IMG/VR virus record: IMGVR_UViG_3300027847_002504
Coordinates: 50,791-114,790 of that record
Reading direction: 5' to 3' (one strand)
DNA from: a virus
Length of the DNA: 64,000 nt
Shown here: one piece after another, positions 1 to 64,000 of the stretch
Layout of the letters: each line of letters begins with the position of its first letter
Position numbering within the stretch: position 1 is the stretch's first letter
Made by a program: the position numbers and the translations under genes
The notes under the pieces: model-generated
What the model saw: the letters and a program-made list of their open reading frames with translations, nothing else
What the model was told of the DNA's origin: nothing
Database searches by the model: none

Positions 1-87
1 TTTATCAACGACTAACTCGCTGCCACCCCATCCATCGAAAAGATGGACAATCAAAAATAAACTAATGATTTGACTATCAACTTCCAT
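1..87 (-). CDS. Partial hypothetical protein (N-terminus only)
   Basis: A leftward reading frame starts at an ATG ending at base 87 and runs off the left edge. Only 29 codons are visible, beginning MEVDSQIISLFLIVHLF and continuing through an FDGWGGSELVV segment. No good ribosome binding site precedes the ATG; a run of AAT triplets lies just upstream. It would be divergent from the deoxyribosyltransferase-like gene at 188. I do not recognise a family from so short a piece. Confidence 0.4.
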   Translation of the reverse strand, partial: MEVDSQIISLFLIVHLFDGWGGSELVVDK

Positions 88-187
88 TATTATTATTATT
101 ACTTGGCTCACCGATCTGGCTCCTTCCTGCTTGTATTACGAGAAATTTTGAGTATAGTATGTTATTTAACACAACACTGGAGTTAAT

Positions 188-796
188 ATGAAAAATCACA
201 GGTTATGGGGAATGAGATGCTACTTGTCGGGTGCGATGGACAAGGCCCCCGATCAGGGCGCGGAATGGCGGGTGTGGGAAGGTGATATACTCGAAAAGAT
301 GGGGATTGTTGTTCTTAACCCATGCGACAAGCCCATTGACCTTGAGGACGGGTTGGATATAGAGTGTCTTCAGTATAGGACTAAATTAAAAGAAGATGGG
401 GATTACAAAACGATTGCCAGTGAAATGAAAAAGGTGAGAATCGTTGATCTTAGAATGGTCGATATGGCCGACTTCTTAATTGTTAATCTCGATACCTCAA
501 TACCAACTTGTGGAACCCATGAAGAGATTAGTTGGGCCAACAGGATGAAGAACCCCGTCCTCATACACTGCAAACAGGGGAAGAGCGAAATTCCCGACTG
601 GATGTTTGGTATGATCCCGGATGAGCACATGTTTAGCACCTGGGATGAAATAAATGAATACCTCAGACATGTTAATGAAGACGAAGTGGTTGAGGACATG
701 AAGAGATGGATATTTTTCGATTACACCAAGTTGGTGCCGAAAGTTTCAATCGATTACATTCATGCGTCAGAAGAGAAGACCAAAGCTTACGCTTGA
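188..796 (+). CDS. Nucleoside 2-deoxyribosyltransferase-like protein
   Basis: 202 residues. The N-terminal motif CYLSGAMD followed by an acidic strand-helix, and a later MADFLIVNLDTSIPTCGTHEE block, match the nucleoside 2-deoxyribosyltransferase fold. Members cleave or exchange the base-sugar bond of nucleosides and often serve phage nucleotide salvage. The Asp/Glu-rich second motif contains the likely catalytic Glu in GTHEE. A TGGAG ribosome binding site sits 6 nt before the ATG. It is the only plus-strand gene near the left edge and faces away from the prs cluster. A role in nucleotide recycling beside PRPP synthetase is plausible; the substrate is unknown. Confidence 0.65.
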   Translation: MKNHRLWGMRCYLSGAMDKAPDQGAEWRVWEGDILEKMGIVVLNPCDKPIDLEDGLDIECLQYRTKLKEDGDYKTIASEMKKVRIVDLRMVDMADFLIVNLDTSIPTCGTHEEISWANRMKNPVLIHCKQGKSEIPDWMFGMIPDEHMFSTWDEINEYLRHVNEDEVVEDMKRWIFFDYTKLVPKVSIDYIHASEEKTKAYA

Positions 797-892
797 TAAC
801 CGTTCTGTACCACAACGTTCTCAAGGCACTTGGTGGGAACTATTTGAAAGTCTAATAGGTGATGAGGGGCTAAAGTTAAATTAGGATCGTCT

Positions 893-1351
893 TTAATTTT
901 TACCAGTAGGTTTCCATAATAAGGAATCAAATCCCCATTCAGATATAAATGGTTTCATTTTATCTGAATCTAAAGCACCCATGAAATTGTCAAGTGGTAG
1001 GTTCTCCCAGTCTTTGCCCTTTTCTTTCTCGGAGACTTTCATTTCATCGATCCAAGTCTTAATAGCGAGATCTCCCCACTCTCTGATTTCATTAATAACG
1101 TCATCTTTTTTATCGTTATTGTTTCCATCTGGGAATTGGCTATTATCTATCTCAACCCAGATTCTATTCTGACCAGGTGTATCACGTCCAAATAGGACTG
1201 CCATTAGAGTGATTCCGGCCTCCCAGTCATTTGCGCCTGCCCATAGTTTCCAGTCTAATGAATAACCATTGTCGGGACCCTTCTCAACAACTTAAAAATT
1301 TTCTGGCATTTTAGCGGATTTATTCTTAGCTGTTTTGTACCAATTACCCAT
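893..1351 (-). pseudogene. Small WYKTA-motif protein interrupted by an in-frame stop
   Basis: The frame starts at an ATG sharing one base with the stop of the HAD-like gene, which implies translational coupling. It encodes MGNWYKTAKNKSAKMPENF, then a TAA at 1292-1294, and stays open in the same frame to 893. The downstream part continues with acidic, Trp-rich sequence (LDWKLWAGANDWE and beyond). A TAA-to-AAA change would restore about 152 residues. The N-terminal W-Y-x-[KT]-A pattern recurs in other proteins of this window. It could be a nonsense pseudogene, a sequencing error or a readthrough gene. An internal start at 1204 is possible but lacks a good ribosome binding site. Confidence 0.55.
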
Positions 1352-1779
1352 TATTCTTTGTATTGTATATACCCTTCAAGAACAGTCTGCCAATCAGATA
1401 ACGGATTAAATCCGGCTTTATCATCAAGAATAACATTGCAATAAAACTTCTTGCTAAAATCTTGAAATTCATTTGGGAGACATTCTAAATTAGAATTTAT
1501 GAAATCAAACTTGATTCCATGTTTCTTAAACCATTTCAAATACCCTTCTATGTAAGGCTCGTGTGAGCAAGTCCATAAGATTAAAATCAATTCGGGATCT
1601 GCTGTCAACGTTTTCAACGCCTCTTCTGCCATAGGATAAAATGATTGGTTCTCCAAATCGTTTAAATAATATCCCCCAGGGCATATTGTTCCATGCAAGT
1701 CGATAGCCCAATAAGTTCTGTCCCACCCGCGAGCGAGCTTGTTTTCGTATGCTATCTGTATACTTCTTTTAAGGCTCAT
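1351..1779 (-). CDS. HAD-like phosphatase-type protein
   Basis: 142 residues. WAIDLHGTICPG near residue 25 resembles HAD motif I (DxDGT), with His replacing the second Asp (D27, H29). LILWTCSH resembles motif II (a Thr or Ser after the second strand), and VILDDKAG near residue 117 resembles motif IV. The loss of the general acid/base Asp suggests altered or lost phosphatase chemistry. The start overlaps the prs stop by 4 nt (ATGA), so the two are coupled. It may act on a phosphosugar or nucleotide, but the substrate is not visible. Confidence 0.6.
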   Translation of the reverse strand: MSLKRSIQIAYENKLARGWDRTYWAIDLHGTICPGGYYLNDLENQSFYPMAEEALKTLTADPELILILWTCSHEPYIEGYLKWFKKHGIKFDFINSNLECLPNEFQDFSKKFYCNVILDDKAGFNPLSDWQTVLEGYIQYKE

Positions 1780-2762
1780 TCGTCGTCCTCCGGTGAAGAA
1801 AAGAGATCCGAAATCGACCTTCCGTCGTTAGCTCTAAGGACACACTCTCCGATTAATTTTCCAAGGTTTACGATTTTAATTTTTGGACTTTTCTTTACGT
1901 CAATAGAGTTTGTCACCAAAACTTTTTCGATACAACTATTTTCAATATTTTCATAGCTCTTGATTTTTCCATTGTTGATAAAGCAGCCATGAGCGACAGC
2001 AACATAAACTTTTGTTGCCCCCTTTTTCATAAGCAACTCCGCCCCATTGATCAAGGTGCCACCAGTCGAGGTCAAGTCGTCTACAAGAACACAGACCTTA
2101 CCGTCAACCTCTCCCATGATGAAGTCAGATGTCGTGTTTGTTCCGCTATGTCTGGTTTTTGATATTACAGCCAATCTTGATCCTGGAACGAACTTTCTGT
2201 ACTCTTTGGCAATCTTTCCAGCGCCTTCGTCTGGAGCGACCATTACAATGTCTTCTGTGGGGCATTTGCCAATCGTCTTAAGAAGTTCTTCCACCATAAT
2301 CTTGGTGCATGAAATGTGATCGACACCAATATCGAAGAACCCCTCGATTTGTGGAGCATGTAAGTTTATGAGAAGAGCGTCGTCTGCCCCCGCATACCCA
2401 ATAAGTCCAGCCACCAACTTTGATGTGATGGGAACTCTTGGCTTATCTTTGCGATCCTGTCTTGAGTATCCCATATAAGGAATAATTACGGTGATATTTT
2501 TTGCCTTTGCCCTCTTAGCACAATCGATCATGACGAGCAATTCCATTAAGTCATCGTTCACTGGATCGAAGATGGTTTGGATTATGACAATGTCTCGTTT
2601 TCGGAGGTTACAGTTATATTCGACATGTATTTCCCCCCGGTTGCTATTGCTTTCAAAAAGCTTGATAAATCTGTTGCCAAGTGGAATCGATAAATACCGC
2701 GCAACGCTTTTTGCCAACTTTTCGTTGGAACGCCCAGAAAATACGAGAGGTTCACCGTTCAT
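1776..2762 (-). CDS. prs: Ribose-phosphate pyrophosphokinase (PRPP synthetase)
   Basis: 328 residues, near the usual 310-320. It makes PRPP from ribose 5-phosphate and ATP for nucleotide and NAD synthesis in the cytoplasm. Visible motifs are YMGYSRQDRK (about residues 96-105), the LHAPQIEGFFD loop (134-144), PDEGA (177-181) and the PRPP-binding loop VDDLTSTGGT (227-236). The last normally reads VDDMIDTGGT, so the ribose-phosphate loop is slightly divergent. A strong AAGGAG ribosome binding site precedes the ATG. It is followed by, and overlaps, the HAD-like gene. Phage prs genes are known in large phages, often with NAD or nucleotide salvage genes. Confidence 0.92.
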   Translation of the reverse strand: MNGEPLVFSGRSNEKLAKSVARYLSIPLGNRFIKLFESNSNRGEIHVEYNCNLRKRDIVIIQTIFDPVNDDLMELLVMIDCAKRAKAKNITVIIPYMGYSRQDRKDKPRVPITSKLVAGLIGYAGADDALLINLHAPQIEGFFDIGVDHISCTKIMVEELLKTIGKCPTEDIVMVAPDEGAGKIAKEYRKFVPGSRLAVISKTRHSGTNTTSDFIMGEVDGKVCVLVDDLTSTGGTLINGAELLMKKGATKVYVAVAHGCFINNGKIKSYENIENSCIEKVLVTNSIDVKKSPKIKIVNLGKLIGECVLRANDGRSISDLFSSPEDDE

Positions 2763-2764
2763 GT

Positions 2765-3196
2765 CTACTCCTTATTTATTTTGTAAATGCAGAAACTGGA
2801 ATTGTCAATTAATGATTCTTCATCCAAAATGACATTCCTCTGAAATGTACTCCTTCTTGTCCAACCATCTTCTTTTACGTCTCTCCTGACAGTTATATAT
2901 GCTACACCGCTATCCTTAAGGAGCCCTCTTATTTTGATGATGATTTCCGCCCCCCTCTTCCTCGCTAACTGCATTTAATACATAAGTGCATGTAATCGTG
3001 TCATATAAACCTTCTGGTGAGGTCGGGAAAAAATGTGGATCATATCGGTGCATTGACAATTCATCAGCGTCTGTGCCCTTACCGCACCGCACCCATAGTC
3101 TAAGCATCTATCAACTAATAAATACTTTCTATTGAGCCATCGTGCGGGGGCAGAGGCCTTATCTCTCGATTTCGCAGTCTTATGGCTGTTTTTCAT
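2765..3196 (-). pseudogene. Class I SAM methyltransferase, broken by two indels
   Basis: Three overlapping frames together spell one methyltransferase of about 141 residues. The N-terminal part ends in LDYGCG (SAM motif I), the middle part carries KGTDADELSMHRYDP and YDTITCTYVLNAVSEEE, and the C-terminal part carries IKIRGLLKDSGVAYITVRRD. The first break is a 5-bp tandem duplication (GCGGT GCGGT) right after the glycine-rich loop. The second is a run of six G where five would keep frame. The net change is +6, so start and stop remain in register. Its start overlaps the 3' end of the membrane-protein gene, and prs follows 2 nt later. Inactivation or sequencing error are both possible. Confidence 0.75.
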
Positions 3197-3518
3197 CCTG
3201 GGCCCCATTCTTGCAATGATCATGGTCGCAATGTTTGTGGCGCTTCTTAATGCAGAGGATTGCCGCGATGATTGAGGGAATGACGCAACAAATCATGTGA
3301 AATTTAAATCCAAATAAGATGATAACCCCAAGTCCGCCCCAAGAAAACCAGCCGTGCATGTGTATATCGAAGACCTCATGAAGAATATGCTCTATTCCTT
3401 CGATTAAAAGGAATGATATAGCAAAAAATATCAAGAAACGTATGACCATCTTCACTTTGCTTGGTTTCTCCAATTCTTCACCTCGTTTGTGAGTTTTATT
3501 TTGATTTAGACATTCCAT
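3180..3518 (-). CDS. Two-helix membrane protein with His/Cys-rich tail
   Basis: 112 residues. Two hydrophobic segments are visible (about residues 24-45 and 60-90, the latter containing ICCVIPSIIAAILC), followed by a basic and metal-ligand-rich tail KKRHKHCDHDHC. The tail suggests cytoplasmic metal binding. The gene begins 20 nt downstream of the RNase P RNA and would lie on the same leftward transcript. The first in-frame ATG gives MECLNQNKTHK; a later Met at the membrane segment is possible. No family recognised. Confidence 0.6.
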   Translation of the reverse strand: MECLNQNKTHKRGEELEKPSKVKMVIRFLIFFAISFLLIEGIEHILHEVFDIHMHGWFSWGGLGVIILFGFKFHMICCVIPSIIAAILCIKKRHKHCDHDHCKNGAQDEKQP

Positions 3519-3537
3519 TTTTTAACCAATAATTAAT

Positions 3538-3731
3538 CTTTTAGGCTCGTAAGCAGGATTTTGTTTCAACCTCGTCATTAATCTTTGCCGCTACCCGGCT
3601 TCACAGTGCTTCTCACACACTCAGCCTGTTTGCGTTGCTACCTCGGTAGTGCTATCCGGTTTTCCGTCCTACCTTAAGAAGTGTAGTCCTGACTTTCCTC
3701 TGGTTTAACCAGCGACGAGTCGGCCTAAAAG
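3538..3731 (-). ncRNA. rnpB: RNase P RNA (compact bacterial type)
   Basis: About 194 nt. The ends form a perfect 9-bp P1 helix: CTTTTAGGC at 3731-3723 with GCCTAAAAG at 3546-3538. P2 is CTCGTC (3719-3714) with GACGAG (3576-3571). Conserved region I reads GAGGAAAGTCAGGACT and conserved region V reads ACAAAATCCTGCTTA, matching the family signatures GAGGAAAGTCCGGGC and ACAGAACCCGGCTTA. P4 pairs CAGGA (3691-3687) with TCCTG (3558-3554), a compensatory change from the usual CCGGG/CCCGG. GATTAATGACGAG parallels GATGAATGACTG of E. coli. The specificity region is shortened to about 110 nt. RNase P RNA is the ribozyme that trims tRNA 5' ends. A promoter lies just upstream and many tRNA genes lie nearby. 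Confidence 0.87.
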
Positions 3732-3747
3732 AAATTGTTAATACATA

Positions 3748-3775
3748 ACAATAGTTCGTGTTTCCCATTTGTCAA
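3748..3775 (-). promoter_or_regulatory. Sigma70-like promoter for the RNase P RNA
   Basis: On the minus strand, -35 TTGACA (3775-3770) is separated by 16 nt from -10 TATTGT (3753-3748). Predicted initiation near 3741 is about 10 nt before the P1 helix, as expected for a dedicated rnpB promoter that may also serve the genes down to 893. Confidence 0.65.
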
Positions 3776-3780
3776 GCCCT

Positions 3781-3859
3781 AAAATAGAAAATGCCCCAGT
3801 GTTCAGTCCGGGGCTTTTCCTATCATCTCAGCCGTTCCGGGCTGGATGGCGTTCATAAC
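3781..3859 (-). ncRNA. Candidate small RNA ending in a terminator-like hairpin
   Basis: A second minus-strand promoter (TTGCAA at 3893-3888, 16 nt, TATAAT at 3871-3866) would start a transcript near 3859. About 45 nt later the hairpin GCCCC...GGGGC (3814-3793) is followed by ATTTTCTATTTT, a weak terminator. The roughly 75-nt RNA also contains AGCCCGGAACGGCT, another short hairpin. No reading frame is evident. It could be a small regulatory RNA, or a leader whose attenuated transcript precedes the RNase P promoter. Confidence 0.35.
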
Positions 3860-3865
3860 AGTGAT

Positions 3866-3893
3866 ATTATACCGTTAATTACTGGTTTTGCAA
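3866..3893 (-). promoter_or_regulatory. Sigma70-like promoter upstream of the candidate small RNA
   Basis: TTGCAA and TATAAT with a 16-nt spacer, reading leftward. It lies 115 nt upstream of the RNase P promoter and in the gap before the divergent gene at 3973. Confidence 0.5.
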
Positions 3894-3972
3894 GCTCTAT
3901 GAAGGAGTATTACTAAAAATAAGTAACATAATCACAACATAACAAAACACAACCCAATCATAAGAGGGCGTA

Positions 3973-4464
3973 ATGATAATAAAAACTAAAAATGGCAACA
4001 AGGTGCTCGAAACAAGCAAAAAGGATTGGGTTTCTACGGCTAAGAGTCGAGGTTGGACTATAACAGCTGGGCCGGGCGATGTGCCAGTAAGGGATCGGCT
4101 TCAAGTCATGTATCCAAGGAAGAGGCTACAGATTGAAAATGCTTATAATGAAGCTCACGCTATATTGTCGGTGTTGAATCTCGATAGTAATGACGAAAAG
4201 AAAAATGCCGCCTATCTTGCGGTGAGAAAGTTTTTTGACTTGGTCAAAGGCATGGACTCAGGAATAGATGACACGATTAGTGCCTGGGACAGATATCTTA
4301 AGGAAAAATCAAAAAGTATTGGAATCAGTACCATGATGGGGGATGCAAAGGGTTGGTTGAAAGACGATCCTGGTTTTCAAAAGAGGGTTCGTCAAAGGGA
4401 TGCTGACAACCCGGCGCTGCAATCGTATAAGGACGAGCTACAATCTACACAGAATAATTCCTAA
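3973..4464 (+). CDS. Hypothetical protein with N-terminal KKDW motif
   Basis: 163 residues, basic and largely helical, no membrane segment. The N-terminus contains TSKKDWVSTAKSRGW (about residues 14-28), similar to ISKKEWKSIGKIAQW in the gene at 22368, so the two share an N-terminal module. The middle (VLNLDSNDEKKNAAYLAVRKFFDLV) looks like a helical bundle. An AAGAGGG ribosome binding site precedes the ATG. Its 3' end overlaps the convergent cytidylyltransferase gene by 20 nt. Function unknown; a virion-associated role is only a guess based on the shared module. Confidence 0.6.
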   Translation: MIIKTKNGNKVLETSKKDWVSTAKSRGWTITAGPGDVPVRDRLQVMYPRKRLQIENAYNEAHAILSVLNLDSNDEKKNAAYLAVRKFFDLVKGMDSGIDDTISAWDRYLKEKSKSIGISTMMGDAKGWLKDDPGFQKRVRQRDADNPALQSYKDELQSTQNNS

Positions 4465-4888
4465 AATCTGATGAAGATCTGATCTTATCACCGAGGCCGT
4501 CTATTAACTCGATTCCGCCATCAGCACACACTTGGGTCTCTTCGAGCCCCTCAGAGGGCCTGTCTCCGCCATTGGCGAAGATCATTTTGTTGTCTGGGTA
4601 CTGCTGTCGCAAGTAAGCGACTGTGTCCTTCACTGATTGCCCCTTATCAATGGAAAGGTGTGCGGAATCAACTATTCCCAATGAGCCAACAATTTTCAAC
4701 CTATCGAACTGATCCATTAAAAATCCGCCGCTTTTAAGGAGAGCTTGATTGTTGTTGTTGACTATCGCTATTAAATAGTCGCCCCAGTGTTTTGCTAACT
4801 CAAGATACTCTATATGTCCTACATGTAGAGGGTCAAAATATCCGCTTGTGATTACGATTGTTCCTTTCGGATTTTCTGTTGATATCAT
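4445..4888 (-). CDS. Cytidylyltransferase-family nucleotidyltransferase
   Basis: 147 residues, the usual size for single-domain members such as TagD or the C-terminal domain of RfaE. TSGYFDPLHVGHIEYL carries the HxGH signature (HVGH, residues 22-25), and the end has KIRSSSDF near residue 137, matching the family's R/STS motif. These enzymes transfer a nucleotide to a phosphorylated sugar, glycerol or related alcohol. MIFANGGDR fits the strand before the RxDY/GGD loop. It may feed nucleotide-activated precursors to the glycan genes at 26-32 kb, but that is inference. Partners on the minus strand upstream are short hypotheticals. Confidence 0.8.
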   Translation of the reverse strand: MISTENPKGTIVITSGYFDPLHVGHIEYLELAKHWGDYLIAIVNNNNQALLKSGGFLMDQFDRLKIVGSLGIVDSAHLSIDKGQSVKDTVAYLRQQYPDNKMIFANGGDRPSEGLEETQVCADGGIELIDGLGDKIRSSSDFRNYSV

Positions 4889-4906
4889 TGTTTGTATTCC
4901 TCGAAT

Positions 4907-5245
4907 CTACCACGATCCAGTTAACGTTGCTCCTGCCTCTGCGTATTTCCTGAACATGAGTCTAAAATCATCATATTCAAAATCTTGCATCTCCCATTGC
5001 GGATCTGCATGTTCTTTCGCCGCTTTGTATGAAGTCTCATCAAGAACTTCGGATATTCTGATTATTGCCTCATTGCTGATCTCATCTCGCCCTAATGATA
5101 TATTGGTGATTCCAAATACCATGTCGTGATAGCATTTTCCACCAAAGAAGACCATTTCGCCTTCACCTATTCCATTGTTTATTAGTCTTAACTCGTGATC
5201 GAATTTTACTCCCTTGTCAGATTTCCAATGGTTACTTAGACCCAT
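4907..5245 (-). CDS. Hypothetical protein
   Basis: 112 residues with no recognised domain. Sequence is mixed alpha/beta with two Trp near the ends (NHWKSDKG at the start, TLTGSW at the end) and an acidic DFEYDDFRLMF segment. Its start overlaps the stop region of the 70-residue gene upstream by 14 nt, so it belongs to a leftward operon of small genes (5685 to 4445). Confidence 0.5.
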   Translation of the reverse strand: MGLSNHWKSDKGVKFDHELRLINNGIGEGEMVFFGGKCYHDMVFGITNISLGRDEISNEAIIRISEVLDETSYKAAKEHADPQWEMQDFEYDDFRLMFRKYAEAGATLTGSW

Positions 5246-5444
5246 GATTAGTCTCCAAAATATACCTCTTTATGTACTCACTCAATTTTACAGGATCTAT
5301 TATGGTGAATCCTGTATGCATCAACTTGTTACAGTGGGCGAATCCGATTTCATATATCTGATATAGAGGGGAGTATAAAATCGTGTCCCCATTTTCTTTT
5401 TGGTAATATCTCCATTCTTCATCATATATGGTAATATTTTTCAT
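5232..5444 (-). CDS. Hypothetical small protein
   Basis: 70 residues, Tyr-rich (EEWRYYQKENGDTILYSPLYQIYEIGF), with no motif I recognise. It overlaps the next gene by 14 nt and starts 1 nt after the preceding gene's stop, which supports a real operon. Possibly a small single-domain beta protein. Confidence 0.5.
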   Translation of the reverse strand: MKNITIYDEEWRYYQKENGDTILYSPLYQIYEIGFAHCNKLMHTGFTIIDPVKLSEYIKRYILETNHGSK

Positions 5445-5445
5445 G

Positions 5446-5685
5446 TCATTCCCAATCTGGATCGTTAATGGCTTGGTCTATGATAAATCCAGCCAAAAAC
5501 CTATCTGCTGTATCTGCATTTGGATTATGTCTATGGATCGCCGAGTCAAACATTACAGTGTAATTTTTGCACTTCTTAATGATAGCTTCCCTTTTGTCAA
5601 GTATCGAGCACCCTTTGGCCGTCTTTTCTTTTCGATGTTTTGTTCCGCAGGTTTCACATACGAACACGCATTTTTCCTGAAACAT
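5446..5685 (-). CDS. Hypothetical small Cys-rich protein
   Basis: 79 residues. The N-terminal segment FVCETCGTKHRKEKTAKGC has a CxxC pair plus further Cys and His ligands, consistent with a small zinc-binding knuckle. The C-terminus is acidic. A GAAGG sequence abuts the ATG, so the true start may be a few codons later. First gene of the leftward run ending at 4445. Confidence 0.5.
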   Translation of the reverse strand: MFQEKCVFVCETCGTKHRKEKTAKGCSILDKREAIIKKCKNYTVMFDSAIHRHNPNADTADRFLAGFIIDQAINDPDWE

Positions 5686-5743
5686 CCTTCTTTAATTGAG
5701 AACAACTAACTGTAAAAACCCTATCTGAGCTATACTCCCATCT

Positions 5744-6271
5744 CTACTTTGGTGCAAGTACAACGGGAACGGCTATGTCTATGTATAAGACCCCATTAGC
5801 TCTCACTTTTATCACTTCTCCCAAAAACGGGATCAAATGCAAATTGTTAACATATTCATAATTCGTCAACAAGTCTATACTGTTGACGTAGGCTAAAGGA
5901 ATTCCGAGTGTGGGTAAATCGGTAGTCCAAGTCCCATTTGTAATATCACAGAAAAACTCACAATCGTCCCCTATCTTTATAATAACAACCGCGTGTATAA
6001 AGTCGCCAACAACATAGCCGACTTGTTCAATAAGGATCGTGTTTGCCTCAAATCCATTTTCTCTCAACTTGAGGGTGTATTTTGCAGATTTATTTGAACA
6101 ATCGTACAAGTTTTCCACGTATGGTTCTCGATAAATTCTGTAAAAATCCTCAAGAAGTGGTGGGAGCATTGTTTCACAGGTGTATATTGGTGGTGCAGAC
6201 TGTTTCCCCACTGGTAAAGTTGCACATCCAGATAAGAACGCTGAAAATACTAATAACACCGGGAGCTTCAT
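5744..6271 (-). CDS. Lipoprotein, possible transglutaminase-like fold
   Basis: 175 residues. A signal peptide (MKLPVLLVFSAFLSGC) ends in a lipobox with C16 as the probable lipidated residue, so the mature protein would be anchored in a host membrane. Downstream, YDCSNKSAKY (C58), FIHAVVIIK (H93) and CDITNGTW (D109) are spaced like the Cys-His-Asp triad of transglutaminase-like cysteine peptidases; this assignment is tentative. Phage lipoproteins often act in superinfection exclusion or lysis. It stands alone between small operons, with a short spacer on either side. Confidence 0.6.
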   Translation of the reverse strand: MKLPVLLVFSAFLSGCATLPVGKQSAPPIYTCETMLPPLLEDFYRIYREPYVENLYDCSNKSAKYTLKLRENGFEANTILIEQVGYVVGDFIHAVVIIKIGDDCEFFCDITNGTWTTDLPTLGIPLAYVNSIDLLTNYEYVNNLHLIPFLGEVIKVRANGVLYIDIAVPVVLAPK

Positions 6272-6339
6272 GGTTCACCTCTTGTTGATTGTACGTTGGT
6301 TGATAATATATGCTCGGTATTGGGAAAAGTCAAGCCCTT

Positions 6340-6738
6340 TTATACATATTTGTTAATATTATGTGCGCTTGAGCTATCTCTTATGCTATAAAACTCCTTA
6401 GCTAACCCGATTTTTCTAACGGTTCCCACCACCGCTACCGTACTCCCGTCTATGTTGAAAATGTGTATGTGTGTATAGATTCCGAATTTTGCTATTTTGT
6501 ATGCGAGATCTTTCAGTTTTAGATATGGTTTACCCACTTCAAATTTTGGTATTAAAATGTAATCATTATCATCGTTTCTTGCTATTACTGGGGTCTTAGT
6601 GTCTTTCAAATAGATCACTGATTCGCCCTTGTTTTTTCTTATAATTATTAGCCTGTCACTTGGCCATTTTTCTTCAATCACTTCCGCTCCCGACACCCTA
6701 TAATTTTTGGTCTTAGACCAAAATTTCCACCAACTCAT
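6340..6738 (-). CDS. Hypothetical protein
   Basis: 132 residues. The N-terminus MSWWKFWSKTKNY is aromatic and basic, followed by short beta-strand-rich sequence with no recognised motif. No signal peptide or clear membrane helix. A purine-rich AAAGGGGGG sequence precedes the ATG. Function unknown. Confidence 0.55.
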   Translation of the reverse strand: MSWWKFWSKTKNYRVSGAEVIEEKWPSDRLIIIRKNKGESVIYLKDTKTPVIARNDDNDYILIPKFEVGKPYLKLKDLAYKIAKFGIYTHIHIFNIDGSTVAVVGTVRKIGLAKEFYSIRDSSSAHNINKYV

Positions 6739-6823
6739 GCGCCCCCCTTTTTTTGAGTTATGATTATGTTATTCTATTTATTGTTATCTATTAGTTGTTC
6801 TTTATTGGTTATGGTTTCACATT

Positions 6824-6910
6824 TACATCGGGAGGGATTCGAACCCCCAGTGGAGCCTTAGCTCTTCAGATTAAAAGTCTGATACCTTCAGCCAATTCGG
6901 TCACCGATGC
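6824..6910 (-). tRNA. Chimeric class II tRNA with anticodon UUU
   Basis: Acceptor GCATCGG/CCGATGT, discriminator A, no encoded CCA. The D arm (GACCGAATTGGCTGAAGGT) and long variable arm (GAGC TAAG GCTC) are those of a serine-type class II tRNA. The anticodon arm is TCAGA-CTTTTAA-TCTGA, giving UUU (Lys), nearly the same arm as the normal tRNA-Lys at 14574. T arm GGGGG-TTCGAAT-CCCTC. The body predicts seryl rather than lysyl identity. Confidence 0.75.
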
Positions 6911-6940
6911 AAATTCTCTACGTTTTTGGTTCTACATAAT

Positions 6941-7005
6941 TGGTGTCGATGGTCGGACTTGAATCGACGTGGTATGAACGGTACTGTTAGGTCACGGGCA
7001 TCAAT
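6941..7005 (-). pseudogene. Degenerate tRNA (Val AAC-like), D arm missing
   Basis: The 3' part is sound: T loop TTCAAGT, acceptor strand CATCGAC, then A and an encoded CCA. The preceding 30 nt contain CCTAACAG, resembling a Val(AAC) anticodon loop, and a weak acceptor partner (ATTGATG), but there is no room for a D arm. Likely a decayed tRNA. Confidence 0.45.
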
Positions 7006-7017
7006 AAGGCAGGTTAC

Positions 7018-7165
7018 TTATACCCACCTGGTTCCACTCTTCGCTTTTCCAGGTCGCCTTAGAAGCTCATTTACAACCTTTATACCAAAAGACGTATACC
7101 GGGAACGCCACAACGCAGCTATATTACCGAGATATATCTTCTCATACTCCCGTTAGGGACTTCAT
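7018..7165 (-). pseudogene. Small frameshifted coding region
   Basis: The ATG at 7165 opens MKSLTG, then a stop. Dropping one G from a GGG run at about 7152 yields a coherent 48-residue protein containing EYEKIYLGNIAALWRSRY, TSFGIKVVNELLRRPGK and AKSGTRWV, ending at a TAA at 7018. Length is 3n+1, as expected for a one-base insertion. Not recognised, but the composition is clearly protein-like. Confidence 0.5.
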
Positions 7166-7325
7166 TTCCGTGTTTACGATGGCTATTCCTCTCGCCTACA
7201 TCGACGTAAAATGGCGACGTGTTTTTAACAAGGATTCGCTCTCGTAAGAGCTATTGAGGATTCCTCAACGCCCGTCCTTGGGAAGTTGGCATTCAACTGG
7301 CTCCCTAATCCAGATTAATCGTTAT
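7166..7325. other. Noncoding stretch with several hairpins
   Basis: No convincing reading frame. Minus-strand hairpins include TTGAGGA/TCCTCAA, GCTCTTACGAGAGC, and GGGA(GCC)AGTTG pairing with CAACTTCCC. It may be a spacer or processing region between the tRNA genes on each side. Confidence 0.3.
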
Positions 7326-7512
7326 TGGTACCCCTGCCAGGATTCGAACCCGGACGCGATTGCTTCGAAGGCAACTGTTCTTCCGATTGAACTACAGGGG
7401 CGTCTTTTGAAATTTTTTCTGACCCTCTCGTGTGCCTTGGGTCATATGGGCAGTTAAAGCATCCGCTGCCACAACATTTTTCTAAATCTAACAGGAACTC
7501 TCTACTTAGCAT
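7315..7512 (-). CDS. Small CCGSGCxNCPY-motif protein (DUF5522-like)
   Basis: 65 residues. LEKCCGSGCFNCPYDPRH near the N-terminus matches the short CCGSGCxxCPY motif of DUF5522 and related oxidoreductase-like domains, probably a metal or disulfide site. The ATG lies 4 nt after the stop of the preceding gene. Unusually, the frame has no stop until it has read through the whole tRNA-Arg(UCG) gene, so the last 28 residues are encoded by tRNA sequence. A lost stop or a one-base indel near 7405 is likely. Confidence 0.6.
   Translation of the reverse strand: MLSREFLLDLEKCCGSGCFNCPYDPRHTRGSEKISKDAPVVQSEEQLPSKQSRPGSNPGRGTNND
7326..7401 (-). tRNA. tRNA-Arg(UCG)
   Basis: Canonical cloverleaf: acceptor GCCCCTG/CAGGGGT, anticodon arm GTTGC-CTTCGAA-GCAAT, T loop TTCGAAT, encoded CCA. 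Reads CGA codons. Confidence 0.9.
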
Positions 7513-7518
7513 TAGTCT

Positions 7519-7911
7519 TTAGCCCCTGTCTGGTTTAGAAAGATCAAGTTCTATGTTTCCGCCAAACACGCCAAGTTCTGAGCCCTTTCTAAGTATGTAA
7601 ATATTACGACAGCTACGCATAGCCAATTCGTTAATTATTACTGGCATATTTATTTTATGACAATAGTATGTTGGGACAGTAAACCCTCCTGAGTCGTCTA
7701 CTATTCCCATTTTAACACCGCCACTTCTGTCCGCGCAATAAATATCCCCACGGACTCCCTGTTCTGAGAATCCCAGTCTGAAAGAAGATCCGTTTGGCCA
7801 CTCGTATTCTGTGACTATGCTATCAAGAGTCTCAGATTTTCTTATAAATAGGATATCTGGCCCGCCGTTAGGTCCAATCATTCCTTGTAATTCTTTTTCA
7901 TCTTCGACCAT
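7519..7911 (-). CDS. Hypothetical protein
   Basis: 130 residues, no recognised domain. Beta-rich with several Gly turns (IVDDSGGF, LGVFGGN) and Cys residues that could be solvent exposed. It follows the signal-peptide gene by 2 nt and precedes the small CCGSGC protein by 6 nt, so all three are probably co-transcribed leftward. Confidence 0.5.
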   Translation of the reverse strand: MVEDEKELQGMIGPNGGPDILFIRKSETLDSIVTEYEWPNGSSFRLGFSEQGVRGDIYCADRSGGVKMGIVDDSGGFTVPTYYCHKINMPVIINELAMRSCRNIYILRKGSELGVFGGNIELDLSKPDRG

Positions 7912-7913
7912 AA

Positions 7914-8426
7914 TTATTCAGTGACTTTTTTGGTAAAATCTTTAATGCTTTCCTTTTCGGTAAGAGCCTGTATTTTCGGATTTGTAAGAAGCTCCAATAG
8001 ATTAAAATCTTGGATATGTTTTATTACTTCTGGGTCTGATATAACATCAAGAAAATCTTTATCAGTGGCGAACCTAAGAATGATTTCATTGATCAAGTCT
8101 GGGTCTGAAAGCATCATTTGTTGTAGATCACTGATTGTTTTTTTCCCCTCGCTTTTCTTCTTTACAACCCGTTCCTTATATTCAATAATTTTCGCCTCGT
8201 CTTTTTCTATGATTATTTCACCGGCAGATTCGGATTTGATAATGTATTTCCCATCTTTGTCTTCTATAGTTCCGATTATCTTAGTGCCATCGAGAAGCTC
8301 AATTGTTGCTTTTTTTGGAACCAGGTGCTCTGGAGTGTATGTTCTGACTTCGGCCTGCATCCTTGGTTCAAATGAGAATGCCTCCATGGTCATTAGTATA
8401 AACAGGATTAATGAACTCTTTTTCAT
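7914..8426 (-). CDS. Exported protein with STI1-like DP repeats
   Basis: About 170 residues from the preferred start at 8426 (MKKSSLILFILMTMEAFSF, a Sec signal peptide) with a GGGGGAAGGG ribosome binding site. A short beta domain (ELLDGTKIIGTIEDKDGKY, of a host-envelope type) is followed by a charged helix and a C-terminal region with repeated DP motifs (SDPDLINEIILRF, SDPEVIKHIQ, TNPKIQALTEK), resembling STI1/chaperone-type repeats. The start overlaps the stop of the frameshifted gene upstream (ATGA). Probably periplasmic; role unknown. Confidence 0.6.
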   Translation of the reverse strand: MKKSSLILFILMTMEAFSFEPRMQAEVRTYTPEHLVPKKATIELLDGTKIIGTIEDKDGKYIIKSESAGEIIIEKDEAKIIEYKERVVKKKSEGKKTISDLQQMMLSDPDLINEIILRFATDKDFLDVISDPEVIKHIQDFNLLELLTNPKIQALTEKESIKDFTKKVTE

Positions 8427-8823
8427 TCCCTTCCCCCAAATATAGACCATGGTGTTATTTCTTTTTCTGATCCCATGATTCCGACCTGGCCTCCAGACTT
8501 TACAACACTGATGTTTTTCACTCCAGTCATTACAAGTTTTATTATCGCGTTATTTATGGCGTTTTTATCTATGGTATGGTAACTTGGTACTAAGACCTCT
8601 ACGCCGAATTGGACATCGTTATATAAAAATTTTTTTCGATATTCATACCTATACCTGCTGTTTGTTCTTTTTACCTGTTCTATAAAATTGAAAATGCTCT
8701 GGCCCCTATTAAACTATAGATGTCATTACAAACTAATTTCATGTTCGCTTTATACTTTCTCGGAGGTCCGTATGCGATTCCTTCAAAATAATCTTTGATA
8801 AACAAGATTGGTGAGAGGATCAT
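8423..8823 (-). pseudogene. Frameshifted hypothetical gene
   Basis: The first 47 codons from the ATG at 8823 (MILSPILFIKDYFEG, YGPPRKYKANMKL) stop at a TAG near 8681. The -1 frame continues without a start: NFIEQVKRTNSRYRYEYRKK, LYNDVQFGVEVLVPSYHTI, VKNISVVKSGGQVGIMG. It ends in a TGA that overlaps the next gene's ATG. The operon-style overlap shows that the second half is genuine coding sequence. One base appears to be missing near the TTTT runs around 8685. No slippery heptamer is present, so programmed -1 frameshifting is unlikely. Confidence 0.6.
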
Positions 8824-8836
8824 ATTTGGACTATAT

Positions 8837-8910
8837 TGGTACTCCCGGCAGGACTTGAACCCGCAACATCTCTTTAGGAAAGAGAAATGATTCCTTTTCA
8901 CCACAAGAGC
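8837..8910 (-). tRNA. tRNA-Arg(CCU)
   Basis: Acceptor GCTCTTG/CGGGAGT with G-U pairs, anticodon arm TCTCT-TTCCTAA-AGAGA (anticodon CCU, for AGG), T loop TTCAAGT, encoded CCA. 74 nt. Confidence 0.85.
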
Positions 8911-8915
8911 ATATA

Positions 8916-9398
8916 TTATTGACCAACGATTGCTAATTCTTCATAAATAAAGCCGTTTGGCGGGCCGATCATTGTTGGACCCAACCTTCTAATCATAGTT
9001 ACATAATCACAACCAAGCTCTTTGAGAACATTGCAGGCCAAGGTCCTTCTTGCGTCAAGATGACATGACATAAGAAATATCTCCATCTCTTTGTAAGTAG
9101 ACTCGTTTCCCTCACCGTTTGTGTCTATGGGCCTTCTTTTGGAGATCACCTCATAAACTGGCATTAGCTTACTTTTGCACGTGTTCCGGTCTAACTTTAC
9201 TACGCAATCATGAAATACCGCGTATTTCATCTCTTTTTCAAATGTGGGTAGCTGGCCAACCAATAAATGAACATCCTGTATCCATGGGATTTCTTTACCA
9301 TTATATTCCATTTGGTTAACGTTCCCTATTATTTCACCATAGTCTCCAGGACACGGACTTAGTTTGTGAGGCTCAATTTCCCATTTCATATCTTCCAT
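8916..9398 (-). CDS. Hypothetical protein
   Basis: About 160 residues from the preferred ATG at 9398 (MEDMKWEIEPHKLSPCPGDY), which has a GAGAGGGAAG ribosome binding site; an upstream ATG at 9434 would overlap the previous gene. Contains LMSCHLDARRTLACNVLKEL and several Cys, no recognised family. It ends 6 nt before the tRNA-Arg(CCU) gene on the same strand. Confidence 0.5.
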   Translation of the reverse strand: MEDMKWEIEPHKLSPCPGDYGEIIGNVNQMEYNGKEIPWIQDVHLLVGQLPTFEKEMKYAVFHDCVVKLDRNTCKSKLMPVYEVISKRRPIDTNGEGNESTYKEMEIFLMSCHLDARRTLACNVLKELGCDYVTMIRRLGPTMIGPPNGFIYEELAIVGQ

Positions 9399-9415
9399 AC
9401 TTCCCTCTCGTTGTA

Positions 9416-9676
9416 TTATTCGGACTCTTTGCACTCCGCCATGTCGTACAATATTAAACTTTCTAACGCTACGATGATCTCTTCTTGAGTTATTTCTGGC
9501 TCTTTATGAGCTTTTCTATAGAGCCCAATGTCTTTTGATAAATTATCAATTGATGTCCACTTGTCGCTCCTTAGCGCCAGAGCAATAAATTCAATATTCT
9601 TTTTGTTAAAAATTTCCCATTGGCCATTGCTCAACTCTTTGTTAGAAATTTCCATTGTTCTTCTATAAATTGTCAT
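9416..9676 (-). CDS. Hypothetical protein, possible winged-helix
   Basis: 86 residues. The spacing NKKNIEFIALALRSDKWTS then ITQEEIIVALESLILYDMAEC resembles a small helix-turn-helix or winged-helix unit, but no definitive motif is present. A GGAAG ribosome binding site precedes the ATG. In a leftward run with the genes on either side. Confidence 0.45.
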   Translation of the reverse strand: MTIYRRTMEISNKELSNGQWEIFNKKNIEFIALALRSDKWTSIDNLSKDIGLYRKAHKEPEITQEEIIVALESLILYDMAECKESE

Positions 9677-9696
9677 AATGTCTTCCTGGTTACGAG

Positions 9697-10089
9697 TTAT
9701 AATATTGCACCGTAATATTCATCCCATTGCTCTTTCCAATAAGCGTCCGCTTCTTCTTGACATGATGGGCAATAAATTGCCATATTGTCTGGATTTGCAT
9801 ATGCGGTGCGTTGTCTGTTGTTTGACGCACCTTCAGCTTTGCACCTTGAACACTTTAGATCTCCATTAGGGCAACCTTCCATGTCTCTTATCGCCGCAGC
9901 CAAATGGGGGACACGGGCTTCTATGAGATTTTTACTAAGTTCTCCTTCAAGAGCGCTAATTATAACCCCTTTCTATAGTCTCGCCCTTTTTAATAGCGAT
10001 TTCCCTTGTCACTCCATGCAATCTTATCTTCATGTATGAATAAAAGTTCTGGGCAACGTGATGGCCATTCCCGCCAACTTTGCAACCAT
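9697..10089 (-). pseudogene. Zinc-ribbon protein gene with two compensating indels
   Basis: Successive frames join into one protein of about 130 residues: MVAK (ATG at 10089), then KVGGNGHHVAQNFYSYMKI and TREIAIKKGETIE, then SALEGELSKNLIEARVP, and a C-terminal zinc ribbon with CSRC and CPSC pairs. A base is missing near 10080 and one G is extra in a GGGG run near 9967. The total length is a multiple of three, as two opposite indels predict. If only the last frame is used, translation would need a TTG start at 9903. Confidence 0.55.
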
Positions 10090-10166
10090 ACTATAAGATC
10101 GATTCAAAGATACAGCAAGATGCTTCGTAAAAAAACGGTGGCGTTGTGGTCGTCCTCGAAAAAGTA

Positions 10167-10331
10167 CTAACCTCTTGATATGCCGCCATGATGATGGCTG
10201 TCATTCATACGATTCAATAAGATTGAAGTCAAGAAGATGTCTGAGACGTAATCTCTATATCTACCTCTCAATTCTTCCTCGACAAATTTCCCAATCTCTT
10301 GTTTGATCAACACTTCGATGTAATGATTCAT
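10167..10331 (-). CDS. Small hypothetical protein (54 aa)
   Basis: Opens with MNHYIEVLIKQEIGKFVEEE and ends SHHHGGISRG. A TTAAGGAAAAATC ribosome binding site precedes the ATG. The sequence is amphipathic and His-rich at the end. It lies in an otherwise empty interval between a tRNA gene and the zinc-ribbon pseudogene. No family recognised. Confidence 0.55.
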   Translation of the reverse strand: MNHYIEVLIKQEIGKFVEEELRGRYRDYVSDIFLTSILLNRMNDSHHHGGISRG

Positions 10332-10401
10332 GATTTTTCCTTAAGCAGGTTATGAGATAACATAGCACTGTTATCGTTGTTTTCAAGTCGTTGTGGGAAA
10401 T

Positions 10402-10469
10402 TGGTGGCGGAACCGCCCCCCAACCTCTTGCGTATGAAACAAGTGCTCTTCCAGTTGAGCTATCCCGCC
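10402..10469 (-). tRNA. tRNA-Met(CAU) with truncated T arm
   Basis: Acceptor GGCGGGA/TTCCGCC, normal D arm, anticodon arm CTTGT-TTCATAC-GCAAG and encoded CCA. Between the variable loop and the acceptor only GGGGGGCGG remains where 17 nt of T arm belong, so the gene is 68 nt. It may be nonfunctional or a T-armless tRNA. Confidence 0.65.
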
Positions 10470-10756
10470 GTATTTTTCTTGTCATGTCTTATTCTTAAGG
10501 ATTCAATTTCTCTAACAATATCTGATAAATATTCGAAATTGGACCTTCTACATAGTACGGAAGACCTTTTCCTAATTTCTCTTTCGTCGATAGAGTAGTC
10601 CCTTCTAAGGATGGATTGTAGCATTATTATTTGCGTAATCAGGAAGTCCGCCTCAACGATCTTCCCCTCTCTCCCTATCACGTCCTGAAGTTCATCTTCT
10701 TCATCTATGTTTTCAATCCCAAGACTTTTCTGTAAATCTTTTTCGTCAGCATCCAT
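10460..10756 (-). CDS. Hypothetical acidic/helical protein
   Basis: 98 residues. Acidic N-terminus (MDADEKDLQKSLGIENIDEE), then amphipathic helices with many Arg (SILRRDYSIDEREIRKRS). A GGAGG ribosome binding site precedes the ATG. Its last codons AAT-ACG-GCG-GGA-TAG lie in the 5' end of the tRNA-Met gene, so bases 8-10 of the tRNA supply the stop codon. Confidence 0.55.
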   Translation of the reverse strand: MDADEKDLQKSLGIENIDEEDELQDVIGREGKIVEADFLITQIIMLQSILRRDYSIDEREIRKRSSVLCRRSNFEYLSDIVREIESLRIRHDKKNTAG

Positions 10757-10820
10757 TTTATAGCCTCCATAGGCTATTTCTTTAGATTTTAACTAAGATC
10801 CTTTTAACTACTTATTGATA

Positions 10821-11016
10821 TCAAGTTGTTAACGCCCTTTCTTGCCTCGCGAACTCTTCTTCCGCCCATAGCTTTAGCTTTTTCTTATCATCTGGGTCAA
10901 AGGCTGTGGAATTCTTGCTTATAAATTCTGCGAGACCTTCCATAGTGTGGATTATCTTTCTTGAAAAATTCCTGGTCTTTTAGTTTTGTAATTTTACATT
11001 CGTGATGTTTACCCAT
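10821..11016 (-). pseudogene. Small protein gene with a one-base insertion
   Basis: From the ATG at 11016 (AGAAGGTC ribosome binding site) the frame reads MGKHHECKITKLKDQEFFKK. Removing one G after the AAA run near 10953 gives IIHTMEGLAEFISKNSTAF, DPDDKKKLKLWAEEEFARQE and a TGA at 10821. The joined product is about 64 residues. The distal part alone could start at the ATG at 10943 (40 residues). Function unknown. Confidence 0.5.
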
Positions 11017-11046
11017 AATATGACCTTCTATTAATATTTTTAAGTT

Positions 11047-11126
11047 TGGTGAACACAGTTGGATTCGAACCAACGATCTCTTGCATGTGTCATACAAGCG
11101 CTTTAGCCAGACTAAGCTATGCGTCC
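11047..11126 (-). tRNA. tRNA, probably Val(GAC), with enlarged anticodon loop
   Basis: Acceptor GGACGCA/TGTGTTC, T arm GTTGG-TTCGAAT-CCAAC, encoded CCA. The anticodon arm is CTTGT-ATGACACAT-GCAAG: nine loop bases instead of seven, or a 7-bp stem with five. T33 followed by GAC would read Val codons. An expanded loop could also shift frame. Confidence 0.6.
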
Positions 11127-11170
11127 ATGTGATGTATAATATATTTTAACCTAACCACAGGAGTTTGATT

Positions 11171-11437
11171 ATGAGTAAAAGATTATTTGTCGTTACTGTT
11201 GGCTCTCAAAATTCACCCGCTTCCGTCCAAGACCTTGAGTCAGAAAAGGCCAGAGTCGAAAAGCAATTAGGTGCCGCCCAGGCTGCCACTGCTGTAATTA
11301 CCGTTCCGCATGGGAACGAGGCTTACGAGATTGGCCGTATTTACAAAGACGGTTTCTCTTTCGAGCAAATCTTTAAGTCTTTTGAATCAGGCTTGATCAC
11401 TGACGAGAGAGCAAAAGAGATGCTCGGCCTTGAGTAA
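11171..11437 (+). CDS. Hypothetical protein
   Basis: About 88 residues from the ATG at 11171, which has an AGGAG ribosome binding site 7 nt upstream; an upstream TTG at 11165 is too close to that site. Starts MSKRLFVVTVGSQNSPASV, then a helix (DLESEKARVEKQLGAAQAA) and a C-terminal helix-turn-helix-like ERAKEMLGLE. Not recognised. The stop lies 1 nt before the oppositely oriented tRNA-Lys(CUU) gene. Confidence 0.55.
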   Translation: MSKRLFVVTVGSQNSPASVQDLESEKARVEKQLGAAQAATAVITVPHGNEAYEIGRIYKDGFSFEQIFKSFESGLITDERAKEMLGLE

Positions 11438-11438
11438 T

Positions 11439-11502
11439 TGGTGCATCGGGCGGTAATCGAACCCGCAACCTTCAGATTAAGAGCCTGTTGCGCCACCAAT
11501 GT
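11439..11502 (-). tRNA. tRNA-Lys(CUU), D arm deleted
   Basis: Anticodon arm CAGG-CTCTTAA-TCTG, T loop TTCGATT, acceptor ACATTGG/CCGATGC (six pairs), encoded CCA. Only TGGCGCAA separates the acceptor from the anticodon arm. A normal gene would read GCGCA...GCGCA here, so the D arm looks deleted between short direct repeats. 64 nt in total. Confidence 0.6.
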
Positions 11503-11579
11503 ATAGATTGAAAAAGGATATCTGCAATGTAACCGCGTATATGAAAAAACAAGTTAATTTTACATATTAGGTTATTTTC

Positions 11580-12071
11580 ATGAGAATTTATGCAGACGAT
11601 AATGATGCCCTTCAACAGAAAGTAAGATCTGTTTTGGACAAGAAATTGGCTTTGGACGATGCAGACGTTCAGGCCGCAGAGGCCGGGGCTGTTAATATAG
11701 TTCAAGAGTTTTTTGGTCTTGAGGTGAAATCAAGGGTCGAAAATAGATCTGACAGGAGTCTTGTTGAAATCCAGGTTTTCGCCCCTACGAATGTTCGTCT
11801 GGGGTATCTTCAGATGTGGCTTATCCCATACGCAGGGGAAGCGTTGTATCCGAGAGGGACCAAACAGGTTCAAATACACATTGTTGATATGAACAGAAGC
11901 GGGCTCTTTATGCCAAGTGAGGTGATTCCAAAACTACGCACTTATTTCAAAAGCGTATTCGCCCCTTCCCTGGATGTTGAGAAGTATCTTGGGGAACTGG
12001 GGTACTTTGACCAGGGTGCTGTCACTCAATACTTTGATCAACAAAACGCTCCTGGCGGTTTGAAGACGTAA
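11580..12071 (+). CDS. Hypothetical protein
   Basis: 163 residues, no recognised domain. N-terminal helices (DNDALQQKVRSVLDKKLAL) precede a beta-rich middle (SLVEIQVFAPTNVRLGYLQM) and a Pro/Gly tail. A TTAGGT-like ribosome binding site precedes the ATG. The stop lies 1 nt before the tRNA-Thr gene of the other strand. Confidence 0.55.
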   Translation: MRIYADDNDALQQKVRSVLDKKLALDDADVQAAEAGAVNIVQEFFGLEVKSRVENRSDRSLVEIQVFAPTNVRLGYLQMWLIPYAGEALYPRGTKQVQIHIVDMNRSGLFMPSEVIPKLRTYFKSVFAPSLDVEKYLGELGYFDQGAVTQYFDQQNAPGGLKT

Positions 12072-12072
12072 T

Positions 12073-12149
12073 TGGAGCCGAAGCTCGGTAACGATCCGAG
12101 TTAACCTGCTTACAAGACAGGACATCATCCATATAAATGTTTCATCGGC
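12073..12149 (-). tRNA. tRNA-Thr(UGU)
   Basis: Acceptor GCCGATG/CTTCGGC (one mismatch), D stem ACAT/ATGT, anticodon arm CCTGT-CTTGTAA-GCAGG, T arm CTCGG-ATCGTTA-CCGAG, encoded CCA. The T loop lacks the usual TTC, and AA replaces T8-A9. Confidence 0.75.
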
Positions 12150-12152
12150 ATT

Positions 12153-12879
12153 TTATAAGTTAAATTTTATTGGCGTCATTGGCTGTCCAAGACAAGCTAA
12201 TCCATGGTAATGCGTCCATAGTTTTCTACACCATCTGATCGCTATTTCGTCAGGGTCTTCGCCTCTCACATGTTCCGCGTCAGGGCAGTGGCATTTTAAT
12301 AGCTTTTCAATCAGACTGTCTGGCCCATTTGAATCCATAGTTACTTGAGTTAGTTGAAACTTTTTATGCTCGCTTTTACTAGAGCATATCTTTTCGCCAT
12401 TATTGTCTAATAATAATGGGGCGTATCTTATTGTTGGGTAGCCGAATCCAAAAGCGCCCGCCAATGGCCTCTCTACTTTTTCTAACGGAACAAGGTCCCA
12501 CCCCCCTTATGTGAGTTCTTACTGAGTTTAGAACCATAAACTTCCCAATTTCAAGGCTTTTGAAATCGGCCTCTCGAATTTCCATCTTTAACAACATGCA
12601 CATCACGTCGGCTTGAAAATTCCCATATTCATTTAGTCGCAATTCAAATTCCGGTGGGTATCCCATCCAATTCATAAGATCAACCTGCATTTTTTCAAAC
12701 TCTGGTGTTGAGCGAACATCATGAACGACCCCCCATCTAAGATCGATTCCAGGCGTGTTATAAGATTCTAAATAAAATTTTGTGTAGAGAAAGCTCGCTC
12801 TTGCGTGTAAGATCATTGCCGCATGTCCAACGTGCGGGGGATAAGCTGAGTTTGGCATGTATACTGAGTCCCATTGCAT
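12153..12879 (-). pseudogene. GluRS-like class I synthetase domain, frameshifted
   Basis: Two frames join at a run of six G near 12507, where five would keep frame; the length is 3n+1. The N-terminal part has YPPHVGHAAMILHARASF (HIGH signature, residues 16-19). After the join come RTHIRGWDLVPLEKVERP, GAFGFGYPTIRYAPLLLD and NNGEKICSSK (KMSKS-like loop). This order matches the catalytic domain of glutamyl-tRNA or glutamyl-Q-tRNA synthetases, without an anticodon-binding domain. It resembles the intact gene at 16945-17919. Corrected length is about 241 residues. Activity cannot be predicted, since the second loop is imperfect. Confidence 0.65.
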
Positions 12880-12940
12880 TATGATTATCTCTTGTTCGTT
12901 ACTACGATTCTTTTTGTCATGTTGTCACCATTTATTCCCA

Positions 12941-13384
12941 CTATGATTCTATATCATGTTCTTTTTCCCAATCTTCTGCGTCTATTATAACATCGCAAAT
13001 CTTTTCGCACATATAGTCGTGTTTCTCGTCGCCCATCCCCTCTTTCTTAAGCCTTGCCATATTTAAAAGAAGGTTTGATGCGTGTAGGGATATTTTAGTT
13101 TTGAATTTTGGCGGCGACTTTTTGGTTTTGTAAACAATACTATATAGTGCATTATACCAATCTTCTAATGAATTATGTTTTTCTCTATTGTTCATCCAAG
13201 ATTTAAGCCATCTGGATGATGAGTCTTTTCCGTCTTCACGTCCCTTTCCGTAGCTTAAGGTCGAAAGCTGAATTTCACTTGAAGCATTTATAATTCCGCA
13301 TCCTCTACAGGTGATGTCATTGTCGAAACTAAAATGTTCAATATTTTTCTTGCAACCTTTACAAATAGCGCTAAGTAGCCCCAT
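12941..13384 (-). CDS. Zinc-ribbon hypothetical protein
   Basis: 147 residues. The N-terminus contains CKGCKKN then CRGCGII, two CxxC pairs forming a zinc ribbon. The rest is helical and charged (WLKSWMNNREKHNSLEDWYNAL, EKICDVIIDAEDWEKE). A ribbon plus helical bundle suggests a nucleic-acid-associated protein. The ATG directly follows the stop of an 18-codon frame that has a strong ribosome binding site, suggesting coupling. Confidence 0.55.
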   Translation of the reverse strand: MGLLSAICKGCKKNIEHFSFDNDITCRGCGIINASSEIQLSTLSYGKGREDGKDSSSRWLKSWMNNREKHNSLEDWYNALYSIVYKTKKSPPKFKTKISLHASNLLLNMARLKKEGMGDEKHDYMCEKICDVIIDAEDWEKEHDIES

Positions 13385-13385
13385 A

Positions 13386-13442
13386 CTATTTTTTCCTGTT
13401 TTGGCGAAGCTCTTCGCAGCTCATTTCTTCATAGTTTTTCAT
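13386..13442 (-). CDS. Possible 18-aa leader peptide
   Basis: A GAGGT ribosome binding site 6 nt before the ATG opens MKNYEEMSCEELRQNRKK, ending in TAG 1 nt before the zinc-ribbon gene's ATG. The arrangement is typical of translational coupling. It could also be the remnant of a longer gene. Confidence 0.35.
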   Translation of the reverse strand: MKNYEEMSCEELRQNRKK

Positions 13443-13544
13443 ATATTTACCTCGATGCTGTCATTGTTATATGAGAGGGATGTGGACTGAGTTTATTGTA
13501 CATCTAATTGTGACAGTACCTCTTTAATGCTTACTCTTCGTTGA

Positions 13545-13600
13545 AAAGGAGCCCAGAGGGGCGGAGTTACGCGCTCCGGCGTTTCCCCAACTGAGCATAG
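13545..13600 (-). pseudogene. tRNA-Thr(CGU)-like remnant
   Basis: The minus strand reads GCTCAGTTGGGG followed by an anticodon-like hairpin CGGAG-CGCGTAA-CTCCG. G replaces U33, and no T arm or matching acceptor is present. Probably a decayed tRNA or an unrelated hairpin just upstream of the plus-strand gene at 13622. Confidence 0.3.
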
Positions 13601-13621
13601 AAATTTTGATATGGACAAAAT

Positions 13622-14026
13622 ATGAATTGGTACAAAAAATCTCAAGGGGCTTATGGGTTATGGATAGACCCTGATGGTGGAGAAGTCCCCGTAAATGATT
13701 TCCAGGGACATGAGAAAGCTTTAGCAGAATACCTTTCTGAAGACGAGATTGGTTCTGAATCGTTTCCAATGCCCTTTGACAGTCTCACCCTTGGCTATAA
13801 TGCTATCGCAAGTGGCTGGTGTAGGTTGACATTCTTCGCGGAAAATTTTGAGGCGACCTTTTCTCAAGATATCTCTCACACCCAGATCAGGAAGATCCTC
13901 GGTGAAATTGCAACCGACAGATTCAGAGATTACTGGTTTTTTGTTGGCCCAGATGACCAAAAGGGTAATTTCGCGGGTGATAGAATTGGTGCCATGCGTT
14001 TATTTAGGGGATTGGCTGGACTTTAA
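13622..14026 (+). CDS. Hypothetical protein with N-terminal WYKKS motif
   Basis: 134 residues starting MNWYKKSQGAYGLWIDPDGG. The N-terminal NWYKK[AS]Q pattern recurs in several other proteins of this window. The rest has alternating strands and helices (GYNAIASGWCRLTFFAENF) and no known domain. Its stop is 8 nt before the oppositely oriented tRNA-Ala gene. The motif may mark virion or scaffold-associated proteins. Confidence 0.6.
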   Translation: MNWYKKSQGAYGLWIDPDGGEVPVNDFQGHEKALAEYLSEDEIGSESFPMPFDSLTLGYNAIASGWCRLTFFAENFEATFSQDISHTQIRKILGEIATDRFRDYWFFVGPDDQKGNFAGDRIGAMRLFRGLAGL

Positions 14027-14034
14027 GTAAAAAT

Positions 14035-14113
14035 TGGTGGCCCCTGTGGGCATCGAACCCACTACCTCCTGCTTGCAAAACAGGCGCTCTAAGCCACAAC
14101 ATGAGCTAAGGCC
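14035..14113 (-). tRNA. tRNA-Ala(UGC)
   Basis: Acceptor GGCCTTA/AGGGGCC (six pairs), anticodon arm CCTGT-TTTGCAA-GCAGG, T arm GTGGG-TTCGATG-CCCAC, encoded CCA. The D loop is enlarged (about 13 nt). Confidence 0.8.
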
Positions 14114-14140
14114 AAATAAAAATACCCTTGTTGAAAATTA

Positions 14141-14170
14141 TCTCTCCAGGCAAGAATCGAACTTGCAACC
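14141..14170 (-). pseudogene. 3' half of a tRNA
   Basis: T arm GCAAG-TTCGATT-CTTGC and an acceptor-like CTGGAGA are present, directly after the stop codon of the DUF59 gene. No D or anticodon arm precedes them, so only the T-arm half remains. Confidence 0.5.
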
Positions 14171-14173
14171 GGT

Positions 14174-14482
14174 TTAGATGTCTATTCCAATATCTAATTT
14201 AACTTCGTCTGACAAATTTTCAATCGACCAAGGTGGTTCCCAAACGAGTTCTACATTTACCGTTTTAATACTATCAATATTTTTGACTGTTTCTGTTACT
14301 TCAGATATTAAATATGGACCATATGGACATCCAATAGATGTTAATGTCATTTCAACATCAACATGATCTCCATTTATCTTGGCTTTATATATCAAACCCA
14401 TATCTACAATGCTTATTCCAAGATCAGGGTCTAATATTGGTCTTAACTCGTCAAATATTTTTTCTTCCGTTAAATTATTCAT
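14174..14482 (-). CDS. DUF59/MIP18-family Fe-S assembly-like protein
   Basis: 102 residues, the usual size for the family. LDPDLGISIVDMGLIY, MTLTSIGCPYGPYL (conserved Cys, C52) and VELVWEPPWS are the three family blocks in order. Bacterial relatives (SufT, PaaD/PaaJ types) help mature iron-sulfur proteins in the cytoplasm. A GAGGAG ribosome binding site precedes the ATG. Its stop is followed at once by a tRNA 3' half. A phage copy is uncommon; it may protect or mature a Fe-S enzyme during infection, which is inference. Confidence 0.85.
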   Translation of the reverse strand: MNNLTEEKIFDELRPILDPDLGISIVDMGLIYKAKINGDHVDVEMTLTSIGCPYGPYLISEVTETVKNIDSIKTVNVELVWEPPWSIENLSDEVKLDIGIDI

Positions 14483-14573
14483 TGGCTCCTCGTAAAAATA
14501 AAATGTCAGGTGGCATAGATTAAGATATTTGCTTTTGTTATTGGTACGGTCTGCGAGACCCTGTCAATCAAGC

Positions 14574-14650
14574 TGGTGAATCGGGTGGGAATCGAACCCA
14601 CAACCCACAGATTAAAAGTCTGCTGTGCTACCTAATTGCGCCACCGATCC
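14574..14650 (-). tRNA. tRNA-Lys(UUU)
   Basis: Canonical: GGATCGG/CCGATTC, anticodon arm GCAGA-CTTTTAA-TCTGT, T arm GTGGG-TTCGATT-CCCAC, encoded CCA. Confidence 0.92.
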
Positions 14651-14763
14651 AAAAATTGACTTGCCATCTTGTGAAACTCACGTATTGGTCTCGTATCCAA
14701 TCCCTCAACGTATGTAATAGCTACTTCCCCGTGGGGAAGAATGGTCGTCGGTCATTTTAACAT
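14632..14763 (-). pseudogene. Small gene with a premature TGA, ending inside a tRNA
   Basis: Starting at the ATG at 14763 (AGGGT ribosome binding site), the frame reads M-L-K, a TGA, then PTTILPHGEVAITYVEG, LDTRPIREFHKMASQFL and DRWRN, ending in a TAG formed by the D-loop bases of tRNA-Lys. The 40 codons after the TGA look like real coding sequence. TGA-to-TGG would restore a 43-residue protein. Confidence 0.5.
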
Positions 14764-14773
14764 ACCCTATCCG

Positions 14774-15061
14774 TCAACTCTTTTTAACAGCCTTCTTCGC
14801 CCTTGGCTTCCTTGTCTTTTTCTTAATCTTATCAACTGCTTCTTCTGCTTCTTCCTCAACCTCGTCGAGATGTCTGACAACATCTTCGCCGACCTCTTCG
14901 AGTGTTGATCCTGTCAAAAGTTTGAGTCCGAAGTGGAATAATCCAACTCCAGCCGCAAGACAAATGACAATCGGCAAAATCTCTTTTGCCAAAAGAAGAT
15001 AGACGAGATAAATCGGTAACGGAGCCACCATTAGTGTCCCGATGATTTTGTTCTTATTCAT
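14774..15061 (-). CDS. Membrane protein with basic C-terminal tail
   Basis: 95 residues. Two adjacent hydrophobic segments (IIGTLMVAPLPIYLVYLLL and ILPIVICLAAGVGLFHFGL) form one or two membrane helices. They are followed by an acidic helix (EEVGEDVVRHLDEVEEEAEE) and a Lys/Arg-rich tail (KKKTRKPRAKKAVKK) that could bind nucleic acid. A strong AGGAGGG ribosome binding site precedes the ATG. Function unknown; membrane tethering of nucleic acid is a guess. Confidence 0.65.
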   Translation of the reverse strand: MNKNKIIGTLMVAPLPIYLVYLLLAKEILPIVICLAAGVGLFHFGLKLLTGSTLEEVGEDVVRHLDEVEEEAEEAVDKIKKKTRKPRAKKAVKKS

Positions 15062-15129
15062 ATTACCCTCCTATTGTTGTGGGTTGAGCTAATACTTCTA
15101 ATTATTCGAAAGAAATCCCTGTAATAAAT

Positions 15130-15180
15130 TGGTGGACCAAGTGGGATTCGAATCCACCATTCAACTTTGAACGATTGTCC
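15130..15180 (-). pseudogene. Minimal D-armless tRNA-like element
   Basis: 51 nt: acceptor GGACAA pairing with TTGGTCC, a single hairpin CGTTC-AAAGTT-GAATG in place of the D and anticodon arms, T arm GTGGA-TTCGAAT-CCCAC, then A and an encoded CCA. Isotype unclear. Confidence 0.45.
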
Positions 15181-15253
15181 AACCAGCGGGTGTATTTTAT
15201 CTTCCATATTATCTCCAAGGAAAAAGTATTGTGACTCAAAGTTTGGTTATCTT

Positions 15254-15343
15254 CGGGGGTAGAGCCTCTGTGTTCCCGCCCGGCACTTACGGGCTGAGGC
15301 CTTAGTAAGTGATCGGCACCCGGCTTTACCGGGCCTTAGTCAC
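15254..15343. ncRNA. Structured RNA candidate with a pseudoknot
   Basis: Stem GCCTC (15264-15268)/GAGGC (15296-15300) encloses hairpin CCCG/CGGG (15279-15282 and 15290-15293). The loop segment CACTTAC (15284-15290) is perfectly complementary to GTAAGTG (15305-15311), a seven-base tertiary pairing. A second hairpin CCCGG-CTTTA-CCGGG follows at 15319-15333. No coding frame. The strand is uncertain: flanking tRNAs are minus, but a small plus-strand frame follows at 15361. Confidence 0.5.
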
Positions 15344-15360
15344 AACCTATTCGAAAATTA

Positions 15361-15498
15361 ATGGGATCGTGTATTAACCATGGAATTTCCTTGTGTATTA
15401 TCGACACCTCCTCTTTTGGATATTTCAAGACCGATGGGGCGAAGAAATATTTGATGATAATTACGGATATTATTAATGACAAATTAGCCGAGGGTTAG
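15361..15498 (+). CDS. Possible small protein downstream of the pseudoknot RNA
   Basis: 45 codons from an ATG: MGSCINHGISLCIIDTSSF continuing to YLMIITDIINDKLAEG. Composition is protein-like, but no ribosome binding site is evident. If real, the folded RNA at 15254-15343 would be its leader. Confidence 0.3.
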   Translation: MGSCINHGISLCIIDTSSFGYFKTDGAKKYLMIITDIINDKLAEG

Positions 15499-15544
15499 TT
15501 CGTTTCCGATTAGTGCCACGTGGAGGCTTGTCATTATACTAATC

Positions 15545-15624
15545 TAGCGGAAGCAGGAGTCGAACCTGCAATCTCCAACTTATGAGGCTGGTATGGTCTA
15601 TGTATCCACATCCACTCTTCCGCT
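15545..15624 (-). tRNA. tRNA-Met(CAU) with enlarged D loop
   Basis: Acceptor AGCGGAA/TTCCGCT, discriminator A, no encoded CCA. Anticodon arm CCAGC-CTCATAA-GTTGG, T arm GCAGG-TTCGACT-CCTGC. D stem GTGG/CCAT with a 15-nt loop. May be elongator Met or Ile2 depending on base 34 modification. Confidence 0.8.
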
Positions 15625-15628
15625 ATGG

Positions 15629-15721
15629 CTGTGAGAGAAGGCGTCGAACCTCCAGCCGCTAAGTCCATGGAACTTTACAGTTTTCCTGATGAAAGCATAG
15701 TACTTTCAATCAATCCTCACA
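15629..15721 (-). tRNA. tRNA-Tyr(GUA)
   Basis: Class II body: acceptor TGTGAGG/TCTCACA, T arm GGAGG-TTCGACG-CCTTC, long variable region. Anticodon region GGAAAACTGTAAAGTTCC carries CTGTAAA with one extra A in the arm. No encoded CCA. Lies 4 nt from the tRNA-Met gene. Confidence 0.7.
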
Positions 15722-15817
15722 ACATTAAATCTCATATATCCCAAAAATAACGAGTTGGGTTTTTGTATACTCTACATCCATATCTCTATCTGATTTCATA
15801 TTTTATCATAGTTAAAA
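15722..15817. other. Short spacer without a gene
   Basis: AT-rich spacer between tRNA genes. I see no reading frame, terminator or repeat in it. Confidence 0.4.
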
Positions 15818-15907
15818 TGGTAGCGGGTGTCGGAATTGAACCGACCTAAGGGTTGCCCCTCCCTGGTTATGAGCCAGTTATCTGCTACGCCAGTCGATTT
15901 ACCCGCA
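15818..15907 (-). tRNA. Chimeric class II tRNA with anticodon CAU
   Basis: GCGGGT/ACCCGC acceptor pairs, D stem ATC/GAT, anticodon arm CTGG-CTCATAA-CCAG as in tRNA-Met, then a class II variable arm (AGGG-GCAA-CCCT), T arm GTCGG-TTCAATT-CCGAC and encoded CCA. Methionine tRNAs do not normally have a long variable arm. Confidence 0.7.
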
Positions 15908-15920
15908 ATCTAAATTTTGA

Positions 15921-16062
15921 TGATAATGATGGGTCTCGAACCCACAAGGAGACATTGCCTTAGCTATTACAGCCAAGCGGTAACCGTACCTTAAATGGGA
16001 GTTGAACCCATTGCTCTCTACCGCTATTACAGCGGCGCGTATTCCAATTCCGCCACATTATC
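15921..16062 (-). tRNA. Nested twin tRNA-like RNA
   Basis: One acceptor pair (GATAATG at 16062 with CATTATC at 15922, seven of seven) encloses two consecutive modules. Module 1 has a GCGGAATTGG D-like segment, hairpin CCGC-TGTAATA-GCGG and T arm AATGGG-TTCAACT-CCCATT. Module 2 has hairpin GGTA/TACC, arm TTGGC-TGTAATA-GCTAA and T arm GTGGG-TTCGAGA-CCCAT. Both anticodon loops are identical and lack U33. Probably two tandem tRNAs fused by deletion. Confidence 0.5.
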
Positions 16063-16066
16063 AAAA

Positions 16067-16138
16067 TGGTACCCACTGCAAGGTTTGAACTTGCAACCTC
16101 TTCGTAGCGAAGTGCTCTTCCAGTTGAGCTACGTAGGC
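16067..16138 (-). tRNA. tRNA-Arg(ACG)-like, contracted anticodon arm
   Basis: Normal D arm, T arm GCAAG-TTCAAAC-CTTGC, acceptor GCCTACG/AGTGGGT, encoded CCA. The anticodon arm is only CTTCG-CTA-CGAAG (13 nt). Restoring a second CGAA gives a normal CTACGAA loop, so one copy of a tandem CGAA seems lost. Confidence 0.55.
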
Positions 16139-16193
16139 ATCTGTTAAGTGTATTATAACCTGCTTTTGAAAAAAGTCAAGCTGTTTTGAAAAT

Positions 16194-16267
16194 TGGTAGG
16201 CCCGCAGGGTAATGATCCCTGTTCCATAGGGTAAAAACCCATTGCCTCACCTTAATGCTTCGGACCC
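16194..16267 (-). tRNA. tRNA-Lys(UUU), second canonical-size copy
   Basis: Acceptor GGGTCCG/CGGGCCT, anticodon arm ATGGG-TTTTTAC-CCTAT, T arm CAGGG-ATCATTA-CCCTG with an atypical T loop like that of the tRNA-Thr, encoded CCA. Confidence 0.7.
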
Positions 16268-16278
16268 TCTTTGAGAAA

Positions 16279-16355
16279 TGGTACCCCCGGTAGGACTCGA
16301 ACCTACACAAGATAGTTTAGAAAACTATTGCTCTATCCAATTGAACTACGGGGGC
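16279..16355 (-). tRNA. tRNA-Arg(UCU)
   Basis: Canonical: GCCCCCG/CGGGGGT, anticodon arm ATAGT-TTTCTAA-ACTAT, T arm GTAGG-TTCGAGT-CCTAC, encoded CCA. Reads AGA. Confidence 0.92.
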
Positions 16356-16367
16356 AAATAAAATGCG

Positions 16368-16447
16368 CTCGTCCAGCCGGGTACCATCCGGTTGCAAAAT
16401 TTCCCTTGCGGGTACATCCCAACCGTTTGCACTCGGCTTGGTACGAG
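16368..16447 (-). ncRNA. Structured RNA candidate with GNRA tetraloop
   Basis: Nested helices: CTCGT/ACGAG (ends), AGCCG/CGGCT (16375-16379 and 16434-16438), CGGTTG/CAACCG (16389-16394 and 16420-16425) and an apical CCC-GCAA-GGG (16412-16403) on the minus strand. It sits between two tRNA-Arg genes on the same strand. It has no T arm, so it is not a tRNA. Confidence 0.45.
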
Positions 16448-16461
16448 ACGTATAGAGCGAC

Positions 16462-16536
16462 TGGCGCTCCTGCCAGGATTCGAGCCCGGACCAACTGCTT
16501 AGAAGACAGTAGCTCTTCCAACTAAGCTACAGACCT
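16462..16536 (-). tRNA. tRNA-Arg(UCU), damaged acceptor stem
   Basis: Anticodon arm ACTGT-CTTCTAA-GCAGT, T arm CCGGG-CTCGAAT-CCTGG, encoded GCCA end. The 5' acceptor strand AGGTCTG pairs with only four of seven bases of CAGGAGC, so the acceptor is half lost. Confidence 0.65.
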
Positions 16537-16546
16537 ATTATAAAAT

Positions 16547-16633
16547 TGGCTCCAGAGGTAAGACTTGAACTTACAGGACATAAAATGTCACGGATTAACA
16601 GTCCGTTCCGCTGCCATTACGGTTTACACTGGA
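16547..16633 (-). tRNA. Chimeric class II tRNA with anticodon GUU
   Basis: Anticodon arm ACGGA-CTGTTAA-TCCGT, typical of tRNA-Asn, on a body with a long variable arm (GACAT-TTT-ATGTC), acceptor TCCAGTG/CTCTGGA, G73 as in tRNA-Ser, T arm GTAAG-TTCAAGT-CTTAC, encoded CCA. Confidence 0.75.
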
Positions 16634-16650
16634 TATTATACAGCAAAAGA

Positions 16651-16728
16651 TGGGCAGGCTGAGCGGATTCGAACCGCCCCTACTTGAGCCACAATCAAGT
16701 GTGCTGAGCTACTAACACTACAGTCTGC
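16651..16728 (-). tRNA. tRNA-His(GUG)
   Basis: Acceptor CAGACTG/CAGCCTG with G-1 opposite C73, the histidine hallmark; anticodon arm CTTGA-TTGTGGC-TCAAG; T arm GGCGG-TTCGAAT-CCGCT; encoded CCA. Confidence 0.88.
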
Positions 16729-16838
16729 ATCTATTTTTCCCGCCCAGGCCTATTGCTCTCTTGTTTTCTGTCGGTGAGAGTTACCGGAGGGTTTCCACTG
16801 AGTCATGACTTCCGGTTTCGCCAACATTTTCAAAGTAT

Positions 16839-16958
16839 TTATGCATATTTTATAATCAGGATAGATGATGCATCCTTATTTTCCACAGGGGACAATTCTA
16901 TTTCCACCTTTGAAATAGGCTCATCCCATGCATTCTGTAAAAGTTCAAAAATTACAAA
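16839..16958 (-). pseudogene. Fragment of a GHKL ATPase, rIIA-like
   Basis: An open stretch without a start reads FELLQNAWDEPISKVEIEL then SPVENKDASSILIIKYA, ending in TAA. ELLQNAWDE matches the N box of GHKL ATPases such as phage rIIA proteins. A following frame (KYFENVGETGSHDS) could continue it after an indel. Only about 60-80 residues remain between tRNA-His and the synthetase-like gene. Confidence 0.4.
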
Positions 16959-17919
16959 TTATAGTATCCTCGTAAACGCCATCGACCCGACTAACCCCTA
17001 AAGCATCGCTGAAAACAGCAAGGTGTTTCACCAAGTCATCGCCGCTACTCGATGTATGACCGAACGCTTTTTTGACAACCTCGTCGGCATTGAGCAGGTC
17101 ATCCAATACAAAATCAAGCTCTTCCGGAACAGCCTCGATGTCGAAAAGCTGATAATAATTGACAAAATCATCAATCGACCTAAGATCCTCTCCAACCTTT
17201 CCAGCCATCCATACCAGATACGCCAGAGGGGAAATTCCGGGGGCATTTTCCGTCGAACATCCCCCTTCTCGGAATACTACTACGGGGTCTTCTCCCATGT
17301 CAGCAATGGCTGACTTGGATATCTTCTCTCCGTCCGAAAGAACTAGTGGTGCGAAGTGTTCCGTAATCGGACCTTGACCGACTATCCCTCTTAAATAATT
17401 TAGGATCGCTCGATGGGTCTCTACATAAGTCGAAGCACGGATATGGGGATCTACAATGCCCTTCCAATCACCACCGCGAATTATGACATTCGACCCCAAG
17501 AGAAAATCAAAAACAGCGACTATCGAACTACTGATATCAGCCTTCGGGAATTCATCCAATATTTGGCTAATCGATGCTCCAGTTTCTGCATGAAGTTTTT
17601 TACTCATCTCTTGGCGTAGCTCTAAGCCACCCCAGTATGTTGGAATCGGTCTTATCAGTACTTCCGGGATACCCAGATTACCAAACAGCCTGAGAGAAGT
17701 ATCTGTTCGATAGCCACTTATCGACAGGTACGGTCTTATAAACCCCGCTCCGTTTAACCCGATTGTACTTATCTCTGGCGCAATATAGCAGATACCATGA
17801 TGCTTTTTCGCGTAAAGAAAATTGCACATCATCGTGGTCATGTGACCAATATGAAAAATGACGACAGAATAAGTGACCCCCGGAATAAATCTCAGCACGA
17901 TCCCGTCACGCATAGGCAT
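16945..17919 (-). CDS. GluRS-like class I aminoacyl-tRNA synthetase-type protein
   Basis: 324 residues from the ATG at 17919 (ribosome binding site GAGGGAGGA; a GTG at 17949 is less likely). VIFHIGHMTTMMCNFLYAKK has the HIGH signature (about residues 23-26) and LVLSDGEKISKSAIAD has a KMSKS loop (KISKS, about 199-203). HRAILNYLRGIVGQGPITEHF between them fits GluRS-type catalytic domains. There is no anticodon-binding domain, so it may charge a tRNA poorly, modify a tRNA (as glutamyl-Q-tRNA synthetase does) or use another acceptor. It overlaps the 272-residue gene by 14 nt. The region is GC-richer than its surroundings. Confidence 0.75.
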   Translation of the reverse strand: MPMRDGIVLRFIPGVTYSVVIFHIGHMTTMMCNFLYAKKHHGICYIAPEISTIGLNGAGFIRPYLSISGYRTDTSLRLFGNLGIPEVLIRPIPTYWGGLELRQEMSKKLHAETGASISQILDEFPKADISSSIVAVFDFLLGSNVIIRGGDWKGIVDPHIRASTYVETHRAILNYLRGIVGQGPITEHFAPLVLSDGEKISKSAIADMGEDPVVVFREGGCSTENAPGISPLAYLVWMAGKVGEDLRSIDDFVNYYQLFDIEAVPEELDFVLDDLLNADEVVKKAFGHTSSSGDDLVKHLAVFSDALGVSRVDGVYEDTIICNF

Positions 17920-18724
17920 TCCTGTATCCTCCCTCTTCAAAATTCCCACAAATAGTCGGGTAGCTGCCCGGAGGCGACATTCTTACTGAGGTGTCGAACA
18001 CACCCGTCAGATCGAACGGCAGCGAGATCACCAAACCCTTGAAGTTTAACATCTTGGCATATACTGCGCTACCGGCATCAAGACCCACCTGTGATCCCAC
18101 TCCCGCCATTATGTCAAGTGGCTCAACGTAGTCAGCAAGTCTTTCCGGCGTGAGACCGTACTCGACATGAAGGTTCTTTCCCGCCAGCGTGGTTTCCCAT
18201 TGATGGGGGAATCGCTCGTCAGCAAACATATACCCCCACAGGATATAGGGAGAAAGGGTAAGGCACAAGACATTATTCCTGACGAGAACTTCTCTCCGCT
18301 TACGAGTAAGTAAATCCATTAGGATCGTCCTCGGCGTTATGCCGCACACCCACTCGAAACCCATGCGCTTGCCAATCTCAATGTTTTCTTCCGCCAACTC
18401 GTGAGAGCCGACCCATTCTGTAGTTTCTGCGCTCCCGATACTTATCTTGCCGCACCCAGTAGACACGATCTTCTCGATTCGTCCTTGGTCTATGCTTCGC
18501 GGTAATTCGTGATACTGAAAAATCACCTCCATCCCAGCAGAACAGGCAGCACTGCATAGATACATCCAAGCATCGGCATTCCCTATCTCGTCGCTAGCCG
18601 GTCTTTGGCTTCTATGATCAACGACAACCAAGCCATCGACCCCCTGCATACAAAAGTATTCGACTATCGCATCACGAGCACTGCCATTATACTCGTAGGC
18701 ACCGATTATGCAGTAAGTTTTCAT
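17906..18724 (-). CDS. Hypothetical protein, probable TIM-barrel-like fold
   Basis: 272 residues with regular strand-helix repeats (CIIGAYEYNGSARDAI, VDGLVVVDHRS, MEVIFQYHELP, KISIGSAETTEW, DIMAGVGSQVGLDAGSA), suggesting a TIM barrel. No catalytic signature is recognised. It is the promoter-proximal partner of the GluRS-like gene, which overlaps its end, so the two likely act together. A strong promoter in the 157-bp repeat lies 60 nt upstream. Base composition is GC-richer than neighbouring genes, consistent with recent acquisition of the pair. Confidence 0.6.
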   Translation of the reverse strand: MKTYCIIGAYEYNGSARDAIVEYFCMQGVDGLVVVDHRSQRPASDEIGNADAWMYLCSAACSAGMEVIFQYHELPRSIDQGRIEKIVSTGCGKISIGSAETTEWVGSHELAEENIEIGKRMGFEWVCGITPRTILMDLLTRKRREVLVRNNVLCLTLSPYILWGYMFADERFPHQWETTLAGKNLHVEYGLTPERLADYVEPLDIMAGVGSQVGLDAGSAVYAKMLNFKGLVISLPFDLTGVFDTSVRMSPPGSYPTICGNFEEGGYRNAYA

Positions 18725-18739
18725 TTGTTCTCATCGTTC

Positions 18740-18896
18740 TCCTTTCGTTCCGAAAAACTTTTATGTCGATGTGTTTGTTTCAATGTGCTTATAATACACC
18801 ACAAACGGTCGATGTCAAGTCATTTTAAGAAAGCTTCTCACAAAATCCTCCTTTTGGTGGGAAATAAAGGTTTCCTTTTCATTAATTAGAATACTA
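18740..18896. repeat. 157-bp direct repeat, copy 1
   Basis: Identical over 157 bases to 19638-19794. It carries a leftward sigma70-like promoter and lies just upstream of the 272-residue gene. Confidence 0.95.
18791..18818 (-). promoter_or_regulatory. Promoter in repeat copy 1
   Basis: TTGACA (18818-18813), 16-nt spacer, TATTAT (18796-18791), reading leftward into the 272-residue and GluRS-like genes. Confidence 0.7.
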
Positions 18897-19054
18897 AACG
18901 TTGACTCGATCTTATTCGAGTGCATTTCCATAAATGTCGATATGTCTGGCAATTTTAGATTAGATAGATCGATCAGAGCAAACATGCAACACCACTATTT
19001 TTATACATTTCGTTACCATAATATAACCTTTTAACAGTTGTGATTAAAAATGGT
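18897..19054. other. Noncoding stretch between repeat and folded RNA
   Basis: AT-rich, with no credible coding frame on either strand. It contains GATCTTATTCGAGTG-like short dyads only. Confidence 0.3.
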
Positions 19055-19152
19055 CTTGAAGGGTGGTGATTGGGCACCACTTGATCATGCTGAATCACGA
19101 TCCGCCACTTGGCTCACCTACATTGATATTCAGAATCGGGAGCCCCTTCAAG
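19055..19152 (-). ncRNA. Structured RNA candidate next to tRNA-Gly
   Basis: 98 nt closed by a perfect 9-bp helix CTTGAAGGG/CCCTTCAAG (19152-19144 with 19063-19055). Inside are helices GGCTC/GAGCC, GATC/GATC and TGGTG/CACCA, giving a multi-way junction. It begins 2 nt after the CCA of tRNA-Gly on the same strand, so it is probably co-transcribed and released by tRNA 3' processing. No coding frame and no T arm. Confidence 0.5.
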
Positions 19153-19154
19153 AG

Positions 19155-19230
19155 TGGAGCGGGTAGTCGGATTCGAACCGACAACAGACAGGTTGGAAAC
19201 CTATTGCTCTACCAATTGAACTATACCCGC
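19155..19230 (-). tRNA. tRNA-Gly(UCC)
   Basis: Canonical: GCGGGTA/TACCCGC, anticodon arm ATAGG-TTTCCAA-CCTGT, T arm GTCGG-TTCGAAT-CCGAC, encoded CCA. Confidence 0.93.
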
Positions 19231-19240
19231 AAGAAAAAAT

Positions 19241-19316
19241 TGGAGCGAACAGTGAGACTCGAACTCACATCATTTGGGTGGAAGCCAAAGGTAATTATCC
19301 TTTATACGATGTCCGC
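19241..19316 (-). tRNA. tRNA-Gly(UCC), second copy
   Basis: GCGGACA/TGTTCGC, anticodon arm TTTGG-CTTCCAC-CCAAA, T arm GTGAG-TTCGAGT-CTCAC, encoded CCA. Different sequence from the neighbouring tRNA-Gly, so not a recent duplicate. Confidence 0.88.
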
Positions 19317-19442
19317 AATCTGCCTCTGTTTGTTACGCAGAGACAGGAGTATGTTAAAGGTCTATTATACCGTGAAGTACAACATCCCTTTTGTTTTTTC
19401 TTTATTCTATTCTATTTTCAAAGATCGTCTGTGTATGAACAC

Positions 19443-19484
19443 AAAAAAGGCCTGAGGTTTTTGATTCCCTCAGGCCTTTTTTTT
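19443..19484. terminator. Bidirectional intrinsic terminator
   Basis: GGCCTGAGG (19449-19457) pairs with CCTCAGGCC (19468-19476), flanked by six A and eight T, so it can work on both strands. It lies between the tRNA-Gly pair and repeat copy 2. Confidence 0.85.
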
Positions 19485-19557
19485 GTACGCTTGTACTTAA
19501 CTACAAGGCTACAACCCTGAGGAACGAATCCCGTTCCATCTACCATTATCATGGCGG

Positions 19558-19692
19558 ATGGACGCTGCTATAATAGCAGCGACTGTATTCGTTTTTACTC
19601 TGGTTGTAATTGCTGTAGTCATTTTTGAATATCCTGTTCCTTTCGTTCCGAAAAACTTTTATGTCGATGTGTTTGTTTCAATGTGCTTATAA
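19558..19692 (+). CDS. Possible small membrane protein
   Basis: 44 codons. MDAAIIAATVFVFTLVVIAV is a membrane helix, then a short tail reading into the 157-bp repeat. A GGCGG sequence directly abuts the ATG, a poor ribosome binding site. The same DNA forms a palindrome (CGCTGCTA/TAGCAGCG) and the repeat has an independent promoter role, so this frame may be fortuitous. Confidence 0.3.
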   Translation: MDAAIIAATVFVFTLVVIAVVIFEYPVPFVPKNFYVDVFVSMCL

Positions 19693-19794
19693 TACACCAC
19701 AAACGGTCGATGTCAAGTCATTTTAAGAAAGCTTCTCACAAAATCCTCCTTTTGGTGGGAAATAAAGGTTTCCTTTTCATTAATTAGAATACTA
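19638..19794. repeat. 157-bp direct repeat, copy 2
   Basis: Identical to 18740-18896. The two copies bracket a 741-bp segment with two tRNA-Gly genes, a folded RNA and a terminator. Confidence 0.95.
19689..19716 (-). promoter_or_regulatory. Promoter in repeat copy 2
   Basis: TTGACA (19716-19711), 16-nt spacer, TATTAT (19694-19689). Its transcript would run leftward toward the bidirectional terminator and the tRNA-Gly genes. Confidence 0.65.
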
Positions 19795-19800
19795 TATAAT
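19795..19800 (+). promoter_or_regulatory. Possible -10 box for the lipoprotein gene
   Basis: TATAAT directly after repeat copy 2, 86 nt before the gene at 19886. No good -35 box at the expected spacing, so support is weak. Confidence 0.35.
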
Positions 19801-19885
19801 AGTTAGACGCTCATGGTTTGGAGGTCGGCAAAAATACAATTGCCCTAAGCGTTTAGTCCTCTAAATCACGTGTTCGGAGGTAGTT

Positions 19886-20620
19886 ATGATGACCGTCCCA
19901 AAAATGTTAATCATCTCGTTGGTGTTGACAGTGTTGATGTCGGGGTGTGTTGGTGGGGGCCGAAGCTTCTTTAGCTCTGGTAGGCAGGGCGAGGACGTTG
20001 GGTTGGCAATTGAGGCCGGGGAAGCCGCTATTGTAGCGAAACAGGCGCGTGAAAACGCTGAAGCGGTTGGGATAATAGGCGAGCGTATCGAGGAAGATGC
20101 GGCTGAGATCCTTGGACGTACAGCGGAAGTCGATAAAATCGTTCGTAAGGGCGCTCCTGGAATCGTTGCCCAAACCTCTGAGCATACAGATGCTATTATA
20201 GGTAAAAGCTCAGGTATTATCGAGGATGCTCGTCTGGTTCAAGATATATCCAAAGATCAGGAAGCGGGTGCTAAAGCGTTTACCGATTTTTCAGAATATG
20301 CGATTAACAAGTCTAAGGGGAAGTGGAAAATGAGTGGAGTCATGTTGATCCTTTTGTACCTTCTTGGCTTCGGATTGGCTTTCACTATGATAGGGATGGC
20401 TTTTCAAAACATTCCGTTCTTACAGCCTATTACCAGACTGATAAATAGTCTTGGTTCAGCTATGGTAGATATGGCCAGCGGATTCTGGCAACAAAAAAGA
20501 TCTCTGGATATTCAACACTTGGATAGGACTTCTCATATTCAAAATGAGGAAATGCCGGTGGAGGTTCAGACTAGGATCATAAAAGAGAGACAAAAGGGGA
20601 CCGGTGTTGACTTAGATTAG
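19886..20620 (+). CDS. Lipoprotein/membrane protein with helical domain
   Basis: 244 residues. The N-terminus has a lipobox signal (LVLTVLMSGC), followed by a long Ala/Glu-rich helical region (residues about 35-150) likely to form a coiled coil, then a second hydrophobic segment (VMLILLYLLGFGLAFTMIGM) and a charged tail. GGAGG precedes two adjacent ATGs. The topology would span the periplasm, which suits a spanin-like or envelope-associated role, but no spanin signature is visible. Confidence 0.6.
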   Translation: MMTVPKMLIISLVLTVLMSGCVGGGRSFFSSGRQGEDVGLAIEAGEAAIVAKQARENAEAVGIIGERIEEDAAEILGRTAEVDKIVRKGAPGIVAQTSEHTDAIIGKSSGIIEDARLVQDISKDQEAGAKAFTDFSEYAINKSKGKWKMSGVMLILLYLLGFGLAFTMIGMAFQNIPFLQPITRLINSLGSAMVDMASGFWQQKRSLDIQHLDRTSHIQNEEMPVEVQTRIIKERQKGTGVDLD

Positions 20621-20720
20621 TTTGTATCCATTATTGGACACAAAGGGATTGTGTCAAATCTCACTTAATACAACAGTGTTATATGTTTTTTCTAACTCTT
20701 TTTATCAGTGAGGTATAATT

Positions 20721-21560
20721 TTGAACTGGGTTGTGAAGTTATTTGTCGGCGATGCTGTTGAGAAAAGCAAGCGCATGGAAATAGAACATAAAAAAAATCA
20801 AGGAAGACTGGATGACTTGTCCAAAATGGCCAATGATATATCTTCTCAGGATTTTGAATTGAAGGCTCTATATAAGATAACCGACTCTATTTTATCCACC
20901 TCTGCCGATGGCTTCTTAGTTCTTGATGAATCTGAGAATATTGTTTTTATAAACCCTGCTTCTGAAAAAATGTTTGGTATTATATTTAATGAGGTCAAGG
21001 GGCTCCATGTCTCAAAATTCATTTTTATACCTTCTGAAGACGGGAAAGATAGAGAGCCGTTTAGCACGGCCTTGAGCAATGGTATTGAAAGAACGGGGGG
21101 GGTTAAGTGCTCCTATCAGGATGAGGTTTGTGGAGACAAGGGAAAAAGCTTTCATGCGGACATTGTTGTTTCCCCAGTAAAGAATGGGATCTCTGGATAT
21201 ATTGTATCTATAAGGGACGTGGAAGAAGAGTTTAATGAAAAGGATAGGACAATCCTTGTTGTAGATCAAGTTATTGATATGATCTACTGTCCAGCTATAG
21301 TGGTAAACTGTGGAATTATCAAATATGCTAACAAGTCAGGATATGATTTCTTAAGAGGTCCAAAGTCGAATGTCGAATTAGTTGGCATGGATATAGATGT
21401 GTTTTTTAAGCCAATAATTGCCTGGGGAGGCGAGACGATAGTTTTTAGTTGTAATACAAGTCCCATTTCAGGGCCAAGTTGTGACATAGAAATAACGACA
21501 TTATGTATAAATATTAAAGGAGAACAATCCGAGCTTTATGTATTAAAAACCCAGAGATAA
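20721..21560 (+). CDS. PAS-domain protein without output domain
   Basis: 279 residues starting at TTG with a GTGAGGT ribosome binding site. After a charged helix, ILSTSADGFLVLDESENIVF and NPASEKMFGI (about residues 57-90) form a PAS domain, and ISGYIVSIRDVEEEFNEKDR matches the PAS C-terminal strand. A second, weaker PAS-like unit follows (IDMIYCPAIVVNCGIIKYAN). No kinase, HTH or GGDEF domain is attached, so it probably senses a ligand or interacts with a partner. It is in a plus-strand run with the genes at 21586-22805. Confidence 0.7.
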   Translation: MNWVVKLFVGDAVEKSKRMEIEHKKNQGRLDDLSKMANDISSQDFELKALYKITDSILSTSADGFLVLDESENIVFINPASEKMFGIIFNEVKGLHVSKFIFIPSEDGKDREPFSTALSNGIERTGGVKCSYQDEVCGDKGKSFHADIVVSPVKNGISGYIVSIRDVEEEFNEKDRTILVVDQVIDMIYCPAIVVNCGIIKYANKSGYDFLRGPKSNVELVGMDIDVFFKPIIAWGGETIVFSCNTSPISGPSCDIEITTLCINIKGEQSELYVLKTQR

Positions 21561-21585
21561 CTTCTTTAATATGGGAATGTGAAAA

Positions 21586-22026
21586 ATGGGATCTGATGAT
21601 AAAAATTCAGGTGGTAATGGAGAGTGGGGTCAATGGGCCAATCACGTTCTTGCCGAATTAAAAAGACTAAACGATAACATCGGTGATCTCAGGAACGACG
21701 TTACGGTTTTAACTGTAGATGTCGCACAGCTTAAAGTAAAGTCTGGGCTATGGGGCGCAGCCGCTGCAATTTGCACAATTGTAGTTTTCCTTGGTATGAA
21801 TTATCTCAAACAATCTTTTGACGAAAAAAATACTGCTCCACCCTCGGCAATAGAGAGAGCTTCAGAGGTTGATTCCGAAAATAAAGACGGCGCTGATATA
21901 TTCATACTTGATGGTGAAAACATAAAAACAGCTGATGCTGGAGCGCTAAATGACGATGCGGAAGGAAAACAGGCCGATTTTAATGTAGAATATAAACATG
22001 CACAAAGTGGCCCTCACGGCCCATAG
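21586..22026 (+). CDS. Coiled-coil protein with one membrane helix
   Basis: 146 residues. N-terminal helix with heptads (LAELKRLNDNIGDLRNDVTVLTVDVAQL), one membrane helix (GAAAAICTIVVFLGMNY), then a hydrophilic acidic tail. The layout resembles XhlA/holin-accessory proteins but is not diagnostic. Follows the PAS gene by 25 nt and precedes the gene at 22044. Confidence 0.55.
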   Translation: MGSDDKNSGGNGEWGQWANHVLAELKRLNDNIGDLRNDVTVLTVDVAQLKVKSGLWGAAAAICTIVVFLGMNYLKQSFDEKNTAPPSAIERASEVDSENKDGADIFILDGENIKTADAGALNDDAEGKQADFNVEYKHAQSGPHGP

Positions 22027-22043
22027 GCGTCAGGAGAAAAATT

Positions 22044-22367
22044 ATGAGAGATGTAAACAAAGATATTTTTGAAAAGCTAAGTAAGCTGGAGTATAAAGAT
22101 AGTTTCAAGCTTGATTTCCCGGTTGTTGAAAAAAGAGAAGTCAAGGCTGCTGAGATACATGAGCCTGAAGAGGATGGCGAAAGCACACCTTATGATACTT
22201 TAAATACTATGTTGAGTGAGATTGTATCGGCAAGAACAAAAATTGCAAGGCTTAGTTCCTCTATTGGGCATAGGGTTGAAGCCGTTGAGGGTCTCAAGAG
22301 ATCTCTCACAGATATCGGTGACCTGGTGACAAATTTACACAACCAACTGCAAAGGGTCGGGATATAA
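22044..22367 (+). CDS. Hypothetical coiled-coil protein
   Basis: 107 residues. An acidic central linker and a C-terminal helix with heptad spacing (VSARTKIARLSSSIGHRVEAVEGLKRS). AGGAG precedes the ATG, and its stop is immediately followed by the next ATG. Function unknown. Confidence 0.55.
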   Translation: MRDVNKDIFEKLSKLEYKDSFKLDFPVVEKREVKAAEIHEPEEDGESTPYDTLNTMLSEIVSARTKIARLSSSIGHRVEAVEGLKRSLTDIGDLVTNLHNQLQRVGI

Positions 22368-22805
22368 ATGAGAATTGTGACAACAAAAATAGCCAACTCT
22401 AATGGCAAATCACGGAAGCTTCTTCAAATTAGCAAGAAGGAATGGAAGTCTATTGGTAAAATAGCGCAGTGGGACGACAGTCAAACTGTTAAAGAAGAAT
22501 GCCTTACTATGATTCAAAATATTGTAGAAATGGGTCTTTCTACATTTATTAATGACTCTGATCTAAAAAGACTTTTGGCCCCGAATAATGTTATGGACCC
22601 AGAAACCGTTGCCGTTCCAAACGACATCAAGGCCGTAATAACGGCTTTAGCTGATGTCGCTAAGGGTAAACCCACAAGTCTTTTTGATGTTGAGAAGAAG
22701 ATAGAGTTAACCGAGAATGAAATATCACAAGACAAGGCCTCTGAGCAGGCGGCGGAAAACGCCGACGCTGAGAAAGAAAGAGTACGTTTGGAGAACACAG
22801 TTTAG
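22368..22805 (+). CDS. Hypothetical protein with N-terminal KKEW motif
   Basis: 145 residues. ISKKEWKSIGKIAQW near residue 21 resembles TSKKDWVSTAKSRGW in the gene at 3973. A helical middle and an Ala/Glu-rich C-terminal helix follow. It begins directly at the stop of the preceding gene. No known domain; perhaps a virion or assembly component sharing that N-terminal module. Confidence 0.55.
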   Translation: MRIVTTKIANSNGKSRKLLQISKKEWKSIGKIAQWDDSQTVKEECLTMIQNIVEMGLSTFINDSDLKRLLAPNNVMDPETVAVPNDIKAVITALADVAKGKPTSLFDVEKKIELTENEISQDKASEQAAENADAEKERVRLENTV

Positions 22806-22863
22806 TTTTAATATTATCCCAATTATAGTATAGTATTGTCCCAATTATAGGATATTGATATAA

Positions 22864-22900
22864 GAGAGGGTGGCTTTTAAGAGTCATCCTCTCTTTTTTT
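22864..22900. terminator. Intrinsic terminator between convergent genes
   Basis: GAGAGGGTGGC and GTCATCCTCTC (22864-22893) form the stem, followed by seven T on the plus strand. It lies 60 nt after the gene ending at 22805 and overlaps the 3' end of the minus-strand RdgC-like gene. Confidence 0.75.
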
Positions 22901-24157
22901 CATCATAATTGGATCATGACTATCGGGACACATCCCCCAGTGACTGTAGTCTTGGAATGGCGCTGTCAAGCTTGTAAAAATAAGCGCGTCATGACTTTTC
23001 CCACATTTAGGACATGGTTCTACATCCATATGAAATGAGCCATCCGCAAGAGGCGCATCCGGTCTCGCGTCTGCCATTCCAGAATCTATTTGAACCTGGA
23101 TTTGAGCGGCCTGTTTACGGTGGACCCAAGCTGTCACGACCTGTTCAGGATCGACTTCTTGTAAAAATCGTTCGAAGAGCGCCTCAATGGTTTCAAGAAA
23201 GCTTTCAACCATTCTTATCCTTTCGTCCATGATTTCTTGAGGGTCTTTTCCATCAATTTCAGTGATGGTCTTAAATCCAGAAAAGACAAACTCTTCGTCA
23301 ATCATACATTCGACAATGTAGTCATCCTTCGTTATTACGCGAAACTTGGCTGACGACACTTTCTTATGTTCGTTGAATGCGGCGCATACCTCTTCCCCAG
23401 CCCAAGGCGTACCCTTACTGAGCTTTGTGGTCAAAGAACTTCTTCCTTCGCCCTTCATGACAATATCTCCGCAAAGAGCGGTCACGATCTTCCCAGGCAA
23501 CTTACCATCGGTCTCGGAGGCCATCCAGAGCCACGTGAGAAAGTCTTTACCTATTTCTGCTGTGGTTGACTTTCCGTTAATAGAATACGGAAGATATTCT
23601 GCTGGCGATTTTCCGGTGATGGATGTAAAGAGTTCGTCGGGGGATAATACCGTATAATTGGTTGCGGTGTCCAAGCCCATTCCGTCTAAGAGAGAATCAA
23701 CCTTTTTGATAGAGGCTCCCTCCACGAGAAGATTGGCCTTTGGTCGAGTGAGTACGGCGCGAATACCAGAGCAGTCCTCGAAGGTCTTGTCAGCGAGAAT
23801 AGCTTCAGCATTCTCTTTGATTTCTTTGACGTTCTTGCCCTTGGCCACATATCCCTTTTCGGTATAGAATTTATCTAACAAGTAATTGACAAGTTCCTTA
23901 ACTGCTTTTTTATCAATGACCCTTTCTCTGGTTCTCATGGCGAAATAGACATTCTCACCGTATTTCAAAAAGTCTTCGCCTTCTGGCTTTTCACCAGTAT
24001 GCAATGTTACGCCTCTACATACATCCACTGTGGTGTAGTCGCCAACGCCGGGTGTTTCGAGATAGGAAAGATCCAAGAGATCCTGTTCCGTTTCGCTTGC
24101 TCTCGCCACTTGTGGTTTTAGTACTCGAAATGTCATTCCGCCCTTTTCAAAGCTCAT
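22877..24157 (-). CDS. RdgC-like recombination-associated protein with C-terminal zinc motif
   Basis: 426 residues. IGKDFLTWLWMASE near residue 205 and the following LCGDIVMKGEG, EEVCAAFNEHKKVSSAKFR and DEEFVFSGFKT blocks match the order of the RdgC family, DNA-ring proteins that modulate recombination. A C-terminal extension has CPKCGKSHD and CPDSHD, a likely zinc site. GAGGT precedes the ATG. It is the only minus-strand gene in this part of the genome, flanked by a convergent terminator and by the palindrome array, so it may be an early gene. Family assignment rests on block order, not alignment. Confidence 0.6.
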   Translation of the reverse strand: MSFEKGGMTFRVLKPQVARASETEQDLLDLSYLETPGVGDYTTVDVCRGVTLHTGEKPEGEDFLKYGENVYFAMRTRERVIDKKAVKELVNYLLDKFYTEKGYVAKGKNVKEIKENAEAILADKTFEDCSGIRAVLTRPKANLLVEGASIKKVDSLLDGMGLDTATNYTVLSPDELFTSITGKSPAEYLPYSINGKSTTAEIGKDFLTWLWMASETDGKLPGKIVTALCGDIVMKGEGRSSLTTKLSKGTPWAGEEVCAAFNEHKKVSSAKFRVITKDDYIVECMIDEEFVFSGFKTITEIDGKDPQEIMDERIRMVESFLETIEALFERFLQEVDPEQVVTAWVHRKQAAQIQVQIDSGMADARPDAPLADGSFHMDVEPCPKCGKSHDALIFTSLTAPFQDYSHWGMCPDSHDPIMMKKREDDS

Positions 24158-24836
24158 AGTTCTACCTCTGATTCGTTTTTTTAATTTCTTTCGTGCTTTT
24201 CTAATGGATGTAACATACCTTAAAAACCGCTCATTTCAAGCTGGTATGTTAAATTTTGTTGTTCGATCTGAACTTTTCGATTTTACACCACTTACTCGCT
24301 AATCAGTGTAATCTCAACACTGTTTGCGGGCAAAGTATTATTGAAAAGAAGAGATTGAAAAATCCGTTGGCTCAATCGATGTAAATTTTACACTGATTTC
24401 AGAGTAAATCAAAGACTAAAAAGTGTTTTGGCTATTTTCGACATCTTTCCAGACAATCGGTGTAAAATTTACACTGATTTCGGAGTAAATAATGTTGAAA
24501 AGAAACAACTTTGCCTCCAATCAGTGTAATCTCAACACTGTTTAGGGCCAAAGTACTGTGTCGTAACCCCTTGGTATCACGGTATGTACATGTTATAAAA
24601 ATAGGCCCTTATAGACTAGTTTAAAGGGATAATAAATTATCCCAGAGGGGTCCTATAGTAAAAATGGAGGCGCATCTATTTTAATAATTAGGGGCGTACT
24701 ATGAAAATCTTATATGGAAGAGTTAGGAAGTAGGTTGGGATCAAAGAAGTAAGAAAATACTAACGTTAGTGGGTAAGTTATTTTGCATAGGTGTATAATT
24801 ACGAAGTGACTAACTAATTTTTATAGGGCCATTTTT
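24158..24836. other. Noncoding control region
   Basis: 680 bp without a reading frame between the RdgC-like gene (leftward) and the rightward genes. It contains the palindromic repeat array (24304-24540), the dyad GGGATAATAAATTATCCC near 24627, and a TATAAT at 24794-24799 ahead of the gene at 24837. It is the best candidate in this window for an operator cluster or replication origin. Confidence 0.5.
24304..24540. repeat. Array of palindromic repeats
   Basis: Two copies of CAGTGT-AATCTCA-ACACTG (24304-24322 and 24522-24540) flank two copies of AATCG[AG]TGTAAA...TTTACACTGATTTC[AG]GAGTAAAT (24374-24409 and 24455-24490). All four contain inverted GTGT/ACAC cores at intervals of about 65-85 bp. 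Confidence 0.75.
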
Positions 24837-25247
24837 ATGAATTTAGGCGAAAGAATATGCTCCAAATTATTAAAAGCAACAGGTGAGCAAGACTTCATCA
24901 AGCATGTGCGTGTGAGAAAAGAGGGGCGAGTGAATTTCACTGTTCCAATAAGTTATTTATGCGGCGGCGACTCTCGTCTAACCGCCACTTTCAAAAAGCT
25001 GAAGCCCGCTTCAATATCAATCTTCCACGTCGATACTATCGGTGAGTTAATTGTAAGAAGTCATCTCTCAAAATTTATCGAAAAAATTGTGGAGATCACT
25101 CCGCAAGAATACAACAGCACGTTTTCGCTGTTCAGTCATGTTCATTTTAGCATGCAAGAAACGGGGGCCGGTGTAGTACTCACGTTTCACGTCAGTCTAC
25201 TCCATGATATTTTAATAGAAAAAATGATATTTCAAAAAGAAGGATAA
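24837..25247 (+). CDS. Hypothetical protein
   Basis: 136 residues, mixed alpha/beta, basic N-terminal helix, with strands such as ARFKK-like basic loops and SLFSHVHFSMQETGAGVVL. No recognised domain. First gene right of the control region and 6 nt upstream of the ATPase gene, so probably its partner. Confidence 0.55.
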   Translation: MNLGERICSKLLKATGEQDFIKHVRVRKEGRVNFTVPISYLCGGDSRLTATFKKLKPASISIFHVDTIGELIVRSHLSKFIEKIVEITPQEYNSTFSLFSHVHFSMQETGAGVVLTFHVSLLHDILIEKMIFQKEG

Positions 25248-25252
25248 AAACC

Positions 25253-26344
25253 ATGTCTCAACCCCGATTAGCGATCAAAAGTCTTACTCTTAAAAACTTT
25301 AAGTGTTACGAAGATTTTCACTTAAACTTCTCAAATGACGAGGGTATCTATCTACTGTTCGGCCTGTTCGGTCCCAACGGCAGTGGTAAAACTACGATTT
25401 TAGACGCTATAACTCTCGCGATGTCAACCTTCGCCGCATACGATTCTGATAGAATTGAGGTGTCAATGAGAAAATGCATTCGTAATTACAAACAGATGAC
25501 CGTGCCAGAGCAGGAGAAGGCTAACTTTTTGATTGAGGCGGAGATTAGTTCCGAGTTCGGAGATTATAGTATCGCCATCGACAAGAGTGGATACCTCCGT
25601 GAAAAGGGCCACCCGAAGGAGATTGCGGAGACGCTCATGCGTCAATCTTTCAGGACGAGATATGACGAAGAGCTACATACTTTTCAACTTCGACTTGAAC
25701 AATGGGAAGAATTCAAAGAACTCTTCGAATCCGTTACAGGATACAAGGTGGATAAAGTCGAGTGTCCGATGTCTCCGTTCACAGTTAATCTTAACAACGG
25801 AAACTTAAAAAATCGCGCCGCACAGATGGATGAACACGTTTTAGGATTGACGATAACTAAGCCCAATGAGACGATTTCTGACCGAGAGTGTAGTAAGGGG
25901 GAGAAAAAGATCATAAAGTGCTTCACAACGTTGTTAAACAAGGAAATAATGCCATCTGTGGTGTTGATCGATGACGTAGAGATGCACGTAGAGTTGAGTC
26001 GTCACATGGCTCTGGTTGGCTGCATTGAAAAATGTTTCCCAAATTGTCAAATAGTTTTTACGACGCACAGCCCGAAAATAATTCACGGTTTTGATATTGA
26101 TCGGATGATCGACTTGACGGTCAAAAGCAAGATCGGTCAGAAAACCTGGCGCAAGGAGTTGATTAGGATTTTGACGCAGAGTTTGTTTTTCCCAAATGAG
26201 TCTCGAAACGAGGAATGTATCGGAGATATGTTGAAGCAGTTGAGAACGGTGGAAGATCTCGATAAGGATTGGGCTAAGCACGTTTCTGCCGAGGCTATTT
26301 TTACAATTAATAACCAGTTACTCGAAAGGATCGAAAAAATATGA
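25253..26344 (+). CDS. AAA/SMC-like ATPase (RecF/OLD type)
   Basis: 363 residues. The N-terminus LTLKNFKCYEDFHLNF is the typical first strand of RecF/OLD/AAA_15 proteins. Walker A GPNGSGKTT (about 40-48), signature SKGEKK (214-219), Walker B VVLIDD (236-241) and the switch His in TTHSPK (H272) are all present. Only a short insert separates the lobes, with no coiled coil or TOPRIM nuclease. Such ATPases act in DNA repair, recombination or anti-defence. Its stop overlaps the next ATG by 4 nt (ATGA). Confidence 0.8.
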   Translation: MSQPRLAIKSLTLKNFKCYEDFHLNFSNDEGIYLLFGLFGPNGSGKTTILDAITLAMSTFAAYDSDRIEVSMRKCIRNYKQMTVPEQEKANFLIEAEISSEFGDYSIAIDKSGYLREKGHPKEIAETLMRQSFRTRYDEELHTFQLRLEQWEEFKELFESVTGYKVDKVECPMSPFTVNLNNGNLKNRAAQMDEHVLGLTITKPNETISDRECSKGEKKIIKCFTTLLNKEIMPSVVLIDDVEMHVELSRHMALVGCIEKCFPNCQIVFTTHSPKIIHGFDIDRMIDLTVKSKIGQKTWRKELIRILTQSLFFPNESRNEECIGDMLKQLRTVEDLDKDWAKHVSAEAIFTINNQLLERIEKI

Positions 26345-27132
26345 AAAAACCTGGGATATCAGTGTGTTTCGTAATTAGAAACGGGATGAGAAATGGTTAT
26401 CCGTTTTGGGAATCTCTAAATTCTTGTCTTGATTTCGCTGATGAAATCGTAATCAGCGAGGGGCACTCAGATGACGACACATACGTATACATGGAAAAAT
26501 TCAGATACCTTCACCCCGAAAAGGTTAAACTTTTTAGAACTAACTGGAAGAAGAGTGCTCACGGTGAAGTTATCGCTACCGTATCTTCAGAGGCGCTAAA
26601 AAGATGTTCACACGAATGGGTCTACTATCTTCAGGCGGACGAAATTATTCACGAAGACAACTGGCAGTTCATCAAAGGAATTTCTGAAGGTAAGCAGGGG
26701 AAAGTAAACTCCGTTAAATTCATGTTTAACCACTTTATTGGATCGTGGACACCCTTGCCAAAAGGTGCCGCAGCATACAGCGCCGCGATTCGGATGGTTC
26801 GGAACGTACCAAGCATTTCCCTCATGGGAGACGCTTGGACTTTTGAGGGGGGGATCGACCCAGTAGTCGCGCCGACCATGCCACCAAAACCAATTTATCA
26901 TCTCGGCTGGGTCTTCCCTAAAAATTGCGACGAAAAAAGTATTAGTCATGCGAAAATTTATTCTTCAATGCCAGCGTATCAAGAGCAAGCGGACAAGGCC
27001 AAGAAAAGACAGAGCGAAGGTTACGATGGAGAAGTTGGACTCCCAAAACCAGACAACTTTGACGACTTTCCAATTGGCGTAGAAAGACTTCTTGGTATGT
27101 TTGAATATGAACCACCGGATGAGGCCAAGTAA
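26341..27132 (+). CDS. Glycosyltransferase, GT2-like
   Basis: 263 residues. ISVCFVIRNGMRNGYPFWES, then DEIVISEGHSDDDTY and the acceptor-side YYLQADEIIHED (a DxD-like site) match a GT-A glycosyltransferase. It would transfer a sugar from a nucleotide-sugar donor in the cytoplasm. First of six to seven consecutive glycan genes with 1-4 nt overlaps. Confidence 0.75.
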   Translation: MKKPGISVCFVIRNGMRNGYPFWESLNSCLDFADEIVISEGHSDDDTYVYMEKFRYLHPEKVKLFRTNWKKSAHGEVIATVSSEALKRCSHEWVYYLQADEIIHEDNWQFIKGISEGKQGKVNSVKFMFNHFIGSWTPLPKGAAAYSAAIRMVRNVPSISLMGDAWTFEGGIDPVVAPTMPPKPIYHLGWVFPKNCDEKSISHAKIYSSMPAYQEQADKAKKRQSEGYDGEVGLPKPDNFDDFPIGVERLLGMFEYEPPDEAK

Positions 27133-27845
27133 TGCACACATTGCCGTATAGCGTTGTTATTTGCAGCTATAATAAATTAGAATCTTTAATGATAGTCCTT
27201 GATCGAATCCGTGAAAACGAGAGATGCCTTGAGATAATTTTGGTTGATGACAAATCAACAGACGAAACTATGGATTGGGCGAGAGATTCTAATTTTTTCA
27301 ACCATATCTACCAGCGTGGCCAATCTGGTCAATACAGATTGAATGGCAATAGAAATATTGGTATTTCTCTCGCGAAACACGAGCACATTGTTTTACTCGA
27401 TGCGGATTGCGCTCCAGAAAAGAAATACTTTGAGGGTCATGACCGTGTTTTCTGGCACCACCCAGGAGTTATTTCCGTTGGTATGACTGATCGATATAAT
27501 TCGAACGGAAAGTTCCTACAACAAAAAGATCCGAGAAGGAAAGATTTCAAAGATGGAAAACCATTGGTTGGTATCAATTGGTCCAAGGCTTATGGTGGTA
27601 ACGTTTGTTTCACAAAGGCTCTCTGGAATAAAATTGGTGGTTTTGACGAGGGCTTTGATGGAGCCTGGGGCTTCGAAGATCTCGATTTTTCTAAACGTGC
27701 AGCAAATATTAAGATACTATGCAAAAGTCATAAGTTTTCGACGACACGACATCTACATCATAAAGTTTCTGAATTAGCTAAGAAGGGTGGCAGCAACGGG
27801 AGAAATTCGAATCTGTTCCATAAAAAACATGGTATTAAATTTTGA
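27132..27845 (+). CDS. Family 2 glycosyltransferase
   Basis: 237 residues. YSVVICSYNKLESL, EIILVDDKSTDET, VLLDADCAPE (DxD metal site) and a C-terminal GFDEGFDGAWGFEDLDF block are the standard GT2 signature, as in galactosyltransferase-like enzymes. Its start shares a base with the previous stop (TAATG). Part of the glycan cassette. Confidence 0.88.
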   Translation: MHTLPYSVVICSYNKLESLMIVLDRIRENERCLEIILVDDKSTDETMDWARDSNFFNHIYQRGQSGQYRLNGNRNIGISLAKHEHIVLLDADCAPEKKYFEGHDRVFWHHPGVISVGMTDRYNSNGKFLQQKDPRRKDFKDGKPLVGINWSKAYGGNVCFTKALWNKIGGFDEGFDGAWGFEDLDFSKRAANIKILCKSHKFSTTRHLHHKVSELAKKGGSNGRNSNLFHKKHGIKF

Positions 27846-27857
27846 GGACTAATTATT

Positions 27858-28679
27858 ATGGTAGGGTTTTATGACTATTTCGATGATCATTTTGGTCCAT
27901 GGCTTAAAGGCTTTGAATCGTATTGCAAAAACAAGGGTCATATAGTTGAAATAAATGTTTGTCGAAAGAGGATTACAGAATCTGAGCTTACAAGCAAGAG
28001 GTATGATTTTGTAATGATATGGAATGGTGAAATGGAATCGACAAGCCATATCAAACACCTTTGTAGAAAATTGAACATTCCGCATCGGATTGTTGAGGTT
28101 GGATGGTTTCCGCAAAGATCGAACTATTTTGTTGACACTATGGGTATAAATGGGCATGGATCTTTGATGTCAGATGACTTATCATGGATAACGGATGCAC
28201 ATATTAAATCTTTAGAAGATTTCAAAAAAAAATACATTGGTGGTAAACCTTGGGTCGGTGGAGAGAATATACTATGCCCGCTACAGCTTGAGGGGGACAC
28301 AAATATTTTGAAGTTTTCCCCTTTCAAAAAGATGCAGGCGTTGATTAACTATGTTGAAAGGATATATCCAGAAGACAAAATAATTTTCAAGGGTCACCCG
28401 TTAGACCCGAATTCAATAAAGGTCACCTGTTCTGCCAAAAATAAAGTGACAAGCACTGGAAATTTTTTAGATATAGCAAGATATTCTAAGCGTGTGATAG
28501 GGATAAATTCAACATGCTTGCTTGAATCTTTAATGCTTGGCGCTCCCACGACATCTCTTGGGATAGGATATGTTAATTCTCACACCGATAGGGTTGACAA
28601 ATTACTTGCTGCCCTTATTGATAAGCAGATCCCGGTAGGGTCTGATAAATTAGATAAATGGTTCGGAACCATTCTATAG
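27858..28679 (+). CDS. Capsule polysaccharide-type glycosyltransferase (KpsC-like)
   Basis: 273 residues. IIFKGHPLDPNSIK, then RVIGINSTCLLESLMLGAP and TTSLGIG match the nucleotide-sugar binding region of KpsC/LipB-type capsule transferases, which extend Kdo-like chains. The N-terminal half (DFVMIWNGEMES) is the other Rossmann lobe. A related gene lies at 43617. The exact sugar is unknown. Confidence 0.7.
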   Translation: MVGFYDYFDDHFGPWLKGFESYCKNKGHIVEINVCRKRITESELTSKRYDFVMIWNGEMESTSHIKHLCRKLNIPHRIVEVGWFPQRSNYFVDTMGINGHGSLMSDDLSWITDAHIKSLEDFKKKYIGGKPWVGGENILCPLQLEGDTNILKFSPFKKMQALINYVERIYPEDKIIFKGHPLDPNSIKVTCSAKNKVTSTGNFLDIARYSKRVIGINSTCLLESLMLGAPTTSLGIGYVNSHTDRVDKLLAALIDKQIPVGSDKLDKWFGTIL

Positions 28680-28687
28680 AGGTTAAA

Positions 28688-30061
28688 ATGCATCTTAAAA
28701 ATAGAGAAGGGGTAGAAAAGTATTTTATAAAAAAAGACTGGCTTGAGAATAGGAAAGATGGAATTTCCGCAATGATCAGGATAAAGAACGAAGAAGAGTT
28801 TATACTACCAAGTATTCAGTCTGTACTTGGGTTTTTCGATGAGATAATCGTTACACTAAATGGCTCGGAAGATAATACAGAAAATATTATAAGGAATATT
28901 AACTCTGATAAAATAAAGATATATCAATATCCTTTCAAGATGCATCATAATGGCCCCGGTCATAGAGATATTCCAGAAGACTCCATACATGATCTTGCGT
29001 ACTATTATAATTGGTCCTTATCCCTCACGAGTAGATCCTTTGTTTGTAAGTGGGATGGTGATATGATAGCCACGCCAAATATGGTCGCCGATCTTTCTAA
29101 CTACAAAAAGTTTGGGAAGACGTTTTTCCATGGAATAAATCTTAGTGGGGATCACATCTCTCATTTTAGTCCAGACTTGGTAGCGACATTCGAGCCAAGG
29201 GTTTTCAAGGTTTGCCCGGAGTCTTATTATATACAGGGTGATTTCTGCGAAGTCTTAAATAACTATTCTTCTTCTGAGAGTAAAATTGACAAAAGATGCT
29301 ACTTACATTTTAAGAATTGCAAGAGGATTGAAACTGCCACACAAGTCTGGCCAGATAACTGGATGGATGTCCCCCATTTCAAGAGACTTAATGAACGGCG
29401 ACAGAAGGGAAAAGTCTATAACGAGGTATACCCAGAACCTTTGAAAAATAAGATCATTAGGGATGCTATAGGGGAAGCAAAAAAGGTTGAGGATCTAAAA
29501 AGTCAGAAACAAGTCATGGGTGATATGGCAGATATATTTTTCTCGCTTAAGAAAAAAGACATCGTTGGAGATATGTGTGAGATTGGGGTGAAGGCTGGGA
29601 AGACGACTGTTTTTATCTCTAACATGATGATGTCACTTTTCCCAAATTGGGAATTGTATTCATGTGATCCACTGAATGATAAATTCGCCTCTGGAGGATT
29701 AAATACAGACGGGGCTAATAATATTGGTAAATTTAGAGAAAAATTTTGCGAGCACATCTCCAAGCTATCCAACCATAAACATTTTTTCATCCCCTCATGC
29801 GAGCTTAAGAAAGAAATAGAAGGGCGAAAATTTAATTTCGTGTATATAGATGGAGAACACAGCGAGGCGGCTGTGAATTCTGATTTTGGAATGATGTTCC
29901 CGTATGTTGTTAAGGGCGGAGTGATCGCTATTGACGATTACAAAAATCAGGCTTGGCCTGGGGTAACAAAAGCGTACAGAAGCATACTTGATAAATATAA
30001 GGGTAAAATAAGTATCATCATTAGTGACGACAAAACTTCTTTCTTGGAGAAATTGGTATGA
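28688..30061 (+). CDS. Bifunctional glycosyltransferase/methyltransferase
   Basis: About 457 residues from the ATG at 28688 (AGAGGT ribosome binding site; an earlier ATG at 28658 lies inside the previous gene). Residues about 15-225 are a GT2-like domain (MIRIKNEEEFILPSIQSVL, DEIIVTLNGSEDNTENI, KWDGDMIAT). Residues about 265-455 are a class I methyltransferase (MCEIGVKAGKTT, NFVYIDGEHSEAAVNSD), similar to methyltransferases of O-antigen loci. One protein could thus add a sugar and methylate it. Confidence 0.75.
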   Translation: MHLKNREGVEKYFIKKDWLENRKDGISAMIRIKNEEEFILPSIQSVLGFFDEIIVTLNGSEDNTENIIRNINSDKIKIYQYPFKMHHNGPGHRDIPEDSIHDLAYYYNWSLSLTSRSFVCKWDGDMIATPNMVADLSNYKKFGKTFFHGINLSGDHISHFSPDLVATFEPRVFKVCPESYYIQGDFCEVLNNYSSSESKIDKRCYLHFKNCKRIETATQVWPDNWMDVPHFKRLNERRQKGKVYNEVYPEPLKNKIIRDAIGEAKKVEDLKSQKQVMGDMADIFFSLKKKDIVGDMCEIGVKAGKTTVFISNMMMSLFPNWELYSCDPLNDKFASGGLNTDGANNIGKFREKFCEHISKLSNHKHFFIPSCELKKEIEGRKFNFVYIDGEHSEAAVNSDFGMMFPYVVKGGVIAIDDYKNQAWPGVTKAYRSILDKYKGKISIIISDDKTSFLEKLV

Positions 30062-31293
30062 AGAAATTGATTGTATTAACATATGGGATGGGGAGGATTG
30101 GGTCTTCATACATGATGAAGGTTTTGAGGAAATCAGGAGCGTTCGTGAAGGACACGAAGACTGAAGACAAATTCAATCCAGGCGGATATTTTGAGAGTGA
30201 GCCCCACATAAATAAGATAAAGAAGATATACAAGAAATTATTTGTTTGCGAAAACCCGCCACCAATCGAGAGTGTTATAGAGAGGGGTGAAGAGAATATT
30301 AAGGACTATAAGAAATTCCTAAATAACCAGTATAAAAACAAAGATGTCGTAGCGACTAAATCATATAGAACATACGACCTTCCATTCTTGAAAGAGTTAA
30401 AAGATTCAGGTGTAGATGTAAGAGTCATCGTTCTCCATAGAAACATTGACAACCAAGCCGCTTCTTCGGCTAAGATGAACAAGTTGAGCCCGAAGCACTA
30501 TAAGGGTAGGATAGAAAAATGGAACGGGTTTAGAGATAAAATGGTTGAACACGTAAGCAATCAGGGTATTGATTGTCTAAATGTTAATTTTGAAGATGTC
30601 ACATCTTTCCCTAAAGAAGAATGGAATACAATATCAAAGTTTCTTGATATGAAAATAGATATTGACAGTGCAGCTATTATTACGAAGAGAAAGCCGATTG
30701 TTTTTACTGAAATGCATTCTCACGAATGCATTTCAAAGCTCGTCAACGACTTCGAGTTCAAATCAGTACTTGATATCGGATGCGGTAGACATGGGAACCA
30801 TAAGGCGGCTTTTAAGTCGTGTAGAAAGGACGTTACCTCTATAGATTATGTCCATGGAAAACACGCCGATATAGTTGGGGACTATAGTGATCATGAATTC
30901 GACAAGAAGTTCGATTGTATATGGTGTTCTCATGTTCTCGAACACCAATTAAGTCCTAATGAATTTTTGAAGAAGATACACAGAGACCTTACCGACGATG
31001 GGGTCTTAGCCATAACAGTACCTCCATTAAAACACGAGATCGTTGGCGGACACGTATCTTTGTGGAACGCTGGGTTACTCCTTATGCATCTCATCCTGGC
31101 TGGATTCGACTGTTCATTAGCGAGGGTAAAAAAGTATGGATATAATATAAGCGTAATAGTAAGGAAGAGACCCGTAGATTTGAGCGGTTTGAAGTTTGGA
31201 AATGAAGATATTCAGATTTTAAAGAGGTATCTACCTGTTGGAGTTACGCCACATGGTTTTAATGGAGATATTCACGAGAGAAATTGGAAATGA
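30058..31293 (+). CDS. Sulfotransferase-methyltransferase fusion
   Basis: 411 residues. The N-terminal half has the PAPS 5'-phosphosulfate loop GMGRIGSSYM and the 3'-phosphate motif RNIDNQAASSAK of sulfotransferases. The C-terminal half (from about residue 225) has SVLDIGCGRHGN (SAM motif I), FDCIWCSHVLEH and a terminal DDGVLAITVPP, a class I methyltransferase. Overlaps the previous stop (ATGA) and the next start. It would sulfate and methylate a glycan. Confidence 0.78.
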   Translation: MKKLIVLTYGMGRIGSSYMMKVLRKSGAFVKDTKTEDKFNPGGYFESEPHINKIKKIYKKLFVCENPPPIESVIERGEENIKDYKKFLNNQYKNKDVVATKSYRTYDLPFLKELKDSGVDVRVIVLHRNIDNQAASSAKMNKLSPKHYKGRIEKWNGFRDKMVEHVSNQGIDCLNVNFEDVTSFPKEEWNTISKFLDMKIDIDSAAIITKRKPIVFTEMHSHECISKLVNDFEFKSVLDIGCGRHGNHKAAFKSCRKDVTSIDYVHGKHADIVGDYSDHEFDKKFDCIWCSHVLEHQLSPNEFLKKIHRDLTDDGVLAITVPPLKHEIVGGHVSLWNAGLLLMHLILAGFDCSLARVKKYGYNISVIVRKRPVDLSGLKFGNEDIQILKRYLPVGVTPHGFNGDIHERNWK

Positions 31294-32048
31294 GAAATCA
31301 AGCATTAATAGTTTTTGACAGTTTAAGATGGGACACGTTCAGAGACGCTAACTTGCCGACAATAAAATCGTTCCCATTTGAAAAGGCATTTACACATGGG
31401 ACATATACTCTACCGGCTCATACCTCATTCTTCATTGGAAAATTACCCCATACACGTAGTGGATCTTTCGATACTTGTGCGAGATCGGGTAGGAAGACAG
31501 ATGGTCGCCAGTGGTGGAGATTGAATAACCCAGAGTCCCCCGGAGATGCTCATGTTCAACTTGACGGGAGAAATATTGTTCATGGATTCAATATGAAGGG
31601 GTATGATACTGTTGGAACTGGTGCTGTTGGATGGTTCAATATAAATAAACCAGCGCACATTTCGGCAATTGACGATTTTAAGAAGTTCGGGTTCTTTGGA
31701 GAGTTCACGGTTGCAAAGAAACAGATTGACTATGTTCTTGAAGAATTACCTACAGATAAGAAGTTTTTCTTATTTATGAATTTTGGAGAAACTCATCACA
31801 GTTATAGGATACGAGAAAATGATGAGCCAATTAATTGGGGTGATAAACGGTGTCGATCTGCTCAGATCAGATGTATAGAGTATCTTGATAAAATGATCGA
31901 AAGATTACTTCAATCTCCGAAGATGAAAAACACAGATATTATTCTATGTTCAGACCACGGGGATTGTATGGGAGAGGATGGCCTCTGGGGGCACTCATTC
32001 TTCCATGAAAAAGTCATTGAAGTACCCATAGTAGAAGCTCATATCTAA
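31290..32048 (+). CDS. Sulfatase/alkaline-phosphatase superfamily enzyme
   Basis: About 252 residues from the ATG at 31290. LIVFDSLRWDT binds metal, TYTLPAHTSF supplies the nucleophile region with Thr where type I sulfatases have Cys or Ser, and CSDHGDCMGEDGLWGHS is the second metal site. With Thr as nucleophile it may be a phosphotransferase (phosphoethanolamine- or phosphoglycerol-type) rather than a hydrolase. Last gene of the cassette, overlapping the sulfotransferase stop by 4 nt. Confidence 0.75.
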   Translation: MRNQALIVFDSLRWDTFRDANLPTIKSFPFEKAFTHGTYTLPAHTSFFIGKLPHTRSGSFDTCARSGRKTDGRQWWRLNNPESPGDAHVQLDGRNIVHGFNMKGYDTVGTGAVGWFNINKPAHISAIDDFKKFGFFGEFTVAKKQIDYVLEELPTDKKFFLFMNFGETHHSYRIRENDEPINWGDKRCRSAQIRCIEYLDKMIERLLQSPKMKNTDIILCSDHGDCMGEDGLWGHSFFHEKVIEVPIVEAHI

Positions 32049-32060
32049 TTTTTAGGAAAA

Positions 32061-32074
32061 GGGTTTACATACCC
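32061..32074. promoter_or_regulatory. Small hairpin with TTTACATA-type loop
   Basis: GGGT-TTACAT-ACCC, 12 nt after the sulfatase-like stop and 38 nt before the next ATG. A hairpin with the same TTTACATA core lies at 35182-35200. Confidence 0.3.
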
Positions 32075-32111
32075 GTTTATAGAAGCAATATGTAATAAAT
32101 ATAGGTGTCAT

Positions 32112-33428
32112 ATGGATCTAAAAATATATAAAAAGAATGCTGGATACGTTTTTTCAATCATTTATGCAGATACAGAACTGTTCTGCTCAGATGATTATCT
32201 TCCTTTTATAGGTGATGAGGGTTCTTATCCAACTATGCAGGAAGCGACCTCTAAGGCGAGCCTATTCTATTGGGAGAATTCTGACAAACTGACGAGAATG
32301 GCCGATTATGAAGACAAGGTTAGCCCTGATGAGATCAGAACAAGGGTTATAAATAAATTCAATATGGCTTTGACGACTTTCCTAAATATGATTGAGAATA
32401 TGAAGGGCGATAGTAAATCTGGCAGTCTAAAGACAAAAATTAACAATTTTAAGACCATGATAGATAATTATGCCGAAATAATGTCTAATACAATTGCGGA
32501 ATTTGAGGCGGACGAGTCAGTTAACGATGCAAAAGAGGGTATCGATATATTAGAAATAGGATACCACGACGTTAAGAGCCCATATTCTAAAGACACGATC
32601 AAGTTAAAGAGAAAATTGAAGAAAATATATAAGGAAATCAGAACTCATTTTGGAGATTTCCTCGAAGCAAACGTCTCTGGAGCTATGATGCAGGTAATGG
32701 CCAATAAAGATGTTCCATGGATATCTGGAGCCCTATCTGAGATGAGCGACGATGTGATTGAAAGGCTTCCTTTTAAGACCTCTTTTTCCGGGATAGATAG
32801 AGAGCATACTGGAGAGTATATCTTATACTTCTCGACTGATGAGGGTCCATTCTGTATTGAATTTGATAAGGGCTTGATCATGACAAAGGTCCAGCCACTT
32901 GGAGATATGATTTCAAAGTTCCCATTAATGTCTCAGACATACTATAACAATTTATGGTATCCGATATTCAAGGCCATATCGAGTTACAAGGTAAACGATG
33001 ATATAATCATAGTCCCAGAACCACCAAATGATGGCGACATAAGTGTTGGGACACAAGAGAATGGGGACTATGTAAAAGATAGATTTTTAGCATTTGACAA
33101 GAGAGACGGAACCAAAACAAAGGTATATGTCATGTTGAAAGGTGGAGAGTCTGAAACCAAGCTTTGCTCATTTGTCTCGTTCGCAAAGACTGGTGTGGAA
33201 GATTCCATAAGACAATCACTTGAAAAAGACAGGATGACATTGCAAGAATCAAAACTGATGACATGCATTGATTCGGGAACTAAATATGACGGTATAGCTG
33301 GAGAGGTTATACATAGTGGAATTGTAGAGAGGAATGGATATTTTGACGTTCCACTCAAGATGACATATGACAATGAAGTTGAGAATATAATAGTTTTACC
33401 GAGTTATATCTTAGAAAAATATGTGTAA
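32112..33428 (+). CDS. Hypothetical protein upstream of terminase
   Basis: 438 residues, acidic and largely helical at the N-terminus, beta-rich at the C-terminus, no recognised domain. Its position just before terminase is common for small terminase or other head-assembly proteins, but the size and sequence give no support for that. AGGTG precedes the ATG. Confidence 0.5.
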   Translation: MDLKIYKKNAGYVFSIIYADTELFCSDDYLPFIGDEGSYPTMQEATSKASLFYWENSDKLTRMADYEDKVSPDEIRTRVINKFNMALTTFLNMIENMKGDSKSGSLKTKINNFKTMIDNYAEIMSNTIAEFEADESVNDAKEGIDILEIGYHDVKSPYSKDTIKLKRKLKKIYKEIRTHFGDFLEANVSGAMMQVMANKDVPWISGALSEMSDDVIERLPFKTSFSGIDREHTGEYILYFSTDEGPFCIEFDKGLIMTKVQPLGDMISKFPLMSQTYYNNLWYPIFKAISSYKVNDDIIIVPEPPNDGDISVGTQENGDYVKDRFLAFDKRDGTKTKVYVMLKGGESETKLCSFVSFAKTGVEDSIRQSLEKDRMTLQESKLMTCIDSGTKYDGIAGEVIHSGIVERNGYFDVPLKMTYDNEVENIIVLPSYILEKYV

Positions 33429-33430
33429 AA

Positions 33431-35182
33431 ATGGAAAAGAAAAATAAAGGGAACAACGTTAATTTCTTATCTAACGCTGTCACCGAAATAAGAAAAAAGA
33501 ATAATCTTGTTATAGAAGAAGGCGAGACTGAAGAAGGTCTAATAGATGTTATATCTTTTTGTGAAAGGGACGACATGATGGCCCTACCTAAAAACAACCT
33601 TGTTTTATTTTTAAGTCAGAGAGTTATTCTCAAATCATTCTATTACGGAACTCCTGGTAATGAAAAAACAGAGTTTACGGATGAAGAATGGAACTGGCTA
33701 TACGCCAAGAGCCAAGATTCGGCCATTGAAAAGTTAAAAAGAAAAGTTGATGGGGTCAATCCCGGAGAACCTCACAATTTCAATTTTATGGAACTAAATC
33801 TCGCCTGCGGTAGACGTGCGAGCAAGACCCTTCTCGCATCAGTTATTTGCGCTTACGAGTCGTACAAGTTAATCAAGCTTGGCGATCCATATAAGCATTA
33901 TAACATCCCATACGATGAAGAGATAGCAATATTGAATGTGGCAAACTCCCAGAAACAGGGTGGAAGATTGTTTTCACAAGTTAAGGCGAGGATAAGAAAT
34001 GCTCCATTTTTTAAGGGGAGAGTTCAGGGAAAGGGAGACTCGTCATCTGAGATAAGATTGTATACAGATATCGATCTTAGAAAAAAAGACGATCCAGATA
34101 TGAATATCGCTGTTGAGGGATCTATTGTTTTGATATGCGGACATAGTAACCCGGACAGTTTGCGTGGTTATTCAGCTATTTGTATCCTGTTTGATGAGCT
34201 ACAGTACTACACTGAACACCCAGTTGTTTCAGGAAGAGACTTCTATAACGCTTTGATTCCGTCCATGGCAAAGTTTGACACATATGGTGGAGGAAAGTTG
34301 GTGGAGTTATCCACGACTGGTATTCCGTCTGGAATTTTCCATTCAATACATAAGCAGGGGCAGAGTATTGATAAGCAATTTGACAGAATTCTTGGGTTTC
34401 ACCTTGCAACATGGGATATTAATGATGAATTCCCATATGATGGCGACTATTTGACAATGTTGAGAAGTAAAGACCCAGAGGCTTTCAATATTGAGTTTGG
34501 CGCAATGTGGTCTACAATGGGCTCTGTACATAAGTACTTCCCTGAAGACAAGGTTATGGGTGCAGTTGACCCTAATCTTAGTATGGAGGACCAAAGAGAC
34601 CGTGGCTGTGAATACTTTATGCATATTGACCCGGCCTCAAAACACGACACTTACGCTTGTGCTGTTGTTAAAAGAGTGAGATATGTCACATCGTCTGGGG
34701 AAAAGAGGTTTAAGATAGTATTAGCCTTCCACGCGGTCTGGAAACCACAGCCAGGTGTCGGTCTTGATATTGTAAAGTTGGATGATGAAATTCTTGAAAT
34801 AGCAAGAATATTTAAGCCTATATCAGTAACATATGACACGTGGAATAGTGTTCATTCCATAAGCTACCTGAGTAATAAGGGGTTTTACGCCAAGCAGTTA
34901 CCATTTGGAAGAGGTCCAAAGGCTAATTACTACAAAAACCTATTCGATCTCATGGACAGGAGAGAATTGGTTCTTTATGGAAGCGATTTGGTTGTTGGTG
35001 AAATGCTTAATATTAAGTATAGACCAACACAGAGGGGGGTCCAGATTTTTCCTGACCCACAGGCTGATATAACCACGGATGATCTTCTTGATTGTGTCGC
35101 TGGTGCTGCCTGGATGGCTATCGGTAGAGTTCTTAAAAATCCTCTCCCGCAGGGAGTTGTTGCTAATATACACTTTACATAA
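33431..35182 (+). CDS. terL: Terminase large subunit
   Basis: 583 residues. GRRASKT (about 127-133) is the Walker A variant, CILFDE (251-256) is Walker B, and the C-terminal nuclease has FMHIDPASKHDT (D400), VTYDTWN (D469) and ITTDDLLD (D551). This packages DNA into the prohead through the portal and cuts the concatemer. It follows the hypothetical gene with 2 nt between and lies in the same long transcript. The family is that of large-phage terminases; the packaging strategy is not visible. Confidence 0.93.
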   Translation: MEKKNKGNNVNFLSNAVTEIRKKNNLVIEEGETEEGLIDVISFCERDDMMALPKNNLVLFLSQRVILKSFYYGTPGNEKTEFTDEEWNWLYAKSQDSAIEKLKRKVDGVNPGEPHNFNFMELNLACGRRASKTLLASVICAYESYKLIKLGDPYKHYNIPYDEEIAILNVANSQKQGGRLFSQVKARIRNAPFFKGRVQGKGDSSSEIRLYTDIDLRKKDDPDMNIAVEGSIVLICGHSNPDSLRGYSAICILFDELQYYTEHPVVSGRDFYNALIPSMAKFDTYGGGKLVELSTTGIPSGIFHSIHKQGQSIDKQFDRILGFHLATWDINDEFPYDGDYLTMLRSKDPEAFNIEFGAMWSTMGSVHKYFPEDKVMGAVDPNLSMEDQRDRGCEYFMHIDPASKHDTYACAVVKRVRYVTSSGEKRFKIVLAFHAVWKPQPGVGLDIVKLDDEILEIARIFKPISVTYDTWNSVHSISYLSNKGFYAKQLPFGRGPKANYYKNLFDLMDRRELVLYGSDLVVGEMLNIKYRPTQRGVQIFPDPQADITTDDLLDCVAGAAWMAIGRVLKNPLPQGVVANIHFT

Positions 35183-35200
35183 AGGATTTACATAGTCCTT
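35182..35200. promoter_or_regulatory. Hairpin with TTTACATA loop after terminase
   Basis: AAGGA-TTTACATAG-TCCTT begins on the last base of the terminase stop codon. The loop matches that of the hairpin at 32061. No T-run follows, so it is not an ordinary terminator. Confidence 0.3.
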
Positions 35201-35302
35201 GAGTGTAAAATAAGGATAGTCTGGAGCAGGTTCGCGCCAAAGACTATAAACGCTCTTATAAAGAATAACAACAAATGAATTTGGAAAAATGGAGTTTATA
35301 AC

Positions 35303-35659
35303 ATGTCTTACAACTTAAGCGAAAAAAGAGCGCGTACAAAGGTGCTCGCAGAAGCGAGAACAATCGAGAAGATGCTGGACGAAGTATCTGGAGATTATGC
35401 TGATTTAATAAAAACGGAAACACTTGAAGCCAATTTAGAAGACGGAAGGTGGCAAAATGATTCAGAATTGACGGAAGGTCAATTAGATAGTAGGCACACT
35501 GGAGCAGAAGCTGGGGTGACCGAAGCAAAATTAGATAATGAGAAAAGTATGTTTTCTAATCACCGTGTTGAAACGAAAGGAGACGTTCCGAAACTTGAGG
35601 AACAGAGACTTTCTAACAATCCCGTTGAGGAAGAAAAATTCGAGAAAGCAAATAAATAA
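35303..35659 (+). CDS. Hypothetical protein
   Basis: 118 residues, highly charged, no hydrophobic core visible beyond the N-terminal helix (KRARTKVLAEARTIEKMLDEV). Repeated short acidic Glu/Leu segments. GGAG precedes the ATG. Could be a scaffold or an intrinsically disordered protein. Confidence 0.5.
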   Translation: MSYNLSEKRARTKVLAEARTIEKMLDEVSGDYADLIKTETLEANLEDGRWQNDSELTEGQLDSRHTGAEAGVTEAKLDNEKSMFSNHRVETKGDVPKLEEQRLSNNPVEEEKFEKANK

Positions 35660-35673
35660 ATCAGGAGATGAAA

Positions 35674-36282
35674 ATGCCTTTGGTAAAACTAAGAAATAAT
35701 AGCGGAACGATCTTACATATTGACAGTTTGGGTTTAACAATCCGACCATCAAATACGGAGTTCGTGCTATATGATAAAGACGATGTGGAAAAAAGTGCTG
35801 ACCTTTTGGGTTGTATCCATAATGGTCTGGTCTCAATGTGCGGGATTAATGAATCTTTCGATCAGAAAGAAGAGGAAGAGAGTTCCGAGAAGGAAAATAT
35901 TGTTGTCGCCGACGATGAATCGAACGCTAAGGTTATTAAAGAAGACCCTCTTCAATCATTAACTATAATGATTGAAGAAGAGACAAAGGATCTGAATGAC
36001 GAGAATATCCTACCGAAAGAATTGACTGCTGATAATGTAAGAGAGATTCTTGAGGACGACGTTAATCCATTGGATGGCGACATACAGCCTGGTGACATTA
36101 ATTACAGCGATCTTGACGGAACAGATTCTTCACCCGCAGTTGTTATGGTTGGAGAAATACCAACGACTGTAGAGATGACCAAAAGTAGTACTGAAAAAGT
36201 AGATGATGACATTATATTTGCAGATGATAGCCGAAAAAATACCTTTGAAGAATCAGAAGACATTGTTGTGCCAAAAGATTAA
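35674..36282 (+). CDS. Hypothetical acidic protein
   Basis: About 202 residues from the ATG at 35674, which has AGGAG 6 nt upstream; the ATG at 35668 is too close to that site. A short folded N-terminus (VKLRNNSGTILHIDSLGLTI) is followed by a long Asp/Glu-rich disordered tail. Such tails occur in scaffold or decoration proteins. Upstream of the protease gene. Confidence 0.5.
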   Translation: MPLVKLRNNSGTILHIDSLGLTIRPSNTEFVLYDKDDVEKSADLLGCIHNGLVSMCGINESFDQKEEEESSEKENIVVADDESNAKVIKEDPLQSLTIMIEEETKDLNDENILPKELTADNVREILEDDVNPLDGDIQPGDINYSDLDGTDSSPAVVMVGEIPTTVEMTKSSTEKVDDDIIFADDSRKNTFEESEDIVVPKD

Positions 36283-36297
36283 CATGAGGGGATTATC

Positions 36298-37320
36298 TTG
36301 CAAATTAAATCATATAGAACGACGATGCCGTTCTTGGACGATAAGCTTAGTCCTATAACCGACAAAGGCCGCGCTCTAAATATTGATAGAGATCTTAAGA
36401 GAAGAAAAGATTTAGATAAGGGTTTTTCGGACCATACTGGAATATCAAGTCCTGACACGGTAGATATATCTTGGCATATCAACGACCCGTTTCATGGGGA
36501 AGACCTTTGGAATAGATCAGGATTACTTGGCGATAAAGTAAGACGATTTGTTGTGTATTTAGAAGGCGGTAAGCAGGTCGTTTATGAAAACAGACCTATT
36601 CATGAGATAGTTGCGGATCTTGGTAAGAAGAACAAAAAATGGCGTCTAATATCCCCCATGGCATCAAGCGATGATACTATGATGAAAACCGCCAATAAAG
36701 AAACGGAAATGGTTCCAATCGTCGCAGATCTTCTATCTTCATGCTTTAAGATAGAGACAGAGTCTCACACCCACGGGGTCAAAGAGGTGGGATCTTGTTT
36801 TTTTGTTAAACCAAACATCCTCATCACATGCGCACACGTAATCAGTAGAAACGAGGAACGCTTTGAAAGTGTATCGGCGTATGTTATAGATGGAGACAGA
36901 CAGTATTCGGCAACAATATTAGACGTTGACTATGAATTGGATATCGCTGTTCTTTATTGCGACTCTGTAAAACACACAGAGGTAGAGCCTAAAAGAATCG
37001 ATTCGGTCGGCGTCGGAGAATCTATACTTTGCGTTGGTAGCCCATATGGTTATGACAATAATGTGTCACGAGGAATAATCTCGTCTAAAGACAGAGAGAT
37101 AAATAGCGGAAGCAATTATTTCTTTATGGATTTATCTGTGTATCCAGGATCAAGTGGCGGAGCGGTTGTTGATTCGTCAGATGGAAGGGTTTTTGGGATA
37201 GCCGCCGTAATAGTGGAATCAGTAGGAAATTACGGGTTAAATGCAGGTATCCCTATAGATGTTTGTTTTAAGAGGTTTTCAAAGTTTTTACAACAGGAGG
37301 TAAGTGATGAAAATATATAA
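36298..37320 (+). CDS. Trypsin-like serine protease
   Basis: 340 residues starting at TTG (TGAGGGG 6 nt upstream). The catalytic triad is clear: H180 in NILITCAHV, D215 in YELDIAVL and S286 in YPGSSGGAV, in an HtrA/trypsin fold without a PDZ domain. The N-terminal 140 residues are a separate region. Located between terminase and the large CCA-domain protein, it may mature virion precursors, though the usual phage prohead proteases have a different fold. Alternatively it could act on host proteins. Confidence 0.82.
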   Translation: MQIKSYRTTMPFLDDKLSPITDKGRALNIDRDLKRRKDLDKGFSDHTGISSPDTVDISWHINDPFHGEDLWNRSGLLGDKVRRFVVYLEGGKQVVYENRPIHEIVADLGKKNKKWRLISPMASSDDTMMKTANKETEMVPIVADLLSSCFKIETESHTHGVKEVGSCFFVKPNILITCAHVISRNEERFESVSAYVIDGDRQYSATILDVDYELDIAVLYCDSVKHTEVEPKRIDSVGVGESILCVGSPYGYDNNVSRGIISSKDREINSGSNYFFMDLSVYPGSSGGAVVDSSDGRVFGIAAVIVESVGNYGLNAGIPIDVCFKRFSKFLQQEVSDENI

Positions 37321-37684
37321 GGTAGACAGTAGTGGGCAGTTAGTTAAGGCGCAAACTGGAGCGGGAAACGTTCAGAGAGCCGAATGGACTGTTTGTTACA
37401 AGATAAATGATGATGGCACAGGCGTAGATATTGCCATTGAAGCCAAAGAGGGTGAGCACAGGGGAACAAATGAGATAAATCTTTTTAATGATTTGTTTGC
37501 GATATCTGATGCTTCAAAGAGTTTACAGCAATCTCAGGGTGAGATGAGAAACGGAGCCGGGTTTGGAGATGATGAGCCACCAGACGACCCAAGTGCCGGA
37601 GTTGTTGACACAGTCCGTGAGGAACAGAGAGCGGATATTGCGAGACAGCAAGAAGTCGTCCAAGAGGGTCCAGAGACAGCATAA
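37307..37684 (+). CDS. Hypothetical protein
   Basis: About 125 residues from the ATG at 37307, with AGGAGG 6 nt upstream; it overlaps the protease gene by 14 nt. Begins MKIYKVDSSGQLVKAQTGA, with a Gln/Glu-rich tail. Not recognised. Possibly linked functionally to the protease through the overlap. Confidence 0.55.
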   Translation: MKIYKVDSSGQLVKAQTGAGNVQRAEWTVCYKINDDGTGVDIAIEAKEGEHRGTNEINLFNDLFAISDASKSLQQSQGEMRNGAGFGDDEPPDDPSAGVVDTVREEQRADIARQQEVVQEGPETA

Positions 37685-37686
37685 TT

Positions 37687-40122
37687 ATGAATCCAGAATT
37701 GCAAGAGATAGAACAGAAGGTTGACACAATTGAGCAGAACGTAGGCTCAGGAAATGTTAATTCTGATGAAATTTCCGGGAGATTCCCCGGCGCTTCCGAG
37801 GCTGTTTCGTTAGTTAACGAATTTGCTGGGGGAGATCTGTTGAAAAATGTAGCATACATTTACAATTCTACTGATGTAGATGCATTCGGGGTTTTCAACC
37901 CATCATTGAACGAAACAGTTGATTGGGTCAGGGTTAAGAAAGAGCTTGAAAGATCTGGTTATGTAACTAATATTCCAGAGAGCCCTTCAGAAAGTGATCT
38001 TCTATATGCATATTCTCCAGATAAAGATCCAGAAGAAGTGACAGAAGAGATGAGAAGACTTTTTGAAAAGAAAAAATCTGAAGGTGGAAGCGTTATTGGC
38101 ATCGATATTGCAAGAATCATGGATATTACTGACCAAATGATTTTGGACTCCGATCCAGATACGATTACCGAGGATGATAAGAACAACCTTCGAAAAGTTC
38201 AGTTAGCTTCCATTATTGCCCACGAAGCCTTACATGCCAAAGGTGGGGACGAAGGCCCATGTCAAGAGTTGCAAAATTCCCTTCTTTCTTGGGGGATGAA
38301 TAGGTTTAACCTGCCTTTTGAAACGACAGGGGAAATGACTCACGCTTCAAATGAAAATAGTTGGTATAGGAAGGCTCAGATCGCCCCGTTCCAGTGGAGT
38401 CTAATTGAAACAGTGTTGAGATCCAATCAAGAGGTTAACTTTCAAGAATTCGCTACCGAAGGGACAAAGTATGACTCAGTGGAAACCCTTCTTGAAAACA
38501 ATCTTCACACTGGTGACGAATCGGGAGATAAAACTTGTGAGGAAAACCTTACTCAAGAAAGGAAAGAGAAGGGGGTTGCTGAGACAGAGTCTGTAACGTT
38601 AGAGAAAATGTTAATGGACAAGCTTCCTCACGCTTTGATTATTCCTATTCAAAAAGCGGCATCGACAAATAAACTTATTAAGTTCGCGTCATGGAGAAGT
38701 AACGTTGGTGGCCCGCATATTGGTGGCGTCTTTGGATATCTAAATGGATTTAATGCGGGTTGGAGAGAGCCATTTGAGGCTGATGATATTTCTGACACCC
38801 ATGGATATTACGACGGAGAATCTTCAGACAGAAGATATTGGATGAGAAGATATGATGAAAGGTACGGTAGGGGTAAAATAGCCAAAGATAGATTTGGTAG
38901 ATCTTACTGGAAAAATGATATCCAGATTGACCTTGCTTCACCAGAACATAGGAATAGACCAGAGAAGTGGAACGATAGAGATACTTATTGGTCTGGCCGA
39001 TCCGATTTTGGTACTGCTGGGGCAGTTGGCAACTCTCTTTATAATGTGACAGATAACGAATCTAAGAATTATATTGTTCAAATATTGAGAAGGGTTGGGT
39101 ATTATAAGAAGATGGTTTTGTCAAAAAAGATAAATGTAGCCAGGCTGATTGTTCATGAAGACGCTTTACCTCATGTTGTTGACGCATTAGGAGATTTTCC
39201 GTATGCAATATTTGAGAATGACAATCTCAAGGATAAAGTTGTAGTTTGGATTACTGGGGATGAAGACTTAGAAGATATTAAAGAAATTGAGGACAATGTA
39301 AACTCTGGATCTAACATTGATCGTGTAAACTCATTTGTTAACCTTCAGGGAAGACTTAAGGAAACAATCAATAAGATACTTAGTAAGTGTAAGATATTAT
39401 CACAGACATATGGGATAGAAGACTGTTTCGTAGTTGGTGGATTCCCAAGAACATTGGCAACGACAAAGAATTTCCTTGAGGTTAACGATCTTGATTTCAC
39501 ATCTCCGGTAGTCGAGAACGTTCAAAAACTTGGCGGTCTTCTTGCGGCAGATCTTGGTATTGTCGATATCGGATTTAGCCAAAGAACTGGAACGATGAGT
39601 TATGAGTATGAAGGCGTATCGATGGACTTTCGTGGAAAACGTATTTTCACAGAGGGTGTAAGACCGCTTATGAGAGAAGAGAATATCTCAACGACCCCAA
39701 TTCACTTAGACGTGTATGCCAGAGACTTTACCGTCAATAGTCTACTTTATAGTTTTATTGACAATAATATCTACGATATAACGGGAAAAGCCATGGATGA
39801 TATTGAGGCCAAGATTGTTAGACCGATCCTCAACCCAGACGTTGTTATCCCGATTAATCCGCTCATGGTTACGAGGGCGATCATATTAAACCTTAGAGGA
39901 TATTCTATAGACCCAGAGCTTGATGAGTCGATTCATAGAAATAAAGAATTATTGTTTGACGGCGCGAAGGTTTCTGAAAAGAGATTGGCATATGAATATG
40001 AGAAGATCATAGGCTACGGCCCTGACGGAGAATACATGCTAAAGGAATACGGCCTTGAAAAATTGAAAGAAATACATGCAAAAGTAGTTAAAGAGCAGCC
40101 GGAATTTTTTGAAACAGTATAG
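37687..40122 (+). CDS. Large multidomain protein with HEALH motif and CCA-adding-like head
   Basis: 811 residues. Around residue 179, IIAHEALHAKGG is an HExxH zinc-protease-like motif. At about 225, SWYRKAQIAPF repeats the WYxKAQ pattern seen elsewhere. From about residue 570 the chain matches the class II nucleotidyltransferase head: VVGGFPRTLAT (GGxxR), NDLDFTS (DxD, about 601-603), YARDFTVNSLLY (RRDF-like, about 678) and YDITGKAMDDIEAKIVRPI, as in CCA-adding enzymes and poly(A) polymerase I. All three acidic and basic signature positions are kept. The C-terminal helical body is short, so specificity is open. A role in repairing or completing tRNA 3' ends is attractive because several tRNA genes here lack CCA. 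Confidence 0.75.
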   Translation: MNPELQEIEQKVDTIEQNVGSGNVNSDEISGRFPGASEAVSLVNEFAGGDLLKNVAYIYNSTDVDAFGVFNPSLNETVDWVRVKKELERSGYVTNIPESPSESDLLYAYSPDKDPEEVTEEMRRLFEKKKSEGGSVIGIDIARIMDITDQMILDSDPDTITEDDKNNLRKVQLASIIAHEALHAKGGDEGPCQELQNSLLSWGMNRFNLPFETTGEMTHASNENSWYRKAQIAPFQWSLIETVLRSNQEVNFQEFATEGTKYDSVETLLENNLHTGDESGDKTCEENLTQERKEKGVAETESVTLEKMLMDKLPHALIIPIQKAASTNKLIKFASWRSNVGGPHIGGVFGYLNGFNAGWREPFEADDISDTHGYYDGESSDRRYWMRRYDERYGRGKIAKDRFGRSYWKNDIQIDLASPEHRNRPEKWNDRDTYWSGRSDFGTAGAVGNSLYNVTDNESKNYIVQILRRVGYYKKMVLSKKINVARLIVHEDALPHVVDALGDFPYAIFENDNLKDKVVVWITGDEDLEDIKEIEDNVNSGSNIDRVNSFVNLQGRLKETINKILSKCKILSQTYGIEDCFVVGGFPRTLATTKNFLEVNDLDFTSPVVENVQKLGGLLAADLGIVDIGFSQRTGTMSYEYEGVSMDFRGKRIFTEGVRPLMREENISTTPIHLDVYARDFTVNSLLYSFIDNNIYDITGKAMDDIEAKIVRPILNPDVVIPINPLMVTRAIILNLRGYSIDPELDESIHRNKELLFDGAKVSEKRLAYEYEKIIGYGPDGEYMLKEYGLEKLKEIHAKVVKEQPEFFETV

Positions 40123-40131
40123 GAGGTCAAA

Positions 40132-40593
40132 ATGCCAGTCCCAATAGTACCAATGAATACAGATTATTTGATGTTAGATCAAAACAAACCAATGACCCCT
40201 CAGGTTGATTACGGTATAGATGTAAGCCTGTTACCATTTGTTACAGAAAAACAGTCGAAAGCCAATGATATCATAAAGGTCAGCAATTTCGAGGCGGGAA
40301 TACTTTTCAAGCTTTGGAAAGACAGTAGCGGTAGCGCCAGTGATGAAAAGATACCTATTCCAGAGACGGTAAGTCAGAACGACGTTTTAAGGCTAAAAGC
40401 CTCTGGTCTTATAAGTGGAGATATAGAGACTTTTACGTACACAAGCAGAGGGAGAGAGGTTATTAAGACTCTGGTTCTTTCAGAAGAGAATAGTTTTGAT
40501 AAGAGTTCTGAAACCAAGGGGCTCCAGGAAATTCTCGCTGATAAAAAGAAGAAATTTGGAAATGGACCAAGACTCTCTGTGGGTAAAAAGTAA
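40132..40593 (+). CDS. Hypothetical protein
   Basis: 153 residues. A Pro-rich N-terminus precedes a helical domain (SQNDVLRLKASGLISGDIETFTYTSRGREVIKTLVL) that looks like a winged helix. AGGAGG precedes the ATG. The stop overlaps the next gene's ATG (TAATG). Confidence 0.55.
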   Translation: MPVPIVPMNTDYLMLDQNKPMTPQVDYGIDVSLLPFVTEKQSKANDIIKVSNFEAGILFKLWKDSSGSASDEKIPIPETVSQNDVLRLKASGLISGDIETFTYTSRGREVIKTLVLSEENSFDKSSETKGLQEILADKKKKFGNGPRLSVGKK

Positions 40594-40790
40594 TGATCTT
40601 TTTCTTTGCGACTGAAAAATTTGATCGTGAGATAAAAGAAGGTAGGCTGAGTGGTTTTAAGTATAAATCAAGTGGTCGAAATTATTATGTTGAGGTTGAT
40701 GAGGCGAGCGCTTCTAAATTAATACGTATAGTTTCTTCATATGGTTGTGCATGGCAGTCTAATACGCCGACAAGAACAAATAGAAGATAA
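40593..40790 (+). CDS. Small hypothetical protein
   Basis: 65 residues, basic, starting MIFFFATEKFDREIKEGRLSG. It overlaps the previous stop by one base. The short strand-helix pattern gives no family match. Confidence 0.5.
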   Translation: MIFFFATEKFDREIKEGRLSGFKYKSSGRNYYVEVDEASASKLIRIVSSYGCAWQSNTPTRTNRR

Positions 40791-40814
40791 GCGTGAAATT
40801 GGAGGTTTGTAGCC

Positions 40815-41741
40815 GTGGCTGCGAGTGAAAAAAAGACAATTAATTTAATGGTAGATGTCGCAAACGACCCCTACACAAGAGAGCAGGGGCTGATGTACAA
40901 GAAGCATCTCGGAGAAAATCGCGGGATGCTATTTTGCTTTGCGTCAGATAGGCACCTTAGTTTCTGGATGTCTAACACCTATATTCCCTTGGACATAGCC
41001 TTTTTGAGTAGCGATTTCAAAGTGTTAGATATTAAACCCTTGATACCATTATCTCTAAGGCCCGTAAAGTCATCGACAAAATGTAGGTACGCACTTGAAG
41101 TTAATCGTGGGTGGTTTGCTAAGAACAATGTTGTGGTTGGTCATAGTTTTGGAGACAGTATAAAAACAGCCGGAGCCGAAGAGTTTAACGTTAGAATAAC
41201 ACAGAACTTTGTTGACGCCCTTGATTTCGCAATAAAGAACGGGTTGAACATGGAGATATCCTATATGTACACCGGTGGCCACAGAGGCATGTTAGATCAT
41301 CAATTAGCAACAAGTGGAACCGCCAAGCTTCCAAGCGGTAAAATATTTGAGAGGGACGGCGACAATATAACTGTTGTTGATTTAACTAGAGGCGGTCAAC
41401 CAAGAACATTTAAGTTGGATGATATCGTTGGGTATCAATTTATAACAAAGGACGGCCCAGTTAACCCTCATGACATTAGAAATTATTTAACCTCTATTGA
41501 AGAGGGAAAAGATCATGAGCAGCGGGCGAGAGAGACGCTTGAACAAGCGCGTGATCAAATTGAAATGTTTGACCCTAATCGAATAGATGTAATTGATACA
41601 AAAAGAAGAGAACCGCCCGTTCAAGAGACCCCGCCACCGGATACTCAAGTACAGGATGTTCCGGTACAAAATGTTCCGGTGCAGGAAAAACCACCAAAGA
41701 AGAAGACCTTTCTTGATGATTGGTCAGATCTAATTTCATAA
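40815..41741 (+). CDS. DUF192 protein with WYL-like and Pro-rich regions
   Basis: 308 residues from a GTG with GGAGG upstream. Residues about 5-110 are DUF192 (REQGLMYKKHLGENRGMLF and the FWMSNTYIPLDIAFL core). Residues about 140-235 resemble a WYL-type small domain (LDFAIKNGLNMEISYMYTGG, RTFKLDDIVGYQF). A Pro/Gln-rich tail with VQEKPPKKK ends the chain. DUF192 proteins are usually small secreted proteins, so the fusion is unusual. Confidence 0.65.
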   Translation: MAASEKKTINLMVDVANDPYTREQGLMYKKHLGENRGMLFCFASDRHLSFWMSNTYIPLDIAFLSSDFKVLDIKPLIPLSLRPVKSSTKCRYALEVNRGWFAKNNVVVGHSFGDSIKTAGAEEFNVRITQNFVDALDFAIKNGLNMEISYMYTGGHRGMLDHQLATSGTAKLPSGKIFERDGDNITVVDLTRGGQPRTFKLDDIVGYQFITKDGPVNPHDIRNYLTSIEEGKDHEQRARETLEQARDQIEMFDPNRIDVIDTKRREPPVQETPPPDTQVQDVPVQNVPVQEKPPKKKTFLDDWSDLIS

Positions 41742-41750
41742 GGAGTTAAA

Positions 41751-41924
41751 ATGGAAGATATTAAAAAAGAAGCCCAAGACGCCGGAGATAGCTCAAATAT
41801 GATGACAGAGTATTGGGAAAATCTAAAGAGCAAGAAAGATAAGGGTATGACGGAAGGGCAGGCAATCCTTGAGTATTTAAGTGAAAACGAGGCGAAACAC
41901 AAGAGAGAAAGAGGCAAGAAGTAA
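41751..41924 (+). CDS. Small charged protein (57 aa)
   Basis: MEDIKKEAQDAGDSSNMMT continuing to a Lys/Arg-rich end (KHKRERGKK). AGGAG 6 nt before the ATG supports it. Helical and amphipathic. Function unknown. Confidence 0.55.
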   Translation: MEDIKKEAQDAGDSSNMMTEYWENLKSKKDKGMTEGQAILEYLSENEAKHKRERGKK

Positions 41925-41967
41925 AAAGACTTGTGAATTTCTACTAAAAGTTTTGAGATGAGTAAAC

Positions 41968-43590
41968 ATGGCACTTTCAAATTGGTACGCAGACTTAGCG
42001 CTACCGGGAAGCAATGCTTCTTCGGTGAATCAGGAGGGAAATTACCCAGACGATTTTCAATGGAATAATAAAAACCCCATTGATGATGTGTCATTCTATT
42101 CTTCTTGTGATGAGGTAGACGCTTTCAATAATCCAGAAAAGGGAGAGTTGAAAAACGTGATGATCAATGGCCCGGTAGTTATGGCAACCGGATCAAGATA
42201 TAAGGAGAATATTTTCCCCGCTATTCTTGGTGATCAAATAAGCAGTTCAAGTTCTTCCAGCAGCTGTTCTTCCAGTAGCTCGTCGAATAGTAGTTCAAGC
42301 TGTTCTTGTTCTTGTTCTTCATCATCAAGATCTGGTAGCTTTAGCTCATCAAGTCTTTCCTCAAGTTGTAGCTCATCAAGTTGTAGTTGTTCATGTAGTT
42401 CCTCAAGTAGTAGTTGTTCCTCAAGCTGTTCCTCAAGCTGTTCCAGCTGGGAAAGCTCATTATGTAGTTGCTCTTCAAGCTGTTCAAGTTGGGAAAGCTC
42501 ATCACTAAGTGGTGTAGGAGAATTTTATTGGGAGGCAAAAGCCCAGTTCGAAGCTCCAGAGTCTGGCGGATCTGTTCTTACATTGACAGAATTCAATAAT
42601 ACCGGGCTGTATTCTGGAACCGCTCCAGCTTCATGGGTAAGAGACCCACTAACAATGTTGAATAAAGATGTGACTAAGTACAATTTTTTCACAGGCGTTT
42701 ATTTTGACAGTTTCTCTGTCACATTTAGAAAGAAATATTCTGGCGAAGGAACGCCACCGCTTCCAACAGAGTCTTTTGCCAGAGCAGGATTCGAGGTTAC
42801 CTATAATGCTATTGAAGATATTGATGCTACATCCATTGTTAGGATAAAGAGTGCAAAACTTACAGGTGCTCCAGTAACTACCACGTGGAATTTTTTATCG
42901 TGTTGTCCCCCACCCGACGCCTATTGCTTTTACATAAAAAGGCAGGGCAATGACACTGTTCCGACACCTCCATCAACACATGCCGCCTGTACCGTTTGCA
43001 TATCAAGTAGCTCATCGAGTAACTCTTGTAGCTCGTCAAGTAGCTCAAGTAGCTCAAGTTGTTCGAGTTCATGTTCAAGTTGGGAATCAAGCAGTAGTTC
43101 GTTTAGCAAATCGAGCGAGTCTATAAGCTCCGTCCAGGCCATTGGTCAATGTTCACCTGGAGAATCGTGCGGAACAATGACTATCAAATTTAAGACGTAT
43201 ACGATTCCAGACAGATTGACCGTTACAGATAATACCGGAAGTATATTGGATACGGGATCAATATCTACTTATCAGAATTACAACACCTATATTGTTGAGG
43301 CGACTTGTCCTGTTGAAGTTTGCGTTCAAGCACCATTAGCTGGCACAGCATGGATTATTGATATCACAGGGTGCGACTTTACATTGAATCAGTCTGGCGG
43401 TCAAGTTAGTTCCCTTTGTTGGACAAATTCAAGCAGTTCGTCAAGCAGCTGTTCAAGTTGGGTGTCAAGTAGTTGTTCATCAGAAAGTATTAGTTCTTCG
43501 TCGAGCTATTCGCTCTCGTCATCATCAATGAGTTTCTCAAGCAGCAGTAGTAGCTGTTCAAGTAGCTGTTCAAGTAGTAGCAGTATATAA
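41968..43590 (+). CDS. Ser/Cys-rich virion-type protein
   Basis: 540 residues. Three tracts of Ser with interspersed Cys (about residues 91-180, 346-385 and 487-540) separate folded segments: an N-terminal region, a middle beta-rich domain (FYWEAKAQFEAPESGGS) and a second beta domain (MTIKFKTYTIPDRL). The tracts use all six Ser codons mixed with TGT/TGC, so they are not simple DNA repeats. They look like surface linkers or glycosylation targets. The gene that follows is a capsule-type glycosyltransferase. Confidence 0.75.
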   Translation: MALSNWYADLALPGSNASSVNQEGNYPDDFQWNNKNPIDDVSFYSSCDEVDAFNNPEKGELKNVMINGPVVMATGSRYKENIFPAILGDQISSSSSSSSCSSSSSSNSSSSCSCSCSSSSRSGSFSSSSLSSSCSSSSCSCSCSSSSSSCSSSCSSSCSSWESSLCSCSSSCSSWESSSLSGVGEFYWEAKAQFEAPESGGSVLTLTEFNNTGLYSGTAPASWVRDPLTMLNKDVTKYNFFTGVYFDSFSVTFRKKYSGEGTPPLPTESFARAGFEVTYNAIEDIDATSIVRIKSAKLTGAPVTTTWNFLSCCPPPDAYCFYIKRQGNDTVPTPPSTHAACTVCISSSSSSNSCSSSSSSSSSSCSSSCSSWESSSSSFSKSSESISSVQAIGQCSPGESCGTMTIKFKTYTIPDRLTVTDNTGSILDTGSISTYQNYNTYIVEATCPVEVCVQAPLAGTAWIIDITGCDFTLNQSGGQVSSLCWTNSSSSSSSCSSWVSSSCSSESISSSSSYSLSSSSMSFSSSSSSCSSSCSSSSSI

Positions 43591-43616
43591 TTATCGTCAT
43601 CATAAGAGATTAAATC

Positions 43617-44543
43617 ATGAGAGTAGCATGTTTATTTTTCCCAGAAAACCACGATCAGTTAAAACATCAAATAGAACATGTTTTAACTGATAAAGAAATA
43701 TCTGTCCGATTTTCTTGCGTTAAAAATGAGTATATAAATCTTATAAAAGAATATGACAATATTATTACCTGGGGTTTGAAAGTTCCAAAAGAATGGTACG
43801 ACAAACACGGCAAAAACTTTTTGTTTATCGAGAACGCATTATTCAATCAGGGGAGTGGAATATTCTTAGATACGAACGGGTGGTTTTCGGACTCTACAAT
43901 ATGTACAGATAAGGAGTATTTACAATCCGCCTCGTCATTTGAGATAGATAAGTTCTATGAAATTGCGGAAGAAAGGTTTGGTTGGGTTGATTATTTTCAA
44001 GAATACGACCCGGAAGGTCCGATTCTTGTAGTTTTACAAAGAGAGAATGACGCTCCTGTAAAATATTGTTATGACGATTACGGTAAAGGGAGTAGTATCT
44101 TATCATTGTTGTCAAGAGTAAAGAAACAGTTCCCAGACAAGGAAATTATTGTTAGACCACACCCAAGGCACCGATCCGACTGGGAAGAAGTTAGAGAAGA
44201 GGGGGTTAAAATATTTGGCGATAGATGGGAGTTAGATTTGGAAAAATCTGTATATAGATCTATATCAAGATGCTCAAAGGTTATTACAATTAATTCAACA
44301 GTGGCAACTGAGGCGCTATTTAGTGGTATTCCTGTGGCGACCATCGGCAGATCGGCATATACGGGCTCAGGGGCTACTTACGAAGGTAAATTGTCAGGGT
44401 TTGACGACTTCACCCCAGATAGGGAAGTGGTAAAGAACTATCTTGGGGCGATAATGAGGCATCAATTAATGATAGACAGTAGTTGTGAGGACATTTTGAA
44501 TAACGAATGTTTTAGTCGTTGGATGTCCAACGGCCTTAGTTAA
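43617..44543 (+). CDS. Capsule polysaccharide-type glycosyltransferase
   Basis: 308 residues. EIIVRPHPRHRSDWEE and RCSKVITINSTVATEALF, then GIPVATIGRSAYTG, match the nucleotide-sugar region of KpsC-like transferases, as in the gene at 27858. The first half has Rossmann-like ILVVLQRENDAPVK. It lies directly downstream of the Ser/Cys-rich protein, suggesting that this protein is its acceptor. Confidence 0.72.
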   Translation: MRVACLFFPENHDQLKHQIEHVLTDKEISVRFSCVKNEYINLIKEYDNIITWGLKVPKEWYDKHGKNFLFIENALFNQGSGIFLDTNGWFSDSTICTDKEYLQSASSFEIDKFYEIAEERFGWVDYFQEYDPEGPILVVLQRENDAPVKYCYDDYGKGSSILSLLSRVKKQFPDKEIIVRPHPRHRSDWEEVREEGVKIFGDRWELDLEKSVYRSISRCSKVITINSTVATEALFSGIPVATIGRSAYTGSGATYEGKLSGFDDFTPDREVVKNYLGAIMRHQLMIDSSCEDILNNECFSRWMSNGLS

Positions 44544-44612
44544 TGTACAATTATAAATTAAAGGAGTTTGAAGTGTTATGAAAGAATTTGGACTATATTT
44601 GGAGGGAGAAAA

Positions 44613-45053
44613 ATGGCTATAGCAGCAGTATGGAGAGAGTATAACCCATCGACAGGAAAGTTAATGGGAACAGTCACCTCTTTGTCATTTGGAAATGTCA
44701 ACATAGGCGAATTCAGCCCGATCAGAGTTTTTGATCTGTATGTCCCAGACGTATCGTTTCTTTCTAATGTGACTCTTCAAATAACAGCCTCCCCACAAAT
44801 CACAGTAAATGACAGCCCTGTAGATATCACTTCTGACGGGACAGCGGGGAATGGAAATTTCGGAATAGAACTTGACGATAATTTTGTCTCAAGAAGCACA
44901 CTGTCGAGATTCTTCGCGGGTCTTGACCAACCAGTAACGATAGGGACAAGGGCTGACAATGTGTCAAAGTATATATTCATGAACTCAAGAATGTCCATGG
45001 ACGCCGCAGAAGCGGGGTCTGTGACGTATCAGGTAAGCCTTGATCACTCATAA
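44613..45053 (+). CDS. Hypothetical virion-type protein
   Basis: About 146 residues from the ATG at 44613 with GGAGGGAG upstream; an upstream TTG at 44568 is less likely. Beta-rich (MGTVTSLSFGNVNIGEF, NVTLQITASPQITVND), with the look of a tail or fibre domain. The stop overlaps the next ATG (TAATG). Confidence 0.6.
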   Translation: MAIAAVWREYNPSTGKLMGTVTSLSFGNVNIGEFSPIRVFDLYVPDVSFLSNVTLQITASPQITVNDSPVDITSDGTAGNGNFGIELDDNFVSRSTLSRFFAGLDQPVTIGTRADNVSKYIFMNSRMSMDAAEAGSVTYQVSLDHS

Positions 45054-46921
45054 TGAAACCACAGAATGACAGAAGAAACTTCCTAACACCAATAAAAACA
45101 AACATCAGAGACTTTAAGAGGTTCTCTGATGATTATGTCCATTATTTGTTTAGAGATAAAGACGGTAACATTTCAGTCTATAGAACTGATGAGGTGTTGG
45201 ACACCACTGTATCTTTCCCAGCCTCGACAGACCGTCTTCCAAGAGACTATGTGGGGGAGAACCTGTCCCTCGTAGAACTCGCCTCAGATAACGTCTCAGT
45301 TTTGGGCACAGGAAACAATCCAAACAGAGTTTTTGATGGACAATTTGACTGTGGCTATTACACATATCTTGATACCACATGGAAAGCTATCGATAGTGAC
45401 GCATGTGTAAATGGAATCTTTCCATCATTCTCTAAGTTAGTGAAGGTTGACACCGATGATATTTTCATGGCCTCTCAAGTTGGAGGCAACGTTGTTATTT
45501 ATGAAGTTACAACAACGTCGGTAACCAAGAAAGCAGAATTGACAGACTATATCCTTGTTGATGCCAAGTCGATGGTGAATGATGTTATACTATTTGTTGT
45601 AAAAAGAGATATAGAATACCCGTATGAAATTATAGAAGAAGATTTTGGGGAAACGATACAACACTATGCAGGGAGTCCAGAAGCAATTCTATGTCTGGCC
45701 TCTGGCTCTTATTCTACTTTCAGGTCGTTCTGTACCGAAAGATCTATCTTCCCTTCATTATGCTCATTAGAGAACCCGACAGATGATAACTCATTTTTTA
45801 TTTACGACAGCTATGTATATGCGATATCTGTAAGCTATGACCCTGTAAACTCAATATTTGTCCCGGTTGTAGGGTTTGGTAAAGACAATGATGAGTGGAG
45901 GTTCTTTGCATCGTCAACACCATTTGGTGCTGTTTCTGACTTGATATATCCTCAAATAAGCGTTGACAACAGAGGTGTTGTTTACGCCTCCGCCCAAAAG
46001 GGCGAAGATATATACATGACATACTTCAGCAAGACTGAAAATCAATGGAAAAATTTTGACACAGCGATCACGATGAACTTAGATGACGCGATTGTGTCAA
46101 GCAGTTCTTCAAGTTCGTCATCATGTAGTTCGTCATCTTGCAATAACTCATCATCCTCATCGTGCTCCTCATCGTGTTCCTCATCGTGCAGTAGTAGTTC
46201 TTGCTCATGTTCCTCTTCTTGGACTTCGGACATTAATGCTTACAATTCGTATATGCTGGCTCATTGGGACTTTGATGAGACTACTGGGTCGATTCATTCC
46301 GATGATGTGCTACCATATAATCATTTGATAACAAAAGACGCATCAACAGTAAAAACAGATCCTGGAAAGAAGACTAACGCAACGACACCAGAGGCGGATG
46401 TGACGTTTGGTTTGGTGACTGGAATAAGCGGGGTCCATGCGAGTTCTGTTATAATGAGTTTCTGGTATTACCCAGACCCACTAAATGTATCTCCTGGGAA
46501 AATAATTATAAGAAAGACAAATGAGTACGAAGTTTCTCACTTTTTAGACACTGGAAGTGCAAAACTTACTTTTCAGGCTGATGATAGATTGATAACGTCT
46601 GGGGCGATGTCACTTGCAAATTGGCATCACATTTTATGTATTGCTGATTCTGGTATAAATAGGATCATAATATATGTCGATGGGGTTCAGTCGGGTATAG
46701 AGTCGTTTTCCAGCACAATACAGGACTTTTCCAATGACACTGAGGTATGGATAAGTGTAGATGACGATTCGGGCCTTGATGAATTTGCTTTTTGGGGAGA
46801 CATTCCACTTAGTAGTGTTGCCGAAGCAGACAGTATGGCTGACTATATTTATAATGGCGATCATGGAACATTTTATGATGGCGGAACTTGGACCCAAAGC
46901 AGTTCGAGCAGTTCGAGTTAG
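45053..46921 (+). CDS. LamG-domain fibre-like protein with Ser/Cys linker
   Basis: 622 residues. A beta-propeller- or fibre-like N-terminal half is followed by a Ser/Cys tract (bases about 46098-46224), then a LamG/concanavalin-type jelly roll (LAHWDFDETTGSIHSDD, NWHHILCIADSGINRIIIYVDG) and a short Ser tail. LamG domains bind carbohydrates. Likely a receptor-binding or appendage protein. Part of the late operon, overlapping the previous stop. Confidence 0.75.
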   Translation: MKPQNDRRNFLTPIKTNIRDFKRFSDDYVHYLFRDKDGNISVYRTDEVLDTTVSFPASTDRLPRDYVGENLSLVELASDNVSVLGTGNNPNRVFDGQFDCGYYTYLDTTWKAIDSDACVNGIFPSFSKLVKVDTDDIFMASQVGGNVVIYEVTTTSVTKKAELTDYILVDAKSMVNDVILFVVKRDIEYPYEIIEEDFGETIQHYAGSPEAILCLASGSYSTFRSFCTERSIFPSLCSLENPTDDNSFFIYDSYVYAISVSYDPVNSIFVPVVGFGKDNDEWRFFASSTPFGAVSDLIYPQISVDNRGVVYASAQKGEDIYMTYFSKTENQWKNFDTAITMNLDDAIVSSSSSSSSSCSSSSCNNSSSSSCSSSCSSSCSSSSCSCSSSWTSDINAYNSYMLAHWDFDETTGSIHSDDVLPYNHLITKDASTVKTDPGKKTNATTPEADVTFGLVTGISGVHASSVIMSFWYYPDPLNVSPGKIIIRKTNEYEVSHFLDTGSAKLTFQADDRLITSGAMSLANWHHILCIADSGINRIIIYVDGVQSGIESFSSTIQDFSNDTEVWISVDDDSGLDEFAFWGDIPLSSVAEADSMADYIYNGDHGTFYDGGTWTQSSSSSSS

Positions 46922-46929
46922 GGGTAATA

Positions 46930-49197
46930 ATGAAGAAAGTAAAACTAAACAAGCATTTTGGACATATTGTAGGGGTGGATTCTGGCGATGTGGACTTGAC
47001 ATTGAATAGTGAGGGGACCATTTATAGATCGAACCCAAGAAAATATATTGATGTTTCGTCATGGGCGAAATCTAGTATTACGCCACCTTATTATTCAGAC
47101 AGTACCATATTAATTCTGGAAACAGATTTGCCAGATGTCCCAATTGGGTATTCTTATGCCCATATTGAGTATGTTCTCACATATAATCAGGATTTTGTTC
47201 TGGATGGAGAGTTGACCGCCGATGTTTTGTATAAGTTTGAATCTATAGATATAGATGGCTGGGCAATAGAATATGATAAGATATACTCCCTGCCTGGAGA
47301 GGGGTATACATCATGGCATACTACAAGGCTATTAAAGTCTAAATTTATAGCAACAGATTTGACAATTGATTTCACTCAGGACTTGTACTTATTCCATAGA
47401 TCGAGGGGCTGCACAGTATCTGGCGGTGATATAACACTGTCTAACGAGTATTCTAGTTATTCTGGCAAAAAAATAAACCTGTATGCAAGCACCTTTTCTA
47501 ATACTGGAGAAAACAGAACGTCACCATTATCCGTAGATCTTCTACCGGAAATAAGCGATTACTTTAACACCTGGCCACCGTCTTCTAATATCCATTATGA
47601 GATTTATATAGGATCATCTGGAGACGTTTCCGATTATACTGGAAGTTTGGTTACACCATTGATGTACAGAGATTCTGGAGATTCTCCGACTGGGTTCACT
47701 TATTTTGACGGATCGTCTTTTGTAGGGTTTGGTGAGGACGGACCACTCGGCTCCTTGTACGGAAATAAAATGGTTTTTATTTCACCATCAATAGATACAA
47801 AAACGGCCCTGTTCGCCGTTTACAGGGCTTATTGGGATGGTGGGAACACGACTTGGATAGCAAAAGTTCTACAGTCGTCTGATTTTATAAAGACTCCAGG
47901 TAGATCTTTCAACACGTCATCATTTATTGAGATATCGGCGGGAACTTTCCCAGACAGGTATGATGCACATGTGATTGTCGGAACAAGCCCGGTATTATCA
48001 GAATATTTTGACGATGGATTATTGAATGATTTTACAAAGTTGAATCCATTTTTTGACGGTCTGATTGATTATGCCAACACCGCCGAGACTCTTGATAGAA
48101 GTAAGTTTGATCTATATGAAAATGGAAGTATTCACCCACCTGGAAATTTTGGGTTTGATGATTCAAAGGATATTAAGATAACATTCACGTCTGGTGAAAA
48201 CTATGATGGGGATGAAAAAGTACATATATTTTGGAGATTCGAGCATGGTACAGTAGCGAGTAGTTCGAGTAGTTGCTCAAGCTGGTTGAGTAGTTCAAGC
48301 TGTTCTTGCTCAAGCTCCTCAAGCAGCAGTAGTAGCTGTTCGTGTTCGAGTTGGCTTAGCCCATCAAGTCCTTCATATTCAAGCTATGTTAGTACCAGCA
48401 CAAGCTCTGTAAGTAGCGCGAGTTCGAGTAGCTCAACGAATTTTTGTACCAACATTACAGACCAGGATTCAAAATTAGTGGCGTATTGGGATATGGAGGA
48501 AACGACTGGTAGGAGGTTCGACTCGGTAGGGTCGAATGATTTAATAGACAATGAGACCATTGACGCAGTTTCCGGCAAAGAGGGCAACGCATCCTTGTTT
48601 AGTGAAAGCGCAGGCCGTCGCGGGCCAGGGCCAACTGGTAGAGCTGCGGCGAGTCTGATGGCACCGGACTCCATTGATTTATCCGCCACCAATAAGGTTG
48701 CTATTTCAATGTGGGTAAAACAACATTACAATTCTGGTTCTGGTGGATCTTCAGAGGGTAAACTTAGCAGTTACCACTTTACATTTAATGGGAGTTCTTC
48801 ACAGCATTTTAGAGTTAGTTGGCTGATTAGACAATCAGATTTGACTTATTCATCAATGGGTAATCATGAGGTTACCGAAGACGTTTTTCATCATATCTTT
48901 GGTGTGGCAGACGGTAGTAATATACATCTTTATATAGATGGCGTTTTGAAGGAGAGCAAATCTTATGATGGGACTATAAGTGAGAGTTCGTGCCCATTCC
49001 TTTTACATGGGAATTGGTCAAATTTTGATGTCACAATGGATGAGGTGGCAGTTTGGAAAGAGCCCACTCTGTCAAATGAGCGAGCCTGTGCAGCAATGGC
49101 CAGATCTTTGTATAATAACGGGTCCGGTAAATTTTTGAACTCTGGAACATGGACATCATGTTCAAGTAGTTGCTCAAGTAGTTCAAGTTCAAGTTAG
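46930..49197 (+). CDS. LamG-domain fibre-like protein, second copy
   Basis: About 755 residues from the ATG at 46930 with GGGG upstream. An N-terminal beta-rich region precedes a Ser/Cys tract (bases about 48256-48435), a LamG domain (LVAYWDMEETTGRRFDSVG, VFHHIFGVADGSNIHLYIDG) and a Ser/Cys tail. The architecture repeats that of the gene before it, pointing to duplication of the linker plus LamG module. Confidence 0.75.
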   Translation: MKKVKLNKHFGHIVGVDSGDVDLTLNSEGTIYRSNPRKYIDVSSWAKSSITPPYYSDSTILILETDLPDVPIGYSYAHIEYVLTYNQDFVLDGELTADVLYKFESIDIDGWAIEYDKIYSLPGEGYTSWHTTRLLKSKFIATDLTIDFTQDLYLFHRSRGCTVSGGDITLSNEYSSYSGKKINLYASTFSNTGENRTSPLSVDLLPEISDYFNTWPPSSNIHYEIYIGSSGDVSDYTGSLVTPLMYRDSGDSPTGFTYFDGSSFVGFGEDGPLGSLYGNKMVFISPSIDTKTALFAVYRAYWDGGNTTWIAKVLQSSDFIKTPGRSFNTSSFIEISAGTFPDRYDAHVIVGTSPVLSEYFDDGLLNDFTKLNPFFDGLIDYANTAETLDRSKFDLYENGSIHPPGNFGFDDSKDIKITFTSGENYDGDEKVHIFWRFEHGTVASSSSSCSSWLSSSSCSCSSSSSSSSSCSCSSWLSPSSPSYSSYVSTSTSSVSSASSSSSTNFCTNITDQDSKLVAYWDMEETTGRRFDSVGSNDLIDNETIDAVSGKEGNASLFSESAGRRGPGPTGRAAASLMAPDSIDLSATNKVAISMWVKQHYNSGSGGSSEGKLSSYHFTFNGSSSQHFRVSWLIRQSDLTYSSMGNHEVTEDVFHHIFGVADGSNIHLYIDGVLKESKSYDGTISESSCPFLLHGNWSNFDVTMDEVAVWKEPTLSNERACAAMARSLYNNGSGKFLNSGTWTSCSSSCSSSSSSS

Positions 49198-49204
49198 GTA
49201 AATA

Positions 49205-50965
49205 ATGGAAACAAATAAAAACAGTATTAAAAAGACTGAGTACTCTGACACGTTCATTTATAATGATGACGCATCAGAGTTGTTCACGTTTTCGTCTGGA
49301 GGGGTCCTATTACAATTAACTCTTCCAAACGCCATATCAAATGGGGTGTATGCTTTATGCGATGGTGAGAAGTATCTTACAGATTATATTTTGTTCGGAA
49401 CTAACCAGAAGGCGCAATTTATCGACTTCCCAGGGGTTTACGCTTCATTGTCAGACGAAGGAATAATTCTTACATTATGGACTCGAAATGGAAAGTTTGT
49501 AATAGTCGATACTAAAACGTCAATATCTTCAGACACGTCATTCATCGTTGAGTTTTATTGGGATAGTTCAGGTTTAATTCTTGGGTCAGGCGCAACTATG
49601 GCTATATTTGTTAACGATGAATGTACAGCGTCTGGTAATTTTAACATATATTCAGAGACAATATCTGACTTGGATTTCTTCTCACTTGACTCGAAGACCG
49701 TAGATTTTAACCTACAGTGTAATATCGACGATATAGTTACCTACTCAAATGTTCCTGTTGGAAAAAACGATTCGGTGTCCAGCCTAACCCACTTTAGATT
49801 TAGTCTTGATGAAGCGGTTTTGGTTGGGAAAAATGGGAGCTTGTTTTTTGGCAATGGGTTATATAAAGGCCCCACTTTTGTTGAGGAAATAAAATGCTTC
49901 GCCGATTCGGAATCATGTCTTGAGATTTGTGACATAACAGGTGACATATACTTCTCTTCATATTTTGGGGACGGATACAAGGCTGGTCGGGTTATGAAGT
50001 TTGATGTTACCAGATCAAAAATATCAGCCAAGTCAGATTTATTTGAAGAACCAAAATCGATAGCCCTTATACAAAAGGATGGTCTGGACTACCCAAAGTC
50101 TTTATATTATGACGATTCAACCTGTGATGGCGTCTGGGTGATTAATAAGACAAGTCTGGTGAAGCTTGATGAAAATATGAATACTGTCTTTACCATTTCT
50201 TCTGGATTCAGCAATCCGGGATTTGTAAAATTGGGACTCGATGGATCTTGCTGGGTTTCGGATGTTGGCTATAATAGGATTAGACATTATGACTCAGACG
50301 GAAACTTATTGGTAAACAAACCAATAAGTAGGTCTGGGTATCTTGAGGTCGCCATCAATGGAGACGTTTATGTCCACTCTCCATATGATCAAAAGATATA
50401 TGTGGTTAGAGGCAATGCTGTTATTAAGGCCCTAACTTTATCATCTGGGTTCGTTGGGTTTGGGTTAAATGTAAACACAAGGGATATAGTAACGGCGTAT
50501 TCTGATGGAAGAGTGTACTCATTCAATAAAGCCTTCGAGCCTAATTTCTCCTCTAATATAATGGTGAATATAGATCGAATCTACGTAAGAAGAGGGTATA
50601 ACCAGGATAGTTTTGTGGCAATAGACAATACTAATCTTAGAGCGATGGTAAATAGAGTTAGTAATCCTGGAATAAATATTTTGAGCTTCGACTATGATAG
50701 TGGCGTTTATTTTAACGGGACGTTTTCTGCGACCGCAAGAAACGAAGGTGTTAGCGCGAGTATTGTAGGGGGCTTCACCGCTGACTTTTCAGTTGATAAT
50801 ATTACTGTAACAGACTTGAGACATGGTGCGTATAAGGTTGATAAGAGAAATGTGGATCTTTCTGGAGGAGGAGAGAACTCCTCTTACTTTGATTTTAATG
50901 GTTCGGGCTCGGATAGAGACCCAACTGATTATCAAGATAAAACATTTGAGGCCGCGAAAATATAA
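49205..50965 (+). CDS. Probable beta-propeller virion protein (NHL-like)
   Basis: 586 residues. Repeats in the second half (GVWVINKTSLVKLDENMNT, SCWVSDVGYNRIRHYDSDG, DVYVHSPYDQKIYVVRG) resemble NHL propeller blades. The N-terminal third is beta-rich and unassigned. GGTAAATAATG gives a weak ribosome binding site. Probable tail or baseplate component. Confidence 0.6.
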   Translation: METNKNSIKKTEYSDTFIYNDDASELFTFSSGGVLLQLTLPNAISNGVYALCDGEKYLTDYILFGTNQKAQFIDFPGVYASLSDEGIILTLWTRNGKFVIVDTKTSISSDTSFIVEFYWDSSGLILGSGATMAIFVNDECTASGNFNIYSETISDLDFFSLDSKTVDFNLQCNIDDIVTYSNVPVGKNDSVSSLTHFRFSLDEAVLVGKNGSLFFGNGLYKGPTFVEEIKCFADSESCLEICDITGDIYFSSYFGDGYKAGRVMKFDVTRSKISAKSDLFEEPKSIALIQKDGLDYPKSLYYDDSTCDGVWVINKTSLVKLDENMNTVFTISSGFSNPGFVKLGLDGSCWVSDVGYNRIRHYDSDGNLLVNKPISRSGYLEVAINGDVYVHSPYDQKIYVVRGNAVIKALTLSSGFVGFGLNVNTRDIVTAYSDGRVYSFNKAFEPNFSSNIMVNIDRIYVRRGYNQDSFVAIDNTNLRAMVNRVSNPGINILSFDYDSGVYFNGTFSATARNEGVSASIVGGFTADFSVDNITVTDLRHGAYKVDKRNVDLSGGGENSSYFDFNGSGSDRDPTDYQDKTFEAAKI

Positions 50966-51771
50966 TGATTACAACAAGAACAATCATAGCCAAGTATAAA
51001 TCAGTTGATAACAGAGTTATTCAATCAACCCATGTTTTTGGTAGATACCTATATGTAGGGACCGGTCCAGAGGGTATTGTTTATAGAACCCTTGACGGGA
51101 CATCTAATTTGGAGTTTTACAAGGTGGGAGACATGTATGCCACGGCGATTGCCGACTATGGAAACGCCTTATTCGTTGGAACCTCTCCAAATGGTAGGAT
51201 AATGATGCACAATTTCAACACTGGAAATAGATTCCATTATGTAACCACTGGAGATTACAAAGTAACAGCATTCGAAGTTCATGATAACAAACTTTATGCT
51301 GGGACTTCTCCGAGCGGGCTAATATTATCATTTGACGGAACTGATTGGAGAATGGAGTATGACGCATATGGTGGGGGGATTAAAGCAATGGTTTCTCATG
51401 GGGGTTCTTTATATGTTTTTGTCGAGGGGATAGAGTCTATTCCAGTTTTGAATTCGAGTGGCTGGTCCATGCTAAAGGATGGGGATGATTTTTTCTCTAT
51501 TTCAACATTTTCAAAGGTCACAACATCCTTGGCTACTCTTGAAAAGAACGAAAACTTTGATGTCTCGTTTTCCTGTGCAGTATCATTTGATGATAAGCTT
51601 TACTTTGCCCCGGAGAACAGGTGTAATCTCTATGAATATGACGGGACAGATGTGAAGATCGCAGGACAGTGGGAAGGCGAGAAGATACGATCTCTTGATG
51701 TCGTTGGGGCAGACCAGCTTTTGGTGGCCGTAGATGACATGGTTTATATAATGGAGGGGGCAAATGATTAA
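50965..51771 (+). CDS. Probable beta-propeller protein
   Basis: 268 residues with four or more blades of the form YVGTGPEGIVYRT, FVGTSPNGRIMMH, YAGTSPSGLILSF. The start overlaps the previous stop (TAATG), and its 3' end overlaps the next start by 8 nt. Likely part of the tail apparatus. Confidence 0.62.
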   Translation: MITTRTIIAKYKSVDNRVIQSTHVFGRYLYVGTGPEGIVYRTLDGTSNLEFYKVGDMYATAIADYGNALFVGTSPNGRIMMHNFNTGNRFHYVTTGDYKVTAFEVHDNKLYAGTSPSGLILSFDGTDWRMEYDAYGGGIKAMVSHGGSLYVFVEGIESIPVLNSSGWSMLKDGDDFFSISTFSKVTTSLATLEKNENFDVSFSCAVSFDDKLYFAPENRCNLYEYDGTDVKIAGQWEGEKIRSLDVVGADQLLVAVDDMVYIMEGAND

Positions 51772-52693
51772 TTTAGTCCAAGACCCAGAACAGTATCCAG
51801 TTCCATTTGAAATAGGTAGTAGGAACCTTTCTCTTGTGGAGAGCCAAACCGCATCGGTGACGTTTCTTGAAACCGGAACCAAAACTATAAAGAGAGCGTT
51901 CTACAAGACTGATGGGGACTTCTTATTAGATATAGACCACTCTGATGAAGAGTTTATTGGATACGTTGGGGATGGGAAGAAGCTCTTGTATGAGATAATT
52001 CCCGACTCAACAAGTGTATTTACCTCTCAATTTAGTATGAAGTCCTGGTTAGACGAGGTCGCGTCTAAAAGTGCAAACAATGGAGAGGCGTTAGACCTAA
52101 GACAAACGCCATGGGACTTCGACGATACTGATATATCGATATATGTGTCAGGCGGACTGTCAAAATTTGATGCTGAAGTTGTGTCAGGGACATCGTACTA
52201 TCCGTCTTTAAGCTGCGACGTTACATACTCAAGCGATTATAATACCACCTTTGCTATTTCCGCCTCTACAATATCGCCTGGCTCGTCGATTAACAAGTCG
52301 GTTATAGACACTGGAAATTATGGCGTTCTAACAATGTTATTTTCGCTCACTTTGAAGTGGTATTTTGACGAAGACAGAACCCTTATCGTATCTTCACCAC
52401 CAGTTTCTTTAGATGTTTTCACACCGGTAACGTTTGTGTCGAGATTGATGCTCGTATCATCCGGCAAGTTTGTCAAAAAGGGTGGGGTAAGTACAGACGG
52501 AGCTGGAATATTCAATGGCATATTAACACAGGGGTATGTCCTGTCAGAAAGCTTGAATTATGGTAGTTTTATATACGTTGGCTTTGACACTTCGACAGGG
52601 AAACTATTCCTTGGCGAGGAAGACGAAGTAATTGTTAACGATAGCGGATATAGCGTTAGACCAGGAAAACTTGACCAGGTTTATTATTTATAA
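51764..52693 (+). CDS. Hypothetical virion protein
   Basis: 309 residues, beta-rich, no recognised domain (GSRNLSLVESQTASVTFLETG; FIYVGFDTSTGKLFLGEED). In a run of overlapping late genes, so a structural role is inferred from context only. Confidence 0.55.
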   Translation: MINLVQDPEQYPVPFEIGSRNLSLVESQTASVTFLETGTKTIKRAFYKTDGDFLLDIDHSDEEFIGYVGDGKKLLYEIIPDSTSVFTSQFSMKSWLDEVASKSANNGEALDLRQTPWDFDDTDISIYVSGGLSKFDAEVVSGTSYYPSLSCDVTYSSDYNTTFAISASTISPGSSINKSVIDTGNYGVLTMLFSLTLKWYFDEDRTLIVSSPPVSLDVFTPVTFVSRLMLVSSGKFVKKGGVSTDGAGIFNGILTQGYVLSESLNYGSFIYVGFDTSTGKLFLGEEDEVIVNDSGYSVRPGKLDQVYYL

Positions 52694-53667
52694 TGAGTTT
52701 CAGACCAATTTTTAAGTCCCAAAATGGGAACATAACCGACGTGAAATATTTTCATGGCGCGGGAGAAGTGTTTATATTTTCAGAGGAAGGCGTGGTAAGT
52801 AATATTAACGAGCTTCCAATAAACCCGTTCGGTAAAGGCCTTAATTATGTGTTCGCTCAGATCGTTAATGGAGAGGGCGACATCTCATCCGTAGCAAACA
52901 CTTCTATTTATTATGATCTGTACAACGCTATTGTAAAGTCGAGTGGAATAGGCACCGGGTTCGATATTATAGAAGAGAATACCGATTCGTTTAGAGTGTC
53001 AAAAAACACCAGGGCTACGGCTGTGTATACATCTGACGTTCTTAAAGCCGATGAAGACTTCGGATTCTGGAAGTCTATAACATGGACACAAAATAGTAGT
53101 CATGGAAGAGTCGTTGTGGCGCTCAAGGTAGCCGAGACGGAGGCGGATGTTATTGCAAAAGATTGGGAGTATTACATTTCAGAAGAGGCCGAAGTCGCTT
53201 ATGGCGGATATGCCTTGCCAAGCACGTTTGTTGTTAATAAAGATTTGGATAGATTCAACCTTAAAGGCAGATTCATGATGTTTAAGGTAGATCTCGAAAC
53301 AGAAACAACCATTGAGAACCCAATAGTTAGTGAATTCATAATAACCTATGGCGGAAAACACTCTGTTTTCTTCTTCACGAGGAAGATAAAGATAGAAAAG
53401 AATTCAAATGTAGACGATATGCTTTTGACCGCATCCACATCTATACCTGAAAATACAGAAATAAGATTTGGGGTAACGAGCGGGAACAGTTCCAATTGGC
53501 AGGATTATAAGATCATTGATCTTGATAAAGTGGAAGATCTTTCAACCACATGGGGAAGCTCGGTCAAAGTAGGGATAAAACTATCGTCTTATAGCGACGT
53601 TAGCGTTCCAGTAGTACAGGAAATAGCGTTTTTGCTTGGTGCAGATTCGGATAACGTATTGGACTAA
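52693..53667 (+). CDS. Hypothetical virion protein
   Basis: 324 residues, beta-rich, starting MSFRPIFKSQNGNITDVKYF; repeats such as FGFWKSITWTQNSSHG resemble a discoidin-like or jelly-roll fold but are not diagnostic. Start overlaps the previous stop (TAATG). Confidence 0.55.
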   Translation: MSFRPIFKSQNGNITDVKYFHGAGEVFIFSEEGVVSNINELPINPFGKGLNYVFAQIVNGEGDISSVANTSIYYDLYNAIVKSSGIGTGFDIIEENTDSFRVSKNTRATAVYTSDVLKADEDFGFWKSITWTQNSSHGRVVVALKVAETEADVIAKDWEYYISEEAEVAYGGYALPSTFVVNKDLDRFNLKGRFMMFKVDLETETTIENPIVSEFIITYGGKHSVFFFTRKIKIEKNSNVDDMLLTASTSIPENTEIRFGVTSGNSSNWQDYKIIDLDKVEDLSTTWGSSVKVGIKLSSYSDVSVPVVQEIAFLLGADSDNVLD

Positions 53668-53668
53668 C

Positions 53669-54427
53669 ATGAAATTTTCAATTATATCATCATTAGACTA
53701 TCAGCAAGGTAATATTCTGTTAATTTGCAGCCGATTTGCAAATATTAATACAGACAACGCCTCTTTTCCGCCATCATTGGTGGAGAGGTGCTTCCAGTTC
53801 GCATCATCAATAAGCGACGAGGGGGTAATAAATGCATTAGTGATAGTGGATGGCGTAGATGATGGAAGTGTCGGTATCGTAGATAATGTAGATGATATAA
53901 ATGTTACGAGAGGGGCTATCGAAGATCTCTCAACACTTGAATATATTCAGGGTTTCGACGCGGTGTTGTTTTTTGGGATAGACAACAATCTCTCCCCTCT
54001 CATTAGGGCCAACATTTTATCTTTTGTTGGGGGTGGTGGAGGGCTTATCCTATCAGATATAAACCTCGACGGAGAAGAACTGTCTTTGTTTACCGGAATA
54101 GCATCTGTAACAGTCACGTCTCCAGGATTTTATGAATCTAAGGGGTCTCAAGTTTGGACAGAAGACGGCGTTTCAAACTTTATTTATTCTGATGATGTGG
54201 CGAATCTTCATATAACACCTCTAAATACGATTTCAGAGCTTAATTTATCAAGTGAATGGAGTCTTTTGTATATTCACGATACAGAATATACTTTAGAGGA
54301 AGAAAGCCCTATAGATTTAACCATTGACGAAACGATCAATTCGTCTTCAGACTATGATATAGATGGTGTAAACTTCGTTGGTTATTTTGCTACCGTTTAT
54401 GAAAACGGCATTGTGGAAGTTCAGTAG
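53669..54427 (+). CDS. Hypothetical protein, GATase/flavodoxin-like
   Basis: About 252 residues from the ATG at 53669, 1 nt after the previous stop; an earlier frame start lies inside the previous gene. The central DAVLFFGIDNNLSPLIRANI with GGGGGLILSDINLDG resembles class I glutamine amidotransferase or ThuA-like proteins. No catalytic Cys is visible. Confidence 0.5.
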   Translation: MKFSIISSLDYQQGNILLICSRFANINTDNASFPPSLVERCFQFASSISDEGVINALVIVDGVDDGSVGIVDNVDDINVTRGAIEDLSTLEYIQGFDAVLFFGIDNNLSPLIRANILSFVGGGGGLILSDINLDGEELSLFTGIASVTVTSPGFYESKGSQVWTEDGVSNFIYSDDVANLHITPLNTISELNLSSEWSLLYIHDTEYTLEEESPIDLTIDETINSSSDYDIDGVNFVGYFATVYENGIVEVQ

Positions 54428-54541
54428 ATAGAAATTATTCTCTCTTTATAGAGGGAAATCGTTGAGCATTTAAGAATAGGGGAATTAATGTTGGTTTGAT
54501 TTTGAATCAATAATTAATTGCAATCTAATGGAGGGATTAAT

Positions 54542-55213
54542 ATGAGTAAGATTTTTTCAGCTGGCGGAAAGAACAGATCCTGGACCGATAACGTTCCTGG
54601 TGAAGAGGTTGTTTCAACAGAAGATAATATAGAGAAGATCGGCGTTGACGCTATGTCTACGGACGATTTAAGAAAGCTTGCACAGTTTTCTTTTGAGGTC
54701 GAGCCGCCGGAAGACGTGGCTGTTGAAGAGGCAGTGGTTGTCGATGGAGAACCAGGGTTGGAAGACGCGCCTATTTCAGACGAGATTGGCGGTGAAGGCG
54801 ACGACATTGACGATCTCGATGATGCCGAACTTGGCGGAGATCCCCTTGACGAAGCAGCCGAAGCGGTTGCGGACGCGCAGGACATCCTTGATAACGCAGC
54901 CGAGGCGTTGACCGATGCTGGAGCAACGGTTGAAGGCGACGATGAAATAGCGGAAGTTCCGGTTTCTGTTGAAGAAGACGCTATCGACATTGATGAGCCT
55001 GGCGATTCAGCGGTCGTCGTAGAGATTGAAGAGCCAGAAGCGGAAGCGGGTGTGTACTCTGATGAAACAGCGTCTGTTGAAGCGAGTAGCGAAAGGTTTG
55101 TTAAAATCGCGACACTATCCCCAGCTAATAAAAAGAAGTTGAAGTCCTATTGGGTTAAGACTTTAGGTTATGACTCTGAGTGGGTTGGTATGATGCTCAA
55201 GGAATATAAGTAA
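54542..55213 (+). CDS. Acidic late protein, scaffold-like
   Basis: About 223 residues from the ATG at 54542 (GGAGGGA upstream). After a short basic start, residues about 55-180 are Asp/Glu/Ala-rich and low complexity, and the last 40 residues form a basic helix (NKKKLKSYWVKTLGYDSEW). This layout is common for capsid scaffolding proteins. Followed by an intrinsic terminator. Confidence 0.55.
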   Translation: MSKIFSAGGKNRSWTDNVPGEEVVSTEDNIEKIGVDAMSTDDLRKLAQFSFEVEPPEDVAVEEAVVVDGEPGLEDAPISDEIGGEGDDIDDLDDAELGGDPLDEAAEAVADAQDILDNAAEALTDAGATVEGDDEIAEVPVSVEEDAIDIDEPGDSAVVVEIEEPEAEAGVYSDETASVEASSERFVKIATLSPANKKKLKSYWVKTLGYDSEWVGMMLKEYK

Positions 55214-55238
55214 TTATTCCAAGAATGATATGAAAAAA

Positions 55239-55266
55239 GGGCCAGGGAAACCTGGTCCTTTTTTTT
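55239..55266 (+). terminator. Intrinsic terminator
   Basis: GGGCCAGG-GAAA-CCTGGTCC (55239-55258) followed by eight T. It closes the late run that ends with the scaffold-like gene. Confidence 0.88.
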
Positions 55267-55314
55267 GTCTGTATAAAGGGAAACAACTAAAAAAAATTGT
55301 AGTTTAACCCGTGG

Positions 55315-55320
55315 TATAAT
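55315..55320 (+). promoter_or_regulatory. Extended -10 promoter
   Basis: TGG-TATAAT (TG at 55312-55313), 72 nt before the gene at 55392 and just after the terminator; no consensus -35 at the usual spacing. Confidence 0.5.
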
Positions 55321-55391
55321 AGATTTACAAGATTTTTTAATGGCTTATTCAACCATAGTAATAGCCAGGAAATTAAAACAGGAGAGACTAA

Positions 55392-56354
55392 ATGGCAATT
55401 CCACTTAATAAAAACTCTGAAGGATCAGTGGCCGATTGGATGACAAACGCCGCTGTTATAAACATTGGAGATGACGTGTCTTCTGCGGTTATCGTTAATA
55501 GCGATGATGATTTGGTGGACGCGAGAACTAAAATAGAAGCTTGTTCCAAAGATGGCAAGCCGTTTTATTTTGACTCTTCAAGCAAGAATCAGGGCGAGCT
55601 AAAAGAATACGCATCACTGTGCGGTTTGAGAGACGAGGATGTTATCGGAGTCTCGAAAGAAGAGATCGCTTTATCCGCTAACGAAAGAGAGGTGAAGGTG
55701 GCAGAAGTAGACGCCTCCGAGGCCCCAGATCCATTTGGAATATTAGAAGGGTTCGCATCAGAATCTTCTTTTGAGAAAAATGAAGATTGGAATAAGGTAA
55801 CACCTTCTCAGAAGATGCCTATTAGTGGCAAACCATCACAGGCCGGGTCCGTTGGCAGACTTGACGGAAGAGAGACTTACGAAGAGCAAAGAGTTGTTGG
55901 AGTAAGACCTGGCGAAAACTCAATTGCAGACCCAGAGATTAAAGCCCCTGATCAGAGTCTTACGGTAGCTCAGCTTAGAGAGGCTAATGAGGCGAGAAGA
56001 AAGGAGATCGCTTTTGACAAGTCTGAATGGGAAAGGGAAACGTTAGCTAACTTGCCAGACCCTGGCATTATTGCCAAGGATGGAGTAAAGTTGACAGGTG
56101 CCGGTCATGGGCAGCAACATGGATCTATAGGGCAAGGGCAGCACTCTATGTTTGATGATAAAGACAACAACGAGTCTATTCCTGAAAAGACGGCGGGCGA
56201 GCACCTTGCTGATAAGACCACCTCCAGAAGAGAGGCTATTCAGCGTGGAAAGAAAGACGATAGAAGTTGGGACACCGTCAAGTCAAGTAAGACTCCACTA
56301 GTTTCGGATTTATTTTTTAATTGCTTACAAGATGAAATGGAGAAGATAAAATAG
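55392..56354 (+). CDS. Hypothetical late protein
   Basis: 320 residues, hydrophilic. Segments such as SGKPSQAGSVGRLDGRETYEE and GAGHGQQHGSIGQGQHSMF look disordered. No recognised domain. Its stop overlaps the next GTG start (TAGTG). First gene after the terminator and promoter, so it begins the head gene cluster with the portal. Confidence 0.55.
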   Translation: MAIPLNKNSEGSVADWMTNAAVINIGDDVSSAVIVNSDDDLVDARTKIEACSKDGKPFYFDSSSKNQGELKEYASLCGLRDEDVIGVSKEEIALSANEREVKVAEVDASEAPDPFGILEGFASESSFEKNEDWNKVTPSQKMPISGKPSQAGSVGRLDGRETYEEQRVVGVRPGENSIADPEIKAPDQSLTVAQLREANEARRKEIAFDKSEWERETLANLPDPGIIAKDGVKLTGAGHGQQHGSIGQGQHSMFDDKDNNESIPEKTAGEHLADKTTSRREAIQRGKKDDRSWDTVKSSKTPLVSDLFFNCLQDEMEKIK

Positions 56355-56584
56355 TGGGATGCTTTTTTGTTAACCAGTATGATCTTTTCACCTTTGTCAA
56401 CAATGATGTTGGCAAGGCAATTGGCGGGCTTTCAAGGTCCGTTCAGGCGGCTACGGGGGAAGATCTAACACAAGACATTAAAGACTCTTGCACTTTGATA
56501 TCTGAAGGTTCGACTTATGACAGAGCTTTTGAAGATGTCAATTCTCTTTTCGACTTTCTTGAAGATAAAATAGGAATTGTTTAG
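56354..56584 (+). CDS. Small hypothetical protein
   Basis: 76 residues from a GTG overlapping the previous stop. A single amphipathic helical bundle (DLFTFVNNDVGKAIGGLSRSV, DRAFEDVNSLFDFLEDKI). Not recognised. It lies 9 nt before the next gene. Confidence 0.5.
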   Translation: MGCFFVNQYDLFTFVNNDVGKAIGGLSRSVQAATGEDLTQDIKDSCTLISEGSTYDRAFEDVNSLFDFLEDKIGIV

Positions 56585-56593
56585 GAGGCAATC

Positions 56594-57388
56594 ATGAACG
56601 CATATAGATCAATTGGAGGAAGGGCCAACGCCAGTGGTGTTGAGAGGGTTAATCGCGATGGCGGTATAGAAGTCCTCGAAATGGGCGAAGCAGAGGTTAC
56701 AACCGAAGACCGTATTAGTTGGTATTCAAAAGCCAAGATCTCCGATAGGGGAGTTATTCCAGACGAAATTTATGACACAGAGATCGACACTGCCGGAAAC
56801 GACATGAGAAGAAATGTTGATTTTAGAACTTCAACGCCAAGGCCTCAAGAGTATTCTACAGAAGCGAGATTATCAGAGAGCAGAGGGGAAAAGGTCGCTT
56901 TCCATCAAGCGACCGACACTGATGAATTGGCTCTCGGTATTACCGAAGGTATGATTTTGAGTGACGATGATAGAAGATCTCTTCATAAAAAGACAAAGAA
57001 AAAGAAGAAAGCATTGACAGAGTCTTTTGACAATAAGAAACTATCTATGGCGAGAGCTTTCGAGAGGATTGCATATTTGACTGACATAGGAGAATTGGAG
57101 AACAGTGATCTCGTTGATATAAGTTCGGCGTATAATATACCTGTCAACAAAGTAATTATGTTAGAAGCAATCGCTTCGGAGTCCACAGAGATAACAAAGA
57201 AATATGCTGATGTATCGAGAAGTAGAAGAAGGCGTAGGAAGAATCGCCATGAAAAGTGTCTCCCATGTTCAAAGAAGAACGATGTTCCAGGGACCGATGA
57301 GGATGCTACTGGTCTTCAGAAGGAAACCGTGGAAGAAGGGGGCGGTTCTCTCGTGAATACATGTAAAGAAGTTGGCTTAATCGAATAA
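56594..57388 (+). CDS. Hypothetical head-cluster protein with WYSKAK motif
   Basis: 264 residues. Near residue 38, RISWYSKAKISDRG repeats the WYxKA pattern. A basic Arg/Lys cluster (SRSRRRRRKNRHEKC) and two Cys pairs lie near the C-terminus. AGGAGG precedes the ATG. Immediately upstream of the portal gene, so it may be a portal partner or capsid protein. Confidence 0.55.
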   Translation: MNAYRSIGGRANASGVERVNRDGGIEVLEMGEAEVTTEDRISWYSKAKISDRGVIPDEIYDTEIDTAGNDMRRNVDFRTSTPRPQEYSTEARLSESRGEKVAFHQATDTDELALGITEGMILSDDDRRSLHKKTKKKKKALTESFDNKKLSMARAFERIAYLTDIGELENSDLVDISSAYNIPVNKVIMLEAIASESTEITKKYADVSRSRRRRRKNRHEKCLPCSKKNDVPGTDEDATGLQKETVEEGGGSLVNTCKEVGLIE

Positions 57389-57409
57389 TAAAAATAGAAG
57401 AGGGCTCAT

Positions 57410-59692
57410 ATGGAAATGGTAGTAGCCGATCTCGAAAAGCACTTCAACAGTCTTAAGAGGGGTGAACGATTAGAGGCGAGCCCGAATACAACGTTCGGGC
57501 AAGCGCCACAAGCAACACAGACACCAAGGGATTATTCTGCCGCAACGGTTTCCCATTCTAACTTTGGTAGTTACAATAGGAAAACAAAGCAGACGACAGC
57601 TGGAATCTCTTATGGTCAGCCACAGTTCTTTTCTCCTGTATATACGCCAATCAACTGGCAGATCCCATCACGCCGCCGAGAAATATATATGTGGTGTCGC
57701 TATTGGTACGAGAACGAGCCCCGTGTCGCGACCGCTATTGATTTTTACAGCAAGTTCCCTATTACGACTTTCGAGACAGAATGTTCAGATAGATACATTA
57801 AACACTTCTTTGATGAAGAGGTTAACAAGAAACTAAACATTGACAAGTGGGCTCGACTCATTAGTCATGAAGTCCATTTGATGGGAGATTGTTTTCCGTT
57901 CAAAGAAATAGAATGCGACCATTGCGGTGGAAGCGGTAGGATTGGAGATGAAATCTGCGAGCATGAAGGTGGAACGTTCAAGAGGCTCCTAATCCTAAAT
58001 CCCGACTTTGTTGAGGTTTTCTCAAACTCGATTTCACCAGAAGACGTTATCACATACGTTCCAGATGATGAATTGCGAGATCTTGTTATTAAGAGTGGCC
58101 CAGGTACAGATAAGCTGTCAAAAGAAGTGAAAGATTTTATTGCTCAAGGAAGACCAATTCCATTAGATAGCAGAAATGTAAGTCATTTGAAATTTGGCGA
58201 GTCTGGCTATAGAAGATACGGGATCTCGATGACCAGAAGACTTTTCCCGATCTTGAGTTATAAGACGAAGATCATGACCGCCCAATGGATCGTGGCAGAA
58301 AGACTGATCCTTCCTATCAAGGTCGTCAAAGTCGGTACTGAGGAACGTCCAGCGAGCGAAGCGGACATTACTGCCGTACAAGGGCAGCTACAGGCGGCAT
58401 CTAACGATCCTAACATGGTTATCGTTACTCATCATGCATTCGAACTCGATTGGGTTGGAGCAAATGGTCAAGTTCTTCCTATTCAGGGAGAGTACGAGTT
58501 CATCAATCAGGAAATTATGGACGGTTTCGGTCTTAACAAGCAGTTGATTACTGGTGAAGGTCCGACATACTCAAGCGCAGCTATGGGTGCGGAAATAATG
58601 ATTAAGAGACTTGAGTCGTGGAGACTTGAGTTAAAAAGATGGATCGAAGAAGAGATCTACTTGCCGATTTCTAAGATGAAGGGCTTTAGAAAGACCAATG
58701 AATGGGGCGAAGACGAATGGATTTATCCGAAGATAAAATGGGGAAGCTTAAATCTTAGAGACAGACAGCAAGAAAGACAAATGATTTTACAGTTGTTCGA
58801 CAAGGGACTTATTAGTGCCACAAGAGTATTGACAGAGTTCGATATCGATCCAGACACTGAATTCGAGCAGATGAGATGGGAAAGAATTGAAGCGATGGCT
58901 GAACAACCACCGGGACAGGCTGCTGGTGAAGAGGGCGGCATGGGTGGAATGGACATGGGTGGCGGCCTGGGAGGCGGTGGCGGTGGCTTAGACCTTGGCG
59001 GAGGCATGGGAGAACCAGGCGGTGGTGACTTAATGGGCGGAGAAATGGGCGGAGGCATGGGAGACCCGGGCGACGCCGCCCCAATGGGCTTAGCGTCGTC
59101 TAAATCGATTAAAGTAACCTCACAGGCGGACCCTGGACAATACGGCGGAAAGATATTAACTGACAAAACCAGAGAAAAGCTTGATAGAGATAGAGAAAAG
59201 GTTGATAAAGAACAATCAAAGAGAGAGCATAACGTTCAATCCCCCAGCGGGGTTGGTGGTGATGGGTTCATGAGAGATAGAATGGGAAGAATAATGCTTA
59301 CTTCTATTGAGAGGGCGGTTATCAAAGCTATTGAGAACCATCAGAGAAGTGGGAAGATAACATATAACGTATCCCCTTCATACGAAGTGCATACTGGTGG
59401 AAGACCGGTTATGATTGACGTTGCGTTCCCAGATATTAAGCTTGGAGTAGAGTGTGATGGAACTACATTCCACGGCTCTCCAGAGAATATAGAGCGAGAT
59501 AAGAAGAGAGATCAGAAATTAAATAATAAAGGTTGGGTAATAATTAGATTTGGAGAAGAAGAAATCGAAAGTAACATCGGTGGTGTGATGACCAGGATCA
59601 TGAACGAGATAGGAAAAAGAGAGCGCTGGATCACCGAACAAAGGAAAAAGCTAGAGGAAAAGCGTAAAAATAGTATACCTGACAAAAAGTAA
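57410..59692 (+). CDS. Portal protein fused to a Vsr/DUF559-like nuclease domain
   Basis: 760 residues. Residues about 70-490 are a portal core (WQIPSRRREIYMWCRYWYENE, LITGEGPTYSSAAMGAEIM, NLRDRQQERQMILQLFDKGL). Near 169, CDHCGGSGRIGDEICEH is a DnaJ-type Cys-rich insert. A Gly/Met-rich linker (bases about 58930-59090) joins it to a C-terminal domain (about 650-735) with PVMIDVAFPDIKLGVECDG and GWVIIRFGEEEIESN, the core of DUF559/Vsr PD-(D/E)XK endonucleases. The acidic residues D and E of the motif are present. Portals rarely carry nucleases; it could cut host or competitor DNA at entry or assist packaging. Confidence 0.8.
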   Translation: MEMVVADLEKHFNSLKRGERLEASPNTTFGQAPQATQTPRDYSAATVSHSNFGSYNRKTKQTTAGISYGQPQFFSPVYTPINWQIPSRRREIYMWCRYWYENEPRVATAIDFYSKFPITTFETECSDRYIKHFFDEEVNKKLNIDKWARLISHEVHLMGDCFPFKEIECDHCGGSGRIGDEICEHEGGTFKRLLILNPDFVEVFSNSISPEDVITYVPDDELRDLVIKSGPGTDKLSKEVKDFIAQGRPIPLDSRNVSHLKFGESGYRRYGISMTRRLFPILSYKTKIMTAQWIVAERLILPIKVVKVGTEERPASEADITAVQGQLQAASNDPNMVIVTHHAFELDWVGANGQVLPIQGEYEFINQEIMDGFGLNKQLITGEGPTYSSAAMGAEIMIKRLESWRLELKRWIEEEIYLPISKMKGFRKTNEWGEDEWIYPKIKWGSLNLRDRQQERQMILQLFDKGLISATRVLTEFDIDPDTEFEQMRWERIEAMAEQPPGQAAGEEGGMGGMDMGGGLGGGGGGLDLGGGMGEPGGGDLMGGEMGGGMGDPGDAAPMGLASSKSIKVTSQADPGQYGGKILTDKTREKLDRDREKVDKEQSKREHNVQSPSGVGGDGFMRDRMGRIMLTSIERAVIKAIENHQRSGKITYNVSPSYEVHTGGRPVMIDVAFPDIKLGVECDGTTFHGSPENIERDKKRDQKLNNKGWVIIRFGEEEIESNIGGVMTRIMNEIGKRERWITEQRKKLEEKRKNSIPDKK

Positions 59693-59715
59693 TAACTTGA
59701 GTGGAGTTTAAAGGC

Positions 59716-64000
<4,285 letters not shown>

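Follow-up and report, generated by a model that had tools for sequence, protein, structure and literature searches.

A compact cassette of glycan-assembly genes ahead of the terminase gene of a phage, and its possible role in virion decoration

Gene content and layout

The window is a 64,000-nucleotide stretch of the record of an uncultured phage (IMG/VR IMGVR_UViG_3300027847_002504, positions 50,791 to 114,790). Within it, six genes at 26341-32048 form a cassette, preceded by a gene for an ATPase:

25253..26344, + strand: AAA/SMC-type ATPase
26341..27132, + strand: g1, probable GT2-fold glycosyltransferase, 263 aa
27132..27845, + strand: g2, GT2 glycosyltransferase with a DAD motif and a Glyco_transf_7C-type ED motif
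27858..28679, + strand: g3, KpsC-like transferase (Capsule_synth), predicted to be of the retaining beta-Kdo transferase type
28688..30061, + strand: g4, GT2 transferase (DGD motif) fused to a Methyltransf_24/TylF-type sugar O-methyltransferase
30058..31293, + strand: g5, sulfotransferase-like P-loop domain fused to a class I methyltransferase
31290..32048, + strand: g6, STM4013-like alkaline-phosphatase-superfamily enzyme with a Thr nucleophile and a single-metal-type site

The six open reading frames are present where a preliminary description placed them, and its reading of their domains was largely right. The compact, co-directional gene order that it reported is upheld. Its term "overlapping" applies to the junctions ATPase/g1 (4 nt), g1/g2 (1 nt), g4/g5 (4 nt) and g5/g6 (4 nt, ATGA), but not to g2-g3, which are separated by 12 nt, or to g3-g4, separated by 8 nt given a g4 start at ATG 28688. 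This start is preferred because AGAGG lies just upstream. For g6, the start is most likely ATG 31290 rather than TTG 31284. The cassette is on the late strand, ahead of TerL, and the ATPase gene probably belongs to the same transcript. Scans for promoters and terminators gave signals no higher than in shuffled sequences.

Hydropathy stays below 1.6 in every segment of g1-g6, and all six enzymes look soluble. Lacking among the recognised genes of the phage are a Gtr-type membrane component, a flippase, a phosphoglycosyltransferase, a lipid-carrier transferase and transporters. The set had been called complete, which is not supported: no sugar-nucleotide synthesis was seen within it, and more glycosyltransferase, methyltransferase, KpsC-like and sulfotransferase-like genes, along with an APS kinase gene, are sited elsewhere in the genome.

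Predicted enzymes

The assignment of GT2-type transferases is well supported for g2 and g4 and weaker for g1. The g2 protein matches PF00535 at 65.5 bits (7e-18; cut-off 23.3) and PF02709 (1e-9), and has a PDB match to chondroitin synthase (5e-12). The two parts of g4 pass the cut-offs of PF00535 (N-terminal; 2e-7, 31.4 bits, cut-off 23.3) and PF13578 (C-terminal; 1e-11, 45.8 bits, cut-off 26.3), confirming the proposed glycosyltransferase/methyltransferase fusion. The nearest solved relatives of the C-terminal part are weak matches to methyltransferase entry 3ssm (E 0.002) and to CalS11 (E 0.06). The g1 protein scores 20.4 bits against PF00535, under the cut-off of 23.3 (E 2e-5 in a one-genome search), has QADE where DXD is expected, and finds SunS as its nearest solved structure, a very weak match (E 0.3); its motifs and context help the assignment.

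The KpsC-like label of g3 also stands. The protein passes the PF05159 cut-off of 20 (4e-5, 23.6 bits), and the only PDB matches of the g3-family profile (alignment A8) are WbbB and KpsC, both beta-Kdo transferases. We predict that g3 is a retaining beta-Kdo transferase of the KpsC-WbbB type.

The fusion proposed for g5 is firm in its methyltransferase half (C-terminal, PF08241, 3e-10). The sulfotransferase half is a weak match to PF13469 (5e-4 to 8e-6, 20.8 to 22.3 bits), below the cut-off of 27, helped by motifs and context: the 5'-PSB P-loop (GMGRIGSS) and the 3'-PSB R-x7-S motif are intact, with R128 and S136 invariant in alignment A7. A weak structural model of this half (pLDDT 65), built from an alignment of sulfotransferases, has tyrosylprotein sulfotransferases as its top PDB folds, and kinases match too. 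No g5 homologue was found in the five genomes searched.

An APS kinase gene lies just left of the window (TIGR00455, 172.2 bits against a curated cut-off of 138.7). APS kinase and sulfotransferase occur together in all three kinase-bearing phages found, and the phage without a sulfotransferase domain is also without the kinase; this count omits L118-L120, whose records are marked UNVERIFIED, and H30, a bacterial record from Salmonella. The kinase in the same phage strengthens the sulfating reading of g5, and on sequence grounds the phage would probably sulfate a glycan. A partial literature search found no papers on phage sulfotransferases or on cysC with a sulfotransferase.

The g6 product had been described as a sulfatase-superfamily enzyme. 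It does belong to the alkaline-phosphatase superfamily (PF00884, 2e-10; model pLDDT 88, with PDB fold matches to sulfatase, EptC and YejM), but a formylglycine (type I) sulfatase is rejected: the C/S-x-P/A-x-R motif position reads T-L-P-A-H, with a Thr nucleophile in place of Cys/Ser, and this Thr is invariant in 25 relatives. The site residues D10, T40, D222 and H223 are invariant in alignments A4 and A5 (T40 numbered from ATG 31290). The STM4013/SEN3800 hydrolases (NF038075) resemble g6 in their near-full-length alignment and active-site residues, although g6 scores below the curated cut-off of 250 (1.6e-32, 113 bits), falls outside their clade and is without their radical-SAM and ATP-grasp partners. 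An STM401x-type role is ruled out by gene context and tree: neither g6 nor its nearest relatives have STM4011/4012/4014 as neighbours, and the STM401x members form a separate group.

Relatives and mobility of the gene set

Five of these domain blocks recur as a single, partly reshuffled cluster on an unrelated 99-kb phage contig (L092). Identities to this phage are 41% for g3, 40% for the N-terminal and 27% for the C-terminal part of g4, 31% for the C-terminal part of g5 and 41% for g6. No further shared gene was detectable between the two, and TerL and portal comparisons were negative. A related set on another contig (L093) adjoins head-tail genes. Both contigs were reached only through alignment-based viral scans; viral scans that used TerL, g5, g3 or g1 as a single sequence brought up no relatives. 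Among catalogued phages there is almost nothing similar, the huge phage LR756500 excepted. Within 24 kb, its glycan island (LR756500.1) encodes enzymes of types also present in this phage: a KpsC-like enzyme, a GT2 transferase, a sulfotransferase, methyltransferases and APS kinase. It differs in gene order, in having genes for making Kdo (matches above the cut-offs of the KdsA and KdsB models, plus a KdsD/KpsF-like protein) and in having no g6 in the 49 kb examined. With related sets in several other phage contigs, the view of the cassette as singular is not supported.

In bacteria, a g4 homologue (40% identity over its full length) adjoins a g6 homologue in a Wzm/Wzt locus (L012) that also has KpsC-like genes. 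Such O-antigen and capsule loci, with their KpsC/WbbB-type beta-Kdo transferases, thus hold homologues of g3, g4 and g6; unlike them, the phage has no recognised transporter genes, and its set adjoins virion genes. Because the unrelated L092 phage has five of the blocks and the g4-g6 pair recurs in a bacterial Wzm/Wzt locus, the cassette appears to be a transferable module of surface-polysaccharide origin.

The L092 cassette is a core set without a sulfotransferase. This, along with the below-cut-off match of the g5 sulfotransferase half, would suit a glycan that is methylated and unsulfated, as presumably in the L092 phage, with no working sulfotransferase here and an APS kinase that serves host sulfur assimilation. 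We consider this unlikely: the P-loop and R-x7-S motifs of g5 are intact, three phages have both the kinase and sulfotransferases, and no member of the PAPS reductase/CysD family is on the record, so the assimilation pathway is not extended. Relatives of g6 lie beside sulfation genes at 15 of 62 non-STM401x loci, with 12 changes on the tree, a figure that has no background rate; given also the L092 cassette, this neighbourhood link was not taken as proof of a sulfation role for g6.

Some virus-encoded glycosyltransferases act on modified DNA bases (Pyle et al. 2024, as cited in PMC12619734), and phage transferases of this kind are well known. Glycosylation of modified bases in the phage DNA is nevertheless a very improbable role for the transferases here: no thymidylate-synthase/hydroxymethylase homologue (PF00303) is on the 114,790-bp record, possibly incomplete, and the KpsC-like, sugar O-methyltransferase and sulfotransferase partners, together with the polysaccharide-locus homologues, better suit carbohydrate surface chemistry. 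The capacity to build, methylate and probably sulfate a glycan, as first proposed, is backed by the domains, the APS kinase, the L092 cassette and the bacterial polysaccharide-locus pair.

Virion or host surface as target

Both targets suggested in the preliminary description, virion proteins and the host surface, are retained as candidates. Genes further along the late region bear on the choice:

41968..43590, + strand: candidate glycan acceptor among the late proteins, with long poly-Ser/Cys tracts at 92-181, 346-385 and 486-539
43617..44543, + strand: second KpsC-like (Capsule_synth) transferase, between poly-Ser genes (PF05159 9.5e-14, 52 bits; alignment A8)
45053..46921, + strand: late poly-Ser/Cys protein, LamG-like by eye, with a C-terminal Ser tail, candidate acceptor
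46888..49197, + strand: late Laminin_G_3 protein (PF13385 7.6e-15) with a poly-Ser tract and a Ser-rich C-terminal tail, candidate acceptor

Four of 138 proteins reach 28-31 Ser per 40 residues (the next highest has 14), and three of the four are in the late region. The 41968-43590 protein uses both AGY and TCN Ser codons. These late poly-Ser/Cys proteins are plausible glycan acceptors; the tracts can instead be mere linkers. The L092 contig carries no poly-Ser protein, so poly-Ser tracts are not the general acceptor.

The main rival to virion decoration is a change of the host surface during infection, in which O-antigen or capsule of a host Wzm/Wzt pathway would be rebuilt, methylated or sulfated, altering the receptor and blocking superinfection or binding to debris. 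KpsC/WbbB-type enzymes have lipid-linked capsule and O-antigen as their targets, the closest homologues of the cassette are in Wzm/Wzt polysaccharide loci, and a Kdo-using enzyme suits a Gram-negative envelope. By gene context, the nearest cellular relatives appear to act in surface-polysaccharide loci, which weakens the case for virion decoration. Against a host-surface target are six soluble-looking proteins with no recognised Gtr-type membrane component, flippase or phosphoglycosyltransferase, a late-strand site right before TerL that is odd for a receptor-changing function, and candidate poly-Ser acceptors grouped with a KpsC-like gene in the late region. We regard this alternative as possible but doubtful.

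The explanation that we favour, with about even confidence, is a mobile module derived from surface-polysaccharide genes by which the phage attaches a short glycan, O-methylated and in this phage probably sulfated, to proteins of its own virion. The host would supply sugar nucleotides, CMP-Kdo included, and APS, which the phage kinase, assigned to its family by a curated model, would convert to PAPS. The KpsC-like enzymes (g3 and 43617-44543) may attach a beta-linked Kdo-type sugar, their donor and acceptor being putative. The chain would be lengthened by g1, g2 and the N-terminal part of g4, in a presumed order and with presumed donors and acceptor; apart from g1, their families are clear. 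The C-terminal parts of g4 and g5, whose methyltransferase families are likewise clear, would methyl-cap sugar hydroxyls, and the N-terminal half of g5, a weak family match with its motifs present and the kinase in support, may move sulfate from PAPS onto the glycan. Judging by its active site, g6, a soluble Thr-nucleophile phosphoester enzyme, may hydrolyse or transfer phosphoryl groups on the glycan or an activated precursor. The glycan would be carried by late proteins, with the poly-Ser/Cys proteins of tail or fibre type as the most plausible acceptors, and the benefit could be shielding of the particle, adsorption or stability.

Known virion glycans offer partial parallels. The capsid N-glycan machinery of the chlorovirus PBCV-1 includes A064R, with two rhamnosyltransferase domains and a methyltransferase, and A061L. 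Like this phage, PBCV-1 encodes multi-domain transferase/methyltransferase proteins, and its own build and O-methylate the capsid glycan; it differs as a eukaryotic virus with other glycosyltransferase families, compared here by description only, and the available part of that account mentions no sulfotransferase, APS kinase or KpsC-like enzyme (PMC9614988). In some mycobacteriophages, capsid and tail-tube subunits carry glycans at their C-termini (Freeman et al. 2023, cited in PMC12619734); two of the poly-Ser proteins here, candidate acceptors only, have a Ser tail at that end. Sulfation, methylation and Kdo-type enzymes are not mentioned in the available part of PMC12619734. A limited literature search found no phage-made sulfated glycan.

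More tentatively, unrelated phage lineages may use transferable modules that coat virions with sulfated, O-methylated, Kdo-containing glycans; the acceptors here would be mucin-like poly-Ser/Cys tracts in tail or fibre proteins, and viral cysC would provide PAPS for sulfation, not assimilation. If this is true, particles would carry a charged, methyl-capped coat that affects adsorption, immune recognition and stability, and viral APS kinase genes would be open to a different reading. With specific acceptor proteins named and a transferable module that can be recognised, the targets of many phage glycosyltransferases would become a testable question. The related sets in unrelated phages suggest that decorated phage particles may be commoner than thought.

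The cassette and its counterparts in other phages

The full virus record is 114,790 bp long, the window being its right part (50,791-114,790). Six co-directional genes, g1 to g6, lie between the gene for an AAA/SMC-type ATPase and an unknown gene followed by that for the large terminase (TerL).

25253-26344: AAA/SMC-type ATPase, left flank
26341-32048, plus strand: g1 (probable GT2 fold); g2 (GT2); g3 (KpsC-like); g4 (fusion of GT2, g4-N, and methyltransferase, g4-C); g5 (fusion of sulfotransferase-like, g5-N, and methyltransferase, g5-C); g6 (STM4013-like alkaline-phosphatase-superfamily enzyme)
33431-35182: TerL (PHROG terminase, 1e-24), right flank with the unknown gene

The preliminary description had all six genes overlapping. 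Overlaps are present at g1/g2 (1 nt), g4/g5 and g5/g6 (4 nt each), and between the ATPase gene and g1 (4 nt), but g2/g3 and g3/g4 are separated by 12 and 8 nt (given an ATG start for g4 at 28688). Its domain assignments hold in profile searches, except that g1 as GT2 and the sulfotransferase half of g5 are weak, both scoring below the Pfam cut-offs.

A near-syntenic, transferable module exists in an unrelated phage. A viral contig of 99 kb (L092) has, close to one of its ends, consecutive genes for GT, GT2, KpsC-like, Methyltransf_24, Methyltransf_11, GT2 and g6 proteins. Identity to the window's proteins is 41% for g3, 40% for g4-N, 27% for g4-C, 31% for g5-C and 41% for g6, with a weak match for g2 (24%) and no counterpart of g1 in the cassette comparison. 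The window's fused proteins are separate genes in L092, gene order is partly altered, and the Methyltransf_11 gene has no attached sulfotransferase domain. When nearly the whole contig was compared with the window's phage, the only shared genes were those of the cassette, besides a cross-match between the KpsC-like genes; neither TerL nor portal matched. Marine T4-like contigs (L008, L009) have looser sets of GT2, Sulfotransfer_2 and KpsC-like genes, and another phage contig (L093) has such a set upstream of head-tail genes; some of these sets include Methyltransf_24. In a further phage contig with a g6 homologue, a glycosyltransferase (L002:4537-6990) appears by eye to be intein-interrupted.

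Possible sulfate supply and other genes of the phage

The phage encodes a member of the APS kinase family. This and the other genes listed here lie left of the window, in stretches L006 and L007 of the same record.

L007:9867-10379, minus strand, 411-923 bp left of the window: APS kinase (PF01583, 3e-54; TIGR00455, 172 bits against a cut-off of 139)
L007:1331-2017: sulfotransferase-like gene recognised by eye, without Pfam match, adjoined by a Methyltransf_24 gene; paralogue at L006:17007-17711
L007:5410-6429: HldE-type heptose kinase (TIGR02198, 1e-96)

No member of the CysD/PAPS-reductase family was found in this phage. APS kinase and sulfotransferase occur together in two other phages. One, the related phage G011 (175-kb record; TerL 27% and portal 34% identical to those of the window's phage), has a glycan island of about 17 kb (L116, G011:108000-127500) encoding APS kinase, a sulfotransferase (Sulfotransfer_2), a NeuB homologue, UDP-galactopyranose mutase and several transferases; a cytidylyltransferase-like gene, an epimerase and three radical-SAM-like genes are also present there. 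The other, LR756500 (462 kb), encodes APS kinase, KdsA, KdsB, a KdsD/KpsF-like protein, GT2, sulfotransferase, methyltransferases and a KpsC-like protein. APS kinase was sought in the L092 phage, which lacks the sulfotransferase domain, and none was found. This co-occurrence is consistent, in a small sample in which several records are possibly fragments. The cassette would sulfate its glycan; the rival, a glycan made with no sulfation, overlaps with the other readings.

The phage also encodes PRPP synthetase (window 1776-2762) and peptide deformylase (L007:2645-3271). Genes for a poly(A) polymerase/CCA-adding-type enzyme, a Tpt1/KptA RNA 2'-phosphotransferase and an RNA ligase (L006:5728-7323, 7429-8115 and 17746-18402), together with the window's 13 tRNA genes (6823-19316), look like an RNA repair set. 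The C-terminal part of an 811-aa late-region protein (37687-40122) matches PHROG tRNA nucleotidyltransferase families. The portal protein (57410-59692), 22 kb from the terminase gene, has an HNH-endonuclease-like C-terminal stretch.

Bacterial relatives, g6 and the KpsC-like transferases

Relatives of g6 proved numerous among 84,980 scanned genomes; they fall into STM4013/SEN3800-type (STM401x) clusters and others. In a tree, g6 groups with the bacterial locus L012, with L013 and L014, and with the L092 phage copy (SH-aLRT 94), apart from STM401x. Homologues of g4 and g6 occur in a polysaccharide locus: in L012, from a Thermodesulfobacteriota MAG, the gene directly before the g6 homologue (46%) encodes a protein homologous to the g4 fusion over its full length (40%), with Wzm-like permease and Wzt-like ATPase genes upstream and KpsC-like genes alongside. 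The commonest neighbours of non-STM401x relatives are sulfotransferases, GT2 enzymes, ABC transporter parts and epimerases, and 15 of these 62 loci contain a sulfotransferase or APS kinase. Three related Tenacibaculum/Aquimarina loci (L063, L067, L080) have a gene for APS kinase, at about 11.1 kb, next to the STM401x cluster.

The STM4013/SEN3800 family model covers almost all of the g6 protein, at a score (113 bits) far under the curated cut-off for membership (250). Described earlier as a sulfatase-superfamily enzyme, it does fall in the alkaline-phosphatase superfamily, but a formylglycine sulfatase is rejected: the nucleophile position is never Cys or Ser and always Thr in 25 diverse aligned relatives, with His three to four residues on. 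Metal residues are conserved across this alignment, and the confident predicted structure (pLDDT 88) matches sulfatases, phosphonate monoester hydrolase, phosphoethanolamine transferase and YejM. Based on the invariant Thr, the metal residues and the fold matches, g6 is predicted to be a soluble, Thr-nucleophile enzyme of this superfamily, of the phosphoryl-chemistry kind. Its role in the cassette is putative.

When the PDB was searched with a profile of seven KpsC-like proteins, taken from phages and from L012, the sole matches were entries for WbbB and KpsC, which are known beta-Kdo transferases; WbbB is labelled there as an N-acetylglucosaminyl transferase only. The Kdo genes of LR756500 (KdsD/KpsF-like, KdsB, KdsA; L125:23900-31232) adjoin its KpsC-like transferase and sulfotransferase. 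Given these matches and this neighbourhood, our best guess is that g3 adds a Kdo-type sugar; for this phage, a Gram-negative host would supply the CMP-Kdo.

Candidate acceptors and proposed function

Among the 138 predicted proteins of the whole record, four reach 28-31 Ser per 40-residue window (the next reaches 14), and a transferase gene lies between two of them.

41968-43590: late-region poly-Ser protein
43617-44543: second KpsC-like transferase (PF05159, 9.5e-14)
45053-46921: late-region poly-Ser protein
46888-49197: late-region poly-Ser protein
L005:10081-13239, left arm: fourth poly-Ser protein, on the same strand as GT2 and methyltransferase genes a few kb off

The tracts of the three late proteins use both AGY and TCN codons, so the repeat is maintained at the amino-acid level. 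Ser tails end two of these proteins, and one of the three (46888-49197) has a Laminin_G_3 domain. The poly-Ser proteins are plausible glycan acceptors; alternatively, the tracts are linkers.

Hydropathy stays under 1.6 in every segment of g1 to g6, and no flippase or lipid-carrier transferase was recognised among the phage genes considered. Both points speak for an acceptor in the cytoplasm, for example a virion protein. Modification of the host surface is the main rival, and less likely. Modification of DNA has little in its favour. We give about even chances to decoration of the virion with an O-methylated, probably sulfated glycan, in a pathway whose donors, order of steps and acceptor are putative. 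Of the virus-encoded glycan machinery described so far, the closest systems are PBCV-1 A064R/A061L (PMC9614988) and mycobacteriophage virion glycosylation, as cited within PMC12619734.

Follow-up and report, generated by a model that had tools for sequence, protein, structure and literature searches.

A phage family of class II nucleotidyltransferase heads that keeps the catalytic residues but has lost the EDxxR template

Why would a phage encode, within the gene run that leads from its terminase to its portal protein, a nucleotidyltransferase head of the CCA-adding and poly(A) polymerase type, and does this head mature the phage tRNAs or act on something else? The question is raised by an 811-aa ORF in the window, that is, the whole stretch of 64,000 nucleotides analysed here, which belongs to a 114,790-bp virus record. 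The ORF combines a zincin-like N-terminal domain, an uncharacterised middle region and a class II head and neck (Table 1). It sits between the terminase and portal genes in a run of genes on the same strand, as the initial annotation had recognised in describing a late-operon location, and from this position we infer that the gene is expressed late and that its product may be present in the particle.

Table 1. Coordinates of the 811-aa ORF, its parts and neighbours, and of the RNA-processing genes of the same virus (positions in the window unless another handle is given)
Feature	Position	Strand	Basis or remark
811-aa ORF	37687..40122	+	zincin-like N-domain, uncharacterised middle, class II nucleotidyltransferase head and neck
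Zincin-like domain with HEALH, residues 1-222	37687..38352	+	phmmer, hhalign, alignment
HEALH motif, residues 179-183	38221..38235	+	alignment of 4 sequences
Middle region, residues 223-560, unassigned fold	38353..39366	+	begins near internal NSWYRKAQ
PolyA_pol head, residues 580-712	39424..39822	+	Pfam, AlphaFold, Foldseek, VIA
DLD metal-binding acids, residues 601-603	39487..39495	+	both acids invariant in 7/7 variants and 26/26 canonical enzymes
Template motif position, residues 723-727	39853..39867	+	INPLM versus EDPLR in canonical enzymes
Neck, weak PF12627 match, residues 738-789	39898..40053	+	protein ends soon afterwards
Terminase large subunit	33431..35182	+	PHROG E 1e-24
HtrA/trypsin-like protease, conserved neighbour	36298..37320	+	Pfam 5e-24
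Winged-helix-like protein, conserved neighbour	40132..40593	+	7/7 variant loci
DUF192 protein, conserved neighbour	40815..41741	+	Pfam 5e-27
Portal protein, end of same-strand late cluster	57410..59692	+	PHROG E 6e-50
Complete CCA-HD enzyme, then Tpt1/KptA	G000:C1 25728-28118 (L003 5729-8119)		
RNA ligase	L005 3747-4403	-	E 5e-25
tmRNA	L005 14238-14671	-	91.9 bits
RNase P class A-like RNA, 198 nt	3534-3731	-	63.9 bits (Rfam cut-off 100), E 3e-19
CCA-less tRNA	15546-15615	-	3' end at 15546
HDV-like (theta-type) ribozyme	15475-15544	-	starts directly after the CCA-less tRNA

The three motifs from which a nucleotidyltransferase had initially been recognised, GGFPR (584-588), DLD (601-603) and RDFTVN (679-684), all fall inside a match to the Pfam PolyA_pol family (PF01743; 37.6 bits, E 3e-9, curated cut-off 23), and a phmmer search of the C-terminal 272 residues against the PDB returns poly(A) polymerases and CCA enzymes (E 5e-9 to 4e-4), with bacterial poly(A) polymerase I (PcnB; PDB 3aqm, E 2e-8) among the best matches. 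AlphaFold models residues 540-811 with a pLDDT of 90 and a pTM of 0.84, from an alignment of 32 relatives that are mostly canonical enzymes, so that the model should not be relied on for fine detail. The best structural matches by Foldseek and VIA, whose listings were taken as positive evidence only, are the A-adding enzyme of A. aeolicus and the CCA enzyme of T. maritima (VIA Z about 20, reaching 20.1 against class II enzymes). Together, the Pfam, PDB, AlphaFold and VIA matches establish that the predicted class II head is present. The protein shares with the tRNA nucleotidyltransferases of this class (A. aeolicus 1vfg/4wby, T. maritima 3h39) the head-neck fold, the GG and DxD motifs, the third acid and RD..N; however, it differs from them in the lack of EDxxR and of a body/tail, in its late operon and in its fused HExxH domain. 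The PolyA_pol head is likewise common to PcnB, but the 811-aa protein lacks the template and the C-terminal domains, and its score against TIGR01942 (PcnB) is 35.6 bits, far under the cut-off of 305.65. No body/tail or HD domain follows the neck (13 bits against PF12627, cut-off 22) within the ORF, which ends there and at the first following helices.

This head belongs to a family. Profile scans of IMG/VR yielded six relatives, carried by divergent phage contigs (L012/L092, L013/L093, L094, L095, L096 and L097), and a further scan returned the same six; no relatives came from IMG/VR scans with single proteins, for which the full 811 aa, their C-terminal part, the terminase and the CCA enzyme served as queries. 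The relatives are 288 to 501 aa long, that of L094 (9926-10972) having 348 aa, and all lack a fused zincin-like domain. In a maximum-likelihood tree that took in canonical viral enzymes and the paralogues from the same phages, the seven variants lie on one side of a branch with a support of 100/98, and the branches among them reach 1.7 changes per site. For the seven computable pairs among five comparable variants, dN/dS is 0.07-0.20, with synonymous sites near saturation. Searches with the PolyA_pol family detected two heads in 5/7 records: the second is canonical in the window's virus, L093, L094 and L097, where its template reads DD..R or ED..R; in the L095 record the match is partial and lies at the end of the contig. 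The other two records are of 55 and 83 kb. A scan of genome contigs gave five cellular matches, of which three were read; all three have a D..R-type template, and two lie outside the variant clade, with the third placed next to it on a long branch. A 735-kb megaphage gave a match that was rejected as a family member: this enzyme is of the canonical HD-CCA type, with additional fused domains.

Sequence comparison separates two groups of residues in these variants. The head of the 811-aa protein keeps G584, G585, D601, D603 and D647; GG, DxD and RD..N are kept in 7/7 variants, in which the third acid (position 647) is always D or E. Twenty-five columns are invariant in 26 canonical viral enzymes, and 11 of them are kept in all seven variants. 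Eight columns, G584, G585, R588, D601, D603, R679, D680 and N684, which we take to be those of chemistry and NTP binding, are kept without exception (8/8), versus 3/17 of the others (Fisher p 1.5e-4; the test is post hoc, since the eight were assigned after the conservation table had been seen). In class II enzymes EDxxR serves as the template within the protein that governs the choice of nucleotide, and it pairs with CTP and ATP. It is found in 0/7 variants: its position reads IN..M in the window, IN..I in four relatives, RS..N in L095 and ID..R in L096, the template D (724) and R (727) being each kept in one of the seven. As L096 keeps D and R and L095 has RS..N, no new template motif is fixed. 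By contrast, [E/D/N/Q]DxxR is present in 26/26 canonical enzymes from IMG/VR and in 10/10 enzymes of named phages (36/36 comparison enzymes). In libraries of the human enzyme selected for A or CCA repair, variation occurred at E only and D and R were never substituted (PMC11784652). Also largely missing from the variants are the first R of RRD and the S/E/R/E residues in the neck motif; in the flexible loop (Yxxx(x)SRxP type, with B/A motif) the R is lost in the six relatives, and the window's protein aligns E656 and R663, without S and P.

Motif conservation and dN/dS together argue against decay and, probably, against CCA addition; as the residues of chemistry are kept and the template is lost, nucleotide transfer most likely persists with a changed or relaxed base choice. 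The reading that we prefer, with a probability of about 0.47, is an anciently duplicated nucleotidyltransferase that still looks catalytic, would have changed its nucleotide choice and would most likely use an RNA end as acceptor. According to this scheme, an old duplication of a class II CCA/poly(A) nucleotidyltransferase would have given rise to the monophyletic phage family that includes the C-terminal third of the 811-aa protein, with retention of the metal-binding acids, the GG/R triphosphate loop and RD..N and with loss of the EDxxR template. The acceptor would differ from the tRNA CC-end, an RNA 3' end being the likeliest; DUF192, a winged-helix protein and proteases would be the partners of the variant head in the late or virion gene set, and ordinary CCA addition would be left to the second, complete enzyme. 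We infer both catalysis and acceptor, and active-site conservation can reflect nucleotide binding instead of catalysis. The main rival is a pseudoenzyme, in which the head, without any transfer, would bind RNA, nucleotide or protein or serve a structural purpose, in the virion or during assembly. Such a role would fit the loss of the template, of the first R of RRD and of the neck motif, the fusion of the head to other domains in the window's protein, and the location in a structural gene cluster with a protease among the neighbours; however, the catalytic acids are kept in 7/7 variants over a large divergence under purifying selection, and we consider a pseudoenzyme rather unlikely.

The second enzyme of the window's virus also bears on the question of the tRNAs. 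It is a 532-aa protein (record position 25,728-27,326) with a PolyA_pol head (62 bits), an RNA-binding neck (48 bits) and an HD domain, and a Tpt1/KptA RNA 2'-phosphotransferase (E 7e-44) is encoded about 100 bases after its gene. CCA enzymes are already known from huge and jumbo phages (PMC7162821, PMC7824862). The canonical phage tRNA nucleotidyltransferases (phrog_2244, those of huge phages and the 532-aa enzyme) have a head of the same superfamily as the variant; but those examined keep [E/D/N/Q]DxxR and most of those in IMG/VR bear an HD domain, unlike the variant. The phage tRNA maturation kit that had been suggested from the window is credible, considering the CCA-HD enzyme, Tpt1/KptA, the RNA ligase, the tmRNA, the RNase P-like RNA and the tRNA-ribozyme arrangement; the proposal that the 811-aa protein is its CCA enzyme is not supported. 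The natural CCA enzyme of the kit is probably the 532-aa protein and not the 811-aa protein, because the genome has this separate, complete CCA-HD enzyme and because EDxxR, HD and the tRNA-binding body are missing from the latter. As for the other components, the RNase P RNA is real (E 3e-19), though its 63.9 bits are below the Rfam cut-off of 100 and its 198 nt much shorter than the 367-position model. The synthetase-like genes come down to a single weak match (25 residues, E 3e-4). tRNAs without encoded CCA do have 3' ends at 6824 and 15546, and no tRNA was found at 15629, the third site that had been listed; among 15 Rfam tRNAs read at their 3' ends, 13 encode CCA and these two do not. The HDV-like ribozyme, with 33.8 bits, falls short of its cut-off of 44, and a search of 501 bases gives it an E of 1e-4. 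The tRNA-ribozyme arrangement is reminiscent of theta ribozymes in gut phages; the genomes of these phages show enrichment for a tRNA adenylyltransferase (PMC10879173).

An unusual CCA-, A- or poly(A)-adding enzyme for phage tRNAs, as proposed in the initial annotation, would agree with a fold closest to the A-adding enzyme, with the two CCA-less tRNAs and with the tRNA-processing genes of the genome. Yet the variant has lost EDxxR, a motif kept as [E/D/N/Q]DxxR by every canonical phage enzyme examined, and misses the tRNA-binding body, while the same genome has a complete CCA-HD enzyme and 13/15 tRNAs encode their CCA, all of which makes this proposal highly improbable. With the ordinary enzyme encoded elsewhere in the genome, the late-cluster copy probably has a new job.

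The neighbourhood of the variant heads is itself conserved. Relatives of the DUF192 and winged-helix proteins occur at 7/7 variant loci versus 0/78 loci of other viral PolyA_pol genes, and the HtrA/trypsin-like protease at 5/7 versus 0/78, with flanks of 10 kb at variant loci versus at most 6 kb at control loci and with neighbour profiles built from the variant loci themselves, so that a distant DUF192 near the controls could be missed. The DUF192 gene lies at most about 2 kb from the head gene in 7/7 loci, terminase homologues are found upstream of the head gene in L092, L093 and L094, and one relative of the winged-helix neighbour has a weak HTH match. A DUF192-like protein is also encoded at L125 7968-8534 (MT835470.1) in a gut phage cluster of large ORFs; no PolyA_pol head is present among the listed ORFs around it. 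It is possible, though on balance doubtful, that the new template-free family forms with DUF192, the winged-helix protein and the proteases a late or virion module that would add a non-CCA nucleotide to RNA or protein and might be injected.

A late gene position would also allow packaging of an injected or late host-takeover enzyme analogous to MenT toxins or Gp22, which would add nucleotides to host tRNA or nucleotidylate a host protein. Gp22 (182 aa) of the 43-kb Klebsiella phage fHe-Kpn01 is another short, class-II-head-like phage nucleotidyltransferase with an unassigned substrate, and is toxic in E. coli (PMC7291057); MenT3 is reported to modify tRNA acceptor ends (PMC11541572). The fold of MenT4, however, matches only distantly (VIA Z 6.9), and we regard host takeover as improbable. 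In phage SU10 such a head appears in the proteomics list yet is classed as an early product (PMC4281155), and detection with particles is thus by itself no proof of injection. Under the preferred reading of a duplicated, still catalytic enzyme, a clade that keeps the chemistry without the template, beside a normal paralogue, would offer a direct route to what is added and to what, and it indicates that large environmental phages have an undescribed late-gene module made up of nucleotidyltransferase, DUF192, winged helix and HtrA-like protease. Neither the template-less clade nor the module is described in the open-access literature searched, and since most subscription papers lay outside this search, their novelty is a lead and not proof.

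The N-terminal part does contain the HEALH motif initially noticed there (residues 179-183), and HExxH is invariant in 4/4 aligned zincin-like sequences. An L094 protein bearing HD and tRNA-nucleotidyltransferase domains has a C-terminal end similar to residues 20-214 (phmmer E 1e-5), and hhalign with L093, L094 and L096 gives 88% probability over residues 37-93. In the window the zincin-like domain is joined to the variant head; L093 and L094 have it on the HD part of their canonical CCA enzyme, and L096 encodes it as a gene of its own, two ORFs downstream. These varied associations suggest a functional tie to nucleotidyltransferases. No Pfam peptidase family matched the domain, and the AlphaFold model of residues 1-560 is too poor for use (pLDDT 41). 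A scan with the zincin-like domain gave one locus, on a contig already found, and a match to a small hypothetical ORF of the crAss-like phage cr50_1 (E about 1) was dropped as chance. The canonical CCA gene is split in L093 (11490-15446) and L094 (11563-15308), its head and HD parts being separated by another ORF.

The middle region of the 811-aa protein has no match among the genes that lie upstream in the relatives. At about residues 224-231 the protein has an internal NSWYRKAQ, similar to tags at the N-termini of other ORFs in these phages, which, judging from this resemblance, may mark a gene fusion point; the string WYKKAQ is not mentioned in the open-access literature searched. The proteins encoded at 41968-43590 in the window and at L004 10078-13239 (-) are related to each other (phmmer E 7e-117, a value that may be inflated by low complexity, one of the two having long Ser/Cys runs). 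The short motif W[YF][KR], which the 811-aa protein has at an internal position, occurs in the first 40 residues of 15/266 ORFs versus 16/1228 interior 40-residue blocks, and its carriers look unrelated to one another (window 13622; L003 5729, 9758 and 8299; L004 8641; L092-L097).
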